A stretch of DNA of 64,000 nucleotides from NCBI GenBank assembly GCA_948567375.1, contig CAOYZS010000005.1:744001-808000 (forward strand), given 5' to 3'. The notes under the pieces were generated by a model. It ran no database searches. It was not told the origin of the DNA and saw nothing but the letters and a program-made list of their open reading frames with translations. Below are positions 1 through 64,000 of this stretch, piece by piece. The stretch comes from Lunularia cruciata (Eukaryota; Streptophyta; Marchantiopsida; Lunulariales; Lunulariaceae). Position 1 is the first letter of the stretch. Each line of letters begins with the position of its first letter. The translations under genes were made by a program, and so were the position numbers.

Positions 1-692
1 CCTCGCCCAGTTGATAGGTTCTCCTGCAAACATCTTATGGAAGAACACCACTTGGTGTTTCATCACATAAGTTGTTCTCTCTGGCTTTAGGATTGCCATG
101 AGAGCACTCACGATCCCTCTCTTCACCGGATCTTTGTAACTCTCGACCTTATAACCATTCTTCGTCCTCTTCGAAGGGAAGCATCCCTCACTTCTTGGGT
201 TTTTTTGGCTACCTCTCCCTTCCCCAAGAACGTGGTACCCTACTCCGTGCCTACCTTTCTTCTGAGTACCAATCTTCAATCTGACTCTGTCCAACAAGCT
301 GGATTTCGTCTCTTCCTCTCTTCCTTGGGGCCATCGAGACACTTACTCTCTATTATCTCGGTCATGAACCCTGGAAAACTCACGATCTAGTTCCACACCA
401 AGAATGTAATCCGAAGTTGGCTCAAGACTTAGATTCTTGCCATCACATCTAACATCCGAATTGCATAATTTCTCACTACAAATTTGGAGTTCTTCTTCCC
501 TCCGCCCATCTTTCCTGCTTCTTCATTGTCTCTCGGGTTAACTCTCTCAAATTCTCCTCTACACACTAGTGCGTCTCCAACTCTACTTCCCTTCCCATGA
601 TCTCCTGCAAGACGACTCCTCAATGGCAAAGGAAAATTGCTCAACATTGCTTTGTCGTTAGCGCGATTTTTATAGAGTCGTGCCTTCTTCAT
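1..692 (-). pseudogene. ORF3 (LTR-encoded protein), N-terminal part
   Basis: This is the N-terminal quarter of the LTR-internal reading frame; the rest lies outside the window. Near position 647 (minus) a Met opens a segment rich in SNFPLPLRSRLAGD-type sequence. It is followed by a conserved block (VRNHAIRxLDVxARI) shared with the copies at 10069, 32786 and 58433. In-frame stops near 429 and below show decay. I do not recognise the family. Its place between the LTR start and the LTR promoter is the same in every copy in this window. Confidence 0.7.
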
Positions 693-1059
693 CTCTCTTC
701 AATTTGAGTTTCTATCGAGAAATCACACCTCTTGCATGCGCATGTCACTGTCAAGTGTACTTCACGCGTATGACCGCCAGTTTTTGAGCGGTCCTTTCTT
801 GAATTTCTTGCCCCAAAGAAAAGTTGTTACACTATCTTTGCCTTGGGTTGTCTCCCCGTGATATGAAGACTTCTTACTTCAGGTTGTTTGCTCATAGGGC
901 AAGTCCGAGTACTTCACATATGACCCAAAGCCACATTACTTTGGGTTTCATCTCAAAGATGCTTTTCTTTGCCTTCTTTGGCCATACAGGCACAATCCTA
1001 CTTCTCTATACACTTCTTCTTCTCCATTTTGGAAAAAAACAAAAAATGTGGGTACCACA
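1..1059 (-). repeat. E1 3' LTR, 5' part only (family A LTR)
   Basis: On the minus strand the LTR starts TGTGGTACCCACATTTTTTG right after a polypurine tract and runs off the left edge. It aligns with the E1 5' LTR at 10481-9420 at roughly 90% by eye. It holds a spacer of about 370 bp, then the start of the LTR-encoded ORF3. Confidence 0.85.
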
Positions 1060-1077
1060 TACCCCCTCCTTCAAAAG
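1060..1077 (-). other. E1 polypurine tract
   Basis: On the minus strand CTTTTGAAGGAGGGGGTA lies directly against the TG of the 3' LTR, the expected place for the plus-strand priming PPT. The equivalent tract in E2 is at 17963-17975. Confidence 0.8.
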
Positions 1078-1089
1078 TGAGCATCCCTA

Positions 1090-2510
1090 CGAACATAGGC
1101 CTCGAGTGTCTTAGAGACTTCCAAATCTATGGTCCAATATCTCCGAACTCTCCACCCATTTACTCGAGTGACAAAAGGATTGCCTGCCAGGTCTACAAGC
1201 TGCATGGACCCATTTTCATAAAGATGAAGAACTCAATAGGGCCCCATCCATCTCAAATGCAACTTGCTTGGAAAAAACATTTGGTGATTGTCATATAACA
1301 AAACCAAATCTTCTTCTCGCAAAGCCACAGGCTTGATATGCTTATCATGCCTGACTTTCCTCTACGCTTGTACTTCCTTTGTGGTTTGCATTGCATCATC
1401 TCTTTTCTCTTCTAACCACATTAGTTGATGGATCCAAAGATCTTGGCTTTCTTCCTCCGACAGTCATTCTTTGCAAAGAATCTGATATGTTGATACTTCA
1501 AATTCAAATGGTAGTATGGGATGCAAGCCATATGTCAAGAAGTATGGAGTTTGTTTGGTTGTAATCTTTTATGTCGTTCGATATGCCCACAACACGGTTG
1601 GTAATTTCGTCTCCTAGTCATAAGCACAATTGACAGTGACCTTATTCAAAATTTTGCAAAGTAACCCATCCGCCTTTTCCATTAAGCCATTTGCTTTTGG
1701 GTTATAAGGAGTCATCTTCTGATGTTTAATCTGAAAGTACTTGGTTAATGCCTCTATTATAGAGTTCAAAAAGTGTGTCCCTTAGTCATTGACCAATTCC
1801 AAAGGACGCCCATATTGAGAGATGATGTTTCGAAAGAAAAATTCCGCCATAGTTTTGGCATCATCTCTGCAAGTTGCTTCAGCTTCGACCATCTTGGTAG
1901 CATAGTCAGTGCAAACCAAAATGCATCACTTTCTTGTGACTCAGGTCATTGGTTGAATGGGACCCACAAAATCAATTCCCCATTTCTCAAATGGGGCCAA
2001 AAGTAAAATTGGTCTCAAAGACCATTGGGAAGTAGCCATCGGCTTCCCCGTTCTTTGACAAGCATCACAGCTTTGGATATGAGCATGTGTGTCTTTTTAC
2101 ATTGTAGGCCACCAATACCCCACCAAAAGAATCTTCTTTACAGTATTCTTCAGAGCATAGTGTCCTCCCAATGCTTTGGAGTGTAAAGATTCAATCACTC
2201 CTCCTACTTCGTATGACTCCAAGCATCGCCGAAGTACTTCATCCACCCATCTTGAATAGAATGTTGTGTTTGAGCTGGTACAGCCCCATTTTCTTGAGAA
2301 AGACTTGGCCCTCTGCTCCGGGTCCATCCCTTCAGGACAATGGAGAGTATGCAAATAATGATGTTTTTCTGCTGCATACCTCATACTTTGCATTGCTGTT
2401 AATTGATATAACTCTTCGTCAAGGAACTGATTGTCAATTTCCCACTCCTAGTCTTGATTTTCTAACCTGTACAGGAAGTCTGCATTCGAATGTGAAGCTC
2501 CCTTCCTTAC
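1090..2510 (-). pseudogene. E1 integrase
   Basis: The integrase joins element cDNA to host DNA. On the minus strand an HHCC-like region (HHYLHTLHC and surroundings, near 2370) precedes the core. The core carries the GIDFVGPI aspartate (about 2000), the LELVND aspartate (about 1790) and the NGLMEK glutamate (about 1690), so the D,D,E triad is readable. The C-terminal part runs to about 1090 with no chromodomain before the PPT. Several in-frame stops and small shifts break the frame (for example after VND and before ITTKQTP). E2 carries a better preserved copy at 16560-17950. Confidence 0.8.
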
Positions 2511-2869
2511 TGTGAAGTATATGTGAATTCTTGTAACAACAAGATCCATCTTGCAATTTGCCTGGACAAATCTGCCTTCTTGACCAAATGTTGCAATGCG
2601 TAATGGTCAACATAGAAGACAAACTCGTATCCCAACAGGTACTGGTGAAATTTCTTGCAGGCATACACCATCCCAAGTGCTTCTCTTTTGGTCGTCAAAT
2701 AGTTCTTTTTAGAAACTGAAAGTTGTCGGCTGGCATAATACACCAGGTAGTCCTTCTTCTTCTCGTCCTTCTGACTTAAGACGACCCCGATGGCCATGGA
2801 AAAAGTGTCCACATATACATGAAAAGAGACGTCCCAATTCGGGGCCCTCATAATTGGTGCTTTAACCAA
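2507..2869 (-). pseudogene. E1 RNase H domain
   Basis: This segment of 120 codons is the RNase H domain that follows RT in Ty3/gypsy Pol. VYVDTFSMAIG holds the first catalytic Asp in the usual (T)DAS setting. TTKREALGMV supplies the Glu, and FYVDHYALQHL the second Asp. It overlaps the end of the RT frame by 8 bases in another frame, so one frameshift separates it from RT. It ends at a stop before the linker to integrase. Confidence 0.8.
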
Positions 2870-3776
2870 AATTCTTCTTCAACACTTGGAAAGCTTCTTC
2901 TTGATTTATTTCCCATAGATAGTCTTTGGATTTCTTCAGAAGCTTTGTAAGGGGTGCAGCAAGCACCACATAATTTGACACAAAGCGTCTGTAGCATCTG
3001 ACATGTCCCAAGAAGGCTCTCAGCTCACGGATGTTCTTCAGGGATTCCAAAGCTCTGATTACTTTAACCTTCTCGACATCAACTTCAATACCTCGGCTTG
3101 ACACGTGATGCCCCAAAATAATTCCCTCTTTCATTGCGAAGAAGCATTTCTCTGGGTGTAATGACAAGCCGGCAAAACGACACCTTTCAAAAGTTTGGCA
3201 AAGGTCATCTAAATGTACATCTCTTCGCCCAAACACACAAAAATCATCAATGAAGACTTCCACAAATTTGCATAAGAAATCTTTGAAGATTGAATTCATC
3301 ATCCACTGGAAAGTAGCGGGAGCTTTACACAACCCAAAGGGCATTTGATTGTAAGCAAAAGTGCCCCAATTGGTCATGAATGCAGTTTTATCCTTGTCCT
3401 CCTCTCGAATAGTTACTTGATTGTAACCTGAAAATCCATTGAGAAAGCTATAACAAGGGTGACCAACTACTTGATCTAGAATTGTATCAATAAAAGGCAA
3501 GGGAGGATGATCCTTCCTTGTGACTGCGTTCAACTTACAAAAGTCTTGGCACACTCGGATCGTCCCTGTTTTCTTCTTCGGGACAATGACAATGGGGGAG
3601 ACCCATTCACTACTTAAGACATGGAAGATGATTCTGGCCCCTAAGTACTTGTCAATTTCATCTTTCACCAAGAGCGAGTACTTTGGGTTCAGGCAGTATT
3701 GTCTCTGCCGAACCGGAACTGCACCTTCAACCAGATCAATCCAATGTTCTCCAAATTCTTGTGGAATACCCAACAT
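2862..3776 (-). pseudogene. E1 reverse transcriptase, catalytic Asp of motif A changed to Asn
   Basis: This is 304 open codons of Ty3/gypsy RT, from the N-terminal block (LVEGAVPVRQRQYCLNP) through SEWVSPIVIVPKK and RVCQDFCKLN to the thumb and connection. Motif C reads FIDDFCVF (about residues 175-182), so its Asp pair is intact. Motif A reads FLNGFSGYNQV (about residues 109-119) where the family has FLDGFSGYNQ. A G-to-A change turns the metal-binding Asp into Asn, which should abolish polymerisation. Downstream blocks (FGLCKAPATFQ, EKCFFAMKEG, LGHHVSSRGI, AFLGHVRCYRRF) are clear. The frame stays open despite the lost residue. Confidence 0.9.
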
Positions 3777-3940
3777 TTGATCAATAGACTAGGCGAATAC
3801 AACCTGGAATTCTATGAATAGGGCAATGTATCCTGCCAACTCCTCCAAAGTGATTGTCTTCAAAATTTTTAAAATTTTACTTTCAGTCAAGACACATGTT
3901 GACAGTCATCGGGGTTGATGACTCCTTCAATGTGGCTTAC

Positions 3941-4450
3941 TCAGCTTAACCCAAGGCGAGCTGCCATCAAACCCCCTTCCTCCAAGTCAAGTTCACCCCA
4001 GGCAAGGTCATATGGATCTTCATCTTTGATATCCACCTCATAGCATTCCAAGTAATTGACTTGAACTTTGTCTTTGGATTCGTCTGAGGACAAAGACGAT
4101 GAGTCTTTGGATTTGTCCTCCTCTTCTGACAAACTCATTTCCCCAAGATGGGCAAATTTTGTCCAACTCACAGTCACCAGCTTCTGATCTTTAGACAAAA
4201 TGTCCTTGAATTGTAACTTTTGTTGATGCCAATCCACCACAACTTGGGCACTATACAACCAAGGTCTTTTGATCAACAAAGGGTAACGAGTCTTTGTCAC
4301 TGGTCGCAACACAATGTAATTCAACTTGAAGGGCACCCCTCCAATGATCGTGGTAATGTTTGACAGCATGCCCAAAGGCCGTCTCCTGGTTTGGTCTGCA
4401 AATTTCAAAACTCTGGGTGTTGGCTCAAACGTATGATACCCCAGTCAATT
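3941..4450 (-). pseudogene. E1 retropepsin-like protease, C-terminal part and tail
   Basis: The Asp-Ser-Gly active site would fall near 4490-4470 (minus). There the sequence is disturbed by a small insertion, and a frame change leads into SGVNVMTKDIAN, which is followed by a stop. The open part (3941-4408) carries the conserved body RRRPLGMLSNITTIIGG, LNYIVLRPV, YPLLIKRPWLYSAQ, which recurs in E2 (15390-15550) and E5 (54730-54855). An acidic Ser/Glu-rich tail (about 4140-4070) follows. Gag-Pol maturation by this copy is unlikely. Confidence 0.7.
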
Positions 4451-4988
4451 TGCAATATCCTTGGTCATGACATTCACACCGGAACCCGATCATGGGTATC
4501 AATGTGATCATGCACCCTGCAATCTCCACGTCAACCTCAGGAGATCCCAGATCTTCTTGTTCACTATGATAGATAGTGGGCAGGTCCTTCTTTGACATCG
4601 ACCTCACCTTCTTAAGGGCCGAATTCAGCTGCTTCTTGTATATCTTATTGTCTTCCCACAATTGCTTGAATGTAACATTGGCATTTGTGGCTGCCAAATC
4701 CCCTACAATATCATATTGGGGTACTCCTCCCAATTTGACCGTCTTTGCCTTCGGCTTTGGGTTCGAAGTCTCTCCATGTTCCATTTTGACTTTGGGATGT
4801 TTTAAAATGGTGACGGGATTGCTAGTGGCCTTAACCCAAGGTTCCTCGGGTTGGCCCACCTTGGCTTGGATTAGACCCTTTACTTTGGATCGGATGTCCG
4901 CCAGAAAAACTAGAGGCTTTGTCTTCGTCTCCTCTTCCAAACTCAGTTCCTGAGTTCTGAGTAGTGCCTCTTTAAGTTCTTCCTGCAA
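4425..4988 (-). pseudogene. E1 Gag-Pol spacer ahead of protease
   Basis: An open segment of 187 codons between the gag zinc knuckles and the protease. It is charged and probably helical, with an ELKEALLRTQELSLEEE region at the N-terminus and VGQPEEPWVKATSNPVTILK in the middle. It matches the E2 segment at 14760-15240 closely, so it is a real part of the polyprotein. I know of no function for it. The end runs out of frame at the protease active site. Confidence 0.65.
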
Positions 4989-4999
4989 GGCTTTAGCTT

Positions 5000-7100
5000 T
5001 GGCTTCTGAGAGGATCTTTTCCTACTTGGCAGAAAGAATTGCCTTCGGGCACAGTCTCTTTGCCTTTCTGGAAGATGATGAGGTTGTACTCAGTTCTCTG
5101 GGATTACACTTCTTCTTACTTGCGCATGTCTCAACCTTCAAAATTTCAAGGTCAGGCCATTCCCCTTCCGAGGCCGGACGCCCTTCCTGAGGTCTCTCCT
5201 CCTCAAGCGTGATGCAATTACATTAGTATCCCCCTTTGCCTGAATTGCTGCACGCTCAACGGGAGTCTGTACATATTTTACAGGCAGCTTTGGGTTTGGT
5301 GGGTGAGGGCATTGGTTGCCCGTATGGCCCAATCCTTTGCAATTTCCGCATAGGAGAACGTACCCGATTTGCCTTCTTGGCTCCGGACAGTTTGGAGACC
5401 AATGTCCCATTGAGCCACAATTGTAATAGGCTTCGGGTGCAGCATTCTGAGGTCAATTTTGGTTGCTCATCGGTGGTCTTCATGGAAGAGCATTGGGGTT
5501 ATACTCCCTTGGTTCAAACCTTGGACCTTGATAAGATGTGCTCGCCTGAGGTTGTACCTCTTGCATTTGGTACACAACCTCTTCTTCCTCACCTTGGTTC
5601 CATCCCAAAACCCAATCAATCTGCTGCACCAGGAATGCATTACGAGTATTGCATTTTGTGTTTGCATGGCCCTACTTGCCACATGCAGTGCACCATACAT
5701 TCAATCTGCCAAATGTTGGGGCCTTCCTTTGGTCTTTAGCCCCAATCATCTGGATCTTAAAATCTGAAAACTCCTTGATGAGAGCATCCAACTTTGTATT
5801 TGCCTTATGTACACTCTTTGTTGGAAGAGTCACTGGTTTCTTACCCCCTTGTCTTGGCTTTGATTCTTCTTTGGATTCCAAAGAAGAGCTCAAAACATGG
5901 AGGATTCCTCCAAAGAAGGGGATGTATTGCGCAAAGCTCTCCTTCTGGGCTTCTTGCTTTTCTTCTCCCAATTGCTCTGGTTGCCAGCAGAGTGAGAGTG
6001 GGCCACCTCGTAACGGGCGACATGTTTGAGTACCTTGTCCAGGGAAGTTACATTCCTCTCCCTCGCAAAGATTCAAATCTTTGGGGAAAGTCCTCCCAGG
6101 AACCAGGTAATGGCTTGCGCATCAGAGTAATCCACCACCCCCGATTGCTTTGGAACTCGGTTTAAGAGTGCCATGAACCGCTTAGAGTAGTCTCTCAACT
6201 TCTCCTTCTTGCCTTGGTCTAAATCATTGAGTGCCGCGAAGACACTCGTGTCGTAGTCAACCTCCCGGAATCATTCCAAGAAGTTGTTTCTCAAGTCCGC
6301 CTAGTCTGCCAGTACAAACCCCTTCTGAGTCACATGGGTGTACCAACTTTGAGCTTTCTTTTGGAGCAGACTTAGGAAAATTTGCAGTCGATCTGCCAAG
6401 TCATGCTCCTTGTTAGCAAAGGAGATGACTTTCAATTCTTTGATGAATTCATCGGAGTCTTCATCTTGTTCTGTCCCCCTTATACTTCTGATAGGAGTGT
6501 CGGGTGAAGGGCAACAAAGTCATTGTTCAATGCACTGAGATTGACTGGGGTAGAGTTGAACTTGATGGAACCAAGGAATTGGCTGGAATTGACGCCATGT
6601 TGTCAGCCTTAGGATTCCAATTTGTCAAATTCAAGGTAGGGTCTTCTTTGACAATTTCTCATATGAGGGTGTCGACTTCAACCCGATTGGAAGATTCAGG
6701 ATCAACACCTTCAATGTGTTCTTCAAAATTCCTTCGGGACAACCAAGGAATTGTTCATAGAAGATGTTGACACTCTTCTTCCATGAGTGTCCGTGTTGTC
6801 TTTTCCCAAACAAAGTTCTTTAAGGATGCAGCCTCCTTTACAACTCTAGGGGAAGTCAATGTACTAGGCCGTAAAGCATATGTTTGGCCACTTGAGTCTT
6901 TCTTCTTTTTGGACGAAGAGGGGGATGCAAAGTAGCCTTGCTAACCGCCTTCACATTTCTTGTGGTCAAGTTCTTGCAGGGCTTCTTGCACTTCGTGAAG
7001 AAGTTGAAAGTCCAATGCCTCTCGTTCGGTTTCATCAAAAGTGGATAGGACTTTCAGATGATTTTCTTCTTCATGCTGCAATGCTCGTCTTTGAACTCTC
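5000..7100 (-). pseudogene. E1 gag with three zinc knuckles
   Basis: Gag forms the particle. Minus-strand pieces in different frames reconstruct the family gag: an N-terminal coiled-coil stretch (7095-6850), the capsid-like region (about 6740-6100), a KKPKRR-type basic segment (about 5950) and then knuckles. Knuckle 1 (CTACGK.GHANTKC, about 5690-5650) is cut by a stop. Knuckle 2 (about 5430-5390) has lost its first Cys (YNCGSMGHWSPNC). Knuckle 3 (CGNCKGLGHTGNQC, about 5350-5310) is intact. At least four frameshifts are needed, so no gag is made from this copy. Confidence 0.75.
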
Positions 7101-7119
7101 TCTTCCTGTTGTTCTCTCA

Positions 7120-10100
7120 AGGCACAACTTCCTTGATCAAAATTGCTTCACATCAACTTTGCACTACACTCACAAATGCAGAATACTACCAACACTGATG
7201 TGGGATCCAACATCCAACAAGCACTCTGACTTGCACTTCAAATTCTCCACACACTCACAAACACAATTGCAAAGTTGATACTTGGAATCAAGCTTAAGCA
7301 ACAAGCACAACTTCACAGCAGTTCACTTTATCTATTCTCAGAAATAATGAGCACTGAACAACATAAGACTGCAAATGCCACTCTTAAGTAGTGAAGCAAT
7401 CTACAGTTATCTTCCTAATGCACCTCTTCCTAACAACTCTACAAACCTGCAGATCCAAAATGACAGTGCACCTCTTCATATCTGCCTATTCACATCTGAA
7501 ATCGGTTACTAATCTGATCCAATGTCTACTTCTTCCTCGGTTTTCAAGCCCAAACCCAAAGTAACTTTACTTCCTACTACTCTGTCCTTCGGTTTCATAA
7601 TTCCTACATCTTTTACCAGATCTAACAATTCTCTATCCTGATCTGACATTTCACAAGTGGGTAATCTATCTAACTCCTTACCTGCTGACCCACTCTTCTC
7701 TTATGTCTCCAATGGTAACTCCAAAGACGTATGTACTCCTACTTCATCTACTTCGGGTTTTGCTCTAACATCTTTCCAAAGTTTATCTATCTCTAATTTC
7801 ACTACGTCTAATCTGATCATGATATTGTCTTCTACTTCCAATATTTTCCTATCTACATGAGTTCTGAGACTAATTAACAGAGCATTCAAGTCTGTATCCT
7901 TCACATGTCTCCTCTCGTCTCTTGTACCAACAACTTCAACTCGTGCAGCCTCGTCTCTTCAATACAAACACTTGCCTCTGTACTTAACATCACATTCATC
8001 CTGATTACGATCTCCAATCTCATCTTCCTTTCATGCTCCCGATCTGCAAGCCAATCTTCCATGTACATTGCCAATTCTACCTCAAACTCGGCTTTCACAG
8101 TTTCCTTCTCCTTCTCCTTCTGCACAATCTTCTCCTCCTGATTATGAAGTAACTCTCATAATCTCTCTTCTTCCCTATATCTCACTGTCAACTCCCATTG
8201 CCACAATTGCTTATTCTCTTCTACACTCTCCATCACTCTATCAAGCTCTTGTTCTTTCTTTGCTACCCTCGCCATAGCATAGATAATTTCTAGTTTTGAA
8301 TCAACAAACTGCTGCTTCAAGATTTTGTACTCAACTACTTGTCTCTCCCTTGCTATGTCACTCTTCTTCACAAGTTCTTCTCGATACCTCACTTCTCTCT
8401 TCAAAATCTCAATTACTTGACATTGCACTATTGCATCCCCTTGTAGTACTTCCCTTTCCTCCTTGCCTTGAATTATACTCTTCTTCAACTCCGAGTTCTC
8501 TTCTTCCAGTCTTGCCAATACCTGCAACACAGTCTTCACCTCCGGACACTTTGACTGCATCTCTTTCTTCTTGTGCTCTAGCTTCACTAACAACGGGCAC
8601 ACAATTTCTTGCAGGTACTCCACTCCATCACTTGCAAATACTTCAACTTGCGGAGTGATCTCCTTCTTCACCTCTTCTTCTCCCGATACTTGCCTTCTTC
8701 TCTACAGTCGTCGTATCAGAATAGATGCTTCACTTCCCGAACTAGCATTCTCCTCTTCCCTTGCCTTGCTTGGACCTGCTTCACACTCCACCTTGCGCCT
8801 CGACCAAACTTCCCTCTGAATCGTAATCTTATTCTCCTCCGGCTCGGGTACCTTGTCCTCCAACTTTGCATTATTCTCTTCCTTGAGCTCCACCCGAACT
8901 TCTTCTTTTGCTGCAAGTACCGACGTCATCTCTCCACCTTCATTGTTGTCGCCACTCGTATCCCCACTTTGTAGCATGAGATCAGGTTCTTCCTTGTGTT
9001 CCGAGTCTTTGGACTTGCACTTGACTTCACCTTCCGAGTCTTCTTCCGATGATGCAATCACCACCATATCTTTCCTCGGGTTTCCTCTCTTGGTCTTCTA
9101 AGGTCATGTCTTCTCTATGTCTTCGCCTTCTCCTTGTTGACTCTACTTCTTCGACTTTGGAGTACTCACTTCTACCTTTGCACTCTTCCCTGTTTGCACG
9201 TAGTACTCATCAGTGCTTTGGATTTGAAGAATATACTGTTGCTCCTCCGTGTCGACTTCTCTTCTCAAGTCGGGATGAAAGTGAGACACCATTCTGCTTT
9301 GCTCCGCCGCATTGAGCAAGTTTAACCCGAGGTAGAAATGTGCTGCAAACGGCACAATGTAGTGTAAAGGCAACTTATCCCGCAAATTCCACACCATCTG
9401 CCTCTTTCTTCCATGGAGGCACCTCGCCCAATTGATAGGTTCTCCTGCAAACATCTTATGGAAGCACACCGCTTGGTGTTTCATCACATAAGTCATTCTC
9501 TTCGGCTTCAAGATTGCCATGAGAACACTCACGATCCCTCTCTTCACCGGATCTTTGTAACTCTTGACCTTATACCCATTCTTCATCCTCTTCAAAGAGA
9601 AGGCATCCCTCACCTCTTGGGTTTCTTCGGCTACCTCTCCCTTCCCCAAGAACGTGGTACCCTACTCCGTGCTTGCCTCTCTTCCAAGTACCAATCTCCA
9701 ACCTGACTCTATCCACCGAGCCGGATTTCCTCTTGTCCCCTCTTCCTCAGGGCCATCGAGACACTTACTCTCTATTATCTTGGTCATGAACCCTGGAAAA
9801 CTCACGTTCTAGTTCCATGCCAAGAATGTGATCCGAAGTCGGCTCAAGACTTCAATTCTTGCAATCACATCTAACCTCCAAATTGCATGATTTCTCATTG
9901 CAAATTTGGAGTTTTTCTTCCCTCCTCCCATCTTTCTTGCTTCTTCACTGCCTCTTGGGTTAACTCTCTCGAATTCTCCTCTACACACTAGCGCATCTTC
10001 AGCTCTACTTCCCTTCCCACAATCTCCTACAAGATGACTCCTCAATGGCAAAGGAAAATTGCTCAACATTGCTTCATCGTTAGCCCAATTTTTATAGAGT

Positions 10101-10481
10101 TGCGCCTTCTTTGTCTCTCTTCAATTCAAGTTTCTATCGGGAAATCACACCTCTTGCATGTGCCTGTCAATGTCAAGTGTACTTCTTGTGTATGACCGTC
10201 GGTTCTTGAACGGTCCCTTCTTGAATTTCTCGCCCCAAAGAAAAGTTATTACACTATCTTTGCCTTGGGTTGTCTCTCCCCGATACGAAGAATTCTTACT
10301 TTGGGTTGTCTGTTGATAGGGCAAGTCCAAGTACTTTGCCCTATGACCCAAAACCATGTTACCTCAGGTTTCATCTTGAAGACGCTTTTCTTCGCCTTCT
10401 TTGGCCATACAAGCGCAATCCAACTTCTCTATACACTTCTTCTTCTCCATTTCAAAAAAAACAAAAAATGTGGGTACCACA
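7120..10481 (-). repeat. E1 5' LTR (family A), 3' end deleted
   Basis: The LTR starts at 10481 (minus) with TGTGGTACCCACA and includes a spacer to about 10070, ORF3 (10069-7509) and the promoter and leader part, where CACTACTTAAGAGTGG matches the TATTTAAG box of other copies (about 7385). At 7120 it fuses directly to gag. About 400 bp, including the LTR terminus and PBS, are missing compared with E2. Confidence 0.85.
7509..10069 (-). pseudogene. ORF3: protein of about 850 aa encoded inside the LTR
   Basis: This is one of the best copies of the LTR-internal frame. From 10069 to about 7900 a single frame holds with only a few stops (near 9809, 9143-9100, 8702 and 8156); one frameshift near 7900 leads to the C-terminal EEEVDIGSD and the stop at 7511-7509. 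In order: a basic N-terminus; the conserved globular part KDPVKRGIVS, ILKPKRMTYVMKHQAV, FAGEPINWARCLHGR, PFAAHFYLGLNLL, HFHPDLRREVD (about 9580-9200); an acidic Ser/Glu stretch (about 9070-8850); then long Lys/Glu-rich coiled coil (8670-7700). No signal peptide or membrane span is visible, which argues against an envelope. The stop at 9809 is TAG where related copies have TGG. I do not recognise the family. Confidence 0.75.
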
Positions 10482-11791
10482 AGGAGTCTTGGCAAGTCTA
10501 TGAACTGCCAAGGGGAAGAAAAATATGCATGCAGCCAAGGTGGGCCCAATAAAGTCACCACAAAAGAGGAGGAGAGCTTGGATGGAGAAACCTTAAAAGT
10601 AGAAAGATTGTGACTTCGGGGTAAGGCACAAGAAGGAGTGTTGCTTGAAGAGGATGAAAAAGGCCATGCCGATGACAAGAAGTGTGACAAAGGGGAGTAT
10701 CTATCAAAGGTCGTGTGTCAGCTGTTCGCATTCCTACAATATAAGAAAGTAGAGATGGTGAGCGCTAACCTCGATGTGCATGATGAGTTGGTTGCAGTAG
10801 AGAAGTGGAGTGCAAAAACCTTGTTGTTGAGAAGCAAGCTAATGAGAGTAGAGATGGAAGCCAAAGAACTTTGGGTGGAGGAGATTCTTTGGAGTAGGCA
10901 CTCTGAAGTAATGAGAGAGGATTTGGTGAAGTGTCGTGAAGAGGCAAAGGAGATGATAGCATTGGTCAAGTGCAGAAGGGAGAAATTGCTGATGCATGAG
11001 TAGATTTAATACACTCAAAGGCGAGTGCAGTAGTAATGGAGCAAGAGTTGGGGAGTCTCAAGAAGAAGGCCATTGAGAAAGATCAAGCTTGGCAGGGGAG
11101 TGAGCCGAGCATGGTAGAGAAGAAGATTGATTGTGAGAATTGTTGAGGGTGGCAAAAGAGCAAAATGTTGTGAATCGATAGGAGAAGGAGGTGATGAAGG
11201 CTGAATTTGAGGACAAGCTCTAGATGTATTGCAATGAGTTGGAGGAAGAAAGAAGAAGGAGAAGCTCAAGATTGTAGGAGAAGCTGATGATGTAGCTAGG
11301 GTGGTAAATGAGATCAAGGCAATGTTGAGCATGGGGGTTGGAAGAGGCCAGATTGCACGAGTTGAAATTGTTGGTGCGGGAGACACACAAGAGAAAGGCA
11401 AAAGACACAAAGTTGAACAAGGTATTAATTCATCTGCAAGAACGAGTAGATAGAAAAATGTTAGAAGTAGGAGACAATGTGTGTCTCAGATTGGACTTGT
11501 TAAGACCAAGCTAGATAAACTTCATAGTGAAGTACAAGAAGTTAGAAGACTCAAAGTAGAAAAAGTGGGAGTGCAAGTGTCTTTAGAGTTGTTTTCTGAG
11601 ATATTAGAGAAGAGTGGAGTGGAAGATAAAGAATTAGATAAGGTACCCACTAGTGCAATTGAAGTTTGTAATGAAGACATTGTAGAAATAGAAGAGTTAG
11701 GAGTGGAATTGAGTAGACCCAAAGATGGGGAAATTCTCAAAGGAACATCGGGTATGACACCAAAGTTGAAGTTGACATCGGATTGGAGTAG
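10482..11791 (+). pseudogene. ORF3 fragment, acidic and coiled-coil half
   Basis: C-terminal half of the LTR-encoded protein in E2's 5' LTR. Open stretches at 10638-11003 and 11481-11790 are Lys/Glu-rich with heptad-like spacing. They align with 19640-20950 in E2's own 3' LTR. Stops lie near 11003, 11223 and 11145, and the frame shifts between the blocks. The N-terminal globular half is missing because of the E1 insertion. Confidence 0.65.
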
Positions 11792-11907
11792 AAATAGTTT
11801 TGAGATATGAAGAGGTTGATATGAAGAGATGCATTGTCATTTCAGACCTATAGGTAGGAAAAGTTGTTGTAGAATGGTATTTTGTTAGCAATTGCCAATT
11901 GCTCTAC

Positions 11908-11915
11908 TATTTAAA
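11908..11915 (+). promoter_or_regulatory. TATA-like box of E2 5' LTR
   Basis: TATTTAAA about 117 bp after the ORF3 stop and about 677 bp before the LTR end. The same box at the same distances recurs at 21070, 53698, 61595 and 63228, which marks it as the likely LTR promoter. Confidence 0.6.
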
Positions 11916-12591
11916 GGAGGCATTCTTAGTCATATGTTGTTTAGTGCTCATAATTCTAAGAATAGATAAAGCAAAGTGCTGATTTTAGTGCTCATCAATT
12001 GAGCTTAATTCTGAGTATCAATTTTTTGTTTGTAGTTGTGAGTGTGTGGAGAATTTCAAAGTGCAAGTCAGTGTGCTTGTTGGGGGTTGGATTTCATAGC
12101 CTTGATCTTCATTCTATTTGTTTGATCTTGAGTGAAGTGCAATCAAAGAAATGCCTTGATAGATCTCAGAGGAATTGTAGTGTTGGTAGTATTTTGCATT
12201 TGTAAATGCAATGCTAAGTTGATGTGAAGCAATTTTGATTGAGGAAGTTGTGCCTTTAGTGGAGGGTTGGAACACAATTCTGAGGCAAAGTTATTTTGTA
12301 GTGAAGTGCCATTTTTGGAAGAGACAAAATCATCACAATCAAGATTATTTGGAAAGATTGATGGAGTTGTGATTATCGATGATAAATTGTTGTGACAAGA
12401 CTGCGTATCAATGCTTGTTACTCTCTTCTGGGTGTGGTTACTCCTTGGGAGATTAAAGACGCAACCAAGAAGAATTACTTTTTATTGTTTGACTTCATAT
12501 TTGACCAATTCTGATCAGTATCTCTATGGGAATGAACTTTACTTACTTGATTACTGCAAAAGTGATATTTGCCAGGTTGTCACATGATTTT

Positions 12592-12609
12592 TGGTGCCAT
12601 TGTCAGAGA
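12592..12609 (+). other. Primer-binding site, tRNA-Asp type
   Basis: TGGTGCCATTGTCAGAGA begins 7 bp after the LTR terminus. The complement of the plant tRNA-Asp 3' end is TGGCGCCGTTGCCGGGGA, as used by Tat/Athila elements. All five differences are C-to-T or G-to-A transitions, consistent with decay of methylated DNA. Confidence 0.7.
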
Positions 12610-12716
12610 TACAAACCTTGGAAGTGGATACAAAGCCAAATTGTAAATTGTGTTTGGAACCAATATGAGTGTTTGCATTGAGAGACAAACGGAAAGAGAG
12701 AGTTTGAATACAAACG

Positions 12717-14510
12717 TTGCATTGTGAAGAAGAAGAACGCCAAAAGATCCAATCTACTTTTGACGAAACCGAATGGGAGGCATTGGTTTTTCAACTTCGT
12801 CACAAAGTTCAAGAAGCCTTGCAAGAACTTGAACAAAAGAAACATGAAGGCGGGTGGCAAGGCTACTTCTCATCTCCATCTTCCAAGAAGAAGAAAGACT
12901 CCAGCAGGCAAACATACTCATTGCAACCCAATACACCAACTTCCTCTAAAGCTGTAAAGGAAGTTGAATTTATAAGGAAATTCATTTGTGAAAAGACAAC
13001 ACAAACTTTAATGGAAGAAGGATGCCAACATCTCTTATGAACAATTCCTTGGTTGGCTCAAGGGAATTTTCATGAACACTCTCAAAGTGTTGAAACTCTT
13101 ACCCTGTTTCCAATCAAAGTCAACATCAATAGAGAAGGAGAATCTGTTGACAAAGTCTCCACTTTGAACTTGACTAATTGGAACCCTTGGGCTGTCAATA
13201 CAACATCAACACCTGCCAATTTATTGGGTCCATCAAGTTCAAACTTACCACAGCCAATTCCAATGAGTCAAATGATGACTTTGTTACCTATCACTCAACA
13301 CGCCTACCAAAGTACAAGGGGACAAACAAGACGAAGATTCTAATGAATTTATCAAAGAATTCAAAGTCATTTCCTTTGCCAACAAGGAATATGACTGTAC
13401 GGATTGTCTGCAAATTTTTCCAAGTCTGCTCTAAAAGAAAGCTTGGAGATGGTACACCCATGTAACCCAAAAGGAGTTCATACCAACCAATTGGGCAGAC
13501 TTGCAAAATGGCTTCTTGGAACAATTCCGAGAAGTTGACTATGATACAAGTGTTTTTGTGGCACTTAATGATTTGGACTAAGGGAAGAAGGAAAAGTTAA
13601 GAGACTACTCTGAGCGGTTCATGGCTCTCTTGAACCAAGTTCTGAAGCAATCCGGTGTGGCCCGATGCCCAAGCCATTACCTAGTTCCTTGGTGGACTCT
13701 CACCGGAGATTTATATCTTTGCCAGGGAGAGGAATGTAACTTCCTTGGACAAAGTACTCAAACATGTCATCCGATATGAGGCGGCTCACTCTCACTCATC
13801 CAGTAACCAAAGAAATCAGGAGAAGAAAGGCAAGAAGCCCAAAAGGAGGGCTTCTCGTAGCACAACCCCTTCTTTGAAGGAATCCTCCACGTCTTCTAGT
13901 TCTAATTCAGAATCCAAAGAAGATTCAAAGCCAAGAAGAATACAAAGATGCAAAGGAAAGAAACCAGTAACACCGCCAACAAAGACTGTACATAAGGTGG
14001 ATCAAAAGCTGGAGACTCTTATTAAAGAGTTTGGGGATTTCAAGATCCAAATGATTGGGGCTAAGGACCAAAGAAAGCCTTCGTCATTTGAGAGATCAAA
14101 TGGATGGTGCATTGTGTGTGGTAAATCCGGCCATGCTAATATGGAGTGTTTGATACGCTCTTCATTTCCAACAAATTGATTGGGTTTCAGGTTGGGACCA
14201 AAGTGAAGAAGATGAGGTTGTGTACCAGACCCAAGAGGTACAGCCTCAAGCAAGCACATTGTACCAAGGTCCAAGGTATGGACCAAGGGAGTATAACAAC
14301 AATGCTCCCCCATGAAGACCACCCATGGGCAGCCAAAATAGGCCTCAAAATGTTGCACCGGGTGCTTGTTATAATTGTGGCTTGATGGGACATTGATCTC
14401 CAAACTGTCTGGAGCCAAGATAGCAAATTGGGTACATCCCACTATACAGAGATTGTAAGGGATCGGGCATACTAGAAACCAGTGCCCGCAACCACCCAAA
14501 GCTGCCAATA
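12717..14510 (+). pseudogene. E2 gag
   Basis: Gag of the family A element. An N-terminal coiled-coil block (ETEWEALVFQLRHKVQEALQ, about 12760-12820) is followed by a capsid-like part with the retrotransposon-gag signature. This includes the KAWRWYTHVT region near 13440 and WADLQNGFLEQFREVDY near 13500. Next come LRDYSERFMALLNQV (about 13600) and a basic KKPKRR stretch (about 13840). Knuckle 1 (CIVCGKSGHANMEC, 14111-14150) is intact. Knuckle 2 (YNCGLMGH, about 14365) has a stop, and knuckle 3 is degraded (about 14450). Stops and shifts near 13040, 13440, 13581 and 14178 break the frame. Confidence 0.8.
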
Positions 14511-14514
14511 AAAT

Positions 14515-15240
14515 ATGTATAGACCCCTAGCTGAGCGTGCTATGCTCCAGGCAAAGGGAGATACTAATGTAAATTGTATAACACTTGAGGAGGAGAGGCC
14601 TCAAGAAGGGAGACCGGCTTCAGAAGAAGAATGGCCAGACCTCAAAACTTTGAAGGTTGAGACACGCTCGGGTTTGAAGAAGTGTGATCTTGAAGAAGCA
14701 AGTACTATGTCTTCATCTTCACAAAAGGAAAATACGTTGCACCCGAAAGGTATTCTTTCTGCCAAGGAGGAAAAGATTCTAGCAAAAGCTAAAGCTTTGC
14801 AAAAAGAAATCAAGGAAGCAGTACTCAGAACTCGGGAGATAAGTTTGGAGGAGGATATGAAGATGAAGCCTCCCACTTTTCCAGCAGATATCAGGTCCTA
14901 TGTGAAGGACTTGATCCAAGCCAAAGTTGGTCAACCCAAAGAACATCAGGTCAAGACTACCAGTACTCCAATCACCATCTTGAAACGCCCCAAAGTCTAA
15001 TTTGAACAAGGACAAACTTCAGACCCAAAGACAAAGGTGAAGAAGGTGAAGTTAGGAGGAGTCCCTCAATATGATATTGTGGCCGATTTGGCATCTACAA
15101 GTGCTAATGTCACATTTTAGCAATTGTGGGAGGACAACAAGCAATACAAGAAGCACTTGAGTTCAACACTCAAGAAAGTAAGGGCGATGACCAAGAAAGA
15201 CTTGCCCGCAATTTATCATATTGAACAAGAAGATTTGAGA
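14515..15240 (+). pseudogene. E2 Gag-Pol spacer
   Basis: Same polyprotein segment as 4425-4988 in E1. It is open for 161 codons (14515-15000) with a charged helical stretch (EEKILAKAKALQKEIKEAVL), then continues with VPQYDIV and QLWEDNKQYKKHLSS after stops at 15000 and 15118. Conservation in both elements shows it was once translated. Function unknown. Confidence 0.6.
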
Positions 15241-15259
15241 TCTCCCAAAGTGGATGCGG

Positions 15260-15850
15260 AGATTGCAAGGTGAATGATCATGTTGATACCCATTGATTCA
15301 GGTGAATGTCATGACCAAAGATACTGCAAATTGGTTGGGGTACCATACCTTTGAACCAACATCCCCCATTTGGAAATTTTCAGACCAAACTAGGAGACGG
15401 CCATTGGGCATGCTGTCAAACATTACCACAATCAATGGAGGGATGCCCTCCAAGTTGAATTACATTTTGTTGCGACTAGTGACCAAAATTGGTTACCCTT
15501 TGTTGATCGGAAGACCCTTGTTGTATAGTGCCCAAGTTGTGGTGGATTAGCACCAGCAGAAGTTGCGGCTCATGGACATTTTGCTTGAGGACAAGAAGCA
15601 GGTAATTGTGAGTTGGACAAAGGTTCCACACCTTGGGGAAACAACTTCATCAAAAGACAAAGATGAATCCAAAGATTCATCATCTTTGTCTTTAGAAGAC
15701 TCAAAAGACAAAGTCCAAGTCAATTACTTGGAATGCTACTAGGTAGAGGTCAAAGACAAAGATCCATATGACATTTCCTTGGGTGAAAACAACTTGTAGG
15801 AAGGGATTTGACTGCAGTTTGACTTGGATTAAGCTGAGTAAGCTATGTGG
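15260..15850 (+). pseudogene. E2 retropepsin-like protease
   Basis: The active-site region reads PIDSG (about 15288-15302), so the catalytic Asp-Ser-Gly is still visible, but a 2-base deletion follows at once and shifts the frame into VNVMTKDTANWLGYHTF. The protease body follows: RRRPLGMLSNITTINGG, LNYILLRLV, YPLLIGRPLLYSAQVVVD (15390-15550). An acidic Ser/Asp-rich tail (15640-15720) leads towards RT. Stops lie near 15548 and 15741. Confidence 0.75.
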
Positions 15851-15984
15851 AAGGAGTCATCAACCTCAATGACTGTCAAGATGTAGTCTTGACTGAAGGA
15901 AAATTTTTGAAAATTTCTAAGACAATCACTTCGGAGGAGTTGGCATGATACACAACCCTATTTATAGAATTCCAGGATGTATTT

Positions 15985-16255
15985 GACTAGTGCTAGGTAT
16001 TCCACAAGAATTTGGAGAACACCGGATTGATCTGGTTGAAGGTGCAATTCTGGTTTGGCAAAGAAAATACCGCCTAAACCCAAAGTACTCATTCTTGGTC
16101 AAAGATGAAATTGATATGTACTTAGGAGCCAGAATAATCTTTCCAATCTTGAGCAGTGAGTGGGTTTCTCCTATAGTCATTGTTCCAAAGAAGAAGATTG
16201 GGAAGATTTGAGTGTCCCAAGATTTTTGCAAATTGAATGCAGTTACGAGGAAGGA
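15985..16255 (+). pseudogene. E2 reverse transcriptase remnant, catalytic core deleted
   Basis: Only the N-terminal part of RT remains. MLGIPQEFGEHRIDLVEGA opens at 15990, and SEWVSPIVIVPKKKIGKI and DFCKLNAVTRK follow. At about 16250 the sequence jumps straight into the RNase H domain. Compared with E1, about 800 bp are missing, including motif A, motif C (the x-IDD block) and the thumb. This element cannot supply RT in cis. Confidence 0.85.
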
Positions 16256-16560
16256 GTCATCTTGAGTCAAAAGGATGAGAAGAAGAAGGACTATCTTGTT
16301 TATTATGCTAGCCAATAATTATCAATTTCAGGGAAGAACTATTTGACAACTGAAAGAGAAGCACTCGGAATGGTTTATGCTTGCAAGAAATTTTGCCAAT
16401 ACTTGTTGGGATATGAGTTTTTCTTCTATGTTGACCATTACGCATTGCAACATTTGGTCAAGAAGGCAACTTTGTCTAGGCAAATTGCAAGATGGATCTT
16501 GTTGTTACAAAAATTCACATACACTATACAAGTAAGGAAGGGAGCTTCGGATTCAAATGT
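16256..16560 (+). pseudogene. E2 RNase H domain, 5' truncated
   Basis: Starts after the deletion junction, within KKDYLVYYAS, so the first catalytic Asp block is lost. TTEREALGMVYACKKF keeps the Glu, and FFYVDHYALQHLVKK keeps the second Asp. The frame is open from 16343 and continues without a stop into integrase. Confidence 0.8.
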
Positions 16561-17950
16561 GGACTTCTTATCCATGTTAGAAACTCAAGACCAAGACTTG
16601 GAAGTCAATGATTGGTTTCCTCATGAAGAACTGTATCATCTAATGGCTGTTCAAAGTACAAGGTATGCAACAAAATATCACTATCTTCATACATGTCATT
16701 GTCCTAATGGGCTAGACCCGGAGCAGAGGGCAGTCTTCCTCAGGAAGATGGGACCGTTTCAATTAAAACACAACATTTTGTTTAAGATGGGCAAAGATGA
16801 AGTACTTCGGAGATGTTTGGAGGCATACAAAGTCGGAGGAGTCATTGAGTCCTCATACTTGGAAGCACCGGGTGGACACTATGCCCTAAAGAATACTGTG
16901 AAGAAAATCCTTTCAGCAGGGCATTGGTGGCCTATGATGTATAAAGATACATACACCCATATTCAAAGTTGTGATTTCTATCAAAGAACAAAAAAACCAG
17001 CGGCTACTTCCCAATGGCCTTTGAGACCAATTTTGCCCTTGGCTCCATTCAAGAAATGGGGTATTGATTTTGTGGGTCCAATTCAACCAATAACCCAATT
17101 CACAAGGAAGAGGTACATCTTGGTATGCACTGATTATGCTACCAAGATGGTAGAAGCAGAAGCAACTTGGAGAGATGATGCGGAAACAATCACAGAATTT
17201 TTCTTCTGAAACATCATTTCCCATTACAAGTGCCCTCTGGAATTGGTCAGTGATAGGGGAACTCATATTTTGAACTCCATGGTGGAAGCCTTAACCAAGT
17301 ACTTCCAGATAAAGCATCTGAAGACAACTCTTTACAATCCAAAAGCTTATGGACTAATGGAGAAGGTCAATGGATTGTTGTGTAAAATTTTGAACAAGGT
17401 GATAGTCAATTATGCCTACGATTGGGACACAAAGTAACTAGCAGCTTTGTGGGCATACAGAACAACTGAAAATATTACCACCAAGCAAACTCCATATTTC
17501 TTGACATACGGATTGCATCCCATACTACTAGTTGAATTTGAAGTACTATCATATTGGGTTCTTTGCAAGAATGATTGTCGGAGGAAGAAAGCCAGGATCT
17601 TTGGATCCATCAACTGATGTGGTTAGAAGAGAAAAGGGACAATGCAATGAAAACCACAAAGGAAGTACAAGAACAAAAGAAAGCCAGCCATGACAAGAGA
17701 ATCAAGCCTGTGGCTGTTCAGGAGGGTGATTTGGTGTTGTTATATGACAATTGCCAAATATTTTTTCTAGGCAACTGCATTTAAGGTGGATGGGGCCATA
17801 TCGTGTTATGCACATATATGCCAATGGATCTATTCAACTTTCAAACCTAGAGGGAAATCCGTTTGCCACTTGAGTAAACGGGTGGAGAGTTCAAAATATT
17901 GGACCAGGACCCGACGTTGTACAAAGAACCAGTTTTTGGTGTTCGTGGGG
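16560..17950 (+). pseudogene. E2 integrase, best preserved family A copy
   Basis: From 16343 to 17209 a frame of 288 codons runs through RNase H into integrase. Visible are the zinc-binding region (YHYLHTCHC near 16690; SCDFYQR near 16975, where the second Cys of the CxxC pair is Phe), the first catalytic Asp in WGIDFVGPI (about 17065), VCTDYATKMVEAEAT, then after a stop at 17207 the second Asp in LVSDRGTHILNS (about 17250) and the Glu in GLMEKVNGLL (about 17360). The C-terminal part (about 17450-17950) has frameshifts. No chromodomain follows before the PPT. Confidence 0.85.
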
Positions 17951-17962
17951 ATGCTCACATTT

Positions 17963-17975
17963 GAAGGAGGGAGTA
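17963..17975 (+). other. E2 polypurine tract
   Basis: GAAGGAGGGAGTA directly precedes the 3' LTR (TGTCGTACCC at 17976). It corresponds to the E1 tract at 1077-1060. Confidence 0.8.
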
Positions 17976-18407
17976 TGTCGTACCCACTTTTTTTGGTTTT
18001 GGATAGTTTTAGGAAAACTAAAGAATTACATAAGTAAAGCCTAAAGAGGGCTAAAAGGGAAAGAAATTAGAAGAAGCGTGTGTTTGAGGCAAACCCAAAG
18101 TCGACCTCGGGTCAAGATCGAAGGACCCAGGAGGGACAAGACACAAAGATGAAGACACAAAGGCAAAGAAGGCAAGACTTCATATTGGATAGTGTGGTCT
18201 GATCCAAAGAACCTATAACAAACTTCTTTGGAGTTGGCCCATTCAAGAAAGTATGTGGGAAGAAAGTAATGACCTCGGGATCAAGAAGTTCTTGATAGTG
18301 ATAGGAAACCAATCCCATAGAATTGGTGATTGGAGAGGAGAAACAACTGAAGAATGACCAATCGGTGCAAGATTATAAAATCAAGAGTTGTGCAAGGAAG
18401 CAGTGCA

Positions 18408-20951
18408 ATGTCCAGTTGCTACCCTGTCCCTATTCAAAGTCCACCCATAGTAATGCAAATTGCAAATCCGCAAGAAGAGGAGTGGGTTCGGATCTCGGGA
18501 ATGATCTTCCACAAGAAGAAGGTGAGGAAACACACGATGATACCAAAAGTGAGTAAGCAGACTGCGGTGAGAGGACTTGAAATTTGTAGGTTAGAAGTAA
18601 TAGCACGGATTGAGGTCTTGGCGAGACATTGTATCATGTTCTTGGCCTAGAACTAGAACTTCAATTTTCCAGGTTTCATGGTCAAGATTGTAGTGAGTAA
18701 TTGCAAGGATGGACCAAAGCACGAGGGGAAGAGAGGAAATCCAGCTTGATGGACAGAGGCGGATTGGAGAGTAGTTTTGGGAAGAGAAGCAGGAGAGGTA
18801 GGAGGTAGTACCTTCTATTGGAAGTGTGATGCTTCAAAAGAGACTGCCAAAGTGAGAAATTTGTTCAATCAACCTCGCACCAAGAATAGGTATAAGGTGG
18901 ACAATTATAGAGACCCTGAGCAAAGAGGGATAGTAAGCATGATGATGGCAATGTTCAAGCCAGAGTGAACCACCTATGTTACTATGCAACAAGCACTTTT
19001 CTTTCACCAATTTTTTGCGGGAGAGGCAATAGATTGGGCAAAATGTTTGCATCAGAGAGTGGGGCAGATGATTTTGGGGTGGAGAATGGATATGCCACCG
19101 CATTATTTTGTGCCCTTCATAGTGCACTTTTATTTTTGGTTGAACTTGCTGACCTCAGAACAAAGAAATTGAATGTGCTTGCACTTTCATCTGGATTTGC
19201 AGAAGGAGGCAGATGTAGATGAGCAATATTATATGGAGAGAGTGCGAGATGGAGATGAATACTACAAGAAGAGTGGGAAGGAGAAAATTGTAGCAATTGA
19301 CCTTCCAAGGGCTAGAAAGAGAGCCAAGCCTAAGAGTCATGTTGCAACAGTCCAGCCCCAGAAAGTGCCAAAGCTTAACCCAACAGTGGTGGTGGTGAAG
19401 ACAAAGGAAGCCATGCCAAAATCAGGAGAAGAGTCGGAAGGAGAAACTGGATCGAAGGAAGAGATGTCAAGAGAAGAAGAGGAGTTCATGCTACAAAGTG
19501 AAGAATCAAGCAGTGACAATGAAGGCAAGGTGGAGGTTCAGCAAACACGAAGGCTGATGGTCAAGGCAGGAAAGCCGAGTCCCAAAGTTTCTACTCTTGA
19601 ACAAGGAAGTGAGAAGAAGAAGGGAGACAAAGTCATGGCACAACCCTGGACTGCCAAGGAGAAGAACATTATGACTGCAGCCGAAGTGAGGCCCAGTAAA
19701 GTAACCTTGGAAGAGGAAGAAAGCTCAAAGGAAGAAACTTTGAAAGTACAAAGATCATGACTTTGAGGCAAGGTGCAAGAAGTAGAGTGGTCACAACCCA
19801 AAGGCCAAGCCAATGGCAAAAAATGCAAAGGAGTGGAATATTTGTCAAATTATGTCCGCTGTTGATGTTTCTACAGCAAAAGAAGATGGAGATGGTAAGT
19901 GCCAATCTCAAGGTGCAGGATGAATTGGCAGTAGTGAACACCTGGAGTGCAAAAACCTTGTTATTGCAAAGTAAGTTGACGAGGGTGGAGATGGAAGCCA
20001 AAGAACTTTGGGTTGAGGAGGTTCTTCGGAGTAAGCACTTTGAGGTGATGAAGGAGGATATAGTAAAGAGTCATGAGGAGGCAAAGGAGATGACCACATT
20101 GGTTGTAGTGTTGACGGGGCAAATTGTAGATGCCCGAGTAGAGTTAATCTGCTTGAAAGCAGTTACAGCGGTGATGGAGTAGGAGTTGGAGAGTCTCAAG
20201 AAGAAGGTAGTAGAGAAAGATCAAGCCTGGCAATGAGAGTTAGCGAAGTGCGGTAGAGAAGAAGATTGGTTGCGAGGATTGGTGCGAGTAGTAGAGGAGC
20301 AAATCTCTATGAATCGGAGGAGAAGGAGGCATTGAAGGCCGAATTTGAAGACAAGCTCCAGATGTATTTGTAGTGAATTGGAGGAAGAAAGGAAGCATGA
20401 GAAGCTTATGGTCGTAGGAGAAGCTGATGAGGTAGTCAGAGTCATCAATGAAATCAAGGCAATGTTGAGCATGGAAGTTGAAGGTAAACTCAAGGAAGCA
20501 AGATTGCATGAGCTGAAGTTATTGGTGCAGGAGATGCGCAAGAGAAAGGCGAAGGACATGAAGTTGAATAATTTATTAATTTCAATAATGTCAGTGAGAT
20601 TATGTAGATAGGAAGATGTTAGAGGTAGGAGATAATGTGTGTCTCAAATTAGATCTTGTTAGAACAGAGTTAGATAAACTTCGCAATGAGGTACAAGAAG
20701 TATGAAGACCCGAAGTTGTAGAAGTAGGAGTACAGGTGTCTTCAAAGTTGTTCTTTGAGACATTAGAGAAGAATGGGTCGAGAGATACAAAGTTAAGAAG
20801 ATTACCTGAGACCTCAATTGTAGTTTGTAGTGAAGAAATTGTAGAAATAGAAGAGTTTGGAGTAGGATTAAATAGACCCAAGGATCGTGAAATTATCAAG
20901 GGATCATTGGGATTGGGAGCCAAAGTTGAGGTTGACATTGGATCGGAGTAG
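18408..20951 (+). pseudogene. ORF3 (LTR-encoded protein), second sequence type
   Basis: Starts at a Met followed by SSCYPVPIQ. In order: the VIARIEVLARH block (about 18590), DWRVVLGREAGE (about 18765), YRDPEQRGIVSMMMAMFKPE (18900-18965), the FFHQFFAGEAIDWAKCLHQR block (about 19000-19045), PFIVHFYFWLNLLTS, HFHLDLQKEADVDEQYYMERV, a long open stretch of 195 codons (19173-19760) with an acidic Ser/Glu core, then coiled coil (19757-20182 and onward), ending in a VDIGSE stop at 20951. It differs clearly from the 7509-10069 type in the N-terminus and acidic part but keeps the same landmarks. Stops near 18651, 18967, 19171, 19760 and 20180 show decay. Confidence 0.75.
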
Positions 20952-21069
20952 TAACAGATTTGAGATAGGAAGAGGCAGATATGAAGAGATGCATTGTTAG
21001 TTTGGATCTACAGGTAGGAAGAATTGTTATAGAACGGTATAGTTGTTAGATAACTTTCATTTGCTTCAG

Positions 21070-21077
21070 TATTTAAG
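21070..21077 (+). promoter_or_regulatory. TATA-like box of E2 3' LTR
   Basis: TATTTAAG, 119 bp after the ORF3 stop and 677 bp before the LTR end; same spacing as in other family A LTRs. Confidence 0.6.
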
Positions 21078-21747
21078 AATGGTATTTGCAGTCATATGTT
21101 GTTCAATGCTCATAATTTCTGAGAATAGATAAAGTGAAGTGATGTGAAGTAGTGCTTGTTGCTTGAGCTTGATTCTGAATATCAATTCTGTGTTTGTATT
21201 TGTGAGTTTTTGGAGAATTTTGAAGTGCAAATCAGCGTGCTTGTTGGATGTTGGATTCCGCAGCCTTGATCTTCATTCTGTGTGTTTGATCCTACGTGAA
21301 GTGCAATTGATGCAATGCCTTGATAGATCTGAGAAGAATTGTAGTGTTGGTAGTATTCTACATTTGTGAGTGCAACACTAAGTTGATGTGAAGCAATTTT
21401 AATAGAGGAAGTTGTGCCTTCAATGAAGGAGTGGAACACAATTCTGAGGCAAAGTCATTTTGTAATGAAGTGCCATTTTTGGGAGAGACTGAATCATCAC
21501 AATCAAGATTGTTTCAAAAGAATTGAAGGAGTTGTGATTAAGAAGTGTTAAACCATGACGAGACTGCGAGTTAGTGCTTGTTACTCTCTTTTAGGTGTAC
21601 TTTCTACTTGAGAGATCAAAGAGGAACCCAAGAAGAACTACATGTTACTGTTTGACTTTGTAATTGACCAATTCTGAATCGTATCTCTACGGGAACAAAT
21701 TTTACTTACCCGATTACCACAAAAGTGATATTTGCTGGGTTGTCACA

Positions 21748-23506
21748 GTATGCAAGCTTGATTGACTTCCTCCTTCATCTTTGTCAGCAACATCATCTTC
21801 TCCTTCAATTCTTTGGCTTGACGTTGTATCTCTCTTCCCCTCAACTTGAAACTCTCTTGCACTTTCTCTAAAGCCTTCTTCTTCAAGACTTTATCCACCT
21901 GAAGCTCCTCAACTTCTTCTTCTCTTTGGGCTACACTTTCCCGTAATCCCTTTACTTTTTCTAGTATATACTTCACCACCTACAACTCATTCTTCACCTT
22001 CTTGCAATCTTGTGGGATTACCTTCTACTACACCTTCAACAGCTCCAATAATGGAGTTACAATCTACATTGAATACTGCACTCCTCCAAAGTTTTCTTTG
22101 TCTTTGGCTTTGTCTTCATACTTTACATCTTCCACTGGCTCCTTCTCCCAAAGTCTCAATCTTTGTACCTTTTGTGATATCATGTCCGAGCTTCCTTCTT
22201 CCTTGCCGGCTGAAGTAGGTCGTGCATGGTCTTCCATGGTTGCTTCCTTGTCTCTTGCTCTCTTGCAATCTTCCTTCTTTGGCTTGGCCTCCATCTCCTC
22301 CATGAGTAGAGCTACACAGGGATTATCACTTCCCTCCATACGGTCAATTGCTGCATGGAAGTCTTCATCTTCTTTTGCTTTAGCTGATTGCTGGACTTCT
22401 TCTTCATCCTCACTCTCACTTTTGGATTCCTCACTTTGTAATGTGAGCTCCGCTTCTTTTGAGTCTCCTCCTCTAGACTCTATCTCTCCTTTAGACTCGG
22501 TTTCCAAAGTCTCTTCCCTCATCACCTTCTTACCTTGTAGAGTAAGTCTTTGGGTCTTTCATTTTGTTGGAGGCAACACTCCTTCTTAGGGTTTAGTCCG
22601 CTTCTTTGTCTTCAGACTTCTTACTTCTTCCCTCTCCTGCTATCCCATTCTGATGTTTACTTCATCATCACTGGCTCATAGGTGTGTCATGTAGTGCTTC
22701 TCTTCTCTTCATCCGCTTCTTGTCATAGATCGATGGGAATGTGACACCATGCGCTGCCTCTCTTCTGCTGTCAGCAAATTGAACCCAGAGTAGAAGTGCG
22801 CAATAAATGGTCAAAAATAATGTGGAAGCAAATTAGTTCTCCAATTGACAATCATCTGCCTTGTTTGTTGGTAGAAGCACTTTGCCTATTTCACCTTCAC
22901 TCTTGCAAACATTGTTCATTCGGGTTTGAACATGGCTATTATCGCTCCTATGATGCTTTGTTTAATCAGGTCCCAATAGGCCTCCACTTTGTAACCATTA
23001 GTCAAATGCGGAGCAAAGAACGAATTGTGAATTTCCATAGTCTCCTCTGCAGCATCACACTTCCAATAGAAGGTGATCCTAGTTGCCTCTCCTGTTTCCT
23101 TCCCCAATACTAACCTCCAATCCAACTCAGTCCATTGAGCCAGATTTCCTCTCTTCCCCTTGACTTTAGGGCTCTCCTCACAATTGCTGGCAACTATCTT
23201 TGCCACGACTCCTGGGAAACTAAAATTCCAATTCTAGGCTAAAAACATAATCCAAAGTCTATTCAAGACTTTGATCCATGCTATGACATCTAACCTCCAA
23301 ATTGCAAAACTCCTCACTGTGAGTGTGTTCTTGGCCTTCTTTGCCATGATTTGCTCTCTAGTTCTTTAGCACTAAAAAACTATTCCCTCTCTTGGATGCA
23401 ACACTCTAACCCCTTTTGGACTTTGGAAAACTTCACTCTCAATCAGCTTCTTGACATGCATTAATGCAGGACGACTACTCAAAGGAATAGGATATCTACT
23501 TGACAT
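21748..23506 (-). pseudogene. ORF3, third sequence type, C-terminus cut by E2
   Basis: The likely start is the Met before SSRYPIPLSSRPALM (about 23506). Landmarks follow: TELDWRLVLGKETGE (about 23115), NGYKVEAYWDLIKQSIIGAIIAMFKPE (about 22995-22916), an acidic open segment of 153 codons (22525-22064) with KGEIESRGGD and SESEDEEEVQQ, and the start of the coiled coil (21979-21748). Closely related to the ORF3 at 51128 (shared PIPLS, VKKxIESE and KGVRV blocks). Several stops are present. Confidence 0.7.
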
Positions 23507-23918
23507 ATTTGATTTCCCCTTGCGCAATTGAAATTTTATATTACCCCGAGGTGCAGTCATTCTTTAGTCAATTTCAAAATCAACTCCCCCCTTCTTTTTC
23601 ATGTTGATTTCCTATCATTATCAAGGCATGCTTCTCCTGCCTCCGCTGTTTCTTGAAGTGTACTTTCTTGCCACATAGAAAGGCTGTTATACCATCTTTG
23701 TATCGGTCTTTGCTTCCTGGTCCAAAGATGACCTTCTTCAGACTTGTTTCTTTGTACCTCCATCTGAGTACTTCCACTTTTTGACCCAAATTTGACTTCT
23801 TTGGGTTTGCTCTAAAAAGACACCTATCCATTCTTTCCTTCATAGTTTGGCTTTCTTACTAACTTCTTCTTCAAAACTCTAACAAAACAGAAGAAAACAA
23901 ACAATTGTGGGTACCACA
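21748..23918 (-). repeat. E3: family A LTR, interrupted by E2
   Basis: On the minus strand it starts TGTGGTACCCACAATTG at 23918 and runs to 21748, where E2 is inserted; the rest must lie beyond the left edge. On its right it abuts family B gag sequence at 23919, so E3 went into that gag. It contains the spacer and the first two-thirds of ORF3. Confidence 0.8.
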
Positions 23919-24590
23919 TCCACCAACACTCCTTGAGCAAGAACTCATGAGTATAGCCAATCTACTCCTGGAAATCAAGCTTGAAGTGATAGAGACATAG
24001 TTTGGAGACCAATATTGTCTCCATAACTCAATCTCCTCCAAATAAGCTCTCTTGAACTCATGGTAGTCATCCATCGGTGGAACCTCTAAATGCTGAAACA
24101 ACCCCTTCAATGCCATGAAGGGTGTAAACAAAGTCAGGTTTTGCATTTGCTACAAATCACACCAACTATCAAACTCTTGGATGAAGTCATCCAACTCAAT
24201 GATACCCACCATACTAGAGTAACACCTGGGGCCTTTGGAGGCCCTATAAATCTCATCCATGTCCCACAACAACAGTGTAGACACGCCAAATGCACTCTCA
24301 ATTGAATCAGTTCTTGTGTCAAACTCCAACTCAGAGTCAATCTCCTCCCTCATTGGGACCTGAGATATAGGCTGATACAGAGCGCCACTCCAAGTAAATC
24401 CACTACATACTATAGGGCTAACTCTGCTAGAATCCCCAAAGAACTCCGTCATGACAAAGTAACCGCAATTGCAACCACAAACTAGAACCACCAAACGTAA
24501 CCTCAAACCGCAACCACATGTACTCCACCAAGTGCCAACACCAACTAAACCCCACCAAGTGCCAAAACCCATGGAACACCACATACTAAT
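23919..24590 (-). pseudogene. Family B gag, N-terminal part
   Basis: Matches residues 1 to about 200 of the intact gag at 42252-43856: TEFFGDS, YQPISQVPxREEIDSELEFDT, GxIELDDFIQEFDSWCDL, then (after a stop near 24150) LTLFTPFMALKGLFQHLE and ELWRQYWSPNYVSIT. The frame is open for 144 codons (24584-24150). It is interrupted at 23919 by the E3 LTR in the Ser/Gly-rich linker. Confidence 0.8.
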
Positions 24591-25672
24591 GTAACTCTAA
24601 CTGAGATAAGTACACTAGGGGAAAAGACGACTTGTAATTTGCCATCACAACACGTACTCTCATGGTTTGCAAGTCATCACTTCCTACCTCACCAAGGAGA
24701 AACAAAGGTAGTCAGACTAGTCATCACTCCAGCCTCACTACCGAGAGCACACCAGAGCACCAATGCTCTAAAGTCAGGGCACCTCACACAAACATGGTGC
24801 ACAAACAAGAAGTAGAGAATGGAAGGAGTCCAATCACAAGAAATCTAAAAAAAAACCCTCCATATCATAAATCAACATGGGACTGACTCTACCACCATTT
24901 GGCATTTGATATAAGAGAAGTTTGTATCTACATCCTAAGCTACCAAGATCACCAAGAATGGGATCAAATTGCCTCTCCTAGTCAAAGCTACAAGTGTATA
25001 GATAATAGTGGCATAGTCACTAGGACAACAAGTGAGGGTGGACCAGTTGGCTAGAGCACCAATCTAGGAACAAGAGATCTAGGTGTCAAACCTGTTGCGC
25101 ACAATCTAGCAAGATGGGCAGATTTTGCCAAATAGTGACCAAGATCTACTCTAAACTAGCTAGCCTCATGCCAACAAGCTGGCTTGCTGGCCCTTTTAGG
25201 CCTTCATAGCCTCTCATAGCCCACAACCCTATGCTTAGAAGCCTCTAAACACCAAGTAAAGCCTTTCTTCTTGCCACTTTGAACCCTCTCCAAATCTAGC
25301 AAAACTCCTCCAAATCTGGCCAGAATTTGACATAAACCTAAATTTGGCTAACCGCCAAATCCTCCGCTAACTCTTCACTCAAGCAAAATTGAAAAATAAG
25401 GTTTCTCCAAATCATAAATTCACGAGGATAGGTTCATAACTCCACCTTCAATTTTACTTTTTGAGCCCAACTTGCAATAAATTGGTCATGTCTTCACCTC
25501 TTGAGCTCAAAATCACAATCATTCCTCAAAATTTGCTTCTTCTTTGTTTGAAAATTGGCCAACACTCCATCTCCCTTACTGCCAAATCTGCATCAAGCAA
25601 TGAGCTTCTGCACACTAGGGAAAAACTGAATTGTGATCAAGCTACCAACAATCCACCGAGCTTGGATACCAC
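24591..25672 (-). other. Family B leader between PBS and gag
   Basis: Non-coding leader of about 1.1 kb, homologous to 41057-42251 (there on the plus strand). It contains a tRNA-like segment in antisense (25031-25100, plus strand), a near-perfect palindrome (25170-25191) and short purine-rich repeats (about 25290-25340). No conserved protein frame is seen. The primer-binding candidate TGGTATCCAAGC reads on the minus strand from 25672. Confidence 0.65.
25031..25100 (+). other. tRNA-like (SINE-head-like) segment, copy 2
   Basis: Reads like a tRNA: the box A-like TGGACCAGTTGG, then a D-arm and anticodon-arm-like stretch, then the box B-like GTCAAACCT, about 45 bp apart. The same segment is in the other copy at 41724-41793 (opposite strand). 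It lies antisense to gag in the leader. Either a captured tRNA or SINE head, or convergence on tRNA-like structure. Confidence 0.45.
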
Positions 25673-26123
25673 TAACACTCATAGTTTCTGCACCCAATTT
25701 CCCTCTAACTTCACTTCTATTATGTACTCAGATTGTTTACAACACTTGAGTCAAGTCAAGTCAAGTCAACTCAGATCAGTATTTGATCTATCACTCTATA
25801 AACTGTGGACAACTAAGCACTGATTACAGTCAAGCCACACCCACTCTAGCTAAGAGAATCTAGGTGACGCTTGCTGGCCTTTGTCCACCATAGCCAGGAA
25901 CTCAAAGGCTCAACATCTGAGAAGAGCGCTCTCTTGAGCTGCACTTTGAAAGTATACCCCTGGACTCGAGCTAGGTCTAGGCCCCACCATGTAATCAATA
26001 TCCAAACACAAAATCTGACCATCGGAAAGTAGTCTATGAGATACTACTAAAATACCTCTAACTACTATCATTGCAACTCCAATGTCCAAGCAATCTACAT
26101 GTGACACTACAAATGGCATGACA
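25673..26123 (-). repeat. Family B 5' LTR, copy 2
   Basis: Minus strand TGTCATGCCATTTGTAG at 26123. It aligns through most of its length with 34793-34344 and 44424-44018. It contains a (TCAAG)n microrepeat at about 25747-25765. After CAATCTGAG (about 25730) it differs from the methyltransferase copy's 3' LTR, which has an unrelated 105-bp end there. The inner boundary is set by the putative PBS and is uncertain by tens of bases. Confidence 0.7.
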
Positions 26124-27559
26124 TGAGAGTGAAGGTGAAGATGAAGTCCAACAGTCAATTGATGAAGGAGAGGTAGAAGATGACAAGGAGTTCCATGTGG
26201 CAATTGATTGTATGGAAGGAGGAGATGGCCCTTGTTTGGAGTAACCCATAGAGGAGATGGACAAAGAACCAAAGAAAGTCATCCAGAAGAGAGTAAGATT
26301 GAAAAGGTTATTGCAAGCTGCACCTACAGGTCTTAGCCAAGTGAATGAAGAAGAAGCAAGCTCGGAAGGAAGGCATTGAAGAGTCGATGGAGGCAAAGTC
26401 CAAAGACCAAGACAAAGAAGAAGACTTTGATGGGGTGGAGTACTTGTCACAAATTGTGGGTTTGTTGTTGTTATTGTTGAACAAGAAGAGGAAGGAGATA
26501 TAGAAAGATCATCTAGAGGTGAAGAATGAGTTGTAGGTGATGAAGTATTTGATTGAAGAAGCAAGAGAATTGAAGGAGAGGGTAACCCAAAGGGAAGAAG
26601 AAGCTGAAGAACTTTGAGTGGAGGTAGTCTTAAGGAAGAAGACAATAGAGAATTTGCAAGAGAGTTTGATCAGTGAGGAAGAGAGATGAATGGTCAAGCC
26701 AAAGAGTTGAAGGAACAGAAAGTGTTGATCAAGAAGATGAAAAGTGAGGTAAATGAAGCTTGTATTGAAAGCATATATGTGAAGGTGATGGCGGCTGTGA
26801 TGGAGCAGGAGTTAGAGAGCCTGGAGAAGAGTGTGGTAGGGAAAGATCAAGCATGGTAGAGAAGGTTAGTGGTCTGACACCAAGAGGAAGAAAGATTGAG
26901 AATTCTGGTAATAAGTGCTAAGAGGCAAGTACTCAGTATGTGGAGGAGAAGAAGATGCTAGCAGCCGAGTACAAAGATGAGTTAAAGATGTATAGAGAAG
27001 ATATGAAGGTAGAACAATCTGAGGGTATGCATTAGAGTCGGTAGGAGAAGTTGTTGGGAGAATGAGAGCAGTGTTGAGCATAGAAACTGAAGGGAAGTTG
27101 GAGGAAGCAAGATTGCATGAACTGAAGTTGCTTGTGCAAGAAACTCGGAAGAGGAGAGCAAAGGATGTAGATATTAACAATCTTTTGATTTTTTTGAGAG
27201 AAAGAGTAGATAGGAAGATGATTGAGGTAGGAGATAATGTAAGTATGAGATTATACTTAGTCAATTTAGAGTTAAAGAGACTTTAGAGTAGTGTGAAGGA
27301 AGATAAAAAAAGTCCAAAGTAGTAGAAGTAGGAGTAGGAGTGCAAGTGTCTTTGGATCAGTTATCTAAGACATTAGAGAAGAGTGGGTCCAAAGATAAAG
27401 AGATGGAAAGGGTATCCATCAGTGAAATTATAGTTCAGGGTGAAGAAGTCATAGAAATAGTGAAGGCATTAGTAGAAGAAGATAGACCCAAAGAGAGAAG
27501 TGATAGGAGGATCATCAGATTTGGAGGCCTATGTCAATGTTGACATCAGATCAGAGTAA
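26124..27559 (+). pseudogene. ORF3 fragment, acidic and coiled-coil half
   Basis: Begins in the acidic segment (EGEDEVQQSIDEGEVEDDKEF, about 26130-26190), then EFHVAIDCMEGGDGPC, and continues through coiled coil (26700-27530; open blocks at 27062-27286 and 27340-27543). It ends at a TAA at 27557-27559. Many stops. The N-terminal half lies beyond the nested insertions to the left. Confidence 0.6.
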
Positions 27560-28369
27560 TGATAGTTTTGAGATCTGAAGAAGGAGATATGAAGAGGTGC
27601 ATTATCATTTTGGATTTGTAGGTTGGAAGAGTTGTTATAGAATGGTATAGTTGTTAGTTAACTATTGAGTGCTTTGCCTATTGAAAGGAGGAATTTACAA
27701 TCTTATGTTGCAATCTTATGTTGTTTAGTATTTTAAATTTCTAAAGATAGATAAAGCAAAGTGTTGTACCTCAATGCTCGTTGCTTGAGCTTAATTCTGA
27801 GTATCAAGCTTGTGTTTATGTTTGTGAGTGTTGGGAGAAATTTGAAGAGCAAGTCAATGAGCTTGTTGGATGTTGGATTCCACATTGCTGATCTTCATTC
27901 TATATGTTTGATCCTGAGTGAAGTGCAATCAAAGCAATGCCTTAATAGATCTGAGAGGAATTGTAATGTGATAGTATTCTACATTTGTGAGTGCAGTGTG
28001 AGTTTGATGTGAAGCAATTTTGATCAAGGAAGTTGTGCCTTCAATGGAAAGGTGGAATGCAATTCTAAGATGAGATCATTTTGTTGTGAAGTAGCAGTCT
28101 TATAGAGAATCTGAATCATCACATCGTAAGTTGTTTGGAAAGATCTGATAGTATTGTGATTATGGAGTGTTAATTTGTGACAAGACTAAAAATTAGTGCT
28201 TGTTACTCTTGTCCAAGTGTGGTTTCTACTTGAGAGATTAAAGACACAATCAAGAAGAATTGAAGTGTTACTATTTACTTCATATTTGACCATTTTTGAC
28301 TCATATCTCTATGAGAACAAAATCTATTTACCTGATTACCACAAAAGTGATACTTGTTGGTTTGTCACA
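26124..28369 (+). repeat. Family A LTR, 3' two-thirds (host of family B copy 2)
   Basis: Starts inside ORF3 at the edge of the family B insertion and ends with GGTTTGTCACA at 28369. It includes the ORF3 C-terminal half, a degraded promoter box (CCTATTGAAAGG, about 27678) and the tail. No PBS follows at 28370, so it may be a solo LTR. Confidence 0.75.
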
Positions 28370-29190
28370 TCACACCAGCCCTAGATCCCACTATGGCTCT
28401 CAATTGGTTCAAAGATGGATTATTTGAAGTCATATCTCAAGGACAAGAGAGCCCCCAAGAGGAACACAAGAGAAGAAACACAAGGCTTTAGCCCTCTTGA
28501 TCTTCTTACCCTAAGAGGCATCTCATCTGAGCTTTCTTTCTCTTTGCTACTAGCCTTGCTTTGCTTGGTTCTACAATTGCAATTTGCACACTTCTCTTTG
28601 ATCTTATCCCTTTCTGAAACCCCAACTTTGTTTGACTTCTTGGGTGTCTTCAATCTCTATCTATGGGGATTCTAGACAAGGAACATCTCCTTGTCCCATG
28701 TGGTCAATCACAACATGGAACTCCCAATCATCTTTGTCAACATCATCCTCTCCTTGTTGTTGAACTTTAGGTTCATCCTCACTTCCACTGCTCAACTCTT
28801 CACTCCGTAGCGTGAGCTTCCTCTTTGCCCAAGCCTTCTTAATTATACTCAAGTTCTCCTTTTGATTCTTCTACTCTTGATGACTCATCAATCACTACAA
28901 TGTCATGCTTTGGGTCTACAATTCTTGTACTTTCTTGGTTGATAAACCCAAAAGAACATTGTTATGTTGTCTTTGCATCGGATCAATCTCCCAAGACAAA
29001 GATTCCTTACATCAAGTTCCTCTTGACAAGTCTAATCCAAGTTCTTCTTTCTTGGCACAAAGTAAATTTACTTTGGGTTCAACCCAATGACACAATTCTC
29101 CTTCTTTTGTCACCATTTGGGTTTAATATGACTTCTACTGTACACTTCTTCTTCAAAGTATAACAAAACCAAAAAAATGAGGGTATCACA
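28370..29190 (-). repeat. Family A LTR remnant with internal deletions
   Basis: The minus-strand LTR start (TGTGATACCCTCATTTTTTTGG) is at 29190. The spacer and a short piece of ORF3 follow (acidic part 28852-28661 with LTLRSEELSSGSEDEPKVQQ; then 28653-28420 with SSDEMPLRVRRSR). The whole globular half of ORF3 is deleted near 28880. The sequence between 28370 and about 28445 is not clearly assigned. Confidence 0.6.
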
Positions 29191-29858
29191 GTTGATCCTT
29201 GTCCTATCTGGTTGGTCAAATAGGTTTGACTAGAGAGAATCTTTGGGGAATCTTCTTGTAGGAAGCTTAGAATAGCATGGGTGATATACCATTCTAAAGC
29301 TCTTGATGAGACAAACATGGGGGGAAGAAATACAATGCCTTGATTCTTAAAGGGGGAATCTTGAATTATCAAGGCATAATTCATCCATTATGGCCTCCAA
29401 AAAATTGCTCTAAAGTTTTCATGGTGTTTTCAAAATCTACCATATTAGTGGAAGTACTCTTTTGGTGGGACCTTTATCTGATCTACTTAGACCATCATAT
29501 ATAATATCCTTCTAGATATCACCAAGCCAATTTCCACCTCTAGATAATGGTATTACACTTGTGGACATCCAAAAATTCCTCATCTATAATAAAGCTACTA
29601 TGAAAGCTCAATCACAATGTTGGACTCAAGCTAACAAGTAGGACATGGCCTTATTGGATCCTTGCTCTATAATACTAGGTTTCAAAAGAAATGTAATGCA
29701 TAACCCCTATGTTGCTACTTAAGGATTCTTGCAACCTGACTACTTCAATGGAGGTAATTCTTTACCGGCTCACTATGCAACATCTCAGCTAGTGCCCCCA
29801 TATGAAAAAGTGTCCATAGCCATACCAATCTCCATAGTGCCACTTGTAGCTACCTTAG
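29191..29858. other. Unidentified sequence left of solo LTR
   Basis: No match to family A or B seen. A minus-strand frame at 29384-29079 partly overlaps it and contains SSRALEWYITHAILSFLQE, which has a faint gag-like look, but it runs across the LTR boundary and is not supported as a gene. It would be continuous with 33225-33972 before the solo LTR inserted. Confidence 0.4.
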
Positions 29859-32800
29859 TGTGACAACCCGGCAAATATCAATTTTGCGGTAATCGGGTAA
29901 GTAAAGTTTGTTCCTGTAGAGATACGAGTCAGAAATGTCCAAATACAAAGTCAAACAGTAACATGTAGTTCTTCTTGGTTGCCTCTTTAATCTCTCAAGT
30001 AGAAACCACACCCAAAAGAGAGTAACAAGCACTGACTCGTAGTCTTGTCACGAATTTACACTCCTTAATCACAAATCCTTCAATTTTTTCCAAACTATCT
30101 TGATTGTGATGATTAAGGCTCTCCCAAAAATGGCACTTCACTGCAAAATGACTTCGCCTCAAAATTGTGTTCCATCCCTCCATTGAAGGCACAACTTCCT
30201 TGATCAAAATTGATTCACATCAACCTTGCATTGCACTCACAAATGCAGAATACTACCAACACTACAATTCCTCTCAGATCTATCAAGGCATTGCTTTGAC
30301 TGCACTTCACTCAGGATCAAACACACCGAATGAACATCAAGGCTGTGGAATCCAACATCCAACAAGCACCTTGACTTGCACTTTGAATTTCTCCAAACAC
30401 TCACAAACACAATTACAAAGTTGATACTCGGAATCAAGCTCAAGCGATGAGCACTGCTTCACAGCAGTTCGCTTTATCTATTCTCAGAAATAATGAGCAC
30501 TAAACAACAATTGACTGCGAATGCCACTCTTAAGTAGTGAATCAATTGACAGTTCTAACAACTATACCGTTTCTACAACAACCTTTCAACCAACAACCTA
30601 AACCCTAAACCCTCAATTTAATCAACAAGGCATTCATCTCAGTGTCTTTTGCCTATCTTCGCCTCGTCTCCTGCACCAGCAACTTCAACTCGTGCAGTCT
30701 TGCTTCTTCAATTCAAACGCTGGCCTCTGTACTTAACATCGCGTTCATTTGGAGAACAATCTCCTTCAATGGCTCCACTCTGGTTTTCCTTTCATGCTCT
30801 CGACTCCGCTTCAAATTCGGCTTTCACCGTCTCCTTCTGCACAACCTTCTCCTCCTGAGTACAAAGTAACTCTCGTAATTTCTCTTCTTCTCTATATCAC
30901 GCAGCCAACTCTCTTTGCCAGAGTTGCTTCTTCTCTTCCATACTCTCCCTCACTCTATCAATCTCCTGCTCCTTCTCTGCTATCCTTGCCATAGCATGGA
31001 TAATTTCTACTCTTGAATCAGCAAATTGCTGCTTCAAGATCTCATATTCAGCGACTTGTCTTTCCCTTGCTATGTCACTCTTCCTCGCAAGATCCTCTCG
31101 ATAGTTCACTTCCCTCTTCAGGTCTTCAACTACCTAACTTCTCTCTACTGCCTCCGCTCGCAATACTTCTCTCTCCTCCTCACCTCGGGTTATACTTCTC
31201 TTCAACTCTGAGTTCTCTTCTTCTAATCTCAATACGACCTGCAAAATAGTCTTCACCTCTGGACAAGTCTACTGCATTTCTCTCTTCTTGTGCTCCAACT
31301 TCACCAGCAATGGACACACAATTTCCTGCAGGTACTCCACTCCGTTCCTCGCACCCACTTCTTCCTACAGAGACATCTCCTTCCTTACCTCTTCTTCACC
31401 CGATACTCGCCTTCTCCGCTGCAATCTTTGTATTGGGATTGAGGCTTTGCTTCTCAAGCTTTCTCCTACTTCTTCCTTCACTTTACTCGGCCCCACTTCA
31501 CACTTTGCCTTATGTCTTGAGCGAACCCCTTGCTGTACTGCGATTTTCTTCTCTTCTGGCACCGGTACTTCGTCTTCCAATGGCAAATTGTCTTCGGCCT
31601 CCAACTCGGCTGGCACTTCTTCTTCTTCTTTGTTAGCCGCTGGCACCGATGTCATCTCTCCCCCTTCTTCACTGTCACTGCTCATATCTCCGCTCTGTAG
31701 TGTCAGCTCAGGTTCCTCCTCATGTTCTGAGTCTTCCATCTTGAGCTCGGCCTCGCCTTCTGAGTCTTCATCTTCCGACTCAATTACCACCATACTTTGC
31801 CTCGAGTTACTTTGCTGCATCTTCCGAGGTTTCTTGCTGTCTTCGGCTTCTCCTTGCCGACTCCTCTTCTTCGTTGGGGTACTCACTATGACCTCCACGT
31901 TCTTCCCTGTCTTCGCGTAGTAGTCGTCCGTGCTCCGGATTTGGAGAATGTACTGCTGCTCCTCGACATCGACCTCTTTTTGCACATCAAGATGGAAATG
32001 CGACACCATCTGAGTCCGCTCCGCCGAGTTCAGTAAATTGAGCCCGAGGTAGAAGTGTGCTGCAAACAGCACGATGTAGTGTGGAGGTGATTTATCCCGC
32101 AAATTCCACACCATCTGCCTCGTTCTCCCGTGAAAACACCTCGCCCAATTGATAGGTTCTCCAGCAAACAACTTATGGAAGAACACCGCTTGGTGTTTCA
32201 TCACATAAGTCGTTCTCTCCGGCTTCAAGATTGCCATGAGAGCACTCACGATCCCTCTCTTCACTGGATCCTTGTAACTCTCAACTTTGTACCCATTCTT
32301 TGTTCTTTTCAACGAGAAGGCATCTCTCACCTCCTGCGTCTCTTGAGCTATCTCTCCTTTCCCCAAGAACGTGGCTCCTTGCTCCGAGCATGCCTCCTTC
32401 CCGAGTACGAGTCTCCAATCCGACTCTATCCAGCGAGCTAGATTTCCTCTCTTCCCTTCTTCCTCTGGTCCATCGAGACACTTACTCTCGATGATTTATG
32501 TCATGAGTCCTGGAAAACTCACGTTCCAGTTCCATGCCAGAAATGTGATCCAAAGTCGGCTCAAGACTTCGATCCGCGCTATCACATCTAACCTCCAAAT
32601 CGCATGATTTCTCACTGTGAATTCGGAGTTCTTCTTCCCTCCTCCCATCTCTTCTACCTTCTCACTTTCTCTTGATTTCACTCTCGTGACTTCTCCCTTG
32701 TGCACTAACACGATCCCAACTCTATTTCCCTTTCCACAATCACCTGCAAGACGACTTCTCAACGGCGAAGGAAAATTACTTGACATTTTGTCGTTGCAGT

Positions 32801-33219
32801 TTCAATTTTTATAGAGTTGCGCTTCTTTGTCTTTTGTCACTTCGAGTTTCTATCAAGAAATCACACCTCCGGCATGCACCTGTCACTCTCAATAAACCTT
32901 TGCACGTATGGGCCGCTAGTTTTCAAACGGCCCCTTCTTGAATTCCTCACCCCGATGAAAGGTTGTTAGACTGTCTTTGCCTCGGGTTGAGCTCCCCTCG
33001 ATACGAAGACAATTTACTTCGGGTTGTATGCTAACAGGGCATTTCCAAGTACTTCGCCTTATGACCCGAAGTCACTTTACTTCAGGTTTCATCCCGAAGA
33101 CTCTTTTCTTTGCTTTCTTCACTTTCTTTGGTTTCTTCGGCCATACCGGCGCAATCCGACTTCTCTATACACTTCTTCTCATTTCTTTTGAAAAAAAACA
33201 AAAAAATGTGGGCACCACA
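29859..33219 (-). repeat. Solo LTR of family A, 3361 bp, 5-bp TSD CTTAG
   Basis: On the minus strand it starts TGTGGTGCCCACA (33219) and ends GGGTTGTCACA (29859). It is flanked on both sides by CTTAG (29854-29858 and 33220-33224). Perfect TG...CA ends and an exact 5-bp target duplication define the whole unit as one LTR, although it contains a coding region of more than 2 kb. Part of the C-terminal ORF3 and its junction to the promoter region is deleted near 30612. Confidence 0.93.
30612..32786 (-). pseudogene. ORF3 (LTR-encoded protein), best globular half
   Basis: Met at 32786 (SSNFPSPLRSRLAGD). One frame runs from 32786 to 31365, broken only by one TAA near 32496. The segment of 333 codons (32366-31365) carries the whole conserved half. 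This includes NGYKVESYKDPVKRGIVSAL and ILKPERTTYVMKHQAVFF, then the FAGEPINWARCF block. FAAHFYLGLNLLNSAE and HFHLDVQKEVDVEEQQYILQI follow, and a DDYYAKTGK motif. After these come basic patches and two acidic stretches (SEDEDSEGEAE; AEDNLPLEDEVP). The coiled coil follows from 31320 to 30650 with three or more stops, some of which are CAG-to-TAG or CGA-to-TGA compared with the 7509-10069 copy. No membrane span or known catalytic motif is seen. Confidence 0.78.
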
Positions 33220-33224
33220 CTTAG

Positions 33225-33972
33225 CTCAATTAGGACTACTAGTACCCATAGCTACCAATCTTATGGCCACATAGATCAATAGATAGATAGATGATATCTT
33301 TGTAAAGTTAGAATAATTAGAGAACCTTCACCTTGCATAATAACCTCAAGCAAGGAATGTGGTAAACATTTTTACTAGGAAAGACATCTCTTGTATACAT
33401 TGCTTGTATGGGGACACACTAATACTCATTGTGCTACTATAGATATTCCAAATTTATTTATGCACTATGAAAGGTATGGACATGCAATAGCCAACTATAG
33501 ACACTTCAATGGCATCAAGAACTAAATGAAGAAAGAGCATACCCCTTGGACACTAACTTGCATCATAATAATATCAATAGTTGTGGGACTCATCCTTTTG
33601 AAGAGGAAATGGACAAGTTAGAGGATCTCTTAGACTCAAAATACATTATCATAGTGCAAAGAAAATCAGTATGGCAACCAATGCCCAAACAAGCCTACTT
33701 GTTTCAAATCCGAATCCAGAGCACATACCATGGCCCAATGTTTAGATTTAAGAACTTCATAACTCAAGCATGAGGCACTCCCATACCAAAGAAAGCACAA
33801 AATCATGTTGGTCCTAATGAGAACATGCATTTCATCACCATAAAGGAAGGATCCACTACAAGAGAGGCCCTTCTAAATGGCATAGGTGTTGTTACAAAGG
33901 CAAATGTGTTTCTCACAACATGATCTCACACTTATGAACCACCTTCTTAAGCAGCAGGTCTAATATAAAATA
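33225..33972. other. Unidentified sequence right of solo LTR
   Basis: A plus-strand frame of 75 codons (33546-33773) is the longest; it has no motif I recognise. Continuous with 29191-29858 before the solo LTR insertion. No repeat family assigned. Confidence 0.35.
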
Positions 33973-34190
33973 TGTGACAACCCAACAAGTATCACTTTTG
34001 TAGTAATCAACAAGTAATCAACAATTCATTTCCATAGAGATAGGAGTCAGAAATGGTCAAATACAAAGTAAAATAGTAACCAAACAGTTCTTCTTGACTT
34101 TTTCTTTAATCTCTTGAGTAGAAACCACACTAAAAAGAGAGTAACAAGTGCTCAACTTGCAATCTTGTCATATATTGAAGAAAGCTCAAA
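33973..34190 (-). repeat. Family A LTR 3'-end fragment
   Basis: The plus strand begins TGTGACAACCCAACAAGTATC at 33973, the reverse complement of the family A LTR terminus. It continues for about 215 bp and then breaks off into plus-strand ORF3 sequence near 34190. Confidence 0.7.
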
Positions 34191-34238
34191 GGTATTGCCC
34201 TTGAAGGTATGAAGATTGTGAGTTTAGGATAAGGTACT
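34191..34238 (+). repeat. E5 5' LTR fragment left of methyltransferase element
   Basis: A short piece of plus-strand ORF3 (GAAGAAAGCTCAAAGG and following) aligns with about 19715-19785. It resumes at 44429 after the methyltransferase element. The last four bases, TACT (34235-34238), are repeated at 44425-44428. Confidence 0.65.
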
Positions 34239-34793
34239 TGTCGTGCGTATATACATCGCTACACAACATACATCGCTGTCAACATCATACACTATAAAAG
34301 CACAACTCACACATGAGTCATACATAGACTCTAAAGTGCCACAATAATCAGATTGCTTAACAATTCAACTCAACTCAACTCAGATCAGTACTTGATCTGT
34401 CACTCTATAAACTGCCAACAACTGGGCACTGATTACAGTCAAGCCACACCCACTCAAGCATAGAGAATCCAGGTGACGCTCACCGGCCTCTGTCCACCAT
34501 AGCCAGGAACTCGAAGGCTCAACATCAGAGAAGTGAGCTCTCTGGAGCTCACCTTCAAAACTATACCCCTTGGACTTGAGCTAGCCCTAAAACCCTAACG
34601 GTCCCGCTGACGGCACACTTGACGGTGCAAACGGTGCAAAGTGACGGTGGGCCCCACCGTGAAGTCAGTACCCCAAACACAAAATCTAACCATCGGAAAG
34701 TAGTCCCTGAGAAACTGCTAGAATAACTCTAACTACCATCACTGGAACTCCAGTGTCCGAGCATCTAGATGCGGAACTACAAATGGCGTGAGA
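34239..34793 (-). repeat. Family B 3' LTR (555 bp)
   Basis: Matches the 5' LTR (44424-44018) from TCTCACGCC at 34793 onward and extends past it to GCACGACA at 34239. The final 105 bp (34239-34343) are repeated at 34796-34900. A small CAACT-type microrepeat lies at 34361-34385. The first two terminal bases differ from the expected TG (TC instead). Confidence 0.75.
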
Positions 34794-34795
34794 GC

Positions 34796-34900
34796 TGTCG
34801 TGCGTATATACATCGCTACACAACATACATCGCTGTCAACATCATACACTATAAAAGCACAACTCACACATAAGTCATACATAGACTCTAAAGTGCCACA
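34796..34900 (-). repeat. 105-bp direct copy of the LTR end, next to the PPT
   Basis: Near-identical to 34239-34343 (one difference seen: TAAGTC versus TGAGTC). Reads TGTGGCAC to ACGACA on the minus strand, so it has TG...CA ends of its own, and the polypurine tract lies directly before it. It may be a remnant of a tandem LTR or the true LTR edge. Confidence 0.7.
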
Positions 34901-34912
34901 ATTGCCCCCCTA
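34901..34912 (-). other. Family B polypurine tract
   Basis: Minus strand CTAGGGGGGCAAT directly before the TGTGGCAC repeat at 34900. Six consecutive G in a purine run fits a PPT. Confidence 0.6.
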
Positions 34913-35069
34913 GCTGGCGGTTAGGTCCCTCTAACTCCAGATAGCCATCTACTCTAAGTATATGGTATACCCTCTAATGGGCAAAGATCAGGAGGCCGGG
35001 TGCTATGGAGCCCCATCGTTAGTCGCCTGTCTGCAATCTATACCATATAAAGAATGAACTAGCTATAGG

Positions 35070-35455
35070 TCAAGTACATCTAGGACATAACCACTGTCCT
35101 TGAGGAACCACCGTGAGGGGAGGAGTCATACATGCCATATGCCATCCTCTCGAACAGCTATCACACACTAACATAGTAGCAGCTCCACCAGAAGAGCCAC
35201 ATAACATACACCTCAAGCCTGCACGTACAAGTGCCAAGCTTGGGTCCATAGTACCATCAATGTTTGGGAGGTGGCATGGCGCACAATTGTGCACATGATC
35301 CTTCCAAACAACACCATCACGTCCTTCTAACACAAGGACTCCAGATGGCAAAACCTCGCGCACTCTCAAGATAGTGCGGCCTGTAGAAACATCAAGTGTC
35401 GTCGGTGCTGTCTACTGTAGATATACATAGTCGCCTGGATGAAATCGACGGATCG
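35070..35455 (-). pseudogene. Integrase C-terminus with PHD finger (polyprotein end)
   Basis: From about 35455 the frame reads RRFHPGDYVYLQ, a stop (TAG where CAG is expected), then TAPTTLDVSTGR and the open 99 codons at 35369-35070. These end in a complete C4HC3 zinc finger: C54-C57, C69-C72, H77-C80, C95-C98 (CMLC, CDSC, HMAC, CPRC). A Trp stands two residues before the last Cys pair, as in PHD fingers. PHD fingers bind the histone H3 tail, often at K4. At an integrase C-terminus it sits where chromoviruses carry a chromodomain, so a role in choosing insertion sites is likely. A +1 shift near 35455 separates it from integrase. Confidence 0.85.
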
Positions 35456-36600
35456 AGGGTCTATAACCTCCTCCTCGAATGCATAGCGTAAAGTATCTCT
35501 ATGCTGAGCAATCGCCAAGTTCTCGAAGGCCATCGGCATTACTCTCCGAAAGATCTCTGCCCGCTGAGAACATGCGCTCATCCATACATCAGGGTCATCC
35601 AAGTCCAAAACTACAGTAGCATCTCGACGAATGGCTGCAGGTAAATCTGGATCTCATCCATAGAGTAGAAAGTATGGAGAGAAGGATGCTAAGGAGGCTT
35701 GCCGGCTGAACCGATAGCCCATGGCCAACCAAGGTAACTGGAGATCCCAATCTCCCAAGTGGCCTCTCTGCAAACCATACTTTCACAATCCTCTCTTCAC
35801 CGTCTGAACCACTCTCTCTGCTAAGCCATCTGCCTCAGGGTGATCTCGGGATGTAGTACGATGATCAATCAAAGCCTTGTCACACAAGACCTGAAACTCT
35901 CCCAAGAACTCTGTACCCTGATCAGTCAAAACCTCAGCTGGTGCACCAAAATGACTAAGAACTCGATCCAGGAACGAGTAAGCTGTCCCTTCACTAGACT
36001 TGTCAGGAAGTGCCACCAACTCAATCCACTTGGAGAAGTGCTCCACCATCACCAAAACATACCGATGATGTCTCACAGTCAGCGGTAAAGGTCCGGCGAA
36101 GTCCAAACTCCAACGGTAACCCAATCCCATGATAGGTAATGGGTGTAACTGTGGCGTAGGAGCATTGAATGATGCTCTAACTCGGTCACAAACCACACAT
36201 CTGGCAACAAACTGCTGTACCTCGGTCTGCATACCGCGCCACCAATAATGACTCTGGAGTAAGCTATATGTACGCTTTACTCCAAAATGTCCTAGCTCCT
36301 CATGAGCATGACGGACCAACTGTGGTCTCTGTGATGGAAGTGGTACTACTCGCACTCTACCATCCTCCCATACACGCAAAAGGTGTCTACCCTCCAATCT
36401 GAACCGTCTGGCTCGCTGAAGAACACGGTCTCTCTCCTTGGCCCCAACTGTGCCACCCACAACACCAGTGCAAAGATAGTCCATCACGAAGACATCATCG
36501 TGAATGTCTCGCTGAACTATACCAATATCTTCACTCTCTGGATCTATGACCTCAATAACTCCTCCTGTATGCGTTGAAAGAGATACCACCAAAGTCTCTG
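35456..36600 (-). pseudogene. Family B integrase
   Basis: Within the 348-codon frame at 36829-35783: zinc-binding H174/H176-H181 (RHAHEELGHFG) with C211 and C214 (CVVC); the catalytic triad D243 (SLDFAGPL), D303 (LTDQGTEF) and E338 (DGLAERV). All are present. The frame continues past a TGA at 35783 (probably CGA before) through LPWLAMGYRFSRQAS, a second TGA near 35647, then DPDLPAAIRRDATVV and the C-terminal helices up to about 35460. Neighbours are RNase H upstream and the PHD finger downstream. Apart from stops nothing essential is lost, so inactivation looks recent. Confidence 0.88.
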
Positions 36601-37246
36601 CAAATATACACAGAAAGGCCGATGCATGCCAACCTCGCACCATCTCCTCATCTGTCTCACCATGCCAACGTGCTCCGGTCTGATCCTGCTGGCTGGGACA
36701 TGGGTTTCTACTCAACCCATCTACATCACGGTTCACCACTCCAGGTCTGTGAACAACCGTGAAATCATACTCCTGTAAAATCAGAGCCGATCGTGCAAGC
36801 TTCCCTGAAAGCTTGTCGGACTCCATCAACCACTTCAGCGGCTGATGATCAGTGATGAGAGTGAAGGGGTTACCAAATAGGTAACATCAGAAATGTGCTA
36901 CTGCCCAAACTGCTGCCAAGCACTCTCACTCATATGAACTATACTTCGCCTCCGCTGAATTGTTGGAGCGACTAGCATAGGCCACCACAAACTCCTTCTC
37001 CTCATCATCATGCTGGGTGAGCACAGCTCCAAGCTCCAACATACTCCAATCAATGTGAACCTGAAATGGTCGTCCCCTGATCGGTCTCCTCAAAATAGGA
37101 GCAGATGTCAACCTCTCCTTGAGCTCTACAAAAGCTCTCTCCTGCTCATCTCCCCACCACCACTCCTGTGTAAGCTTGGTCAGCTTCGTCAAGGCCTTGG
37201 CAATGGCACTAAATCCTCTAACATAGCGGCGATAGAAGTTCGCCAA
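36601..37246 (-). pseudogene. Family B RNase H and connection
   Basis: In the same frame as RT and integrase. After the AFLGLANFYRRYV block (37246 onward), the RNase H domain has FQVHIDWSMLELGAVLTQ (Asp in the usual place), FVVAYASR, AKYSSYE (Glu), then stops at 36926 and about 36883, TLITDHQPLKWLM (Asp) and VNRDVDGLSRNP, the typical end block. Both stops are TGA; the second could come from CGA by C-to-T. Confidence 0.85.
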
Positions 37247-37258
37247 CCCAAGGAATGC

Positions 37259-38170
37259 TCACACTCTGCTCACATCCGTAGGCCGAGGAATACATGCAAT
37301 AGCCTCCACCTTGGTTTGCTGGACACCAAGTCCTCCGGGGTAGATAGTGTGACCCAAATACTCAACTTGCTCATGGAAGAACCTACACTTCCCAGGATGT
37401 AATTTGAGTCCATGAGATCTCAACCTCTCAAACACCTCCAACAACTGTCGCTCATGCTCCTCCACAGTAGTGCTATACACCAAAATGTCATCAATATAGC
37501 ACTGAGCAAAATCCAGTCCAGCTAGGATCCTATCCATGACCCTCTGGAACTCAGCAAGAGCATTCTTCAACCCAAATGGTAAGAACCTCCACTGATATAA
37601 CACATCCTTGCCGTGAGGATCAATAGCCCAAAATGCTGTCTTGGACTTATCCTCCTCCCTGATCGGCAACTGATGATATCCCGCTCGAAGATCCAAAGTA
37701 CTGAAGACCTTTGCATGCCCAATCGCATCAAAAATCTCCTCCGGTGTAGGCATGGCATACCGATCAGCCCTGGTCTGTCGGTTGATAGGACGGTAATCTC
37801 CACACATCCGCCTATCTGTATAGTTGCCATGCATATCTTTCTTGGCTGGCATCACTGTCGCTGATGCATACTCTCCATGTGAAATCTCCACCAAACCAGC
37901 CTCAAAAAGGTCACTACTCCGGCTCTGAATCAATGTCCTCTCCATCTCACTATATCGATAAGGACGTCGGAAAACAGGTGTGTCGCTAGTCAGCTCAATC
38001 CGTATACCAGGTCCCTTCAGAGCACCCAAATCCTTCATACTGAAGGCAAAACAACTCGTGTGACTCCTCAAGAACCTCCAAACCCTCCGTCTTTCCTCTC
38101 CAGTAAGCTTGGGTCCAAGATCTAGCTCCCAAGTATCCTCTGTAACTGTAGTAGGAGTGGAAGACGTACT
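37259..38170 (-). pseudogene. Family B reverse transcriptase
   Basis: Open for 270 codons (38071-37259), and open upstream to the TAG at 38180. RT blocks in order: IELTSDTPVFRRPYRY, ATVMPAKKDMHGN, RMCGDYRPINRQT, motif A FSTLDLRAGYHQ with D127, FLPFGLKNALAEFQRVMDR, motif C YIDD at 192-195, LKLHPGKCRFF and YLGHTIYPGG. All catalytic Asp residues are present. It ends at a TGA where the family has Arg (RAFLGLANF), explained by CGA to TGA. The methyltransferase is directly upstream in the same frame. Confidence 0.9.
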
Positions 38171-38179
38171 GACTGGCTG

Positions 38180-39514
38180 CTATATTGGGCCCTTGGGAGC
38201 AATGGTGTCATGCTCCCAACCACTAGAGGTCCCAACCTCTGTGTGAAAAACTCCCTCCACTCTGGCTGCAAGCTCCATACGTCCTCTGGCTGCATCCCAT
38301 GTGGACCAAGGGTGTAATCCAAGTAGCCCACGCTCACCTGGATGGACTCCAAGTAGACCACTCTCCCTAGTAGCTACTGGATGTGTCCCAAGAATACCAT
38401 GTCTACTCGGTCCATCGCCCCCAGCATGTGCCTGAATCGTCTCGATAGGCACAGGGCTCACAAGTGTCCGAGTGGTGATGCCTATCAAGCGCATCCTACG
38501 CTGCTCTGCCAAACCAAGGTTCACAATCCAGGTCAAACAGTTCAGGTCCATAGCCTGACCTAACACTTGACGCCTGGATGCCTCTGACACTGCTGGAACA
38601 GCGGTAATACCAGTGCGAAAACCCATCACCCGCTCTCTCTCATCAGCATTGGGCTCCACCAACTGCTGTAACTGTGAGTCCCAAACAAGTCCAGGTCCTC
38701 CCTCTCGAAAAGCATGAGAGCCTGGGAAACTCATGAGTGTGGGAAATGCAGCTCTAGGCTGTCCAACTAGGTTCACCACTGCCATAGGTGACCTATCAGC
38801 CACTACCACTGTCTGAGACTGACGCCCAACATCCAAGATATCATCAACAAGGATGTGGTCTAGTCGCTGAATCCCATCATAACTACGCTGTAGAACCTCT
38901 CTGGGTAAAAGGTTCGTCCACCAAAGATGAAGACGATGAGCCCGTGATCCCACTCTGGCTGCATCTAACAATACAGCAGGTCCCATCCAATAATGGACCT
39001 GATGTGTACTCGCCACCACTCTAGTGCGAGAATCACCCATCAATGGAACGTTCTCCAAAAGGTAAGCTGGAGAAACAGACTGATGAACCTGGAGATGTCG
39101 TAGTATCCGTAACATCTCCCAAAACACACCAGAACGAGGATCCTGAAGACCCAAACCGCGGCCCGCACGTGTATGTCCCTGACATGGCCATCCAGAAATC
39201 ACCAAGTGAATAGGCCCATGTCTCTCTAGGTCATACGCCCCCAATAAGGAAATGTCTCCTGGTAAGGCCTTCTGGTAACCTCTGACTGCTGACATCGGTA
39301 ATAACTCCGGAGACCGATAGGCCAAGTGTGCCACATGATGTAGAGAGACTCGCCTAGCAGTCTCATCTCTCTCTACATACAAGTACCTCTGTACTCGGAT
39401 ACCCGCCTGTAACACCACAGCTAGTCCGGTGCTGATCCCACCAAACAACTCCAATAGGCATATCCCCTCTGCTGGATACTGCCAAGCAATGAGTGTGGTA
39501 TCCAGAGGTGTCAA
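38180..39514 (-). CDS. Cytosine-C5 DNA methyltransferase domain of retrotransposon polyprotein
   Basis: Would transfer a methyl group from S-adenosylmethionine to C5 of cytosine in DNA. The 444 open codons carry the motifs in normal order: motif I ICLLELFGGISTGL (18-31), motif II YLYVERD (44-50), motif IV with the catalytic Cys in GWPCQG (C111), motif VI LLENVP (E154-N155), motif VIII GSRAHR (189-194), a short target-recognition region (about 205-290), motif IX-like DERERVMGF (291-299) and motif X LGQAMDLN (318-325). The order is not circularly permuted, so it is not DRM-type; ENVPLM and the RSGVFWEMLRIL block recall DNMT3 and bacterial enzymes. The C-terminus has three GLLGxHP-like repeats (about 383-412). 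No stop lies in the domain; a TAG (CAG expected) ends it at 38180. In frame with protease upstream and RT downstream. Confidence 0.92.
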   Translation of the reverse strand: MTPLDTTLIAWQYPAEGICLLELFGGISTGLAVVLQAGIRVQRYLYVERDETARRVSLHHVAHLAYRSPELLPMSAVRGYQKALPGDISLLGAYDLERHGPIHLVISGWPCQGHTRAGRGLGLQDPRSGVFWEMLRILRHLQVHQSVSPAYLLENVPLMGDSRTRVVASTHQVHYWMGPAVLLDAARVGSRAHRLHLWWTNLLPREVLQRSYDGIQRLDHILVDDILDVGRQSQTVVVADRSPMAVVNLVGQPRAAFPTLMSFPGSHAFREGGPGLVWDSQLQQLVEPNADERERVMGFRTGITAVPAVSEASRRQVLGQAMDLNCLTWIVNLGLAEQRRMRLIGITTRTLVSPVPIETIQAHAGGDGPSRHGILGTHPVATRESGLLGVHPGERGLLGLHPWSTWDAARGRMELAARVEGVFHTEVGTSSGWEHDTIAPKGPI

Positions 39515-39787
39515 AGCAATCGCCTCTAGAGGCTCATCCTCACACTCATCCCCTTATGGTACGAAGGCTCCACTCCAAGCCTGCTGCACCAACTGATCTG
39601 CATGCTGTTGCAATGGCTCCTCTGAACTCCACAATGGAACATCCAAGGTGGATGGAACAATCCCACTCGTACTCCATAGACGAGTGATCTCCTCTGGTAC
39701 TGGAGTATCCTCTGCATGGGCGTTCCCCTCCAACAAGTCACCAGGCCAAGTAACTGCACCGCTGAAAGCTAAAACTGATGCTGCCAT
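39515..39787 (-). pseudogene. Linker between protease and methyltransferase
   Basis: In the same frame as both neighbours. Open from 39787 to a TAA at 39556-39554. The duplicated segment at 43849-44015 has TCA (Ser) at that codon, so the stop is a later point mutation in this copy. The sequence is acidic (GDECEDEPLEAIALTP). No domain recognised. Confidence 0.7.
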
Positions 39788-39796
39788 GGTCCTGGA

Positions 39797-40681
39797 CTAT
39801 AGTGAGCCAAGACTGCCACTACTGAAACGTACTGGTAGGCGACATACTCGTCCCTCACCAGACTGCCAACCAGGTCTATAAGAGGCTATCTCCTCCCAAT
39901 AGTCAATACTGAAACCCATAGGGTATAACACTGCTCCTCCAACTAGCACATCATAGGACTCAGCTATCGTCGCAATAGCTTGAGCTCTCACCACCAAGCT
40001 ATCAGTCGGATGACCAGGCTGAACCTGGACAACAAGCTCCCCACGTGTGATGTACTGTGCCGAACCACCACCTAGAGATGTCTGGATCTGAAATGGACAC
40101 CTCTCCACATCGGTCTTCCGTAACTCCAGACCAACAACTGCAGCCTTCCCCAACATAAGGGGCTGCGCACCAGAGCGTAACAAGACTCTCTGTGGTGTAT
40201 AGACCTTCCCTGAAGGTCCCACCAAACGAAAGATCCCCCTCTGGTTATCCAATAGGACAACACCAGGTGTAAACCGCGCTCTCTCAAAGGCCGGTCTAGC
40301 TGGCAACTCCTCCAGTCTAGCCGCTACTGCCTGCCATAAACCACTGGTCGCTGAACGGATCCCATGCTCCTCAACCAAGTCAGCTCCACTACCAACCACC
40401 TCTGCTCTAGTAGTAGGAACTGCACCATCCCTACTCTCACACAACGTGGCAGCCAACCGAAACACTGGGGCTGGGTCAACTCCCAATGTAAACATGTCAC
40501 TGGCTGAAAATAAAGGATGCCGCATAATCAGCTGAGCCGCCCCCAACATCATGCTAGACTCCGTATGTGTAGTAGCAGGTGGCTGACTAGCAGGTACTCC
40601 ATCAGGTACTCCATCAGGTACTCCATCACCACCTACCACACTTGCACTGGGACGTCTAGGAACCATGGATGTCGTCTGCAA
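39797..40681 (-). pseudogene. Family B retropepsin-like protease with altered active site
   Basis: 294 open codons in frame with the methyltransferase and RT, ending in TAG (39799-39797). The N-terminus has a GVPD repeat (21-30) from a 12-bp tandem repeat. The fold is recognisable by VLLRSGAQPLMLG (167-179) and YDVLVGGAVLYPMG (243-256), matching the two halves of gypsy proteases. The catalytic Asp expected in (D)SGA is Arg169, so this protease should be inactive unless another copy helps. The identification rests on these two blocks and on position. Confidence 0.7.
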
Positions 40682-41010
40682 TGCCTCAGATAGCGTGAAA
40701 GACTGTGGAAGAAGACGGAACTACATATCGAAAGGGTACAAAACCCGCTCAGGAATGTATGGATGTATGCACTTCCCCGTCAACCAGTCCCACCTCGTCG
40801 TATCCAGGGGCTAACGAGGGCACCTCACTTATTCCCTGGCTGAAGGGCCTGTCTTCCGTGAACGGGCAGATTGTCGGGGGAAGCAGGGGAGGAAGTGGAA
40901 TTGCCTGTACGAGTAGCAGCACCGGACTTCCCCCCTTGCATGTCATGCACGGTGGGCCTTCCAGTGCCCCTATGACTCCTCTCCTCAGTTCTCCGACTGC
41001 CAGGATGCCG
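40682..41010. other. Family B gag-pol spacer next to inversion breakpoint
   Basis: About 330 bp between the protease frame and the inverted gag block. Minus-strand frames (41013-40825, 40946-40749) are short and Ser/Pro/Gly-rich; none is supported. It probably encoded the gag-pol junction before the inversion. Confidence 0.4.
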
Positions 41011-41056
41011 CATGTGAAGTCAGGGGGAAATCGGGTGCAGGAACGTTGAGTGTTGG

Positions 41057-41070
41057 TGGTATCTCCAAGC
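41057..41070 (+). other. Possible primer-binding site of family B
   Basis: TGGTATCTCCAAGC; in copy 2 TGGTATCCAAGC. The first seven bases equal the plant initiator tRNA-Met PBS (TGGTATCAGAGC); the rest does not match well. Tentative. Confidence 0.4.
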
Positions 41071-41632
41071 TCGGTGGATCGTGATAGCTCGATTCAGGTT
41101 CTGTGTTTCCCTAGTGTGCAGAAGCTCGTGTAGTTGATGCAAATTTGGCAGTTAGGCGGACGGTGTGCGGAAGCGCTGGCCAAATTTCGAGCAAAGAAGG
41201 AGCAATTTTTGAGCAGTGTTCTGATTTTGAGCTCAGGAGGTGAAGGCAGGACCAATTTGCTGCGAGTTGGGCTCAGAAAGTGAAATTGAAGGTGGAGTTG
41301 GAAAGCTCTTCTCATGAAATTGTGATTTGGAAAAACCCATTTTGTCAATTTGGCTCAAGTGGAAAGTTAGCGGGGGATTTGGCGGACATCCATCTTTAGG
41401 GTTTACGTCAGATTTTGGGCCAGAATTGGAGGAGTTTCGCTGTTTGGCCAGATTTGGAGAAGTTTTGCTAGTTTGGAGGAGTTTCGCAGATTTGGAGAAG
41501 TTTCACCAATTTTGGAGGAGGTTCGAAGTGGCAACAAGAAAGGCCTCATTTGGCTGAATTTCGGCGTTTAGAGGCTTCGAGGCTTCGAGGCATAGGGCTG
41601 TGGGCTATGAGAGGCTACGAAGGCCTAGAAGG

Positions 41633-41654
41633 GCCAGCAAGCCAGCTTGCTGGC
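41633..41654. other. Perfect palindrome in family B leader
   Basis: GCCAGCAAGC, CA, GCTTGCTGGC: a 10-bp stem with a 2-nt loop. Copy 2 has the same hairpin at 25170-25191 with one mismatch. Could be an RNA packaging or dimer signal; untested. Confidence 0.6.
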
Positions 41655-41723
41655 GTGAGGCTAGCTAGTTTAGTGTAGATCTTGGTCATTGGTTGGCAAA
41701 ATCTGCCTTTCTTGCTAGATTGT

Positions 41724-41793
41724 GCGCAACAGGGTTTGACCCCTAGATCTCTTGTTCCTAGACTGGTGCCCTAGCCAACTGGTCCACCCTCAC
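41724..41793 (-). other. tRNA-like (SINE-head-like) segment, copy 1
   Basis: On the minus strand: box A-like TGGACCAGTTGG, an anticodon-arm-like part, box B-like GTCAAACCC, with GGGG/CCC pairing in the T-arm position. Same module as 25031-25100; antisense to gag in both copies. Confidence 0.45.
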
Positions 41794-42251
41794 TTTTTGT
41801 CATAGTGACTGTGCCACTGTTATCTATACACATGTAGCTTTGGCTAGGAGAGGCAGTTTGATCCCATTCTTGGTGATCCTGGTAGCTTAGGACTTAGATA
41901 CAAACTACTCTTATGTCAAATGCCAAATGGTGGCAGAGTCAGTCCCGTGTTGTGTTATGAGATGGAGGGTTTTCGTTTAGATTTCTTGTGATTGGATCCC
42001 CTCCATTCTCTGCTTCCTGTTTGTGCACCATGTTTGTGTGAGGTGCCTTGACTTTTGAGCGTTGGTGCTCTGGTGTGCTCTCGGTGGTGAGGCTGGAGTG
42101 ATGACCAGTCAAACTACCTTTGTTTCTCTCCGGTGAGGCAGGAAGTGATGACCTGCAGACCGTGAGAGTGCGTGTTATGATGGCAGGTTACAGGTTGCCC
42201 TTCCCTTAGTGTAGTTATCTCGGTAGAGTTACATTAGTGGGTGGTGTTTAG

Positions 42252-43856
42252 TTGGTGTTGGCACGTGGTGGTGTTGGCACTTGGTGGGGTACTTGCGGTT
42301 GCGACTTGCGGTTGCAGTCGGTGGTTCGGGTTTGCTGTTGCAGTTACGTGGTTACGACGGAGTTCTTTGGAGATTCCAGAGGAGTTAGCCCTGCAGTACG
42401 CAGTGGGTTTACTCGGAGTGGTGCTCGGTATCAGCCTATATCTCAGGTCCCAGTGAGGGAGGAGATTGACTCTGAGTTGGAGTTCGACACAGGAGCTGAT
42501 TCAGTTGAGAGTGCACTTGGTGTGTCCGCACCGTTGTTGTGGGACATGGACGAGATTTATGGGGCCTCCAAAGGCCCTAGGCGTTACTCTGGTACAGTGG
42601 GTACCATTGAGTTGGATGACTTTATCCAGGAGTTCGATAGTTGGTGTGATCTGCAGCAGATGCGGAACCCGACTTTGTTCACACCCTTCATGGCATGGAA
42701 GGGGTTGTTTCAGCACTTGGAGGGTCCACCGATGGATGATTACCATGAGTTCAGGAGAGCTCATTTGGAGGAGATTGAGTTATGGAGACAGTATTGGTCT
42801 CCACACTATGTCTCCATCACTTCAGGCTCAGTGGCCAGGAGTAGATCGGCTGTACCTACGAGTTCTAGCTCGAGTAGTGTGGGTGGAGCTAGTGGAGGTG
42901 CACTAGCTGGAGATAGTGCTACTACGAGTGGAGGTACCGCTGCAGGAGGTGGTGTGGTACCGGGGTTTAACCCCATGGTTGAGTTCTTCCTATGTTTGAG
43001 GCAGAACTACCAGGGAGTGCGGACTGACAAGCTGAGGAGCTTGCAGGAGTTCCAGCGGAAGGCTGGAGAGAGCCTACGCGAGGCATACACTCGCATGAGG
43101 CGGCTGATCAGTTTCACTCAGGAAGTTACTGAGGCCCAGGCAGTCCAGTTTTGGTATGGGATACTGGACAGGGAGTTGCAACGTAGAGTTCGTGATGCTA
43201 CGTTGTTGCAGGCTACTTCGCCCACTTTGGCAGTAGTCTTTGGTTTGGCTGAGCGTATTGAGCTCAACATGGTGGAGGAGAGAGTGGTGACAGCTGGATT
43301 TGGTAGAGAGACCTCATCCACGGTTGTGACTTCTTCTAGAGTGCAGCAGAGTGCACCACGCCCAGTTGGTTTTCGAGGACAGGGTGGACAGCCCAGATCC
43401 TATGGAGTGAGTGGAGGGCCTAGTGGAGTTAGACCCTTACCCTCATTTTTGGGTCAGCAACAGCCAGTGAGTGGTGGTGTTGCTTGTTGGACTTGTGGTG
43501 GACCTCACCATAGGAGAGAGTGTACTCAAGGCAGCGGACCTGATACCTCTGGTGCATCACAGCCAGCACAGAGGCAGTGTGAGCACTGCCATAGATTTGG
43601 TCATACTAGTGACCGGTTTTTTGACCTACACCCGGAGTTACGGAGTGGTAGGGCTGCTATGGCAGGTAGTAGAGGAGCTCCAGTTCATGGAGGACGAGGT
43701 GGTAGAGGTGGTGGTAGAGGATCTACACCTAGTAGGGGTGCAGTACCTGCCCTTACTTCTGACACAGCTATGGCTACTCGGATTGAGCAGTTGGAGCAGA
43801 GATTGGCTAGTATGGCTATTGCTCATAGGAGATCAGATTCGGGTACCCGCCTGTAA
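42252..43856 (+). CDS. Family B gag, intact frame but inverted relative to its pol
   Basis: 534 open codons. The first 35 codons may be leader rather than protein; copy 2 reads through the same region, so the true start is unsure. The conserved body runs TEFFGDS (36-42), EEIDSELEFDT (70-80), IELDDFIQEFDSW (119-131), a Ser/Gly linker (190-235) and the gag domain NPMVEFFLCLRQNYQGV to QFWYGILDRELQRRV (240-313). Knuckle 1 is CWTCGGPHHRREC (412-424). Knuckle 2 (CEHCHRFGH, 443-451) has Phe where the last Cys belongs. An RGG tail (477-492) and a short coiled coil (510-522) follow. The frame ends just inside an antisense methyltransferase fragment. In copy 2, gag has the LTR's orientation; here it is opposite. 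Confidence 0.85.
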   Translation: MVLARGGVGTWWGTCGCDLRLQSVVRVCCCSYVVTTEFFGDSRGVSPAVRSGFTRSGARYQPISQVPVREEIDSELEFDTGADSVESALGVSAPLLWDMDEIYGASKGPRRYSGTVGTIELDDFIQEFDSWCDLQQMRNPTLFTPFMAWKGLFQHLEGPPMDDYHEFRRAHLEEIELWRQYWSPHYVSITSGSVARSRSAVPTSSSSSSVGGASGGALAGDSATTSGGTAAGGGVVPGFNPMVEFFLCLRQNYQGVRTDKLRSLQEFQRKAGESLREAYTRMRRLISFTQEVTEAQAVQFWYGILDRELQRRVRDATLLQATSPTLAVVFGLAERIELNMVEERVVTAGFGRETSSTVVTSSRVQQSAPRPVGFRGQGGQPRSYGVSGGPSGVRPLPSFLGQQQPVSGGVACWTCGGPHHRRECTQGSGPDTSGASQPAQRQCEHCHRFGHTSDRFFDLHPELRSGRAAMAGSRGAPVHGGRGGRGGGRGSTPSRGAVPALTSDTAMATRIEQLEQRLASMAIAHRRSDSGTRL

Positions 43857-44015
43857 CACCACAGCTAGTCCGGTGCTGATCCCACCAAACAACTCCAATA
43901 GGCATATCCCCTCTACTGGATACTGCCAAGCAATGAGTGTGGTATCCAGAGGTGTCAAAGCAATCACCTCTGGAGGCTCATCCTCACACTCATCCCCTGA
44001 TGGTACGAAGGCTCC
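43849..44015 (-). repeat. Duplicated fragment of methyltransferase 5' part
   Basis: About 167 bp nearly identical to 39406-39572, same orientation, including motif I. It differs at a few bases, among them TCA (Ser) where the main copy has the TAA stop. Joined on the left to gag at an ACCCGCC microhomology and on the right to the LTR at 44016. Confidence 0.9.
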
Positions 44016-44424
44016 ACTCTACTTGATCTGTCACTCTATAAACTGCCAACAACTGGGCACTGATTACAGTCAAGCCACACCCACTCAAGCATAGAGAATC
44101 CAGGTGACGCTCGCCGGCCTCTGTCCACCATAGCCAGGAACTCAAAGGCTCAACATCAGAGAAGTGAGCTCTCTGGAGCTCACCTTCGAAACTATACCCC
44201 TTGGACTCGAGCTAGCCCTGAAACCCTAACGGTCCCGCTGACGGCACACTCGACGGTGCAAACGGTGCAAAGTGACGGTGGGCCCCACCGTGAAGTCAGT
44301 ACCCCGAACACAAAATCTAACCATCGGAAAGTAGTCCCTGAGAAACTGCTAGAATAACTCTAACTACCATCACTGGAACTCCAGTGTCCGAGCATCTAGA
44401 TGCGGAACTACAAATGGCGTGACA
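44016..44424 (-). repeat. Family B 5' LTR, 3' part missing
   Basis: Starts TGTCACGCC at 44424 (minus), next to the TACT target duplication. Matches 34793-34389. It breaks off at 44016, so the last 150 bp or so of the LTR were lost in the inversion event. Confidence 0.85.
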
Positions 44425-44428
44425 TACT

Positions 44429-45267
44429 GAAGGGGGATTTAGTGGTCAAAGTTGAGTAAAAAGACCACAAGGACAAGGTGCAAAATATTGATAGGGTAAG
44501 GTATTTGTCAACAATCATTTGTCCTTTGTTGTTGAAATAGAAGAGGAAGAAGGAGAAGATACAGAAAGATCATCTAAAGGTGATAAACAAGTTGCAAGTG
44601 ATGAAGTAGCTTAGCAAAGAAGCACAAGAATTGAAGAAGTTAACCAAAGAGAAGAAGAAGCCAAAGACTTTGGGTGGATGTTGTACTTTGAAAGAAGACT
44701 CTAGAGAACTTGCAAGAGAGTTTTCAGAATCATGGAAGCGATCTTGATTGTTAGGCTGAAGAGTTGAGGAGCAAAGTGGGACAAGCATGCATTGAAGTAA
44801 TACACTTGAAGGCCATAAAAGTGTAATAGAGCAAGGGTTAGAGAGCTTAAGAACAAGATCAATGGAGAAATTTCAAGCATGGCAAAGCAAGTTGAGAACT
44901 AGATATCAAAAGGAGGAAAGATAACAAGATCTAGTATGAAGTGTAGAAGGCCAGATTGCTCAATATGCGGAGGAGAAGAAGCTGCTAGTGGTTGAGTATG
45001 AAGATGAATTGAAGATGTATCATGAAGAGTTGAAGGTGGAGTGAACTCATGGGTATGCATTTGTAGGAGAGATCTTTGGAAGGATGAAGGCAATGTTGAG
45101 TATAGAAGAAAAATTTAAGATGGAGGATGCCAAATTGCACAAATTGAAGTTGTTAGTGTAGAAGATAAGGAAGAAAAAGGTGAAGGACAATGAACTGAAT
45201 TTTCTGTTAATTTTTTTGAGAGATAGAGTAGATAGGAAGATGCTAGAAGTAGGAAACAACACCTAAT
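44429..45267 (+). pseudogene. ORF3 fragment, coiled-coil half
   Basis: Resumes ORF3 exactly where the methyltransferase element entered (compare 19785 onward in E2). Lys/Glu-rich coiled-coil coding sequence with many stops and frame changes (for example QYAEEKKLLVVEYEDELK near 44960-45010). Ends at the embedded LTR fragment. The most decayed copy on this side. Confidence 0.55.
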
Positions 45268-45492
45268 AAGTAAGTGGACTCCCAATAAATAAGTAAAGTT
45301 CACTCCCAATACAAAGATGCATTTTTTGGGTCTATCATTCCCACACTTCTTCATCTAACCCAAAGTTGACTTCTTTGGGTCTACTCCAAACACACAAAAT
45401 TCCATTCTTTCTTCTTCATTTGGCCACAATTTAGTTTCCACAATACACTTCTTCTTTAAAACTTGTCAAAAACAAAAAATGTGGGTACCACA
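45268..45492 (-). repeat. Family A LTR 5'-end fragment inserted in E5 LTR
   Basis: The plus strand ends AAAAAATGTGGGTACCACA at 45492, the reverse complement of the LTR start. About 200 bp of LTR spacer precede it. After 45492 the host LTR resumes with its promoter region. Confidence 0.65.
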
Positions 45493-46195
45493 AGTATTTA
45501 GTTAGATAATTATTGGAGTGCTTTGCCTATTTAAAGGAGTCATTCATAAATTTTTTTTTTTTAGTAATCTTATTCTGAAGTTGACAAAAGCAAAGTGCTA
45601 TAACTCAATGCTTGTCGTTTCAACTTAATTCTGAGTATCAATCCTATGTGTGTGTGTTTGTGAGCATTTGGAGAAGTTCAAAGTGCAAGTTTGAGTGTGT
45701 GAGATGTTGGGTCTACAACTCTGATTTCATTTTTTGTGTTTGATCCTAAATGGATAGCAATCAAAGCATTGCCTTTACAAATCTATGAAGAATTGTTGTG
45801 TTGGTAGTATTATGCAATTGTGAGTGCAACATTGGATTGATGCAAAGAAATTCAACTGAGGAAGTTGTGCCTTTAGTAGAAGGGTGGAACAAAATTTTAA
45901 GGCAAAGTCATTTCATGGTGAAGAAGCCTTCTTTGGAAGAACTGAATCATCACAATCAAAGTTGAATTGGAAAGAGATTGAAGAATTGTGAATTGTGACA
46001 AGACTTCAAATTGGGCACTTGTTATTCTCTTTTGAGTGTGGTTTCTACTCAAGAGATGAAAGAAGAACTCAAGAAGAACCATCTTGTTACTATTTACTTC
46101 GTATTTGACCGTTTTTAAATTGTATCTTTGTGGGAACAAACTATTACTTACTGATTACCACATAAGTGATACTTGCTAGGTTGTCATATGATTTC

Positions 46196-46213
46196 TGGTG
46201 CTACTACTAGGGA
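46196..46213 (+). other. E5 primer-binding site, degenerate tRNA-Asp type
   Basis: TGGTGCTACTACTAGGGA, 7 bp after the LTR terminus; same place as 12592-12609 but with more changes. Confidence 0.5.
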
Positions 46214-46353
46214 TATAAATCTTGGGAATGGAAGAATAGAGAGCCAAATCTTAAATTTAGTGTCCAACAAATATGAATTTCTGCATCAAGAAAACAACAA
46301 GAAAGGGCTCATAAACAAACTTTGCAACATGAAGAAGAAGAATGCCAAAAGAG
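46214..46353 (+). pseudogene. E5 gag, first fragment
   Basis: Matches the start of E2 gag (about 12610-12745), ending AACATGAAGAAGAAGAATGCC. The gag reading continues at 49909, after the solo LTR. Confidence 0.7.
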
Positions 46354-49300
46354 TGTGGTACCCATATTTTTTGTGATTTTCAGTTTATGTTCTATTTTGA
46401 AGAAGAACTCTACAGATGAAGTCATATTGAACCCAAATGGCATTAGAAGGAGAAGAATTGTGTCTTTGGGTTGAAATCCAAAGTAATGTGACTCCAAGTC
46501 AAAAGCAAAGTACTCGGATCAAACCCAGCCAAAGAACTCGGGGTGATCAACCCAATGCAAAGATGGCATAACAACTTCCCTTTGGATGAGTCAATCAAGA
46601 AAGTATAAGCAAAGAAACAGCAGGCAAGGCGTGAACTACTAACCTGGATAATGCCAAGAGGAATTCATGCGGAAGGTGTGAGTCTTAATGAAGAGGTATA
46701 AAGGAATGGCTGATCAACAAAGAACTATAAAATTGGGACTTTAGGCAAGGGGATGTTAAAATGTCACACAAGTATCCTAAGCCATTGAGTAGTCGATCCA
46801 AAGGAGTGCTTGTAGCCAAGCCAATTGAGTGTTTGATGTTTAACGGTTCTAAAGGAATTAGGATCTTGAGACCAAGAGATGCTAGAATTATCTTTAAGGT
46901 ACCACACATTAAAGATCACACAATGCCAAAGAAGGGTGAGAAGAAGAGTCCTTCACTTGCAGTGAGAAATCTAGTGATTCAAAGGTTAGATATGATAGCA
47001 TGGATTGAAGTACTGAGTAGACTTTTGGATCACTTTTCTAGCATGGAATTGGAATTTGAGTTTTCTAGGGTTCATGGCAGAAGTAGCATCAAGTGATTGT
47101 GAGGAGTGACCTAAGAATGAAGAGAGGCAAAAGAGAAAGAGAAAGAAAGAGAGGCAATCCGGCTCAATGGACAGAGTTGGATTGGAGGTTGGTATTAGGA
47201 AGAGAGGCTAGTGAGGAAATTGGGGCAACTTTTCTTGGGAAAGGAGAGCTTGCAGAGGAGAAGAATGAAATTTGAAATTCCTTCATGGTGCCACACACAA
47301 AGAATGAGTAAAAAGTGGATACCTATTGGGACCTAGTCAGGCAAAGCATTGTTGGGGTGATGATGGCATTTTTCAAGCCTGATTGCACAACGTATGTAAT
47401 GAAGCATCAGGTGGTCTTCTTCCACCAGATGTTTGTAGGCGCACTAGTGAATTGGCCAAAGTGCTTTCACCAAAGAATGCACTAGATGGTGTGGTGTTGG
47501 AGAGGTCAAGATGCTCCTCACTATCCAGTGCGGTTTGCTGCCCATTTCTACTTCAGACTGAATTTGATGAAGGAGACTGAGCAAAGAAAGATGGTGCTGC
47601 ATTTTCATTCAAACTTACAAAAGACTATAGATGACAAGGAAAAGTAGTACATTTGGCAAATCCGAAGTAGTGATGAACACTATGCGTGCACCGGGCAGTA
47701 TATGAGAGTATCAATGACCATCCCAAAGACAAGGAAGTGAAGTCATCCTGAGGAGAGTTTGTTGCCAATTAAGCCAAAGAAGGTGAGGAAGGTGAACCCA
47801 AGGCAAGAGGTCATAGTGCTTGATGAGTCATCAAGAGTAAAAGAATTGGAAGGCAAAGCCAAGTACAAAATAGAAGACTCAAGATAACAAGAAGAACCAC
47901 CAGAGTTGATGTTGCAAAGTGAAGAGTTGAGCAATGGAAGTGAAGAGGAGGTGGAAGTTCAGCAACAAGGAGATGGTGCTGACAAGGAAGAGCAGGAGTT
48001 CCATGCGGCAATTGATTGGATGGAAGGCGGAGGAAACATGTGTCACAAATTGCCCACTCTGGAGGTTGAGTCAAAGTAGGAAGTTCAGAGGAGTAAAAGA
48101 GGGAGAAGGAGTGTTACTACTACGGGGGCAGAAGCAAGTAACATAAGCCTGGTAATGGAGGAGGGGAAAAGCTCAGATGAAGTACCTTTGAGAGCTAGAA
48201 GATTAAGACTTCACAGTAGAGCTCCAATAGAAGAAGTGAGGAGAGAAGAACCAAAGCAATCTGAGAGCTTATGAGTCTTTGATGGGGTGGAGTACTTCTC
48301 ATAGATAGATTGTCCCTTGCTGTTGCAAATGCAGAAGATGAGAGAAGAATTGAAGAGAGATCACTCAAGAGTGAAAGATGAATGGGCAGTAGTGCAGTAT
48401 ATGAGGGATGAAAATTTGGAGTTGAGAAGGAAGTTGAGTTGTGGAGAGTGTGAATTGGTAGAAACTGAGGCCTTGAGGCTAGAAGTGCATGATACGCAAG
48501 TGGAAGTTATCCATTTATCCATGGTCGCTATCATGGGATAAGAATTGGAGAGTTTGAAGGCAAGTGCGGCAGAGAAAGATCAAGTTTGGCAATAGGAGCT
48601 AGCCATGCAAGATAGAGAAGAAGAGTGATTGTGCGGGTTAGTCAAAGGAATGGAAGAACAGCTCAGACAAAGACAGCAAAAGACATTGAATTGAACAAGT
48701 TGTTGATTTTCTTGAGAGATCAAGTAGATAGGAAGATATTAGAGGTAGGAGACAATGTGTGTCTCAGGTTGGACTTAGTACATGTGGAATCAAAGATACT
48801 TTGTAGTACCATGAAGTAAGAGACAACGTCCGAAGTAAAAGAGTTAGGAGTGCAAGTGTCTTTGGATCAATTATCTGAGCCATTAGAGAAGAGTGGGTTG
48901 CAAGATAAAGATGTAGATAGAGTACCCATGTCTTTAATTGCAATTTAGCATGATGAGGTAGGAGAATTGGTAGAAGATTTACTGATAATAGATAAACCTA
49001 AAGATAGACAAATGCAGGAAGTCACTTTGTGTTTACAAGCCAAAGTTGAGGTTGACATTGGATTGGATTAGGACCAATTTTGAGATAAGAGGAGGCAGAT
49101 ATGAAGAGGTGCCTTGTCATTTTGAATCTACAGGTTGGTAAAGTTGTTAGGAATCGGTTTAGGGAGTTAGATAACTATTAGGAACTCAGTCTTTTTAAAG
49201 AAGGCCTTCATAGTAAAATGTTGTTCAATGTTCATTCTTGAGAATAGATAAAGATGGGTCAATCTGCCCATGATGTATGACGTCAATCATGAAGAACAAG

Positions 49301-49908
49301 CAAAGTATTGTGAAGCAATGCTCATTGCTTGAGCTTAATTCTGAGTATTGACTCCATGTGTGTGTTTGTGAGTGTTGGAAGAACTTTGCAGTGCAAGTCA
49401 ATGTGTTTGTTGGATTTTGGATTCCGTAGCCTTGGTCTTCATTTTGTGTGTTTGATCATGAATGAAGTGCAATTGAAGCAATGCCTTGACAGATCTGAGA
49501 AAAATTGTAGTGTTGGTAGTATTTTGCATTTGTGAGTGCAATGCTAAGTTGATGTAAAGAAATTTTGATTGAGAAAGTTGTGCCTTCAATGGAGGGTGGA
49601 ACACAATTCTAAGGCAAAGTTGTTTTGCAGCAAAGTAGCCATTTTTTGGAAGGATTGAATCATCACAATCGAGTTTGTTTGGATAGAGTTGAATGATTTG
49701 TGATTATGGGTGACAGTTTTTTGTGACTATGTGATAGTGTTTATTAATCTTTTTGGGTGTTTCTACCCAAGAGAGTCAAGAAGAATTCAAGAAGAACCGT
49801 GTTTGTTACTATTTGACTTCATGTTTGACCAATTCTTACTCATATCTCTACAAGAACAAACTTTACTTACCTGATTACTGCAAAAGCGATATTTGTCAGG
49901 TTGTCACA
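46354..49908 (+). repeat. Solo LTR of family A, 3555 bp, TSD (A)AGAG
   Basis: Starts TGTGGTACCC and ends GGTTGTCACA. Flanks: AAGAG before (46349-46353) and AGAG after (49909-49912); a duplicated copy of the right junction at about 50343 keeps the full AAGAG. Removing it restores E5 gag. It holds ORF3 (46761-49071), a degraded promoter box and a 40-bp insertion with a TGACGTCA palindrome at about 49278. Confidence 0.9.
46761..49071 (+). pseudogene. ORF3 (LTR-encoded protein), fourth sequence type
   Basis: 112 open codons from the Met before SHKYPKPLSS, with VRNLVIQRLDMIAWIEVLSRLL; then TELDWRLVLGREASEE (about 47175), DLVRQSIVGVMMAFFKPD (about 47335), CTTYVMKHQVVFFHQMF (about 47385-47435), acidic QSEELSNGSEEEVEVQQ (about 47915-47960), EEQEFHAAIDWMEGG, then coiled coil to a VDIGLD stop at 49071. 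A block around GKSSDEVPLRARRLR (about 48168) recurs in the remnant at 28560. At least eight stops. Confidence 0.7.
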
Positions 49909-50718
49909 AGAGCCTTTTCACAAGTGAAGAATCTGAGAAGGCATTTTATAGCTTGTTCACAAAGTTCAAGAAGCCTTGAAAGATCTCAAATAAAAGAAAT
50001 GTAAGATCGGGTGGCATAGCTACTTTGCATCTCCAAATCCCAAGAGAAGAAATTTGCAAGTGGAAAAACATATTTGTTGCAACTTAGTACATTGACTTCC
50101 TCTAAAGCTATCAAGGAACCAATTTCATAAAGGAATTCATTTGAATTGAAGGATTGAATAATCACAATTGAGTTTGTTTGGATAGAGTTGAATGATTTGT
50201 GATTATGGGTGACAGTTTGTTGTAACAAGACTGCGTGACAATGCTTGTTACTATTTGACTTCATGTTTGACCAATTCTTACTCATATCTCTATGGGAACA
50301 AACTTTACTTACCTGATTACCGCAAAAGTGATATTTGTCGGGTTGTCTCAAAGAGCCAATTCACACATGAAGAATCTGAGAAGGCATTGGATTTATAGCT
50401 TCTTCACAAAGTTCAAGAAGCCTTAAAAGACCTCAAACAAAAGAAATGTGAGATTGGGTGGCAAGGCTGCTTTGCATCTCCAAATCCCAAGAAGAAGAAA
50501 GTCGTAAGTGGATAAGCATATTCATTGCGACTTAGTACAATCACTTCCTCTAAAGCTATCAAGGGAGCCAATTTCATAAAGGAATTAATTTGTGAGAAGA
50601 CAACACAAATACTGACAAAAGAAGAGTACCAATATCTCTTACATACAATTCCTTGACTAGTTCAAAGGGAGCCTAAAGAGCAAACTAAAGATACTGAGCG
50701 ACTTTCTCCAACCCGCGT
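49909..50718 (+). pseudogene. E5 gag, second fragment with a tandem duplication
   Basis: Gag N-terminal region (SEKALDL.LLHKVQEALKDLKQKKCEIGWQ type) present twice: 49909-50140 and about 50343-50640. The second copy is preceded by LTR-end sequence (about 50151-50342) that duplicates 49657-49908. So about 480 bp spanning the LTR/gag boundary were duplicated after the solo LTR inserted. Continues to 50718, then interrupted by the next solo LTR. Confidence 0.75.
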
Positions 50719-51127
50719 TGTGGTGCCCACATTTTTGTTTTTACCTGTTTTGTTAGCATTTGGAGAAGAAGTAAGCAAGAAAGCCAAATTGCAAAAGAAA
50801 GAATGGACAAGAGTGTCTTCAAAGGAAATCCAAAGAAGTCAATTTTGGGTCGGAGACCAGAGATACTCAAAAGAGGAGTACAAAGAAACAAGTCCAAATA
50901 TCATCATCTTTGGATCAAGAAGCAAAGGCCGATACAAAGACCGTCTAACAACCTTTCTACATGGCAAGAAAGTACACTCCAAGAAATGGCGGATGCAGAA
51001 TAAGCATGTCTTGACAGTGACCAAACAACAACACGTAGAAGAAGGGGAAGTCGATTTTGAAATTGACTGAAGAATGACTACAATTTGGGGTAATATAAAA
51101 TTGCAATTGCACAGAGGAAAGTTGAAT

Positions 51128-53581
51128 ATGTCAAGAAGATTTCCTATCCCTCTGAGTGGTTGTCCTGCAGTAATGCGTGTCAAGAAGCCGATTGAGAGTG
51201 AAATTTTGCAAAATCCAAAAGGAGTTAGAGTGTCTCATCTAGGAGAGGGAATAGTCTTCTAGTGCCAAAGAACAAGAGAGCAGATCATGGCAAAGAAGGT
51301 CAAGAACGCTTGGGCAGTACAAAGTTTTGCAATTTGTAGGTTTGGATGTCGTAGCAAGGATCAAGGTCTTGAATAGACTTTGCATTACTTTCTTAGCATG
51401 GAACTAGAATTTCAGTTTCCCAAGAGTCATGGTAGAGATAGCTGCCAGTAATTGTGAGGAGGGTCTTGAGGTCAAGGGGAAGAGAGGAAATCCTGCTTGA
51501 TGGATTTAGTCGGATTGGAGGTTAGTGTTGGGGAAGGAAGCAAGAGAACCGACGGAGATGACCTTTTATCGGAAGTGTGATGTTGTAGAGGAGATTGCGG
51601 ATATACGCAATTCGCTCTTTGCTCCATGCACAATGAATGGTTACAAGGTGGATTCCTATCAAGACCCAATTAAATGAAGTATTGTAGGGCTGATAATGGC
51701 CATGTTCAAACCAGAAAGAACAACTTACGTGAACATGTAGTAGGTGGTCTTTTTCCACCAGATGTTTGCAGGGGTGAAGGTGAATTTGGCAAAGTGTTTC
51801 CACCAACAAAGAAGGCAGATGGTGGTCAATTAGAGGACAAATTTGCCTCCACATTATTTCACACCGTTTGTAGCACACTTCTAACTTGGGTTAAATTTTC
51901 TGACAGCGGAGGAGAGGCATTGCATGGTATCACATTTTCATCCGGATTTGAGACGGGAAGCGGATGAAGAAGAGCAACAATACATGGCACACTTGCGAGC
52001 TAGTGATGATCACTTCTTGAATACGGGACAATGAAAGATGGAGGAAGTCACAAGCCCAAAGACAAAGAAGCACAATAAACCCAAAGACGCAGAGTCACCT
52101 CCAGCACAAAGGAAGATCCAAAGATTGGTTCTATAGTTTAAGAAGATGGTGAAAGAAGAACCTTTGGAAACCAAGTCTGAAGGAGAGACAAAGTCTAGAG
52201 GAGAGGACTCAAAAGAAGCCAAACTCACATTACAAAGTGAGGAATCCGGAAGCGGGTGAAGATGAGGTTCAACAATTGGCTAAAGAAGAAGAAGGGGATG
52301 AAGCTTGCCATGTGATGATTGACAATGTACAAGGAAAGACAAATCAATGTGTAGCCCTGGTTGCGGAAGAGAAGGGGACTGAATGACAGAAGGAGTACCT
52401 TACGGGGCCAAGTTCAATATTAAGGCAGAAGGGAGCTCAGAAGCAATATCACTAAAGATACAAAGATCGCAACTTTGGCAGAAGAAGCGAGTGGAAGAGG
52501 CACAATACGAAGAGGAGGCCAAAGACAAAGAGAACTTTGGAGGAGTACAGTATCTATCAAAAGTTGTAACTCCATTGCTTGCGGAAGTGAAGGGTTTGCA
52601 GGAGCATGTAACCTAAAGAGATGAGAAAGTTAAAGAACTTCGGGTGGATGCAGTCTTAAAAAAGAAGACTTTTGAGAGGTTGCACGAGATTTTTGAGGCA
52701 AGAGGGATAGAAATGCAGCATCAACCCAAAGAGTTGAAGGAGCAGACAATGTTGCTGACCAAGATGAAAGAAGAAGTTAGTAAAGTGCGCATTAAGAGTA
52801 TTCATGTGAAGGCGATGGCCACCGTGATGGAGCAGGAGTTAGAAAGCTTGAGGAAAAGTGCAGCCAGGAAGGATCAAGCATGGCAGAGGGAGTAGGCAGT
52901 TAGACATGAGAAGAAGAAGGATTGTGTGAGTTGGTACAAAGTGCTGAGTTACAGAGTTCTCAGTATATGGAGGAGAAGAAGATGCTCACCATTGAGTACA
53001 AAGACAAATTCAAGATGTACCAAGACGAGTTGAAGGCAGAGCGATCTCAAGGGTATGAGTCGGAATCAATAGGAGAAGTTGTGGGGAAGTTGCAAGCAAT
53101 GTTGAGCACGGAAGCAAAAGGAAGATGGGAAGAAGCACGACTACACAAGTTAAAGTTGCTTGTGCAAGAAACACAAAAGAGGAAAGCCAAAGATGTGGAT
53201 ATGAACACTTTACTAATCCTATTGAGGGAGCGAGTAGATTGGAAATTGTTAGAAGTAGGAGACAATGTCAGTCTTAGATTAGATTTAGTCAATTTAGAGT
53301 TAGAAAGAATTTGGAGTAGTGTGACAGAGGAGATAAAGTCTGATGTTGCAAAAGTAGGAATTCAGGTGTCATTTGACTTGTCATTGGAGACTTTAGAGTA
53401 GAGTGGGTTGGGAGATAAGGAGATAGAAAGATTACCCATGACCTCAATTGTAGTTCCTAGTGAAGAAGTAGTAGAAGGAGTAAAGGAATTAGTAGAGTCA
53501 GATATACCCGAAGAAGGAGAAGTGGTAGGAAGATCATCGGGTTTGGAAGCCGATGAAGAGGTTGACATTGGATTGGGGTAG
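51128..53581 (+). pseudogene. ORF3 (LTR-encoded protein), third type, full length
   Basis: Met before SRRFPIPLSGCPAVMRVKKPIESE. Then SDWRLVLGKEARE (about 51505), NGYKVDSYQDPIK (about 51640), LIMAMFKPERTTYV (about 51690), VVFFHQMFAGVKVNLAKCFHQQ, PHYFTPFVAHF (about 51850), acidic part (52150-52260) and a long coiled coil. The latter has open blocks at 52383-52616, 52644-52895 and 52922-53401 (159 codons). The last 60 codons lead to VDIGLG and a stop at 53581. Related to the E3 copy. Stops near 51676, 51740, 52034, 52615, 52895 and 53399. Confidence 0.72.
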
Positions 53582-53697
53582 TAAAAGTTTTGAGATAGGA
53601 AGAGGCAGATATGAAGAGGTGGATTGTCAATTCAGATCTGCAGGTAGGAAAAGTTGTTAGGAAATGGTATTTTTGTTAGTAGTGTCAATTGCTTCAG

Positions 53698-53705
53698 TAT
53701 TTAAG
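53698..53705 (+). promoter_or_regulatory. TATA-like box of solo LTR
   Basis: TATTTAAG, 117 bp after the ORF3 stop and 670 bp before the LTR end; same place as in the other LTRs. Confidence 0.6.
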
Positions 53706-54368
53706 GGGAGCATTCACAATGTAATGTTGTTCAATATTCATATTTCTGAAGATAGATAAAGCGAAGTACTGATTTCAGTGCTCGTTGCTTGAGCTTAATT
53801 CCGAGTTTCAACTCTATGTGTGTTTGTGAGTGTTTGGAGAATTTCAAAGTGCAAGTCAGTGTGCTTGTTGGATGTGGATTCCGCAGCCTTGATCTTCATT
53901 CTGTGTGTTTGATCTTGAGTGAAGTGCAATTGGAGCAATGCCTTGATCAATCTGAGAGGAATTGTAGTGTTGGTAGTATTCTACATTTGTGAGTGCAGCA
54001 CAGTGCTGATGTGAAGCAATTTTGATCAAGGAAGTTGTGCCTTCAATAGAGGGGTGGAACAAAATTTTGAGGTAAAGTTGTTTTGCAATGAAGTGCCATC
54101 TTTGGGAGAATCTGAATCATCACAATCAAGATTTGTTTGGACAGAATTTGCTATGTTGTGATTATGGGTGTTTGAATTTGTGACAAGGTGTTGAGATTGT
54201 GAACTTGTTACTCTCTTTAGGGTGTAGTTTCTACCTAAGAGATTAAAGAAGAACCCAAAAAGAACTACATGTTATTGTTTGACTTCGTATTTGACAAATC
54301 AGAATCTCTACGAGAATGAACTTTACTTACCCAATTACCGCAAAAGTGATATTTTCCGGGTTGTCACA

Positions 54369-55138
54369 CGAGTTGAAGTCAACATACCCATAGAAGAACA
54401 ACCTTTGAAAAAGACCTAGCTTTGAAATTTGTAAATTGGAACCCTTGGGCTGAACCAGATGCATAATTACCAATTAGTAACTTAGGTCCATCAAGTTCTA
54501 CCACAAACTACTCCTTAGAGTTACAAAATGACTTTGTTACCCGTCACCCAACATGCATACCAAAATTATAAGAGGACAAAACAAGATGAAGATCCTAATA
54601 ATTCATCAAGGAATTTGAAGTCATCTCCTTTGCCAATAAGGAACATAATTCTGTTGATTGGGTGTGGGTTTTTCCAAGTCTATTGCAAAAGAAGCCAAGG
54701 AGCTGGTATACTCATGTGACCCAGATCATAACTACTATCATCAATGGAGTGCAATTTAAGTTGAATTACATTGTGTTGAGACCAATGAATAAGATTGGTT
54801 ATCCACTATTAATTGAAAGACCTTGGTTGTACAATGCTCAAGATTTTGTGGACTAACACCAACAAAAGGTGAGGTTTAAGGACATTTCATTCATTGACCA
54901 AAAGCTAGTGATGATGAGTTAGATGAAGCTTCTCCACCTTGGAGAAACAACTTTTTCAGAAGACAAAGATGAATCCAAAGATTAGTCATCTTCATCTTCC
55001 AAAGACTTGTATGAAGTCCAAGTAAACTGTTTGCAATGCTACAAGGTAGAGGTCAAAGACAAAGATCCCTATGACATTGCCTTGGGTGAAAATGATTTGG
55101 AGGAAAGAGGTTTGAACTCCATATGACTCAAGTTGACA
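54369..55138 (+). pseudogene. E5 gag end fused to protease by deletion
   Basis: Gag sequence (VNWNPWAEPD, TLLPVTQHAYQ, then KKPRSWYTHVTQ at about 54690-54722) jumps at about 54722 into the protease body (ITTIINGVQFKLNYIVLRPMNKIGYPLLIERPWLYN, 54725-54840). About 1.9 kb are missing compared with E2, including all zinc knuckles and the protease active site. An acidic tail follows. Cut at 55139 by a minus-strand LTR. Confidence 0.75.
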
Positions 55139-58100
55139 TATGACAACCCAACAAATATCACTTTTGCGGTAATCAAGTAAGTAAAAATTGTTCCCGCAAA
55201 GATACAATTCAGAATTGGTCAAATACAAAGTCAATTAATAACAAGTAGTTCTTCTTGGTTGCGTCTTTAATCTCTCAAAAAGAAACCACACCCAAAAGAG
55301 AGTAACAAGCATTGCTCATAGGCCCATCAGACAAAAATGTCACAATTAATCACAACTCCATCAAATCTTTCCAAACAATCTTCATTGTGATGATTCAATC
55401 TCTTCAAATTAATGGCAATTCACTACAAAATGACTTTGCCTCAGAATTGTGTTCCACCCTTCCACTCAAGGCACATCTTCCTTGATCAAAATTGCTTCAC
55501 ATCAACTCAACGTTGCACTACAATTCCTTTCAAATCTGTCAAGGCATTGCTATAATTGCACTTCACTCAAGATCAAACACACAGAATGAAGATCATGGCT
55601 GCAGAATCTAAAATCCAACAAACACACTGACTTGCACTTCAGAATTCTCCAAACACTCACAAACACAAACATAATGCTAATACTCAGAATTAAGCTCAAG
55701 CAACGAGAACAACTTCACAACACTTTGCTTTATCTATTATCAGAAATATGAGCACTAAACAACCACACACTGTGCATGCCTCCTTTAAATAGGAAAATTC
55801 TTTGATAGTTATCTAACTCCCTAAACTGCTTCCTAACTACCTCTAACAACTTGCAGATCCGAAATAACAATGCACTCCTTCATATCTGCCCTCCACAATC
55901 TCAATCTATTACTACTCCAATCCAATGTCTGCTTCTTCTTTGGCTCCCAAACCCGATGTAACTTCATAGACTACTCTATCCTCAGGTTTACCAACTACCA
56001 ATTCTAACACCTCTTCACCCTAATCTACAATTTCCATCATAGGCAATCCACATACATCTTCTTCCTACAACCTATCTTTCTCTAACATCTCCAATGTCAA
56101 CTTTGAAGACATTTGGACTCTTGCTTCTTCTACTTTGGACTTTGCTCTTACATCCTTCCGAACTTTATCTACTTCTAGCTTAACTAAATCTAATCTAATC
56201 ATGATATTGTCTTCCACTTCCAATATCTTCCTATCTACACAAGTTCTGAGACTAATCAGAACCTTATCCTTTTCATTTCTTCTCCTTGTCTCTTGCACTA
56301 ATAATCTTAACTTGTGCAACCTTGCATCTTCAATTCTTATACTGGCTTCAGTACTCAACATCACATTTATCTTCACTACTATCTCCTTCAATGGCTCAAT
56401 CCTCATCCTTCTCTCATGTTCTCGATCCGCTTGCTAGTCTTCTTGATACATTGCCAATTCTACCTCAAATTTGGCCTTCACATTCTCCTTCTCCTTCTCT
56501 TTCTGCACTATCTTCTCTTCTAGATTACGAAGTAGCTCTTGCAATCGTTCTTCTTCTCTATATTGCACTATTAACTCTCTTTGCCAGAGTTGCTTCTTCT
56601 CTTCTACACTTTGCATCACTCTATTGAGTCCTTGCTCCTTCTTTGTTACCCTTGCCATAGCATGGACGATTTTGAATTGAGAATCAATAAACTGTTGCTT
56701 CAAGATTTCATACTTAGCTATCTGTCTTTCCATGGCTATGACATTCTGCTCTATTATTCTATCTTTACCCCCCATTTCTCTCTTTAAATTTTCAATCAAC
56801 TGATTTTGTACTACAGCATCTACTCATAGTATCTCCCTTTGCTCCTCTCCTTGGGTTATACTCTCCTTCAACTCCAAATTTTCTTCTTCTAACCATGCAA
56901 GCACCTGCAACACAGTTTTTACTTCAAGATACTTGGACTACATTTCTTTCTTCTTCTCCTCTAGCTTCATCAACAATGGGCGGACAATCTCTTGCAGATA
57001 CTCTACCCCTCTAGTTTGGTTCCCTTCTTCTTGTGAGCTTTTCTCCTTCTTCGCCTCTTCTTCACCTGACACTCTTCTCCTCAGTCGGAGTCGCCTGATT
57101 GGAATTGATTTCTCATTCCTCAAACTCTCACTTCCAATTTCTCTTTTTTGACTTGGCCCTGCCTCATACATCATGCTTCTTCTTGATCAGATACCTCTCT
57201 GAATGATAACTTTCTTTTCCAATTTCTCAAGAACTTTCTCTTCTTCTTTTTGGTTATCTTCATCTGCCATCTTCAGCTTTCCCTCTTTTCCCTCTAGTAC
57301 TAGCTGCAACTCCACTCAGTCCTCACTTTCACTACTCGCTTCACCACTCTGCAATGTGAGTTTAGGTTCCTCTTCTCTCTCTGAGTCTTCTGACTTGTAC
57401 TTGGCCTCACCTTCTGATTCTTCCTCCAACAATCTATTACCACTATGTCCTTCTTTGGGTTCACTCTCCTGGTCTTTCATGGTCTCATAGCTACCACTTC
57501 TTCATCAGGTTGACTCCTCTTCTTTGACTTCAGAGTAGTCACCGCCAATCTTGCACTCTGCCCCATCTATGCATAGTACTCATCACAACTTCTAATCTGA
57601 AGAATGTACTATTGCTCATCCACATCAGCATCTCTCCTCAAGTTGGGATGAAAGTGCAACACCATCTTGTGTTGTTTTGCCGCATTCAATAGATTCAATC
57701 CCAAGTTAAAATGAGTTGCAAATGGCACGGTGTAGTGTGGAGATGTCTTGTCCCATAAATTCCATACCATCTATCTCATGCATTGATGAAAGCACTTTGC
57801 CCAATTAATGGGTTCCCCTACAAACATCTTATGGAAAAACACCACTTGGTGTTTAATCACATAAGTCATTTGCTCCAGCTTGAAGATGGCCATCATTGCT
57901 CCTATGGTGCCTCTCCTCACAAGGTCCTTATAATGCTTGACCTTATATCTATTCTTTGTGCATGTTGAAGAAAAGTCATCTTGTACTTCTTGGGTTTCTT
58001 CAGCTACCTCTCCTCTCTCCAAGAATATAGCTCCCTGCTCCTCACCCACCTCTCTTCTAAGTACTAACCTCCAATCTGACTCTATCCATCAAGTCGGATT

Positions 58101-58433
58101 TCCCCTCTTACCTTTTGCCTCGGGTCCATGCAGACACTTACTCTCTATTATCTTGGTCGTGAAATCTAGAAAGCTAAGGTTCCAGTTCCATGCTAGAAAT
58201 GTGATCCAAAGCTGCCCAAGACTTCAATCCTAGCATCTAACCTCCTAATTGCATGATTTTCTCACTACAAATTCCGAGTTCTTCTTTCTACCTCCCATCT
58301 TGCACTCCTCCACTCTGGGCTGGTGACAACTCTTCTGCCTGATTCTTGGACTAACAATCCTGACTTCCTCTCAATGCAAAAATGCATCCCTTACTACAAT
58401 CCCTTTTCCCCAATCTCCCTCAATACAACTCGT
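55139..58433 (-). repeat. Family A LTR (minus), 5' end displaced by a plus-strand LTR
   Basis: The plus strand begins TATGACAACCCAACAAATATC at about 55139, the reverse complement of the LTR end. The LTR runs to 58433, within the start of ORF3, where another LTR is inserted. Promoter-side sequence lies at about 55700-55860 (CTCCTTTAAATAGG on the plus strand at about 55782). Confidence 0.8.
55912..58433 (-). pseudogene. ORF3 (LTR-encoded protein), first sequence type
   Basis: N-terminal part from 58433, with stops; SDWRLVLRREVGEEQGAIF (about 58080-58030); open 92 codons (58049-57771) with VQDDFSSTCTKNRYKVKHYKDLVRRGTIG and KHQVVFFHKMFVGEPINWAKCF; acidic part (about 57480-57280); coiled coil (57174-56065, with an open 121-codon block at 56799-56434), then VDIGLE and the stop at 55914-55912. 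Closest to the copies at 7509-10069 and 30612-32786. Numerous stops. Confidence 0.7.
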
Positions 58434-58851
58434 TGTGGTACCCACATTTTTTGGTTTTGGATAGTTTTTAGGAAATTTTGAGCAAGAAGTACGTTAGTAA
58501 AGCCTAAAGAGGGCTAACCAGGAAAGAAATAAGAAGAAGCTTGTGTTTGGGGCATCCCAAAGTCGAACTTGGGTCAAGACCAAAGGACCCAAGATGGACA
58601 AGAGAGAAAGACAAAGAAGGGGACTTTGTATTAAGCGGTGTAGTCTGATCCAAAAAACCTATAACAAACTTCTTCGGAGTCGGCCAATCAAGAAAGTACG
58701 TGGGAAGAAAGTAATGGCCTTGAGATCAAGAAGTTCTTGATAGTGATAGGAAACAACCCCACAGAATCAATGATTGGAGAGGAGAAACAACTGAAGAATG
58801 ACCAATCAGCATAGGACTATCAAATCAAGAGTTTTGCGAGGAAGAAGCATA

Positions 58852-61483
58852 ATGTCTAGACGCTACCCTATCCCTATTCAAAGTCGACCCAAAGTGATGC
58901 AAATTGCAAATCCGTAGGAAGAAGAGTGGTTAGGATCTCAAGAATGATCTTCCATAAGAAGAGGGTGAGGAAACACATGATGGCCCCAAAAGTGAGTAAG
59001 TAGAGTGCAATGAGGGGACTTGCACTTTGTAGATTAGAAGTAGTAGCACGGATTGAAGTCTTGGCAAGACTTTGTATCACGTTCTTGGCCTGGAACTAGA
59101 ACTTCAGTTTTCTAGGTTTCATGGTAGAAATTGCGGCAAGCAATTGCAAGGATGGGCCAAAGCACGAGGAGAAGAGAGAAAATCCGGCTTGATGGATAGA
59201 ATCAGATTGGGGAATAGTCTTGGGGAGAGAAGCAGGAAAGGTAGGAGGTATCACCTTCCATCAAAAGTGTGATGCTTCAAAAGAGATTGCCGAGGTGAGG
59301 AACTTGTTTAATCAACCTCGCACCAAGAATGGGTATAAGGGTGATAGTTACATCCCTTGCTTACAATCCCTCTCCGCTCAGAGTCCATGAGCAAAGAGGG
59401 ATTGTAAACATGATGATGGCAATGTTCAAGTCAGAGCAAACCACCTATGTTACAATACAATAGGCGGTGTTCTTTCACCAAATGTTTGCAAGAGAAGTAG
59501 TAGATTGGGCAAAATGTCTGCATCAACGCGTGGGGCAGATGATTTCGGGTTGGAGAATGGATACGCCACCACATTATTTTGTGCCCTTTGCAGCTCATTT
59601 TTATTTTGGACTAAATTTGTTGAGTTTGGAAGAAAGAAGTCAAATGCACTTGCACTTTCATCCAGATCTGCGGAAAGAGGCAAATGCAATGAATGATATT
59701 ATATGGAGAGGGTGCAAGACGGTGATGAGTACTACAAGAAAAGATGAAAGGAGAGAATTGTAGCAATTGACATCCTAGGGCCAGAAAGAGAAATAAGCCT
59801 GAAAGTCGCCTTGTAACAGTTCAGCCATAGAAGGTGCAGAAGCTTAACCCAACGGCAGTGATGGTGAAAATGAAGGAATCAATGCCAGAATCCAAAGAAG
59901 AGTCCAAAGGGGAAGTCAGATCAAAGGGAGAAGTGTCAGGAGAAGAGGAAGAGTTCACCCTACAGAGTGAAGAATCAAGTAGTGGTAGTGATGGCGAGGA
60001 GGAAGTTTAGCAAACACAAAGGCAGATGGTGGATGCAGAGAAGCTGAGTCCAGAAGTCTCTATGATTGAACAGGGAGGTGAGAAGAAGAAGGGAGAAGAA
60101 GTCGTGGCACGACCATGAATTGCCAAATGGAAGGATAGTGTGCATGCAGCCAAGGTGGAGCCTAGTAAAGTTGTCATAGAAGAGGAGGAGAGCTTGGATG
60201 GGGAAACCTTGAAAGTATGAAGATCGAGACTTTAGAGTAAGGTGCAAGAAGGAGTGTTGCCTGAAGAGGAAGAAAAAGGCCAAGCCAATGATAAGAAATG
60301 TGACAGAGTGGAGTATTTTTCAAGAGTCGTGTGTCCGCTATTGGTGTTCCTACAGCAAAAGAAAGTAGAGATGATGAGTGCCAATCTCGATGTGCGCAAT
60401 GAGTTGGCAGTAGTAAAGAAGTGGAGTGTGGAAACCTTGCCATTAAGGAGTAAGCTAATGAGGGTAGAGATGGAAGCTGAAGAACTTTGTGTTGAAGAGA
60501 TTCTTCAGAGTAAGCACTTTGAAGTAATGAGAGAGGATTTAGTAAAGTGTTGCAAGTAGGCAAAGGAGATGACAACATTGGTGGTAGTGCTGAAGGGAGA
60601 AATTGTGGATGCTCAAGTAGAGTTAATACACTTGAAGGCAAGTATAGTAGTAATGTAGCAAGAGTTCGAGAGTCTCAAGAAGAAGGTCGCTGAGAAAGAT
60701 CAAGCATGATAGTGAGAGTTAGCAGAGTGCGGTAGAGAAGGAGATTGAATGTGAGGATTGATGAGGGTGGTTGAGGAGCAAATAACTATGAATCAAAAGG
60801 AGAAGGAGGTGATGAAGGCTGAATTTGAAGACAAGCTCTAGATGTATTGTAACAAATTGGAGGAAGAACAAAAGAAGGAGAAGCTCAAGATTGCAAGAGA
60901 AGCAGATAAGGTCATCGGGGTGGTAAATGAAGTCAAAGCAATGCTGAGCATGGAGGTTGAACGTAAAATGGAAGAATCCAGGTTGCACAAGTTGAATTGT
61001 TGGTGCAAGATGTGCTAGAGAAAAGCAAAGGACACGGAGTTGAACAATTTGTTAATTCATCTGTGAGAATGAGTAGATAGAAAGATATTAGAGGTAGGAA
61101 ACAATGTATGTCTCAGGTTGGATCTTGTTAGGACTGAGTTAGACAAACTTTGTAAAGAGGTACAAGAAGTAAGAAAACCCAAAGTTGTAGAAATAGGAGT
61201 GCATGTGTCTTTGGAGTTGTCATATGAGACGTTAGAGCAGAGTGGAGTGGAGGATAACAAATTAGATAAGATACCCACTAGTGCAATTGTAGTTTGTATT
61301 GAAGACATTATAGAAATAGAAGAGTGAGGAGTAGGATTGAGTAGACCCAAAGATGGTGAAATTCTTGAGAGATCATTGGGTTTGGAGTTTAGCAACCATT
61401 CTATACCGACCATTGGACCATTCTATAGCAATTTGTAACTCTATAGACAAGCCGAAGTTGAAGTGGGCATCGGATTGGAGTAG
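58852..61483 (+). pseudogene. ORF3 (LTR-encoded protein), second sequence type
   Basis: Met at 58852 (SRRYPIPIQSRP after a stop-broken start). Blocks: LEVVARIEVLARLCITFLAW (about 59035-59090), the VFFHQMFAREVVDWAKCLHQR block (59467-59530), PFAAHFYFGLNLLSLEERSQ, HLHFHPDLRKEANA (59590-59690), acidic QSEESSSGSDGEEEV (about 59960-60005), coiled coil (60242-60559 open, then broken), ending at a TAG at 61483. Special features: an inverted duplication at 59360-59412 and a 64-bp insertion at about 61389-61452 compared with E2's ORF3. Confidence 0.72.
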
Positions 61484-61594
61484 AAATAGTTTTGAGATTT
61501 GGAGAGGCAGATATGAAGAGTTGCATTGTCATTCTGCAAGTTAGAAAAGTTGTTGTAGAATGGTATAGTTATTAGTAACTATTGATTGTTTTAC

Positions 61595-61602
61595 TATTTA
61601 AG
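61595..61602 (+). promoter_or_regulatory. TATA-like box of LTR at 58434
   Basis: TATTTAAG at the conserved place, 112 bp after the ORF3 stop. Confidence 0.55.
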
Positions 61603-62449
61603 TGGAGCATTCGCAGTGTTATGTTGTTCAGTATTTATAATTTCTGAAGATAGACAAAGTGAAGTGCTGATTTTAGTACTCATTGCTTAAGCTTGATTCT
61701 AAGTATAAGCTTTGTGCGTGTGTATGTGAGTGTGTGGAGAATTTTGAAGTGCAAATCAGTGTGTGTATTGGATGTTGGATTCCGCAGCCTTGATCTTCAT
61801 TCTGTGTGTTTGATCTTGGGTGAAGTGCAATCAAAGCAATGCCTTGACAAATCTGAGAGGATTTGTAGTGTTGGTAGTATTTTGCATTTGTGTGGTATCC
61901 ACATTTTTCATTTTGGACGAGTTTTGAAAAAGAAGTGCCTTGTTGAAACCAAATTGAAACCAAATGGAGAAGAAATGAGGGGAAACTTGTGTTTTGATCA
62001 AACCTAAGGAAGTCTTCTTCATGTAAGAGGAAGAAGGACTCCGACAGGATCAGACCTGAAGAAGCTTACTTTGTGTTAGAGGAGGAAAAAACTCGGATCA
62101 GATGCCAAAGGAGGGTAGATGCTTAAGGAGGGCAGACCCGAAGGAGGAAGGGAAGTTGTAGGTTAGGATTCTTGCGGGGGTCATATCTCAATGACAACAA
62201 GTCCAAATCAATCATGCTATATCTCGTTGGAAGCGTCTTGTTCAGAGCTTTTTATTGCTACTAAAATTGCAGAGTTTGGAGGTTTGTAGCAAAACTTACA
62301 AGCATTTGAAATTTCAGGAGTAGATGTACAAAGTAGTTTGGTGTCTTCGGGTCAACACGACTTCGGACTTTAGGTTTACATGACTTCGGGTCATGAGATT
62401 TTGCCTCAAGATGAAGATGACTAAATCCAAGGTAGCCAGACGTTGGAGT

Positions 62450-63109
62450 GCAATGAAGGTGACTTTGGGAATCTTGCTAGAGGTATTAGAGGAAGTTAGA
62501 GTAAGGAAAGAAGATAATTAAGATACACATGACTTCAATTTCAGTTCTGATTGAAGATAGGAGAGAATTAGAAAAGAAATAATAGTTGTAAATAAACCCA
62601 AAGTGCAAGATCAGATAGTAAATGTCTTTGGGTCAGTTACATGAGTGCTTAGGAGAAAGTGGGTTGCAAATTAGTAGATAGTGTACCCATGGCGTAGACA
62701 TGCAAGGCGTAGATAGTGTTCCCATGCTATGCATAGTGTAGTAGCAAATTAGTAGATAGTGTACCCATCTATGCAAGGCGTAGATAGTGTACCCATGCTT
62801 TCAATTACAATTATTGATGAGTACATAGTAGAATTAATAAAGGAATTGATAGTAGTTAGACCCGAAGTAAGAGAGATAGGAGTGCAGGTGTCTTTGGATT
62901 TGACATTTGACACTTTAGAGAAGATTGGGTCGGGAGATAGAGATTTAGAAGGATTACTTGTGATAGGAATTGTAGATCATAGTGGAGAATTAATAGAATT
63001 GGTAGAGGAAATAAAAGTTGTGAAATCCGAGAATAGAGTAGTAGGAAGTGAAGTTACTTCAGGTCCGGGTTTCAAAGCCAAGGAAGAAGTAGACATCGGA
63101 TCGGATTAG
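62450..63109 (+). pseudogene. ORF3 C-terminal fragment in short solo LTR
   Basis: 116 open codons (62759-63109) carry the last part of ORF3: REIGVQVSLDLTFDTLEKIG, a hydrophobic/acidic repeat (GELIELVEEIKVVKSE) and the end EEVDIGSD with TAG at 63109. Upstream the fragment is broken by stops and by the tandem-repeat patch. The C-terminal tail is the best conserved part of ORF3 among all copies, and it sits just before the promoter. Confidence 0.65.
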
Positions 63110-63227
63110 TAACAATTTTGAGATTTGAAGAGGCAGATATGAAGAAGTGCATTGTCATTTCAGATCTGTAGGTTTGTAGAGTTGTTAGGAAGAGGTACAT
63201 TAGGAAGATAACTGTCGATTGCTTCAC

Positions 63228-63235
63228 TATTTAAG
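63228..63235 (+). promoter_or_regulatory. TATA-like box of short solo LTR
   Basis: TATTTAAG, 119 bp after the ORF3 stop and 678 bp before the LTR end. Confidence 0.6.
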
Positions 63236-64000
63236 AGTGGCATTTGTAGTCTTATGTTGTTTAGTGCTCATAATTTCTAAGAATAAATAAAGCGAAGTGT
63301 TGTGAAGTAGTGCTCGTCGTTTGAGCTTGATTCCGAGTATCAACTCTATGTTTTTGTTTGTAAGTGTGTGGAGAAATTCAAAGCGCAAGTCATGTGCTTG
63401 TTGGATGTTGGATTCCGCATCCTTGATTTTTACTCTATGTGTTTGATCCTGAGTGAAGTTCAATCAAAGCAATGCCTTGACAGATCTAAGAGGAATTGTA
63501 GTGTTGGTAGTATTCTACATTTATGAGTGCAGCAGAAATTTGATATGAAGCAATTTTGATCAAGGAAGTTGTGCCTTCAGTGGAGGGGTAGAACACAATT
63601 CTGAGGCAAAGTTGTTTTCACAGTGAAGTGTCATTTTTGGGAGAGCCTGAATCATCACAATCAAGATTGTTTGGAAAGAATTGAAGGTGTTGTGATTAAG
63701 AAGTGTGAATTTGTGACAAGACTACGAATCGGTGTTTGTTACTCTCTTTTGGGTGTGGTTTCTACCTGAGAGATTAAAGACACAATCAAGAAGAACTACA
63801 TTGTTATTGTTTGACTTCATATTTAGACATTTCTGACTAGTATCTCTACGGGAACAAACTTTACTTACCCGATTACCGCAAAAGTGATATTTGCCGGGTT
63901 GTCACAATTTGTGAGTGCAGCGTAGTGTTGATGTGAAGCAATTTTGGTCAAGAAAGTTGTGCCTTCAATGGAGGAGTAGAACACAATTCTGAGGCAAAGT

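Follow-up and report, generated by a model that had tools for sequence, protein, structure and literature searches.

Structure of the element in the window

The window (64,000 nucleotides of Lunularia cruciata DNA, the whole stretch which was analyzed) contains a retrotransposon between positions 34239 and 44424, on the minus strand. Its exact ends have the form TG..CA and are flanked by a 4 bp target-site duplication, TACT on the plus strand and AGTA on the minus strand. The left side of the duplication is at 44425–44428, the identical right side at 34235–34238. The sequence-only reading had described this duplication correctly, together with LTR-like ends, but the end repeats are not simple LTRs: They are split, in an A-coding-B-A-B arrangement. 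The 5′ end is formed by repeat A1 (X1), with the terminal TG (44020–44424, minus strand). At the other end, also on the minus strand, we find B1 (Y1, 107 nt, 34796–34902), the inner B1/A2 junction (34792–34795), A2 (X2, 403 nt, 34389–34791, 396/403 identical to 44020–44422) and the terminal repeat B2 (Y2, 107 nt, 34239–34345), which differs from B1 at a single position (106/107). The junction reads GCTC in the window copy; four of the five other copies read have GC followed by the TG of X2, which resembles a two-end circle junction.

From protease to PHD finger, the coding pieces lie on the minus strand. A retroviral-type aspartic protease region (39767–40396), which had been claimed upstream of the methyltransferase, could be placed by comparison with another copy; the protease piece of this family has no Pfam match, Asp_protease_2 being present in some relatives. 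It is followed by the cytosine-C5 methyltransferase (38183–39553) and by the sequence UAG CAG CCA at the boundary with the reverse transcriptase (38174–38182). ORF2 starts with the reverse transcriptase (37259–38179, Pfam RVT_1, 1.9e-31) and continues with RNase H (36926–37258, Pfam), the end of RNase H plus the integrase (35783–36886, Pfam H2C2 and rve) and a PHD finger (35070–35411, Pfam PHD, 7.4e-12). Pfam thus bears out the four domains proposed downstream of the methyltransferase. No tRNA genes or Rfam families were found within the window.

This element is a damaged copy: Its frame contains premature stops and shifts ahead of the PHD finger, and its gag block is inverted. The leader and gag (41014–43844, with an ORF at 42252–43856) lie on the plus strand, opposite to pol, unlike all ten other copies compared; gag only gives a weak Pfam Retrotrans_gag match, below the cut-off. 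Between this block and pol there are 302 nt (40712–41013) which are absent from all other fetched copies. A 181 nt duplicate of the 5′ part of the methyltransferase region (39395–39575) is found at 43839–44019, on the minus strand. The supposed common reading frame holds from protease to integrase, but with in-frame stops, and the PHD finger is in a different frame from pol; in another copy it lies in frame within an intact ORF2. Eight stops are premature by comparison with other copies, over the stretches compared. An additional one, at 38180–38182, is the family's own UAG.

The methyltransferase domain

The domain occupies 457 open codons, with motifs I, IV (GWPCQG), VI (LLENVP), VIII and X in their usual order, much as the sequence-only reading had proposed. 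That reading had suggested a profile search, a tree and a search for other copies as checks. The profile search matches Pfam DNA_methylase (E 1.8e-7, 31.4 bits, cut-off 22), over part of the profile only. The best PDB match is DNMT3A (E 1.6e-11), and both sequence and fold place the domain closer to DNMT3 than to DNMT1, DRM, DNMT2 or the bacterial enzymes. It is a genuine cytosine-C5 methyltransferase of the DNMT3 type, nearest to DNMT3A/B. The folded core extends approximately from residue 18 to 357, and the tail after residue 361 has low confidence. Position 209 is His in the window copy, while 19 of the 22 rows have Arg. The tree is less informative about placement inside the DNMT3 clade: It separates retroelement rows from the others (61/79), with host and human rows that are fragments.

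The match is not due to chance: Among 15577 candidates in the genome, the 93 best were scored, and all of them cover the full length or differ from it by at most one residue, at 96% or above. We also compared pN/pS in 12 young copies, applying the criterion of KnitGypsy-Dnmt3 (Ka/Ks below 0.2 in the methyltransferase): The value is 0.45, against 0.54 in a +1-frame control, a comparison which does not discriminate.

Two origins were rejected. An accidental fusion of a host gene is discarded, as separate host-type exons exist in the genome: DNMT3-like L001 (with a PDB match) and L004 (by eye only), and the DRM exon L002. IMG/VR contains 51 loci that match the methyltransferase, at 26–52% identity over parts of the domain; a bacterial or phage origin is rejected because the four IMG/VR sequences included in the tree fall outside the group of retroelement enzymes, although the root split is weak.

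Family architecture and abundance

The window copy belongs to a large, young family of the Ty3/Gypsy type, with a very high copy number in this bryophyte genome. Other copies show its normal form: ORF1 codes for gag, protease and methyltransferase (1428 aa), followed by UAG and by ORF2, which codes for reverse transcriptase, RNase H, integrase and PHD finger (1037 aa). The complete arrangement can be written as A-[gag-protease-MTase]-UAG-[RT-RNase H-integrase-PHD]-B-A-B; the ends are TG..CA, and the target duplications are 4 bp long. Both ends follow the A-coding-B-A-B scheme in seven of ten mapped copies and in the window copy, the right-end B-A-B is present in 9/10, and duplications of 4 bp are found in six of the seven copies checked, window included. 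The search for other copies with the same order was positive: The methyltransferase is directly upstream of the reverse transcriptase in 20/20 copies (chosen by their reverse transcriptase), and between protease and reverse transcriptase in 10/10 mapped copies.

In the intact ORF2, Pfam identifies a Gypsy-type reverse transcriptase, RNase H, an rve integrase and the PHD finger; unlike in chromoviruses, no chromodomain is detected after the integrase (threshold E 0.01), the PHD finger being found instead. ORF1 has no Pfam domain other than the methyltransferase. DIRS-type elements have a tyrosine recombinase and no target duplication; this family has an rve integrase and 4 bp target duplications instead.

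Translation and proposed function

The sequence-only reading had placed the methyltransferase in a single uninterrupted Pol with the reverse transcriptase. This is not the case: The methyltransferase ends ORF1, and a UAG precedes the reverse transcriptase. ORF1 and ORF2 share the same frame and could be joined only by readthrough of this codon. The six bases CAR YYA follow it in 29 of 30 copies; they are reported as essential for readthrough in tobacco mosaic virus (PMC2754532). Since the methyltransferase precedes UAG in ORF1 and the context is that of the viral motif, it is probably made together with Gag, while reverse transcriptase and integrase would be obtained by readthrough.

The most likely function of the methyltransferase is to methylate the cDNA or the new insertions of the element itself. 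We consider it somewhat probable that the family to which the damaged window copy belongs works in this way. The main translation product would be Gag-protease-methyltransferase, and the minority of ribosomes reading through UAG CAR YYA would make RT-integrase-PHD. Particles would then receive the methyltransferase in Gag-like amounts, and the enzyme would methylate cytosines in newly made cDNA or in the new insertion. The new DNA would be marked as already methylated, host-like chromatin, which may help a high-copy element to survive. Integration or chromatin contact may be biased by the PHD finger. Such an arrangement predicts a measurable excess of methyltransferase over reverse transcriptase. 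Several points count against this proposal: Host enzymes alone would account for the CG and CHG footprint, the pN/pS values given above do not discriminate, no RNA structure is found after UAG, the stop is missing in some relatives, and no activity of the Klebsormidium enzyme was detected in yeast, a result which its authors call inconclusive (PMC5890265).

The enzyme might instead modify host chromatin at insertion sites or close to them, the PHD finger serving as reader, so that a heterochromatic neighborhood would protect or target the insertions, rather than the cDNA being modified. The DNMT3-type fold agrees with this, as does the presence of the PHD finger in ORF2, beside the integrase, but the methyltransferase is on the Gag side, in a separate ORF from integrase and PHD finger, and we consider this option unlikely.

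Alternatively, UAG might be a plain stop, with ORF2 obtained from internal initiation or another RNA and no readthrough product. UAG is present in 50/50 copies read and in 765 of 784 pattern sites; the latter figure shows only that the sources had it, as the copies come from young, close sources. No RNA structure beyond shuffles is found downstream (z 0.56). The conserved CAR YYA context and the shared frame argue against a plain stop, as does Closterium, where the same domains form one protein, and we find it rather improbable. The stop is not universal among relatives: Methyltransferase and reverse transcriptase are joined in a single protein in P0147, P0148, P0151, P0173 and P0175, in 20 Closterium proteins (P0170 plus 19 others) and in several Marchantia and Sphagnum gene models.

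It is quite improbable that the domain is mainly an RNA-directed or nucleic acid-binding extension of Gag, with DNA methylation as a secondary role. Its fusion to Gag-protease, where RNA-packaging functions sit, would suit such a role, but motifs IV, VI and VIII are retained, and DNMT3A/B score above the tRNA methyltransferase DNMT2 (E 2e-8 to 4e-8). Finally, the broken and rearranged window copy might suggest a one-off insertion or pseudogene capture into a single element, which is ruled out by the 10/10 and 20/20 copies mentioned above and by the relatives in liverworts, Sphagnum and Closterium.

Significance and evolution

Protein searches find relatives in Marchantia, Calypogeia, Riccia, Sphagnum and Closterium, and perhaps in Klebsormidium. 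With the liverwort and moss relatives, a feature for which the searched papers give only algal and dinoflagellate examples is extended to land plants. A selfish element which has very many copies and open ORFs, and which keeps an enzyme for its own silencing mark, is a test case for the acquisition of DNA methyltransferases by retroelements. The question is testable in Marchantia polymorpha, because it carries relatives and its methylomes exist (PMC5784723).

We suggest, very tentatively, a single capture of DNMT3 by a Gypsy lineage prior to the divergence of streptophyte algae and land plants, kept since then. In the bryophyte branch, a leaky UAG would provide Gag-like amounts of methyltransferase: Every particle would bring along a de novo methyltransferase, and insertions would arrive methylated. 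The domain would have moved once, in a sister branch, to a place between RNase H and integrase.

Comparison with known elements

Retroelements with methyltransferases have already been described in Symbiodinium and Klebsormidium (de Mendoza 2018, PMC5890265), as the sequence-only reading stated. It knew of no land plant example with this arrangement. The literature searched, mostly at index level, has no report of a bryophyte retrotransposon of this kind. The element is found beyond a single species. In the papers searched, there is also no mention of land plant hosts, of the UAG, of the PHD finger or of a methyltransferase between RNase H and integrase.

The element is similar to KnitGypsy-Dnmt3, described from Klebsormidium nitens (PMC5890265), which likewise has the Gypsy domain set, a DNMT3-related methyltransferase in the polyprotein and DIRS-like A-coding-B-A-B repeats. 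There are several differences. Our element has land plant relatives and a very high copy number, and its methyltransferase is in ORF1, before UAG, while KnitGypsy-Dnmt3 has methyltransferase and reverse transcriptase in one Pol ORF. It also has a PHD finger, a word which is absent from the main text of PMC5890265. In the K. nitens protein KFL_003910030, a weak protease match precedes the end of a methyltransferase (57% identity over 46 residues), right behind which the protein terminates; this gene model lacks most of the methyltransferase core and has no Pfam match, and it is not known to belong to the published KnitGypsy-Dnmt3 copies.

SymbioDIRS-Dnmt3 from Symbiodinium also combines a DNMT3-type methyltransferase in a retroelement polyprotein with split repeats, and its enzyme is active on CG in yeast (PMC5890265). 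It has a tyrosine recombinase, whereas our element has an rve integrase and 4 bp target duplications. The catalytic domain of metazoan DNMT3A/B is the best match by sequence and fold, but its motif IV is GSPCND instead of GWPCQG, and the domain described here belongs to a Gag-protease polyprotein. Type II elements, environmental proteins among P0152–P0169, have homologous methyltransferase, reverse transcriptase, integrase and PHD finger in the order RT-RNase H-MTase-integrase-PHD. They form one clade in both the methyltransferase and the RT-RNase H trees, and their methyltransferase lies between RNase H and integrase, while in the family described here it lies between protease and reverse transcriptase.

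The methyltransferase is a constant part of the family

The order protease, cytosine-C5 methyltransferase (MTase), reverse transcriptase (RT), RNase H, integrase and PHD finger is found in all ten copies that we have mapped, which were taken from the MTase match list for their long open frames. Gag lies on the same strand in all ten (one keeps merely a 35-residue remnant), nine have the right end B-A-B, formed by the two terminal repeats A and B, and seven have both ends. Six of seven copies checked, including the one at window 34239-44424, show 4-bp target duplications; L015/L016 has none. Selection by RT instead of MTase gives the same picture: MTase sequence is present upstream of RT in 20 of 20 copies (in three over part of 600 bases only), hand-picked from about the first 40 of 131 RT matches, with copies already read excluded. 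The placement of the MTase between protease and RT, as proposed by the sequence-only reading, is thus confirmed in other copies and is no one-off. The association of MTase and retrotransposon is real and family-wide, and probably ancient. We consider the identification of the element and its MTase firm, with very little doubt left.

The genome searched amounts to 565.8 Mb. The MTase query gave 15577 first-look candidates, of which the top 93 were scored; all of these reach at least 96% over 456-457 residues. For the RT query there were 40564 candidates, and the top 131, which were scored, all reach at least 98%. No conclusion on older, more diverged copies can be drawn from these top-scoring sets.

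The window copy carries damage: eight stops that are premature by comparison with other copies (ORF1 has two of them, ORF2 the other six; only the stretches compared are counted) and a PHD finger in another frame. In its 5' part, A1 is followed by a 181-nt piece of MTase, then by leader and gag as a block in the opposite orientation to pol, and then by 302 nt absent from all other fetched copies. A1 and A2 agree at 396/403 positions, B1 and B2 at 106/107. Catalytic activity of this particular copy is doubtful, because residue 209 in motif VIII is His where 19 of 22 aligned rows have Arg.

At its left end the element has only repeat A; at its right end it has B-A-B. In four of five copies read, the sequence at the inner B1/A2 junction is ..ACGACA-GC-TGTCACG.., which looks like two element ends joined, with two additional bases. 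The element thus combines DIRS-like split repeats with an rve integrase, 4-bp duplications and TG..CA ends.

Other features of the window and the genome

At 23919-26124 lies a fragment of a related element, a second subfamily: its leader, gag and repeat A, the last two in their usual relative orientation, show 79-88% identity. A repeat of about 110-210 nt at 33967-34179 recurs at ten other places in the window, on both strands, with 72-81% identity; it is possibly a small non-autonomous element. Two other Gypsy-type elements are found at 1671-3788 and 16319-17368, and the MTase query detects nothing beside them. Long overlapping ORFs of 260 and 376 aa, on opposite strands at 31138-32495, have no Pfam match. 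Elsewhere in the genome, a plastid-like contig (C74 of G000) has a matK match with two stop codons (L029), and beside it reading frames which we take to be chlB-like and psbA-like. RNA editing could account for these stops, and so could a pseudogene.

A UAG codon separates MTase and RT

The sequence-only reading placed MTase and RT in a single reading frame. The frame is indeed the same, but a stop lies at the border: intact ORF1 (gag-protease-MTase, 1428 aa) ends exactly at the start of RT. This stop is TAG in three sets of copies (11/11, 19/19 and 20/20) and at 765 of the 784 genomic occurrences of an exact 35-base pattern spanning the junction. Since the copies are young and related, these counts show that UAG was present in the source elements, not that selection maintains it. 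Of the 30 copies in the first two sets, 29 have six bases 3' of TAG that match CAR YYA; L037 is the exception. A passage of PMC2754532 describes this motif 3' of UAG as essential for readthrough in TMV, about 10% in vivo. No RNA fold stands out downstream of UAG.

Related proteins give outside support for the stop. Termination 55 aa past the MTase core is seen in Marchantia P0121 and P0122, 53-55 aa past it in P0125, P0126 and P0130 (marked partial), 57 aa past it in Calypogeia P0001, and 93-137 aa past it in ten other proteins of 1228-1451 aa (P0132-P0134, P0136, P0137, P0139-P0143). Against a universal stop, the MTase continues into RT as a single protein in P0147, P0148, P0151, P0173 and P0175, and in Closterium P0170 and 19 further Closterium proteins. 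Gene models of Marchantia (P0124, P0127, P0129, P0131, P0135) and Sphagnum (P0149) also extend into RT or beyond, possibly as splicing artefacts. The stop thus characterises one part of the lineage, to which the bryophyte branch belongs. For the family of the window copy, a leaky stop is the likely reading.

Conservation and methylation

Identity to four Marchantia proteins is 67-70% for MTase, 68% and 82% (over 74 residues) for RT, 63-67% for Gag and 47-62% for protease: The MTase is about as conserved as RT, slightly above Gag and above protease. With P0148, MTase and RT both reach 46%, Gag 20% and protease 28%. The catalytic positions are nearly invariant among 22 aligned sequences, which together with an RT-like conservation argues for selection on the MTase. 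Its pN/pS among 12 young copies (0.45, and 0.54 in the +1 frame) cannot reveal selection.

C-to-T differences between copies amount to 4.3% at CG, 3.2% at CHG and 0.7% at CHH, so the element DNA probably carries germ-line methylation of the plant-like kind, at CG and CHG. Such a footprint is no proof of self-methylation, because host enzymes suffice. The putative function that we favour is methylation by the element of its own cDNA or new copies. The genome also has host-type DNMT3-like and DRM exons (L001, L002 and, by eye, L004) that lie apart from the element.

Relatives and comparison with known systems

Protein searches find relatives in Calypogeia fissa, Marchantia polymorpha, Riccia sorocarpa, Sphagnum and Closterium. 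Klebsormidium nitens KFL_003910030 gives a short match (57% over 46 residues) at the end of the MTase, after a weak protease match, and has no Pfam match. There are two arrangements: the MTase between protease and RT (type I), and RT-RNase H-MTase-integrase-PHD (type II), seen in 12 proteins and then in five more of a second set. Type II proteins (P0152-P0169, P0198-P0210) come from environmental sources. In our trees, whose rows were all found via the MTase, so that clade members without it would be missed, type II is monophyletic for MTase (99/99) and for RT-RNase H (100/98), and the integrase tree leaves this grouping unresolved. The RT-RNase H tree also separates the MTase elements from two other Gypsy elements of the same genome (100/100). 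One old capture of the MTase and one later relocation would be the simplest reading.

We have found no report of a bryophyte MTase retrotransposon in the literature searched, which did not cover supplementary files and subscription papers. A passage of PMC6338049 states that such elements are absent from land plants, one of PMC12344493 cites streptophytes and dinoflagellates for them, and one of PMC5784723 gives Marchantia five DNA methyltransferases in three classes. De Mendoza et al. 2018 (PMC5890265), whose main text has neither the word Marchantia nor PHD, report LINE and DIRS elements with a DNMT from Symbiodinium, and from Klebsormidium the element KnitGypsy-Dnmt3. A legend there also gives KnitGypsy-Dnmt3 DIRS-like split repeats, a likeness to the family described here.
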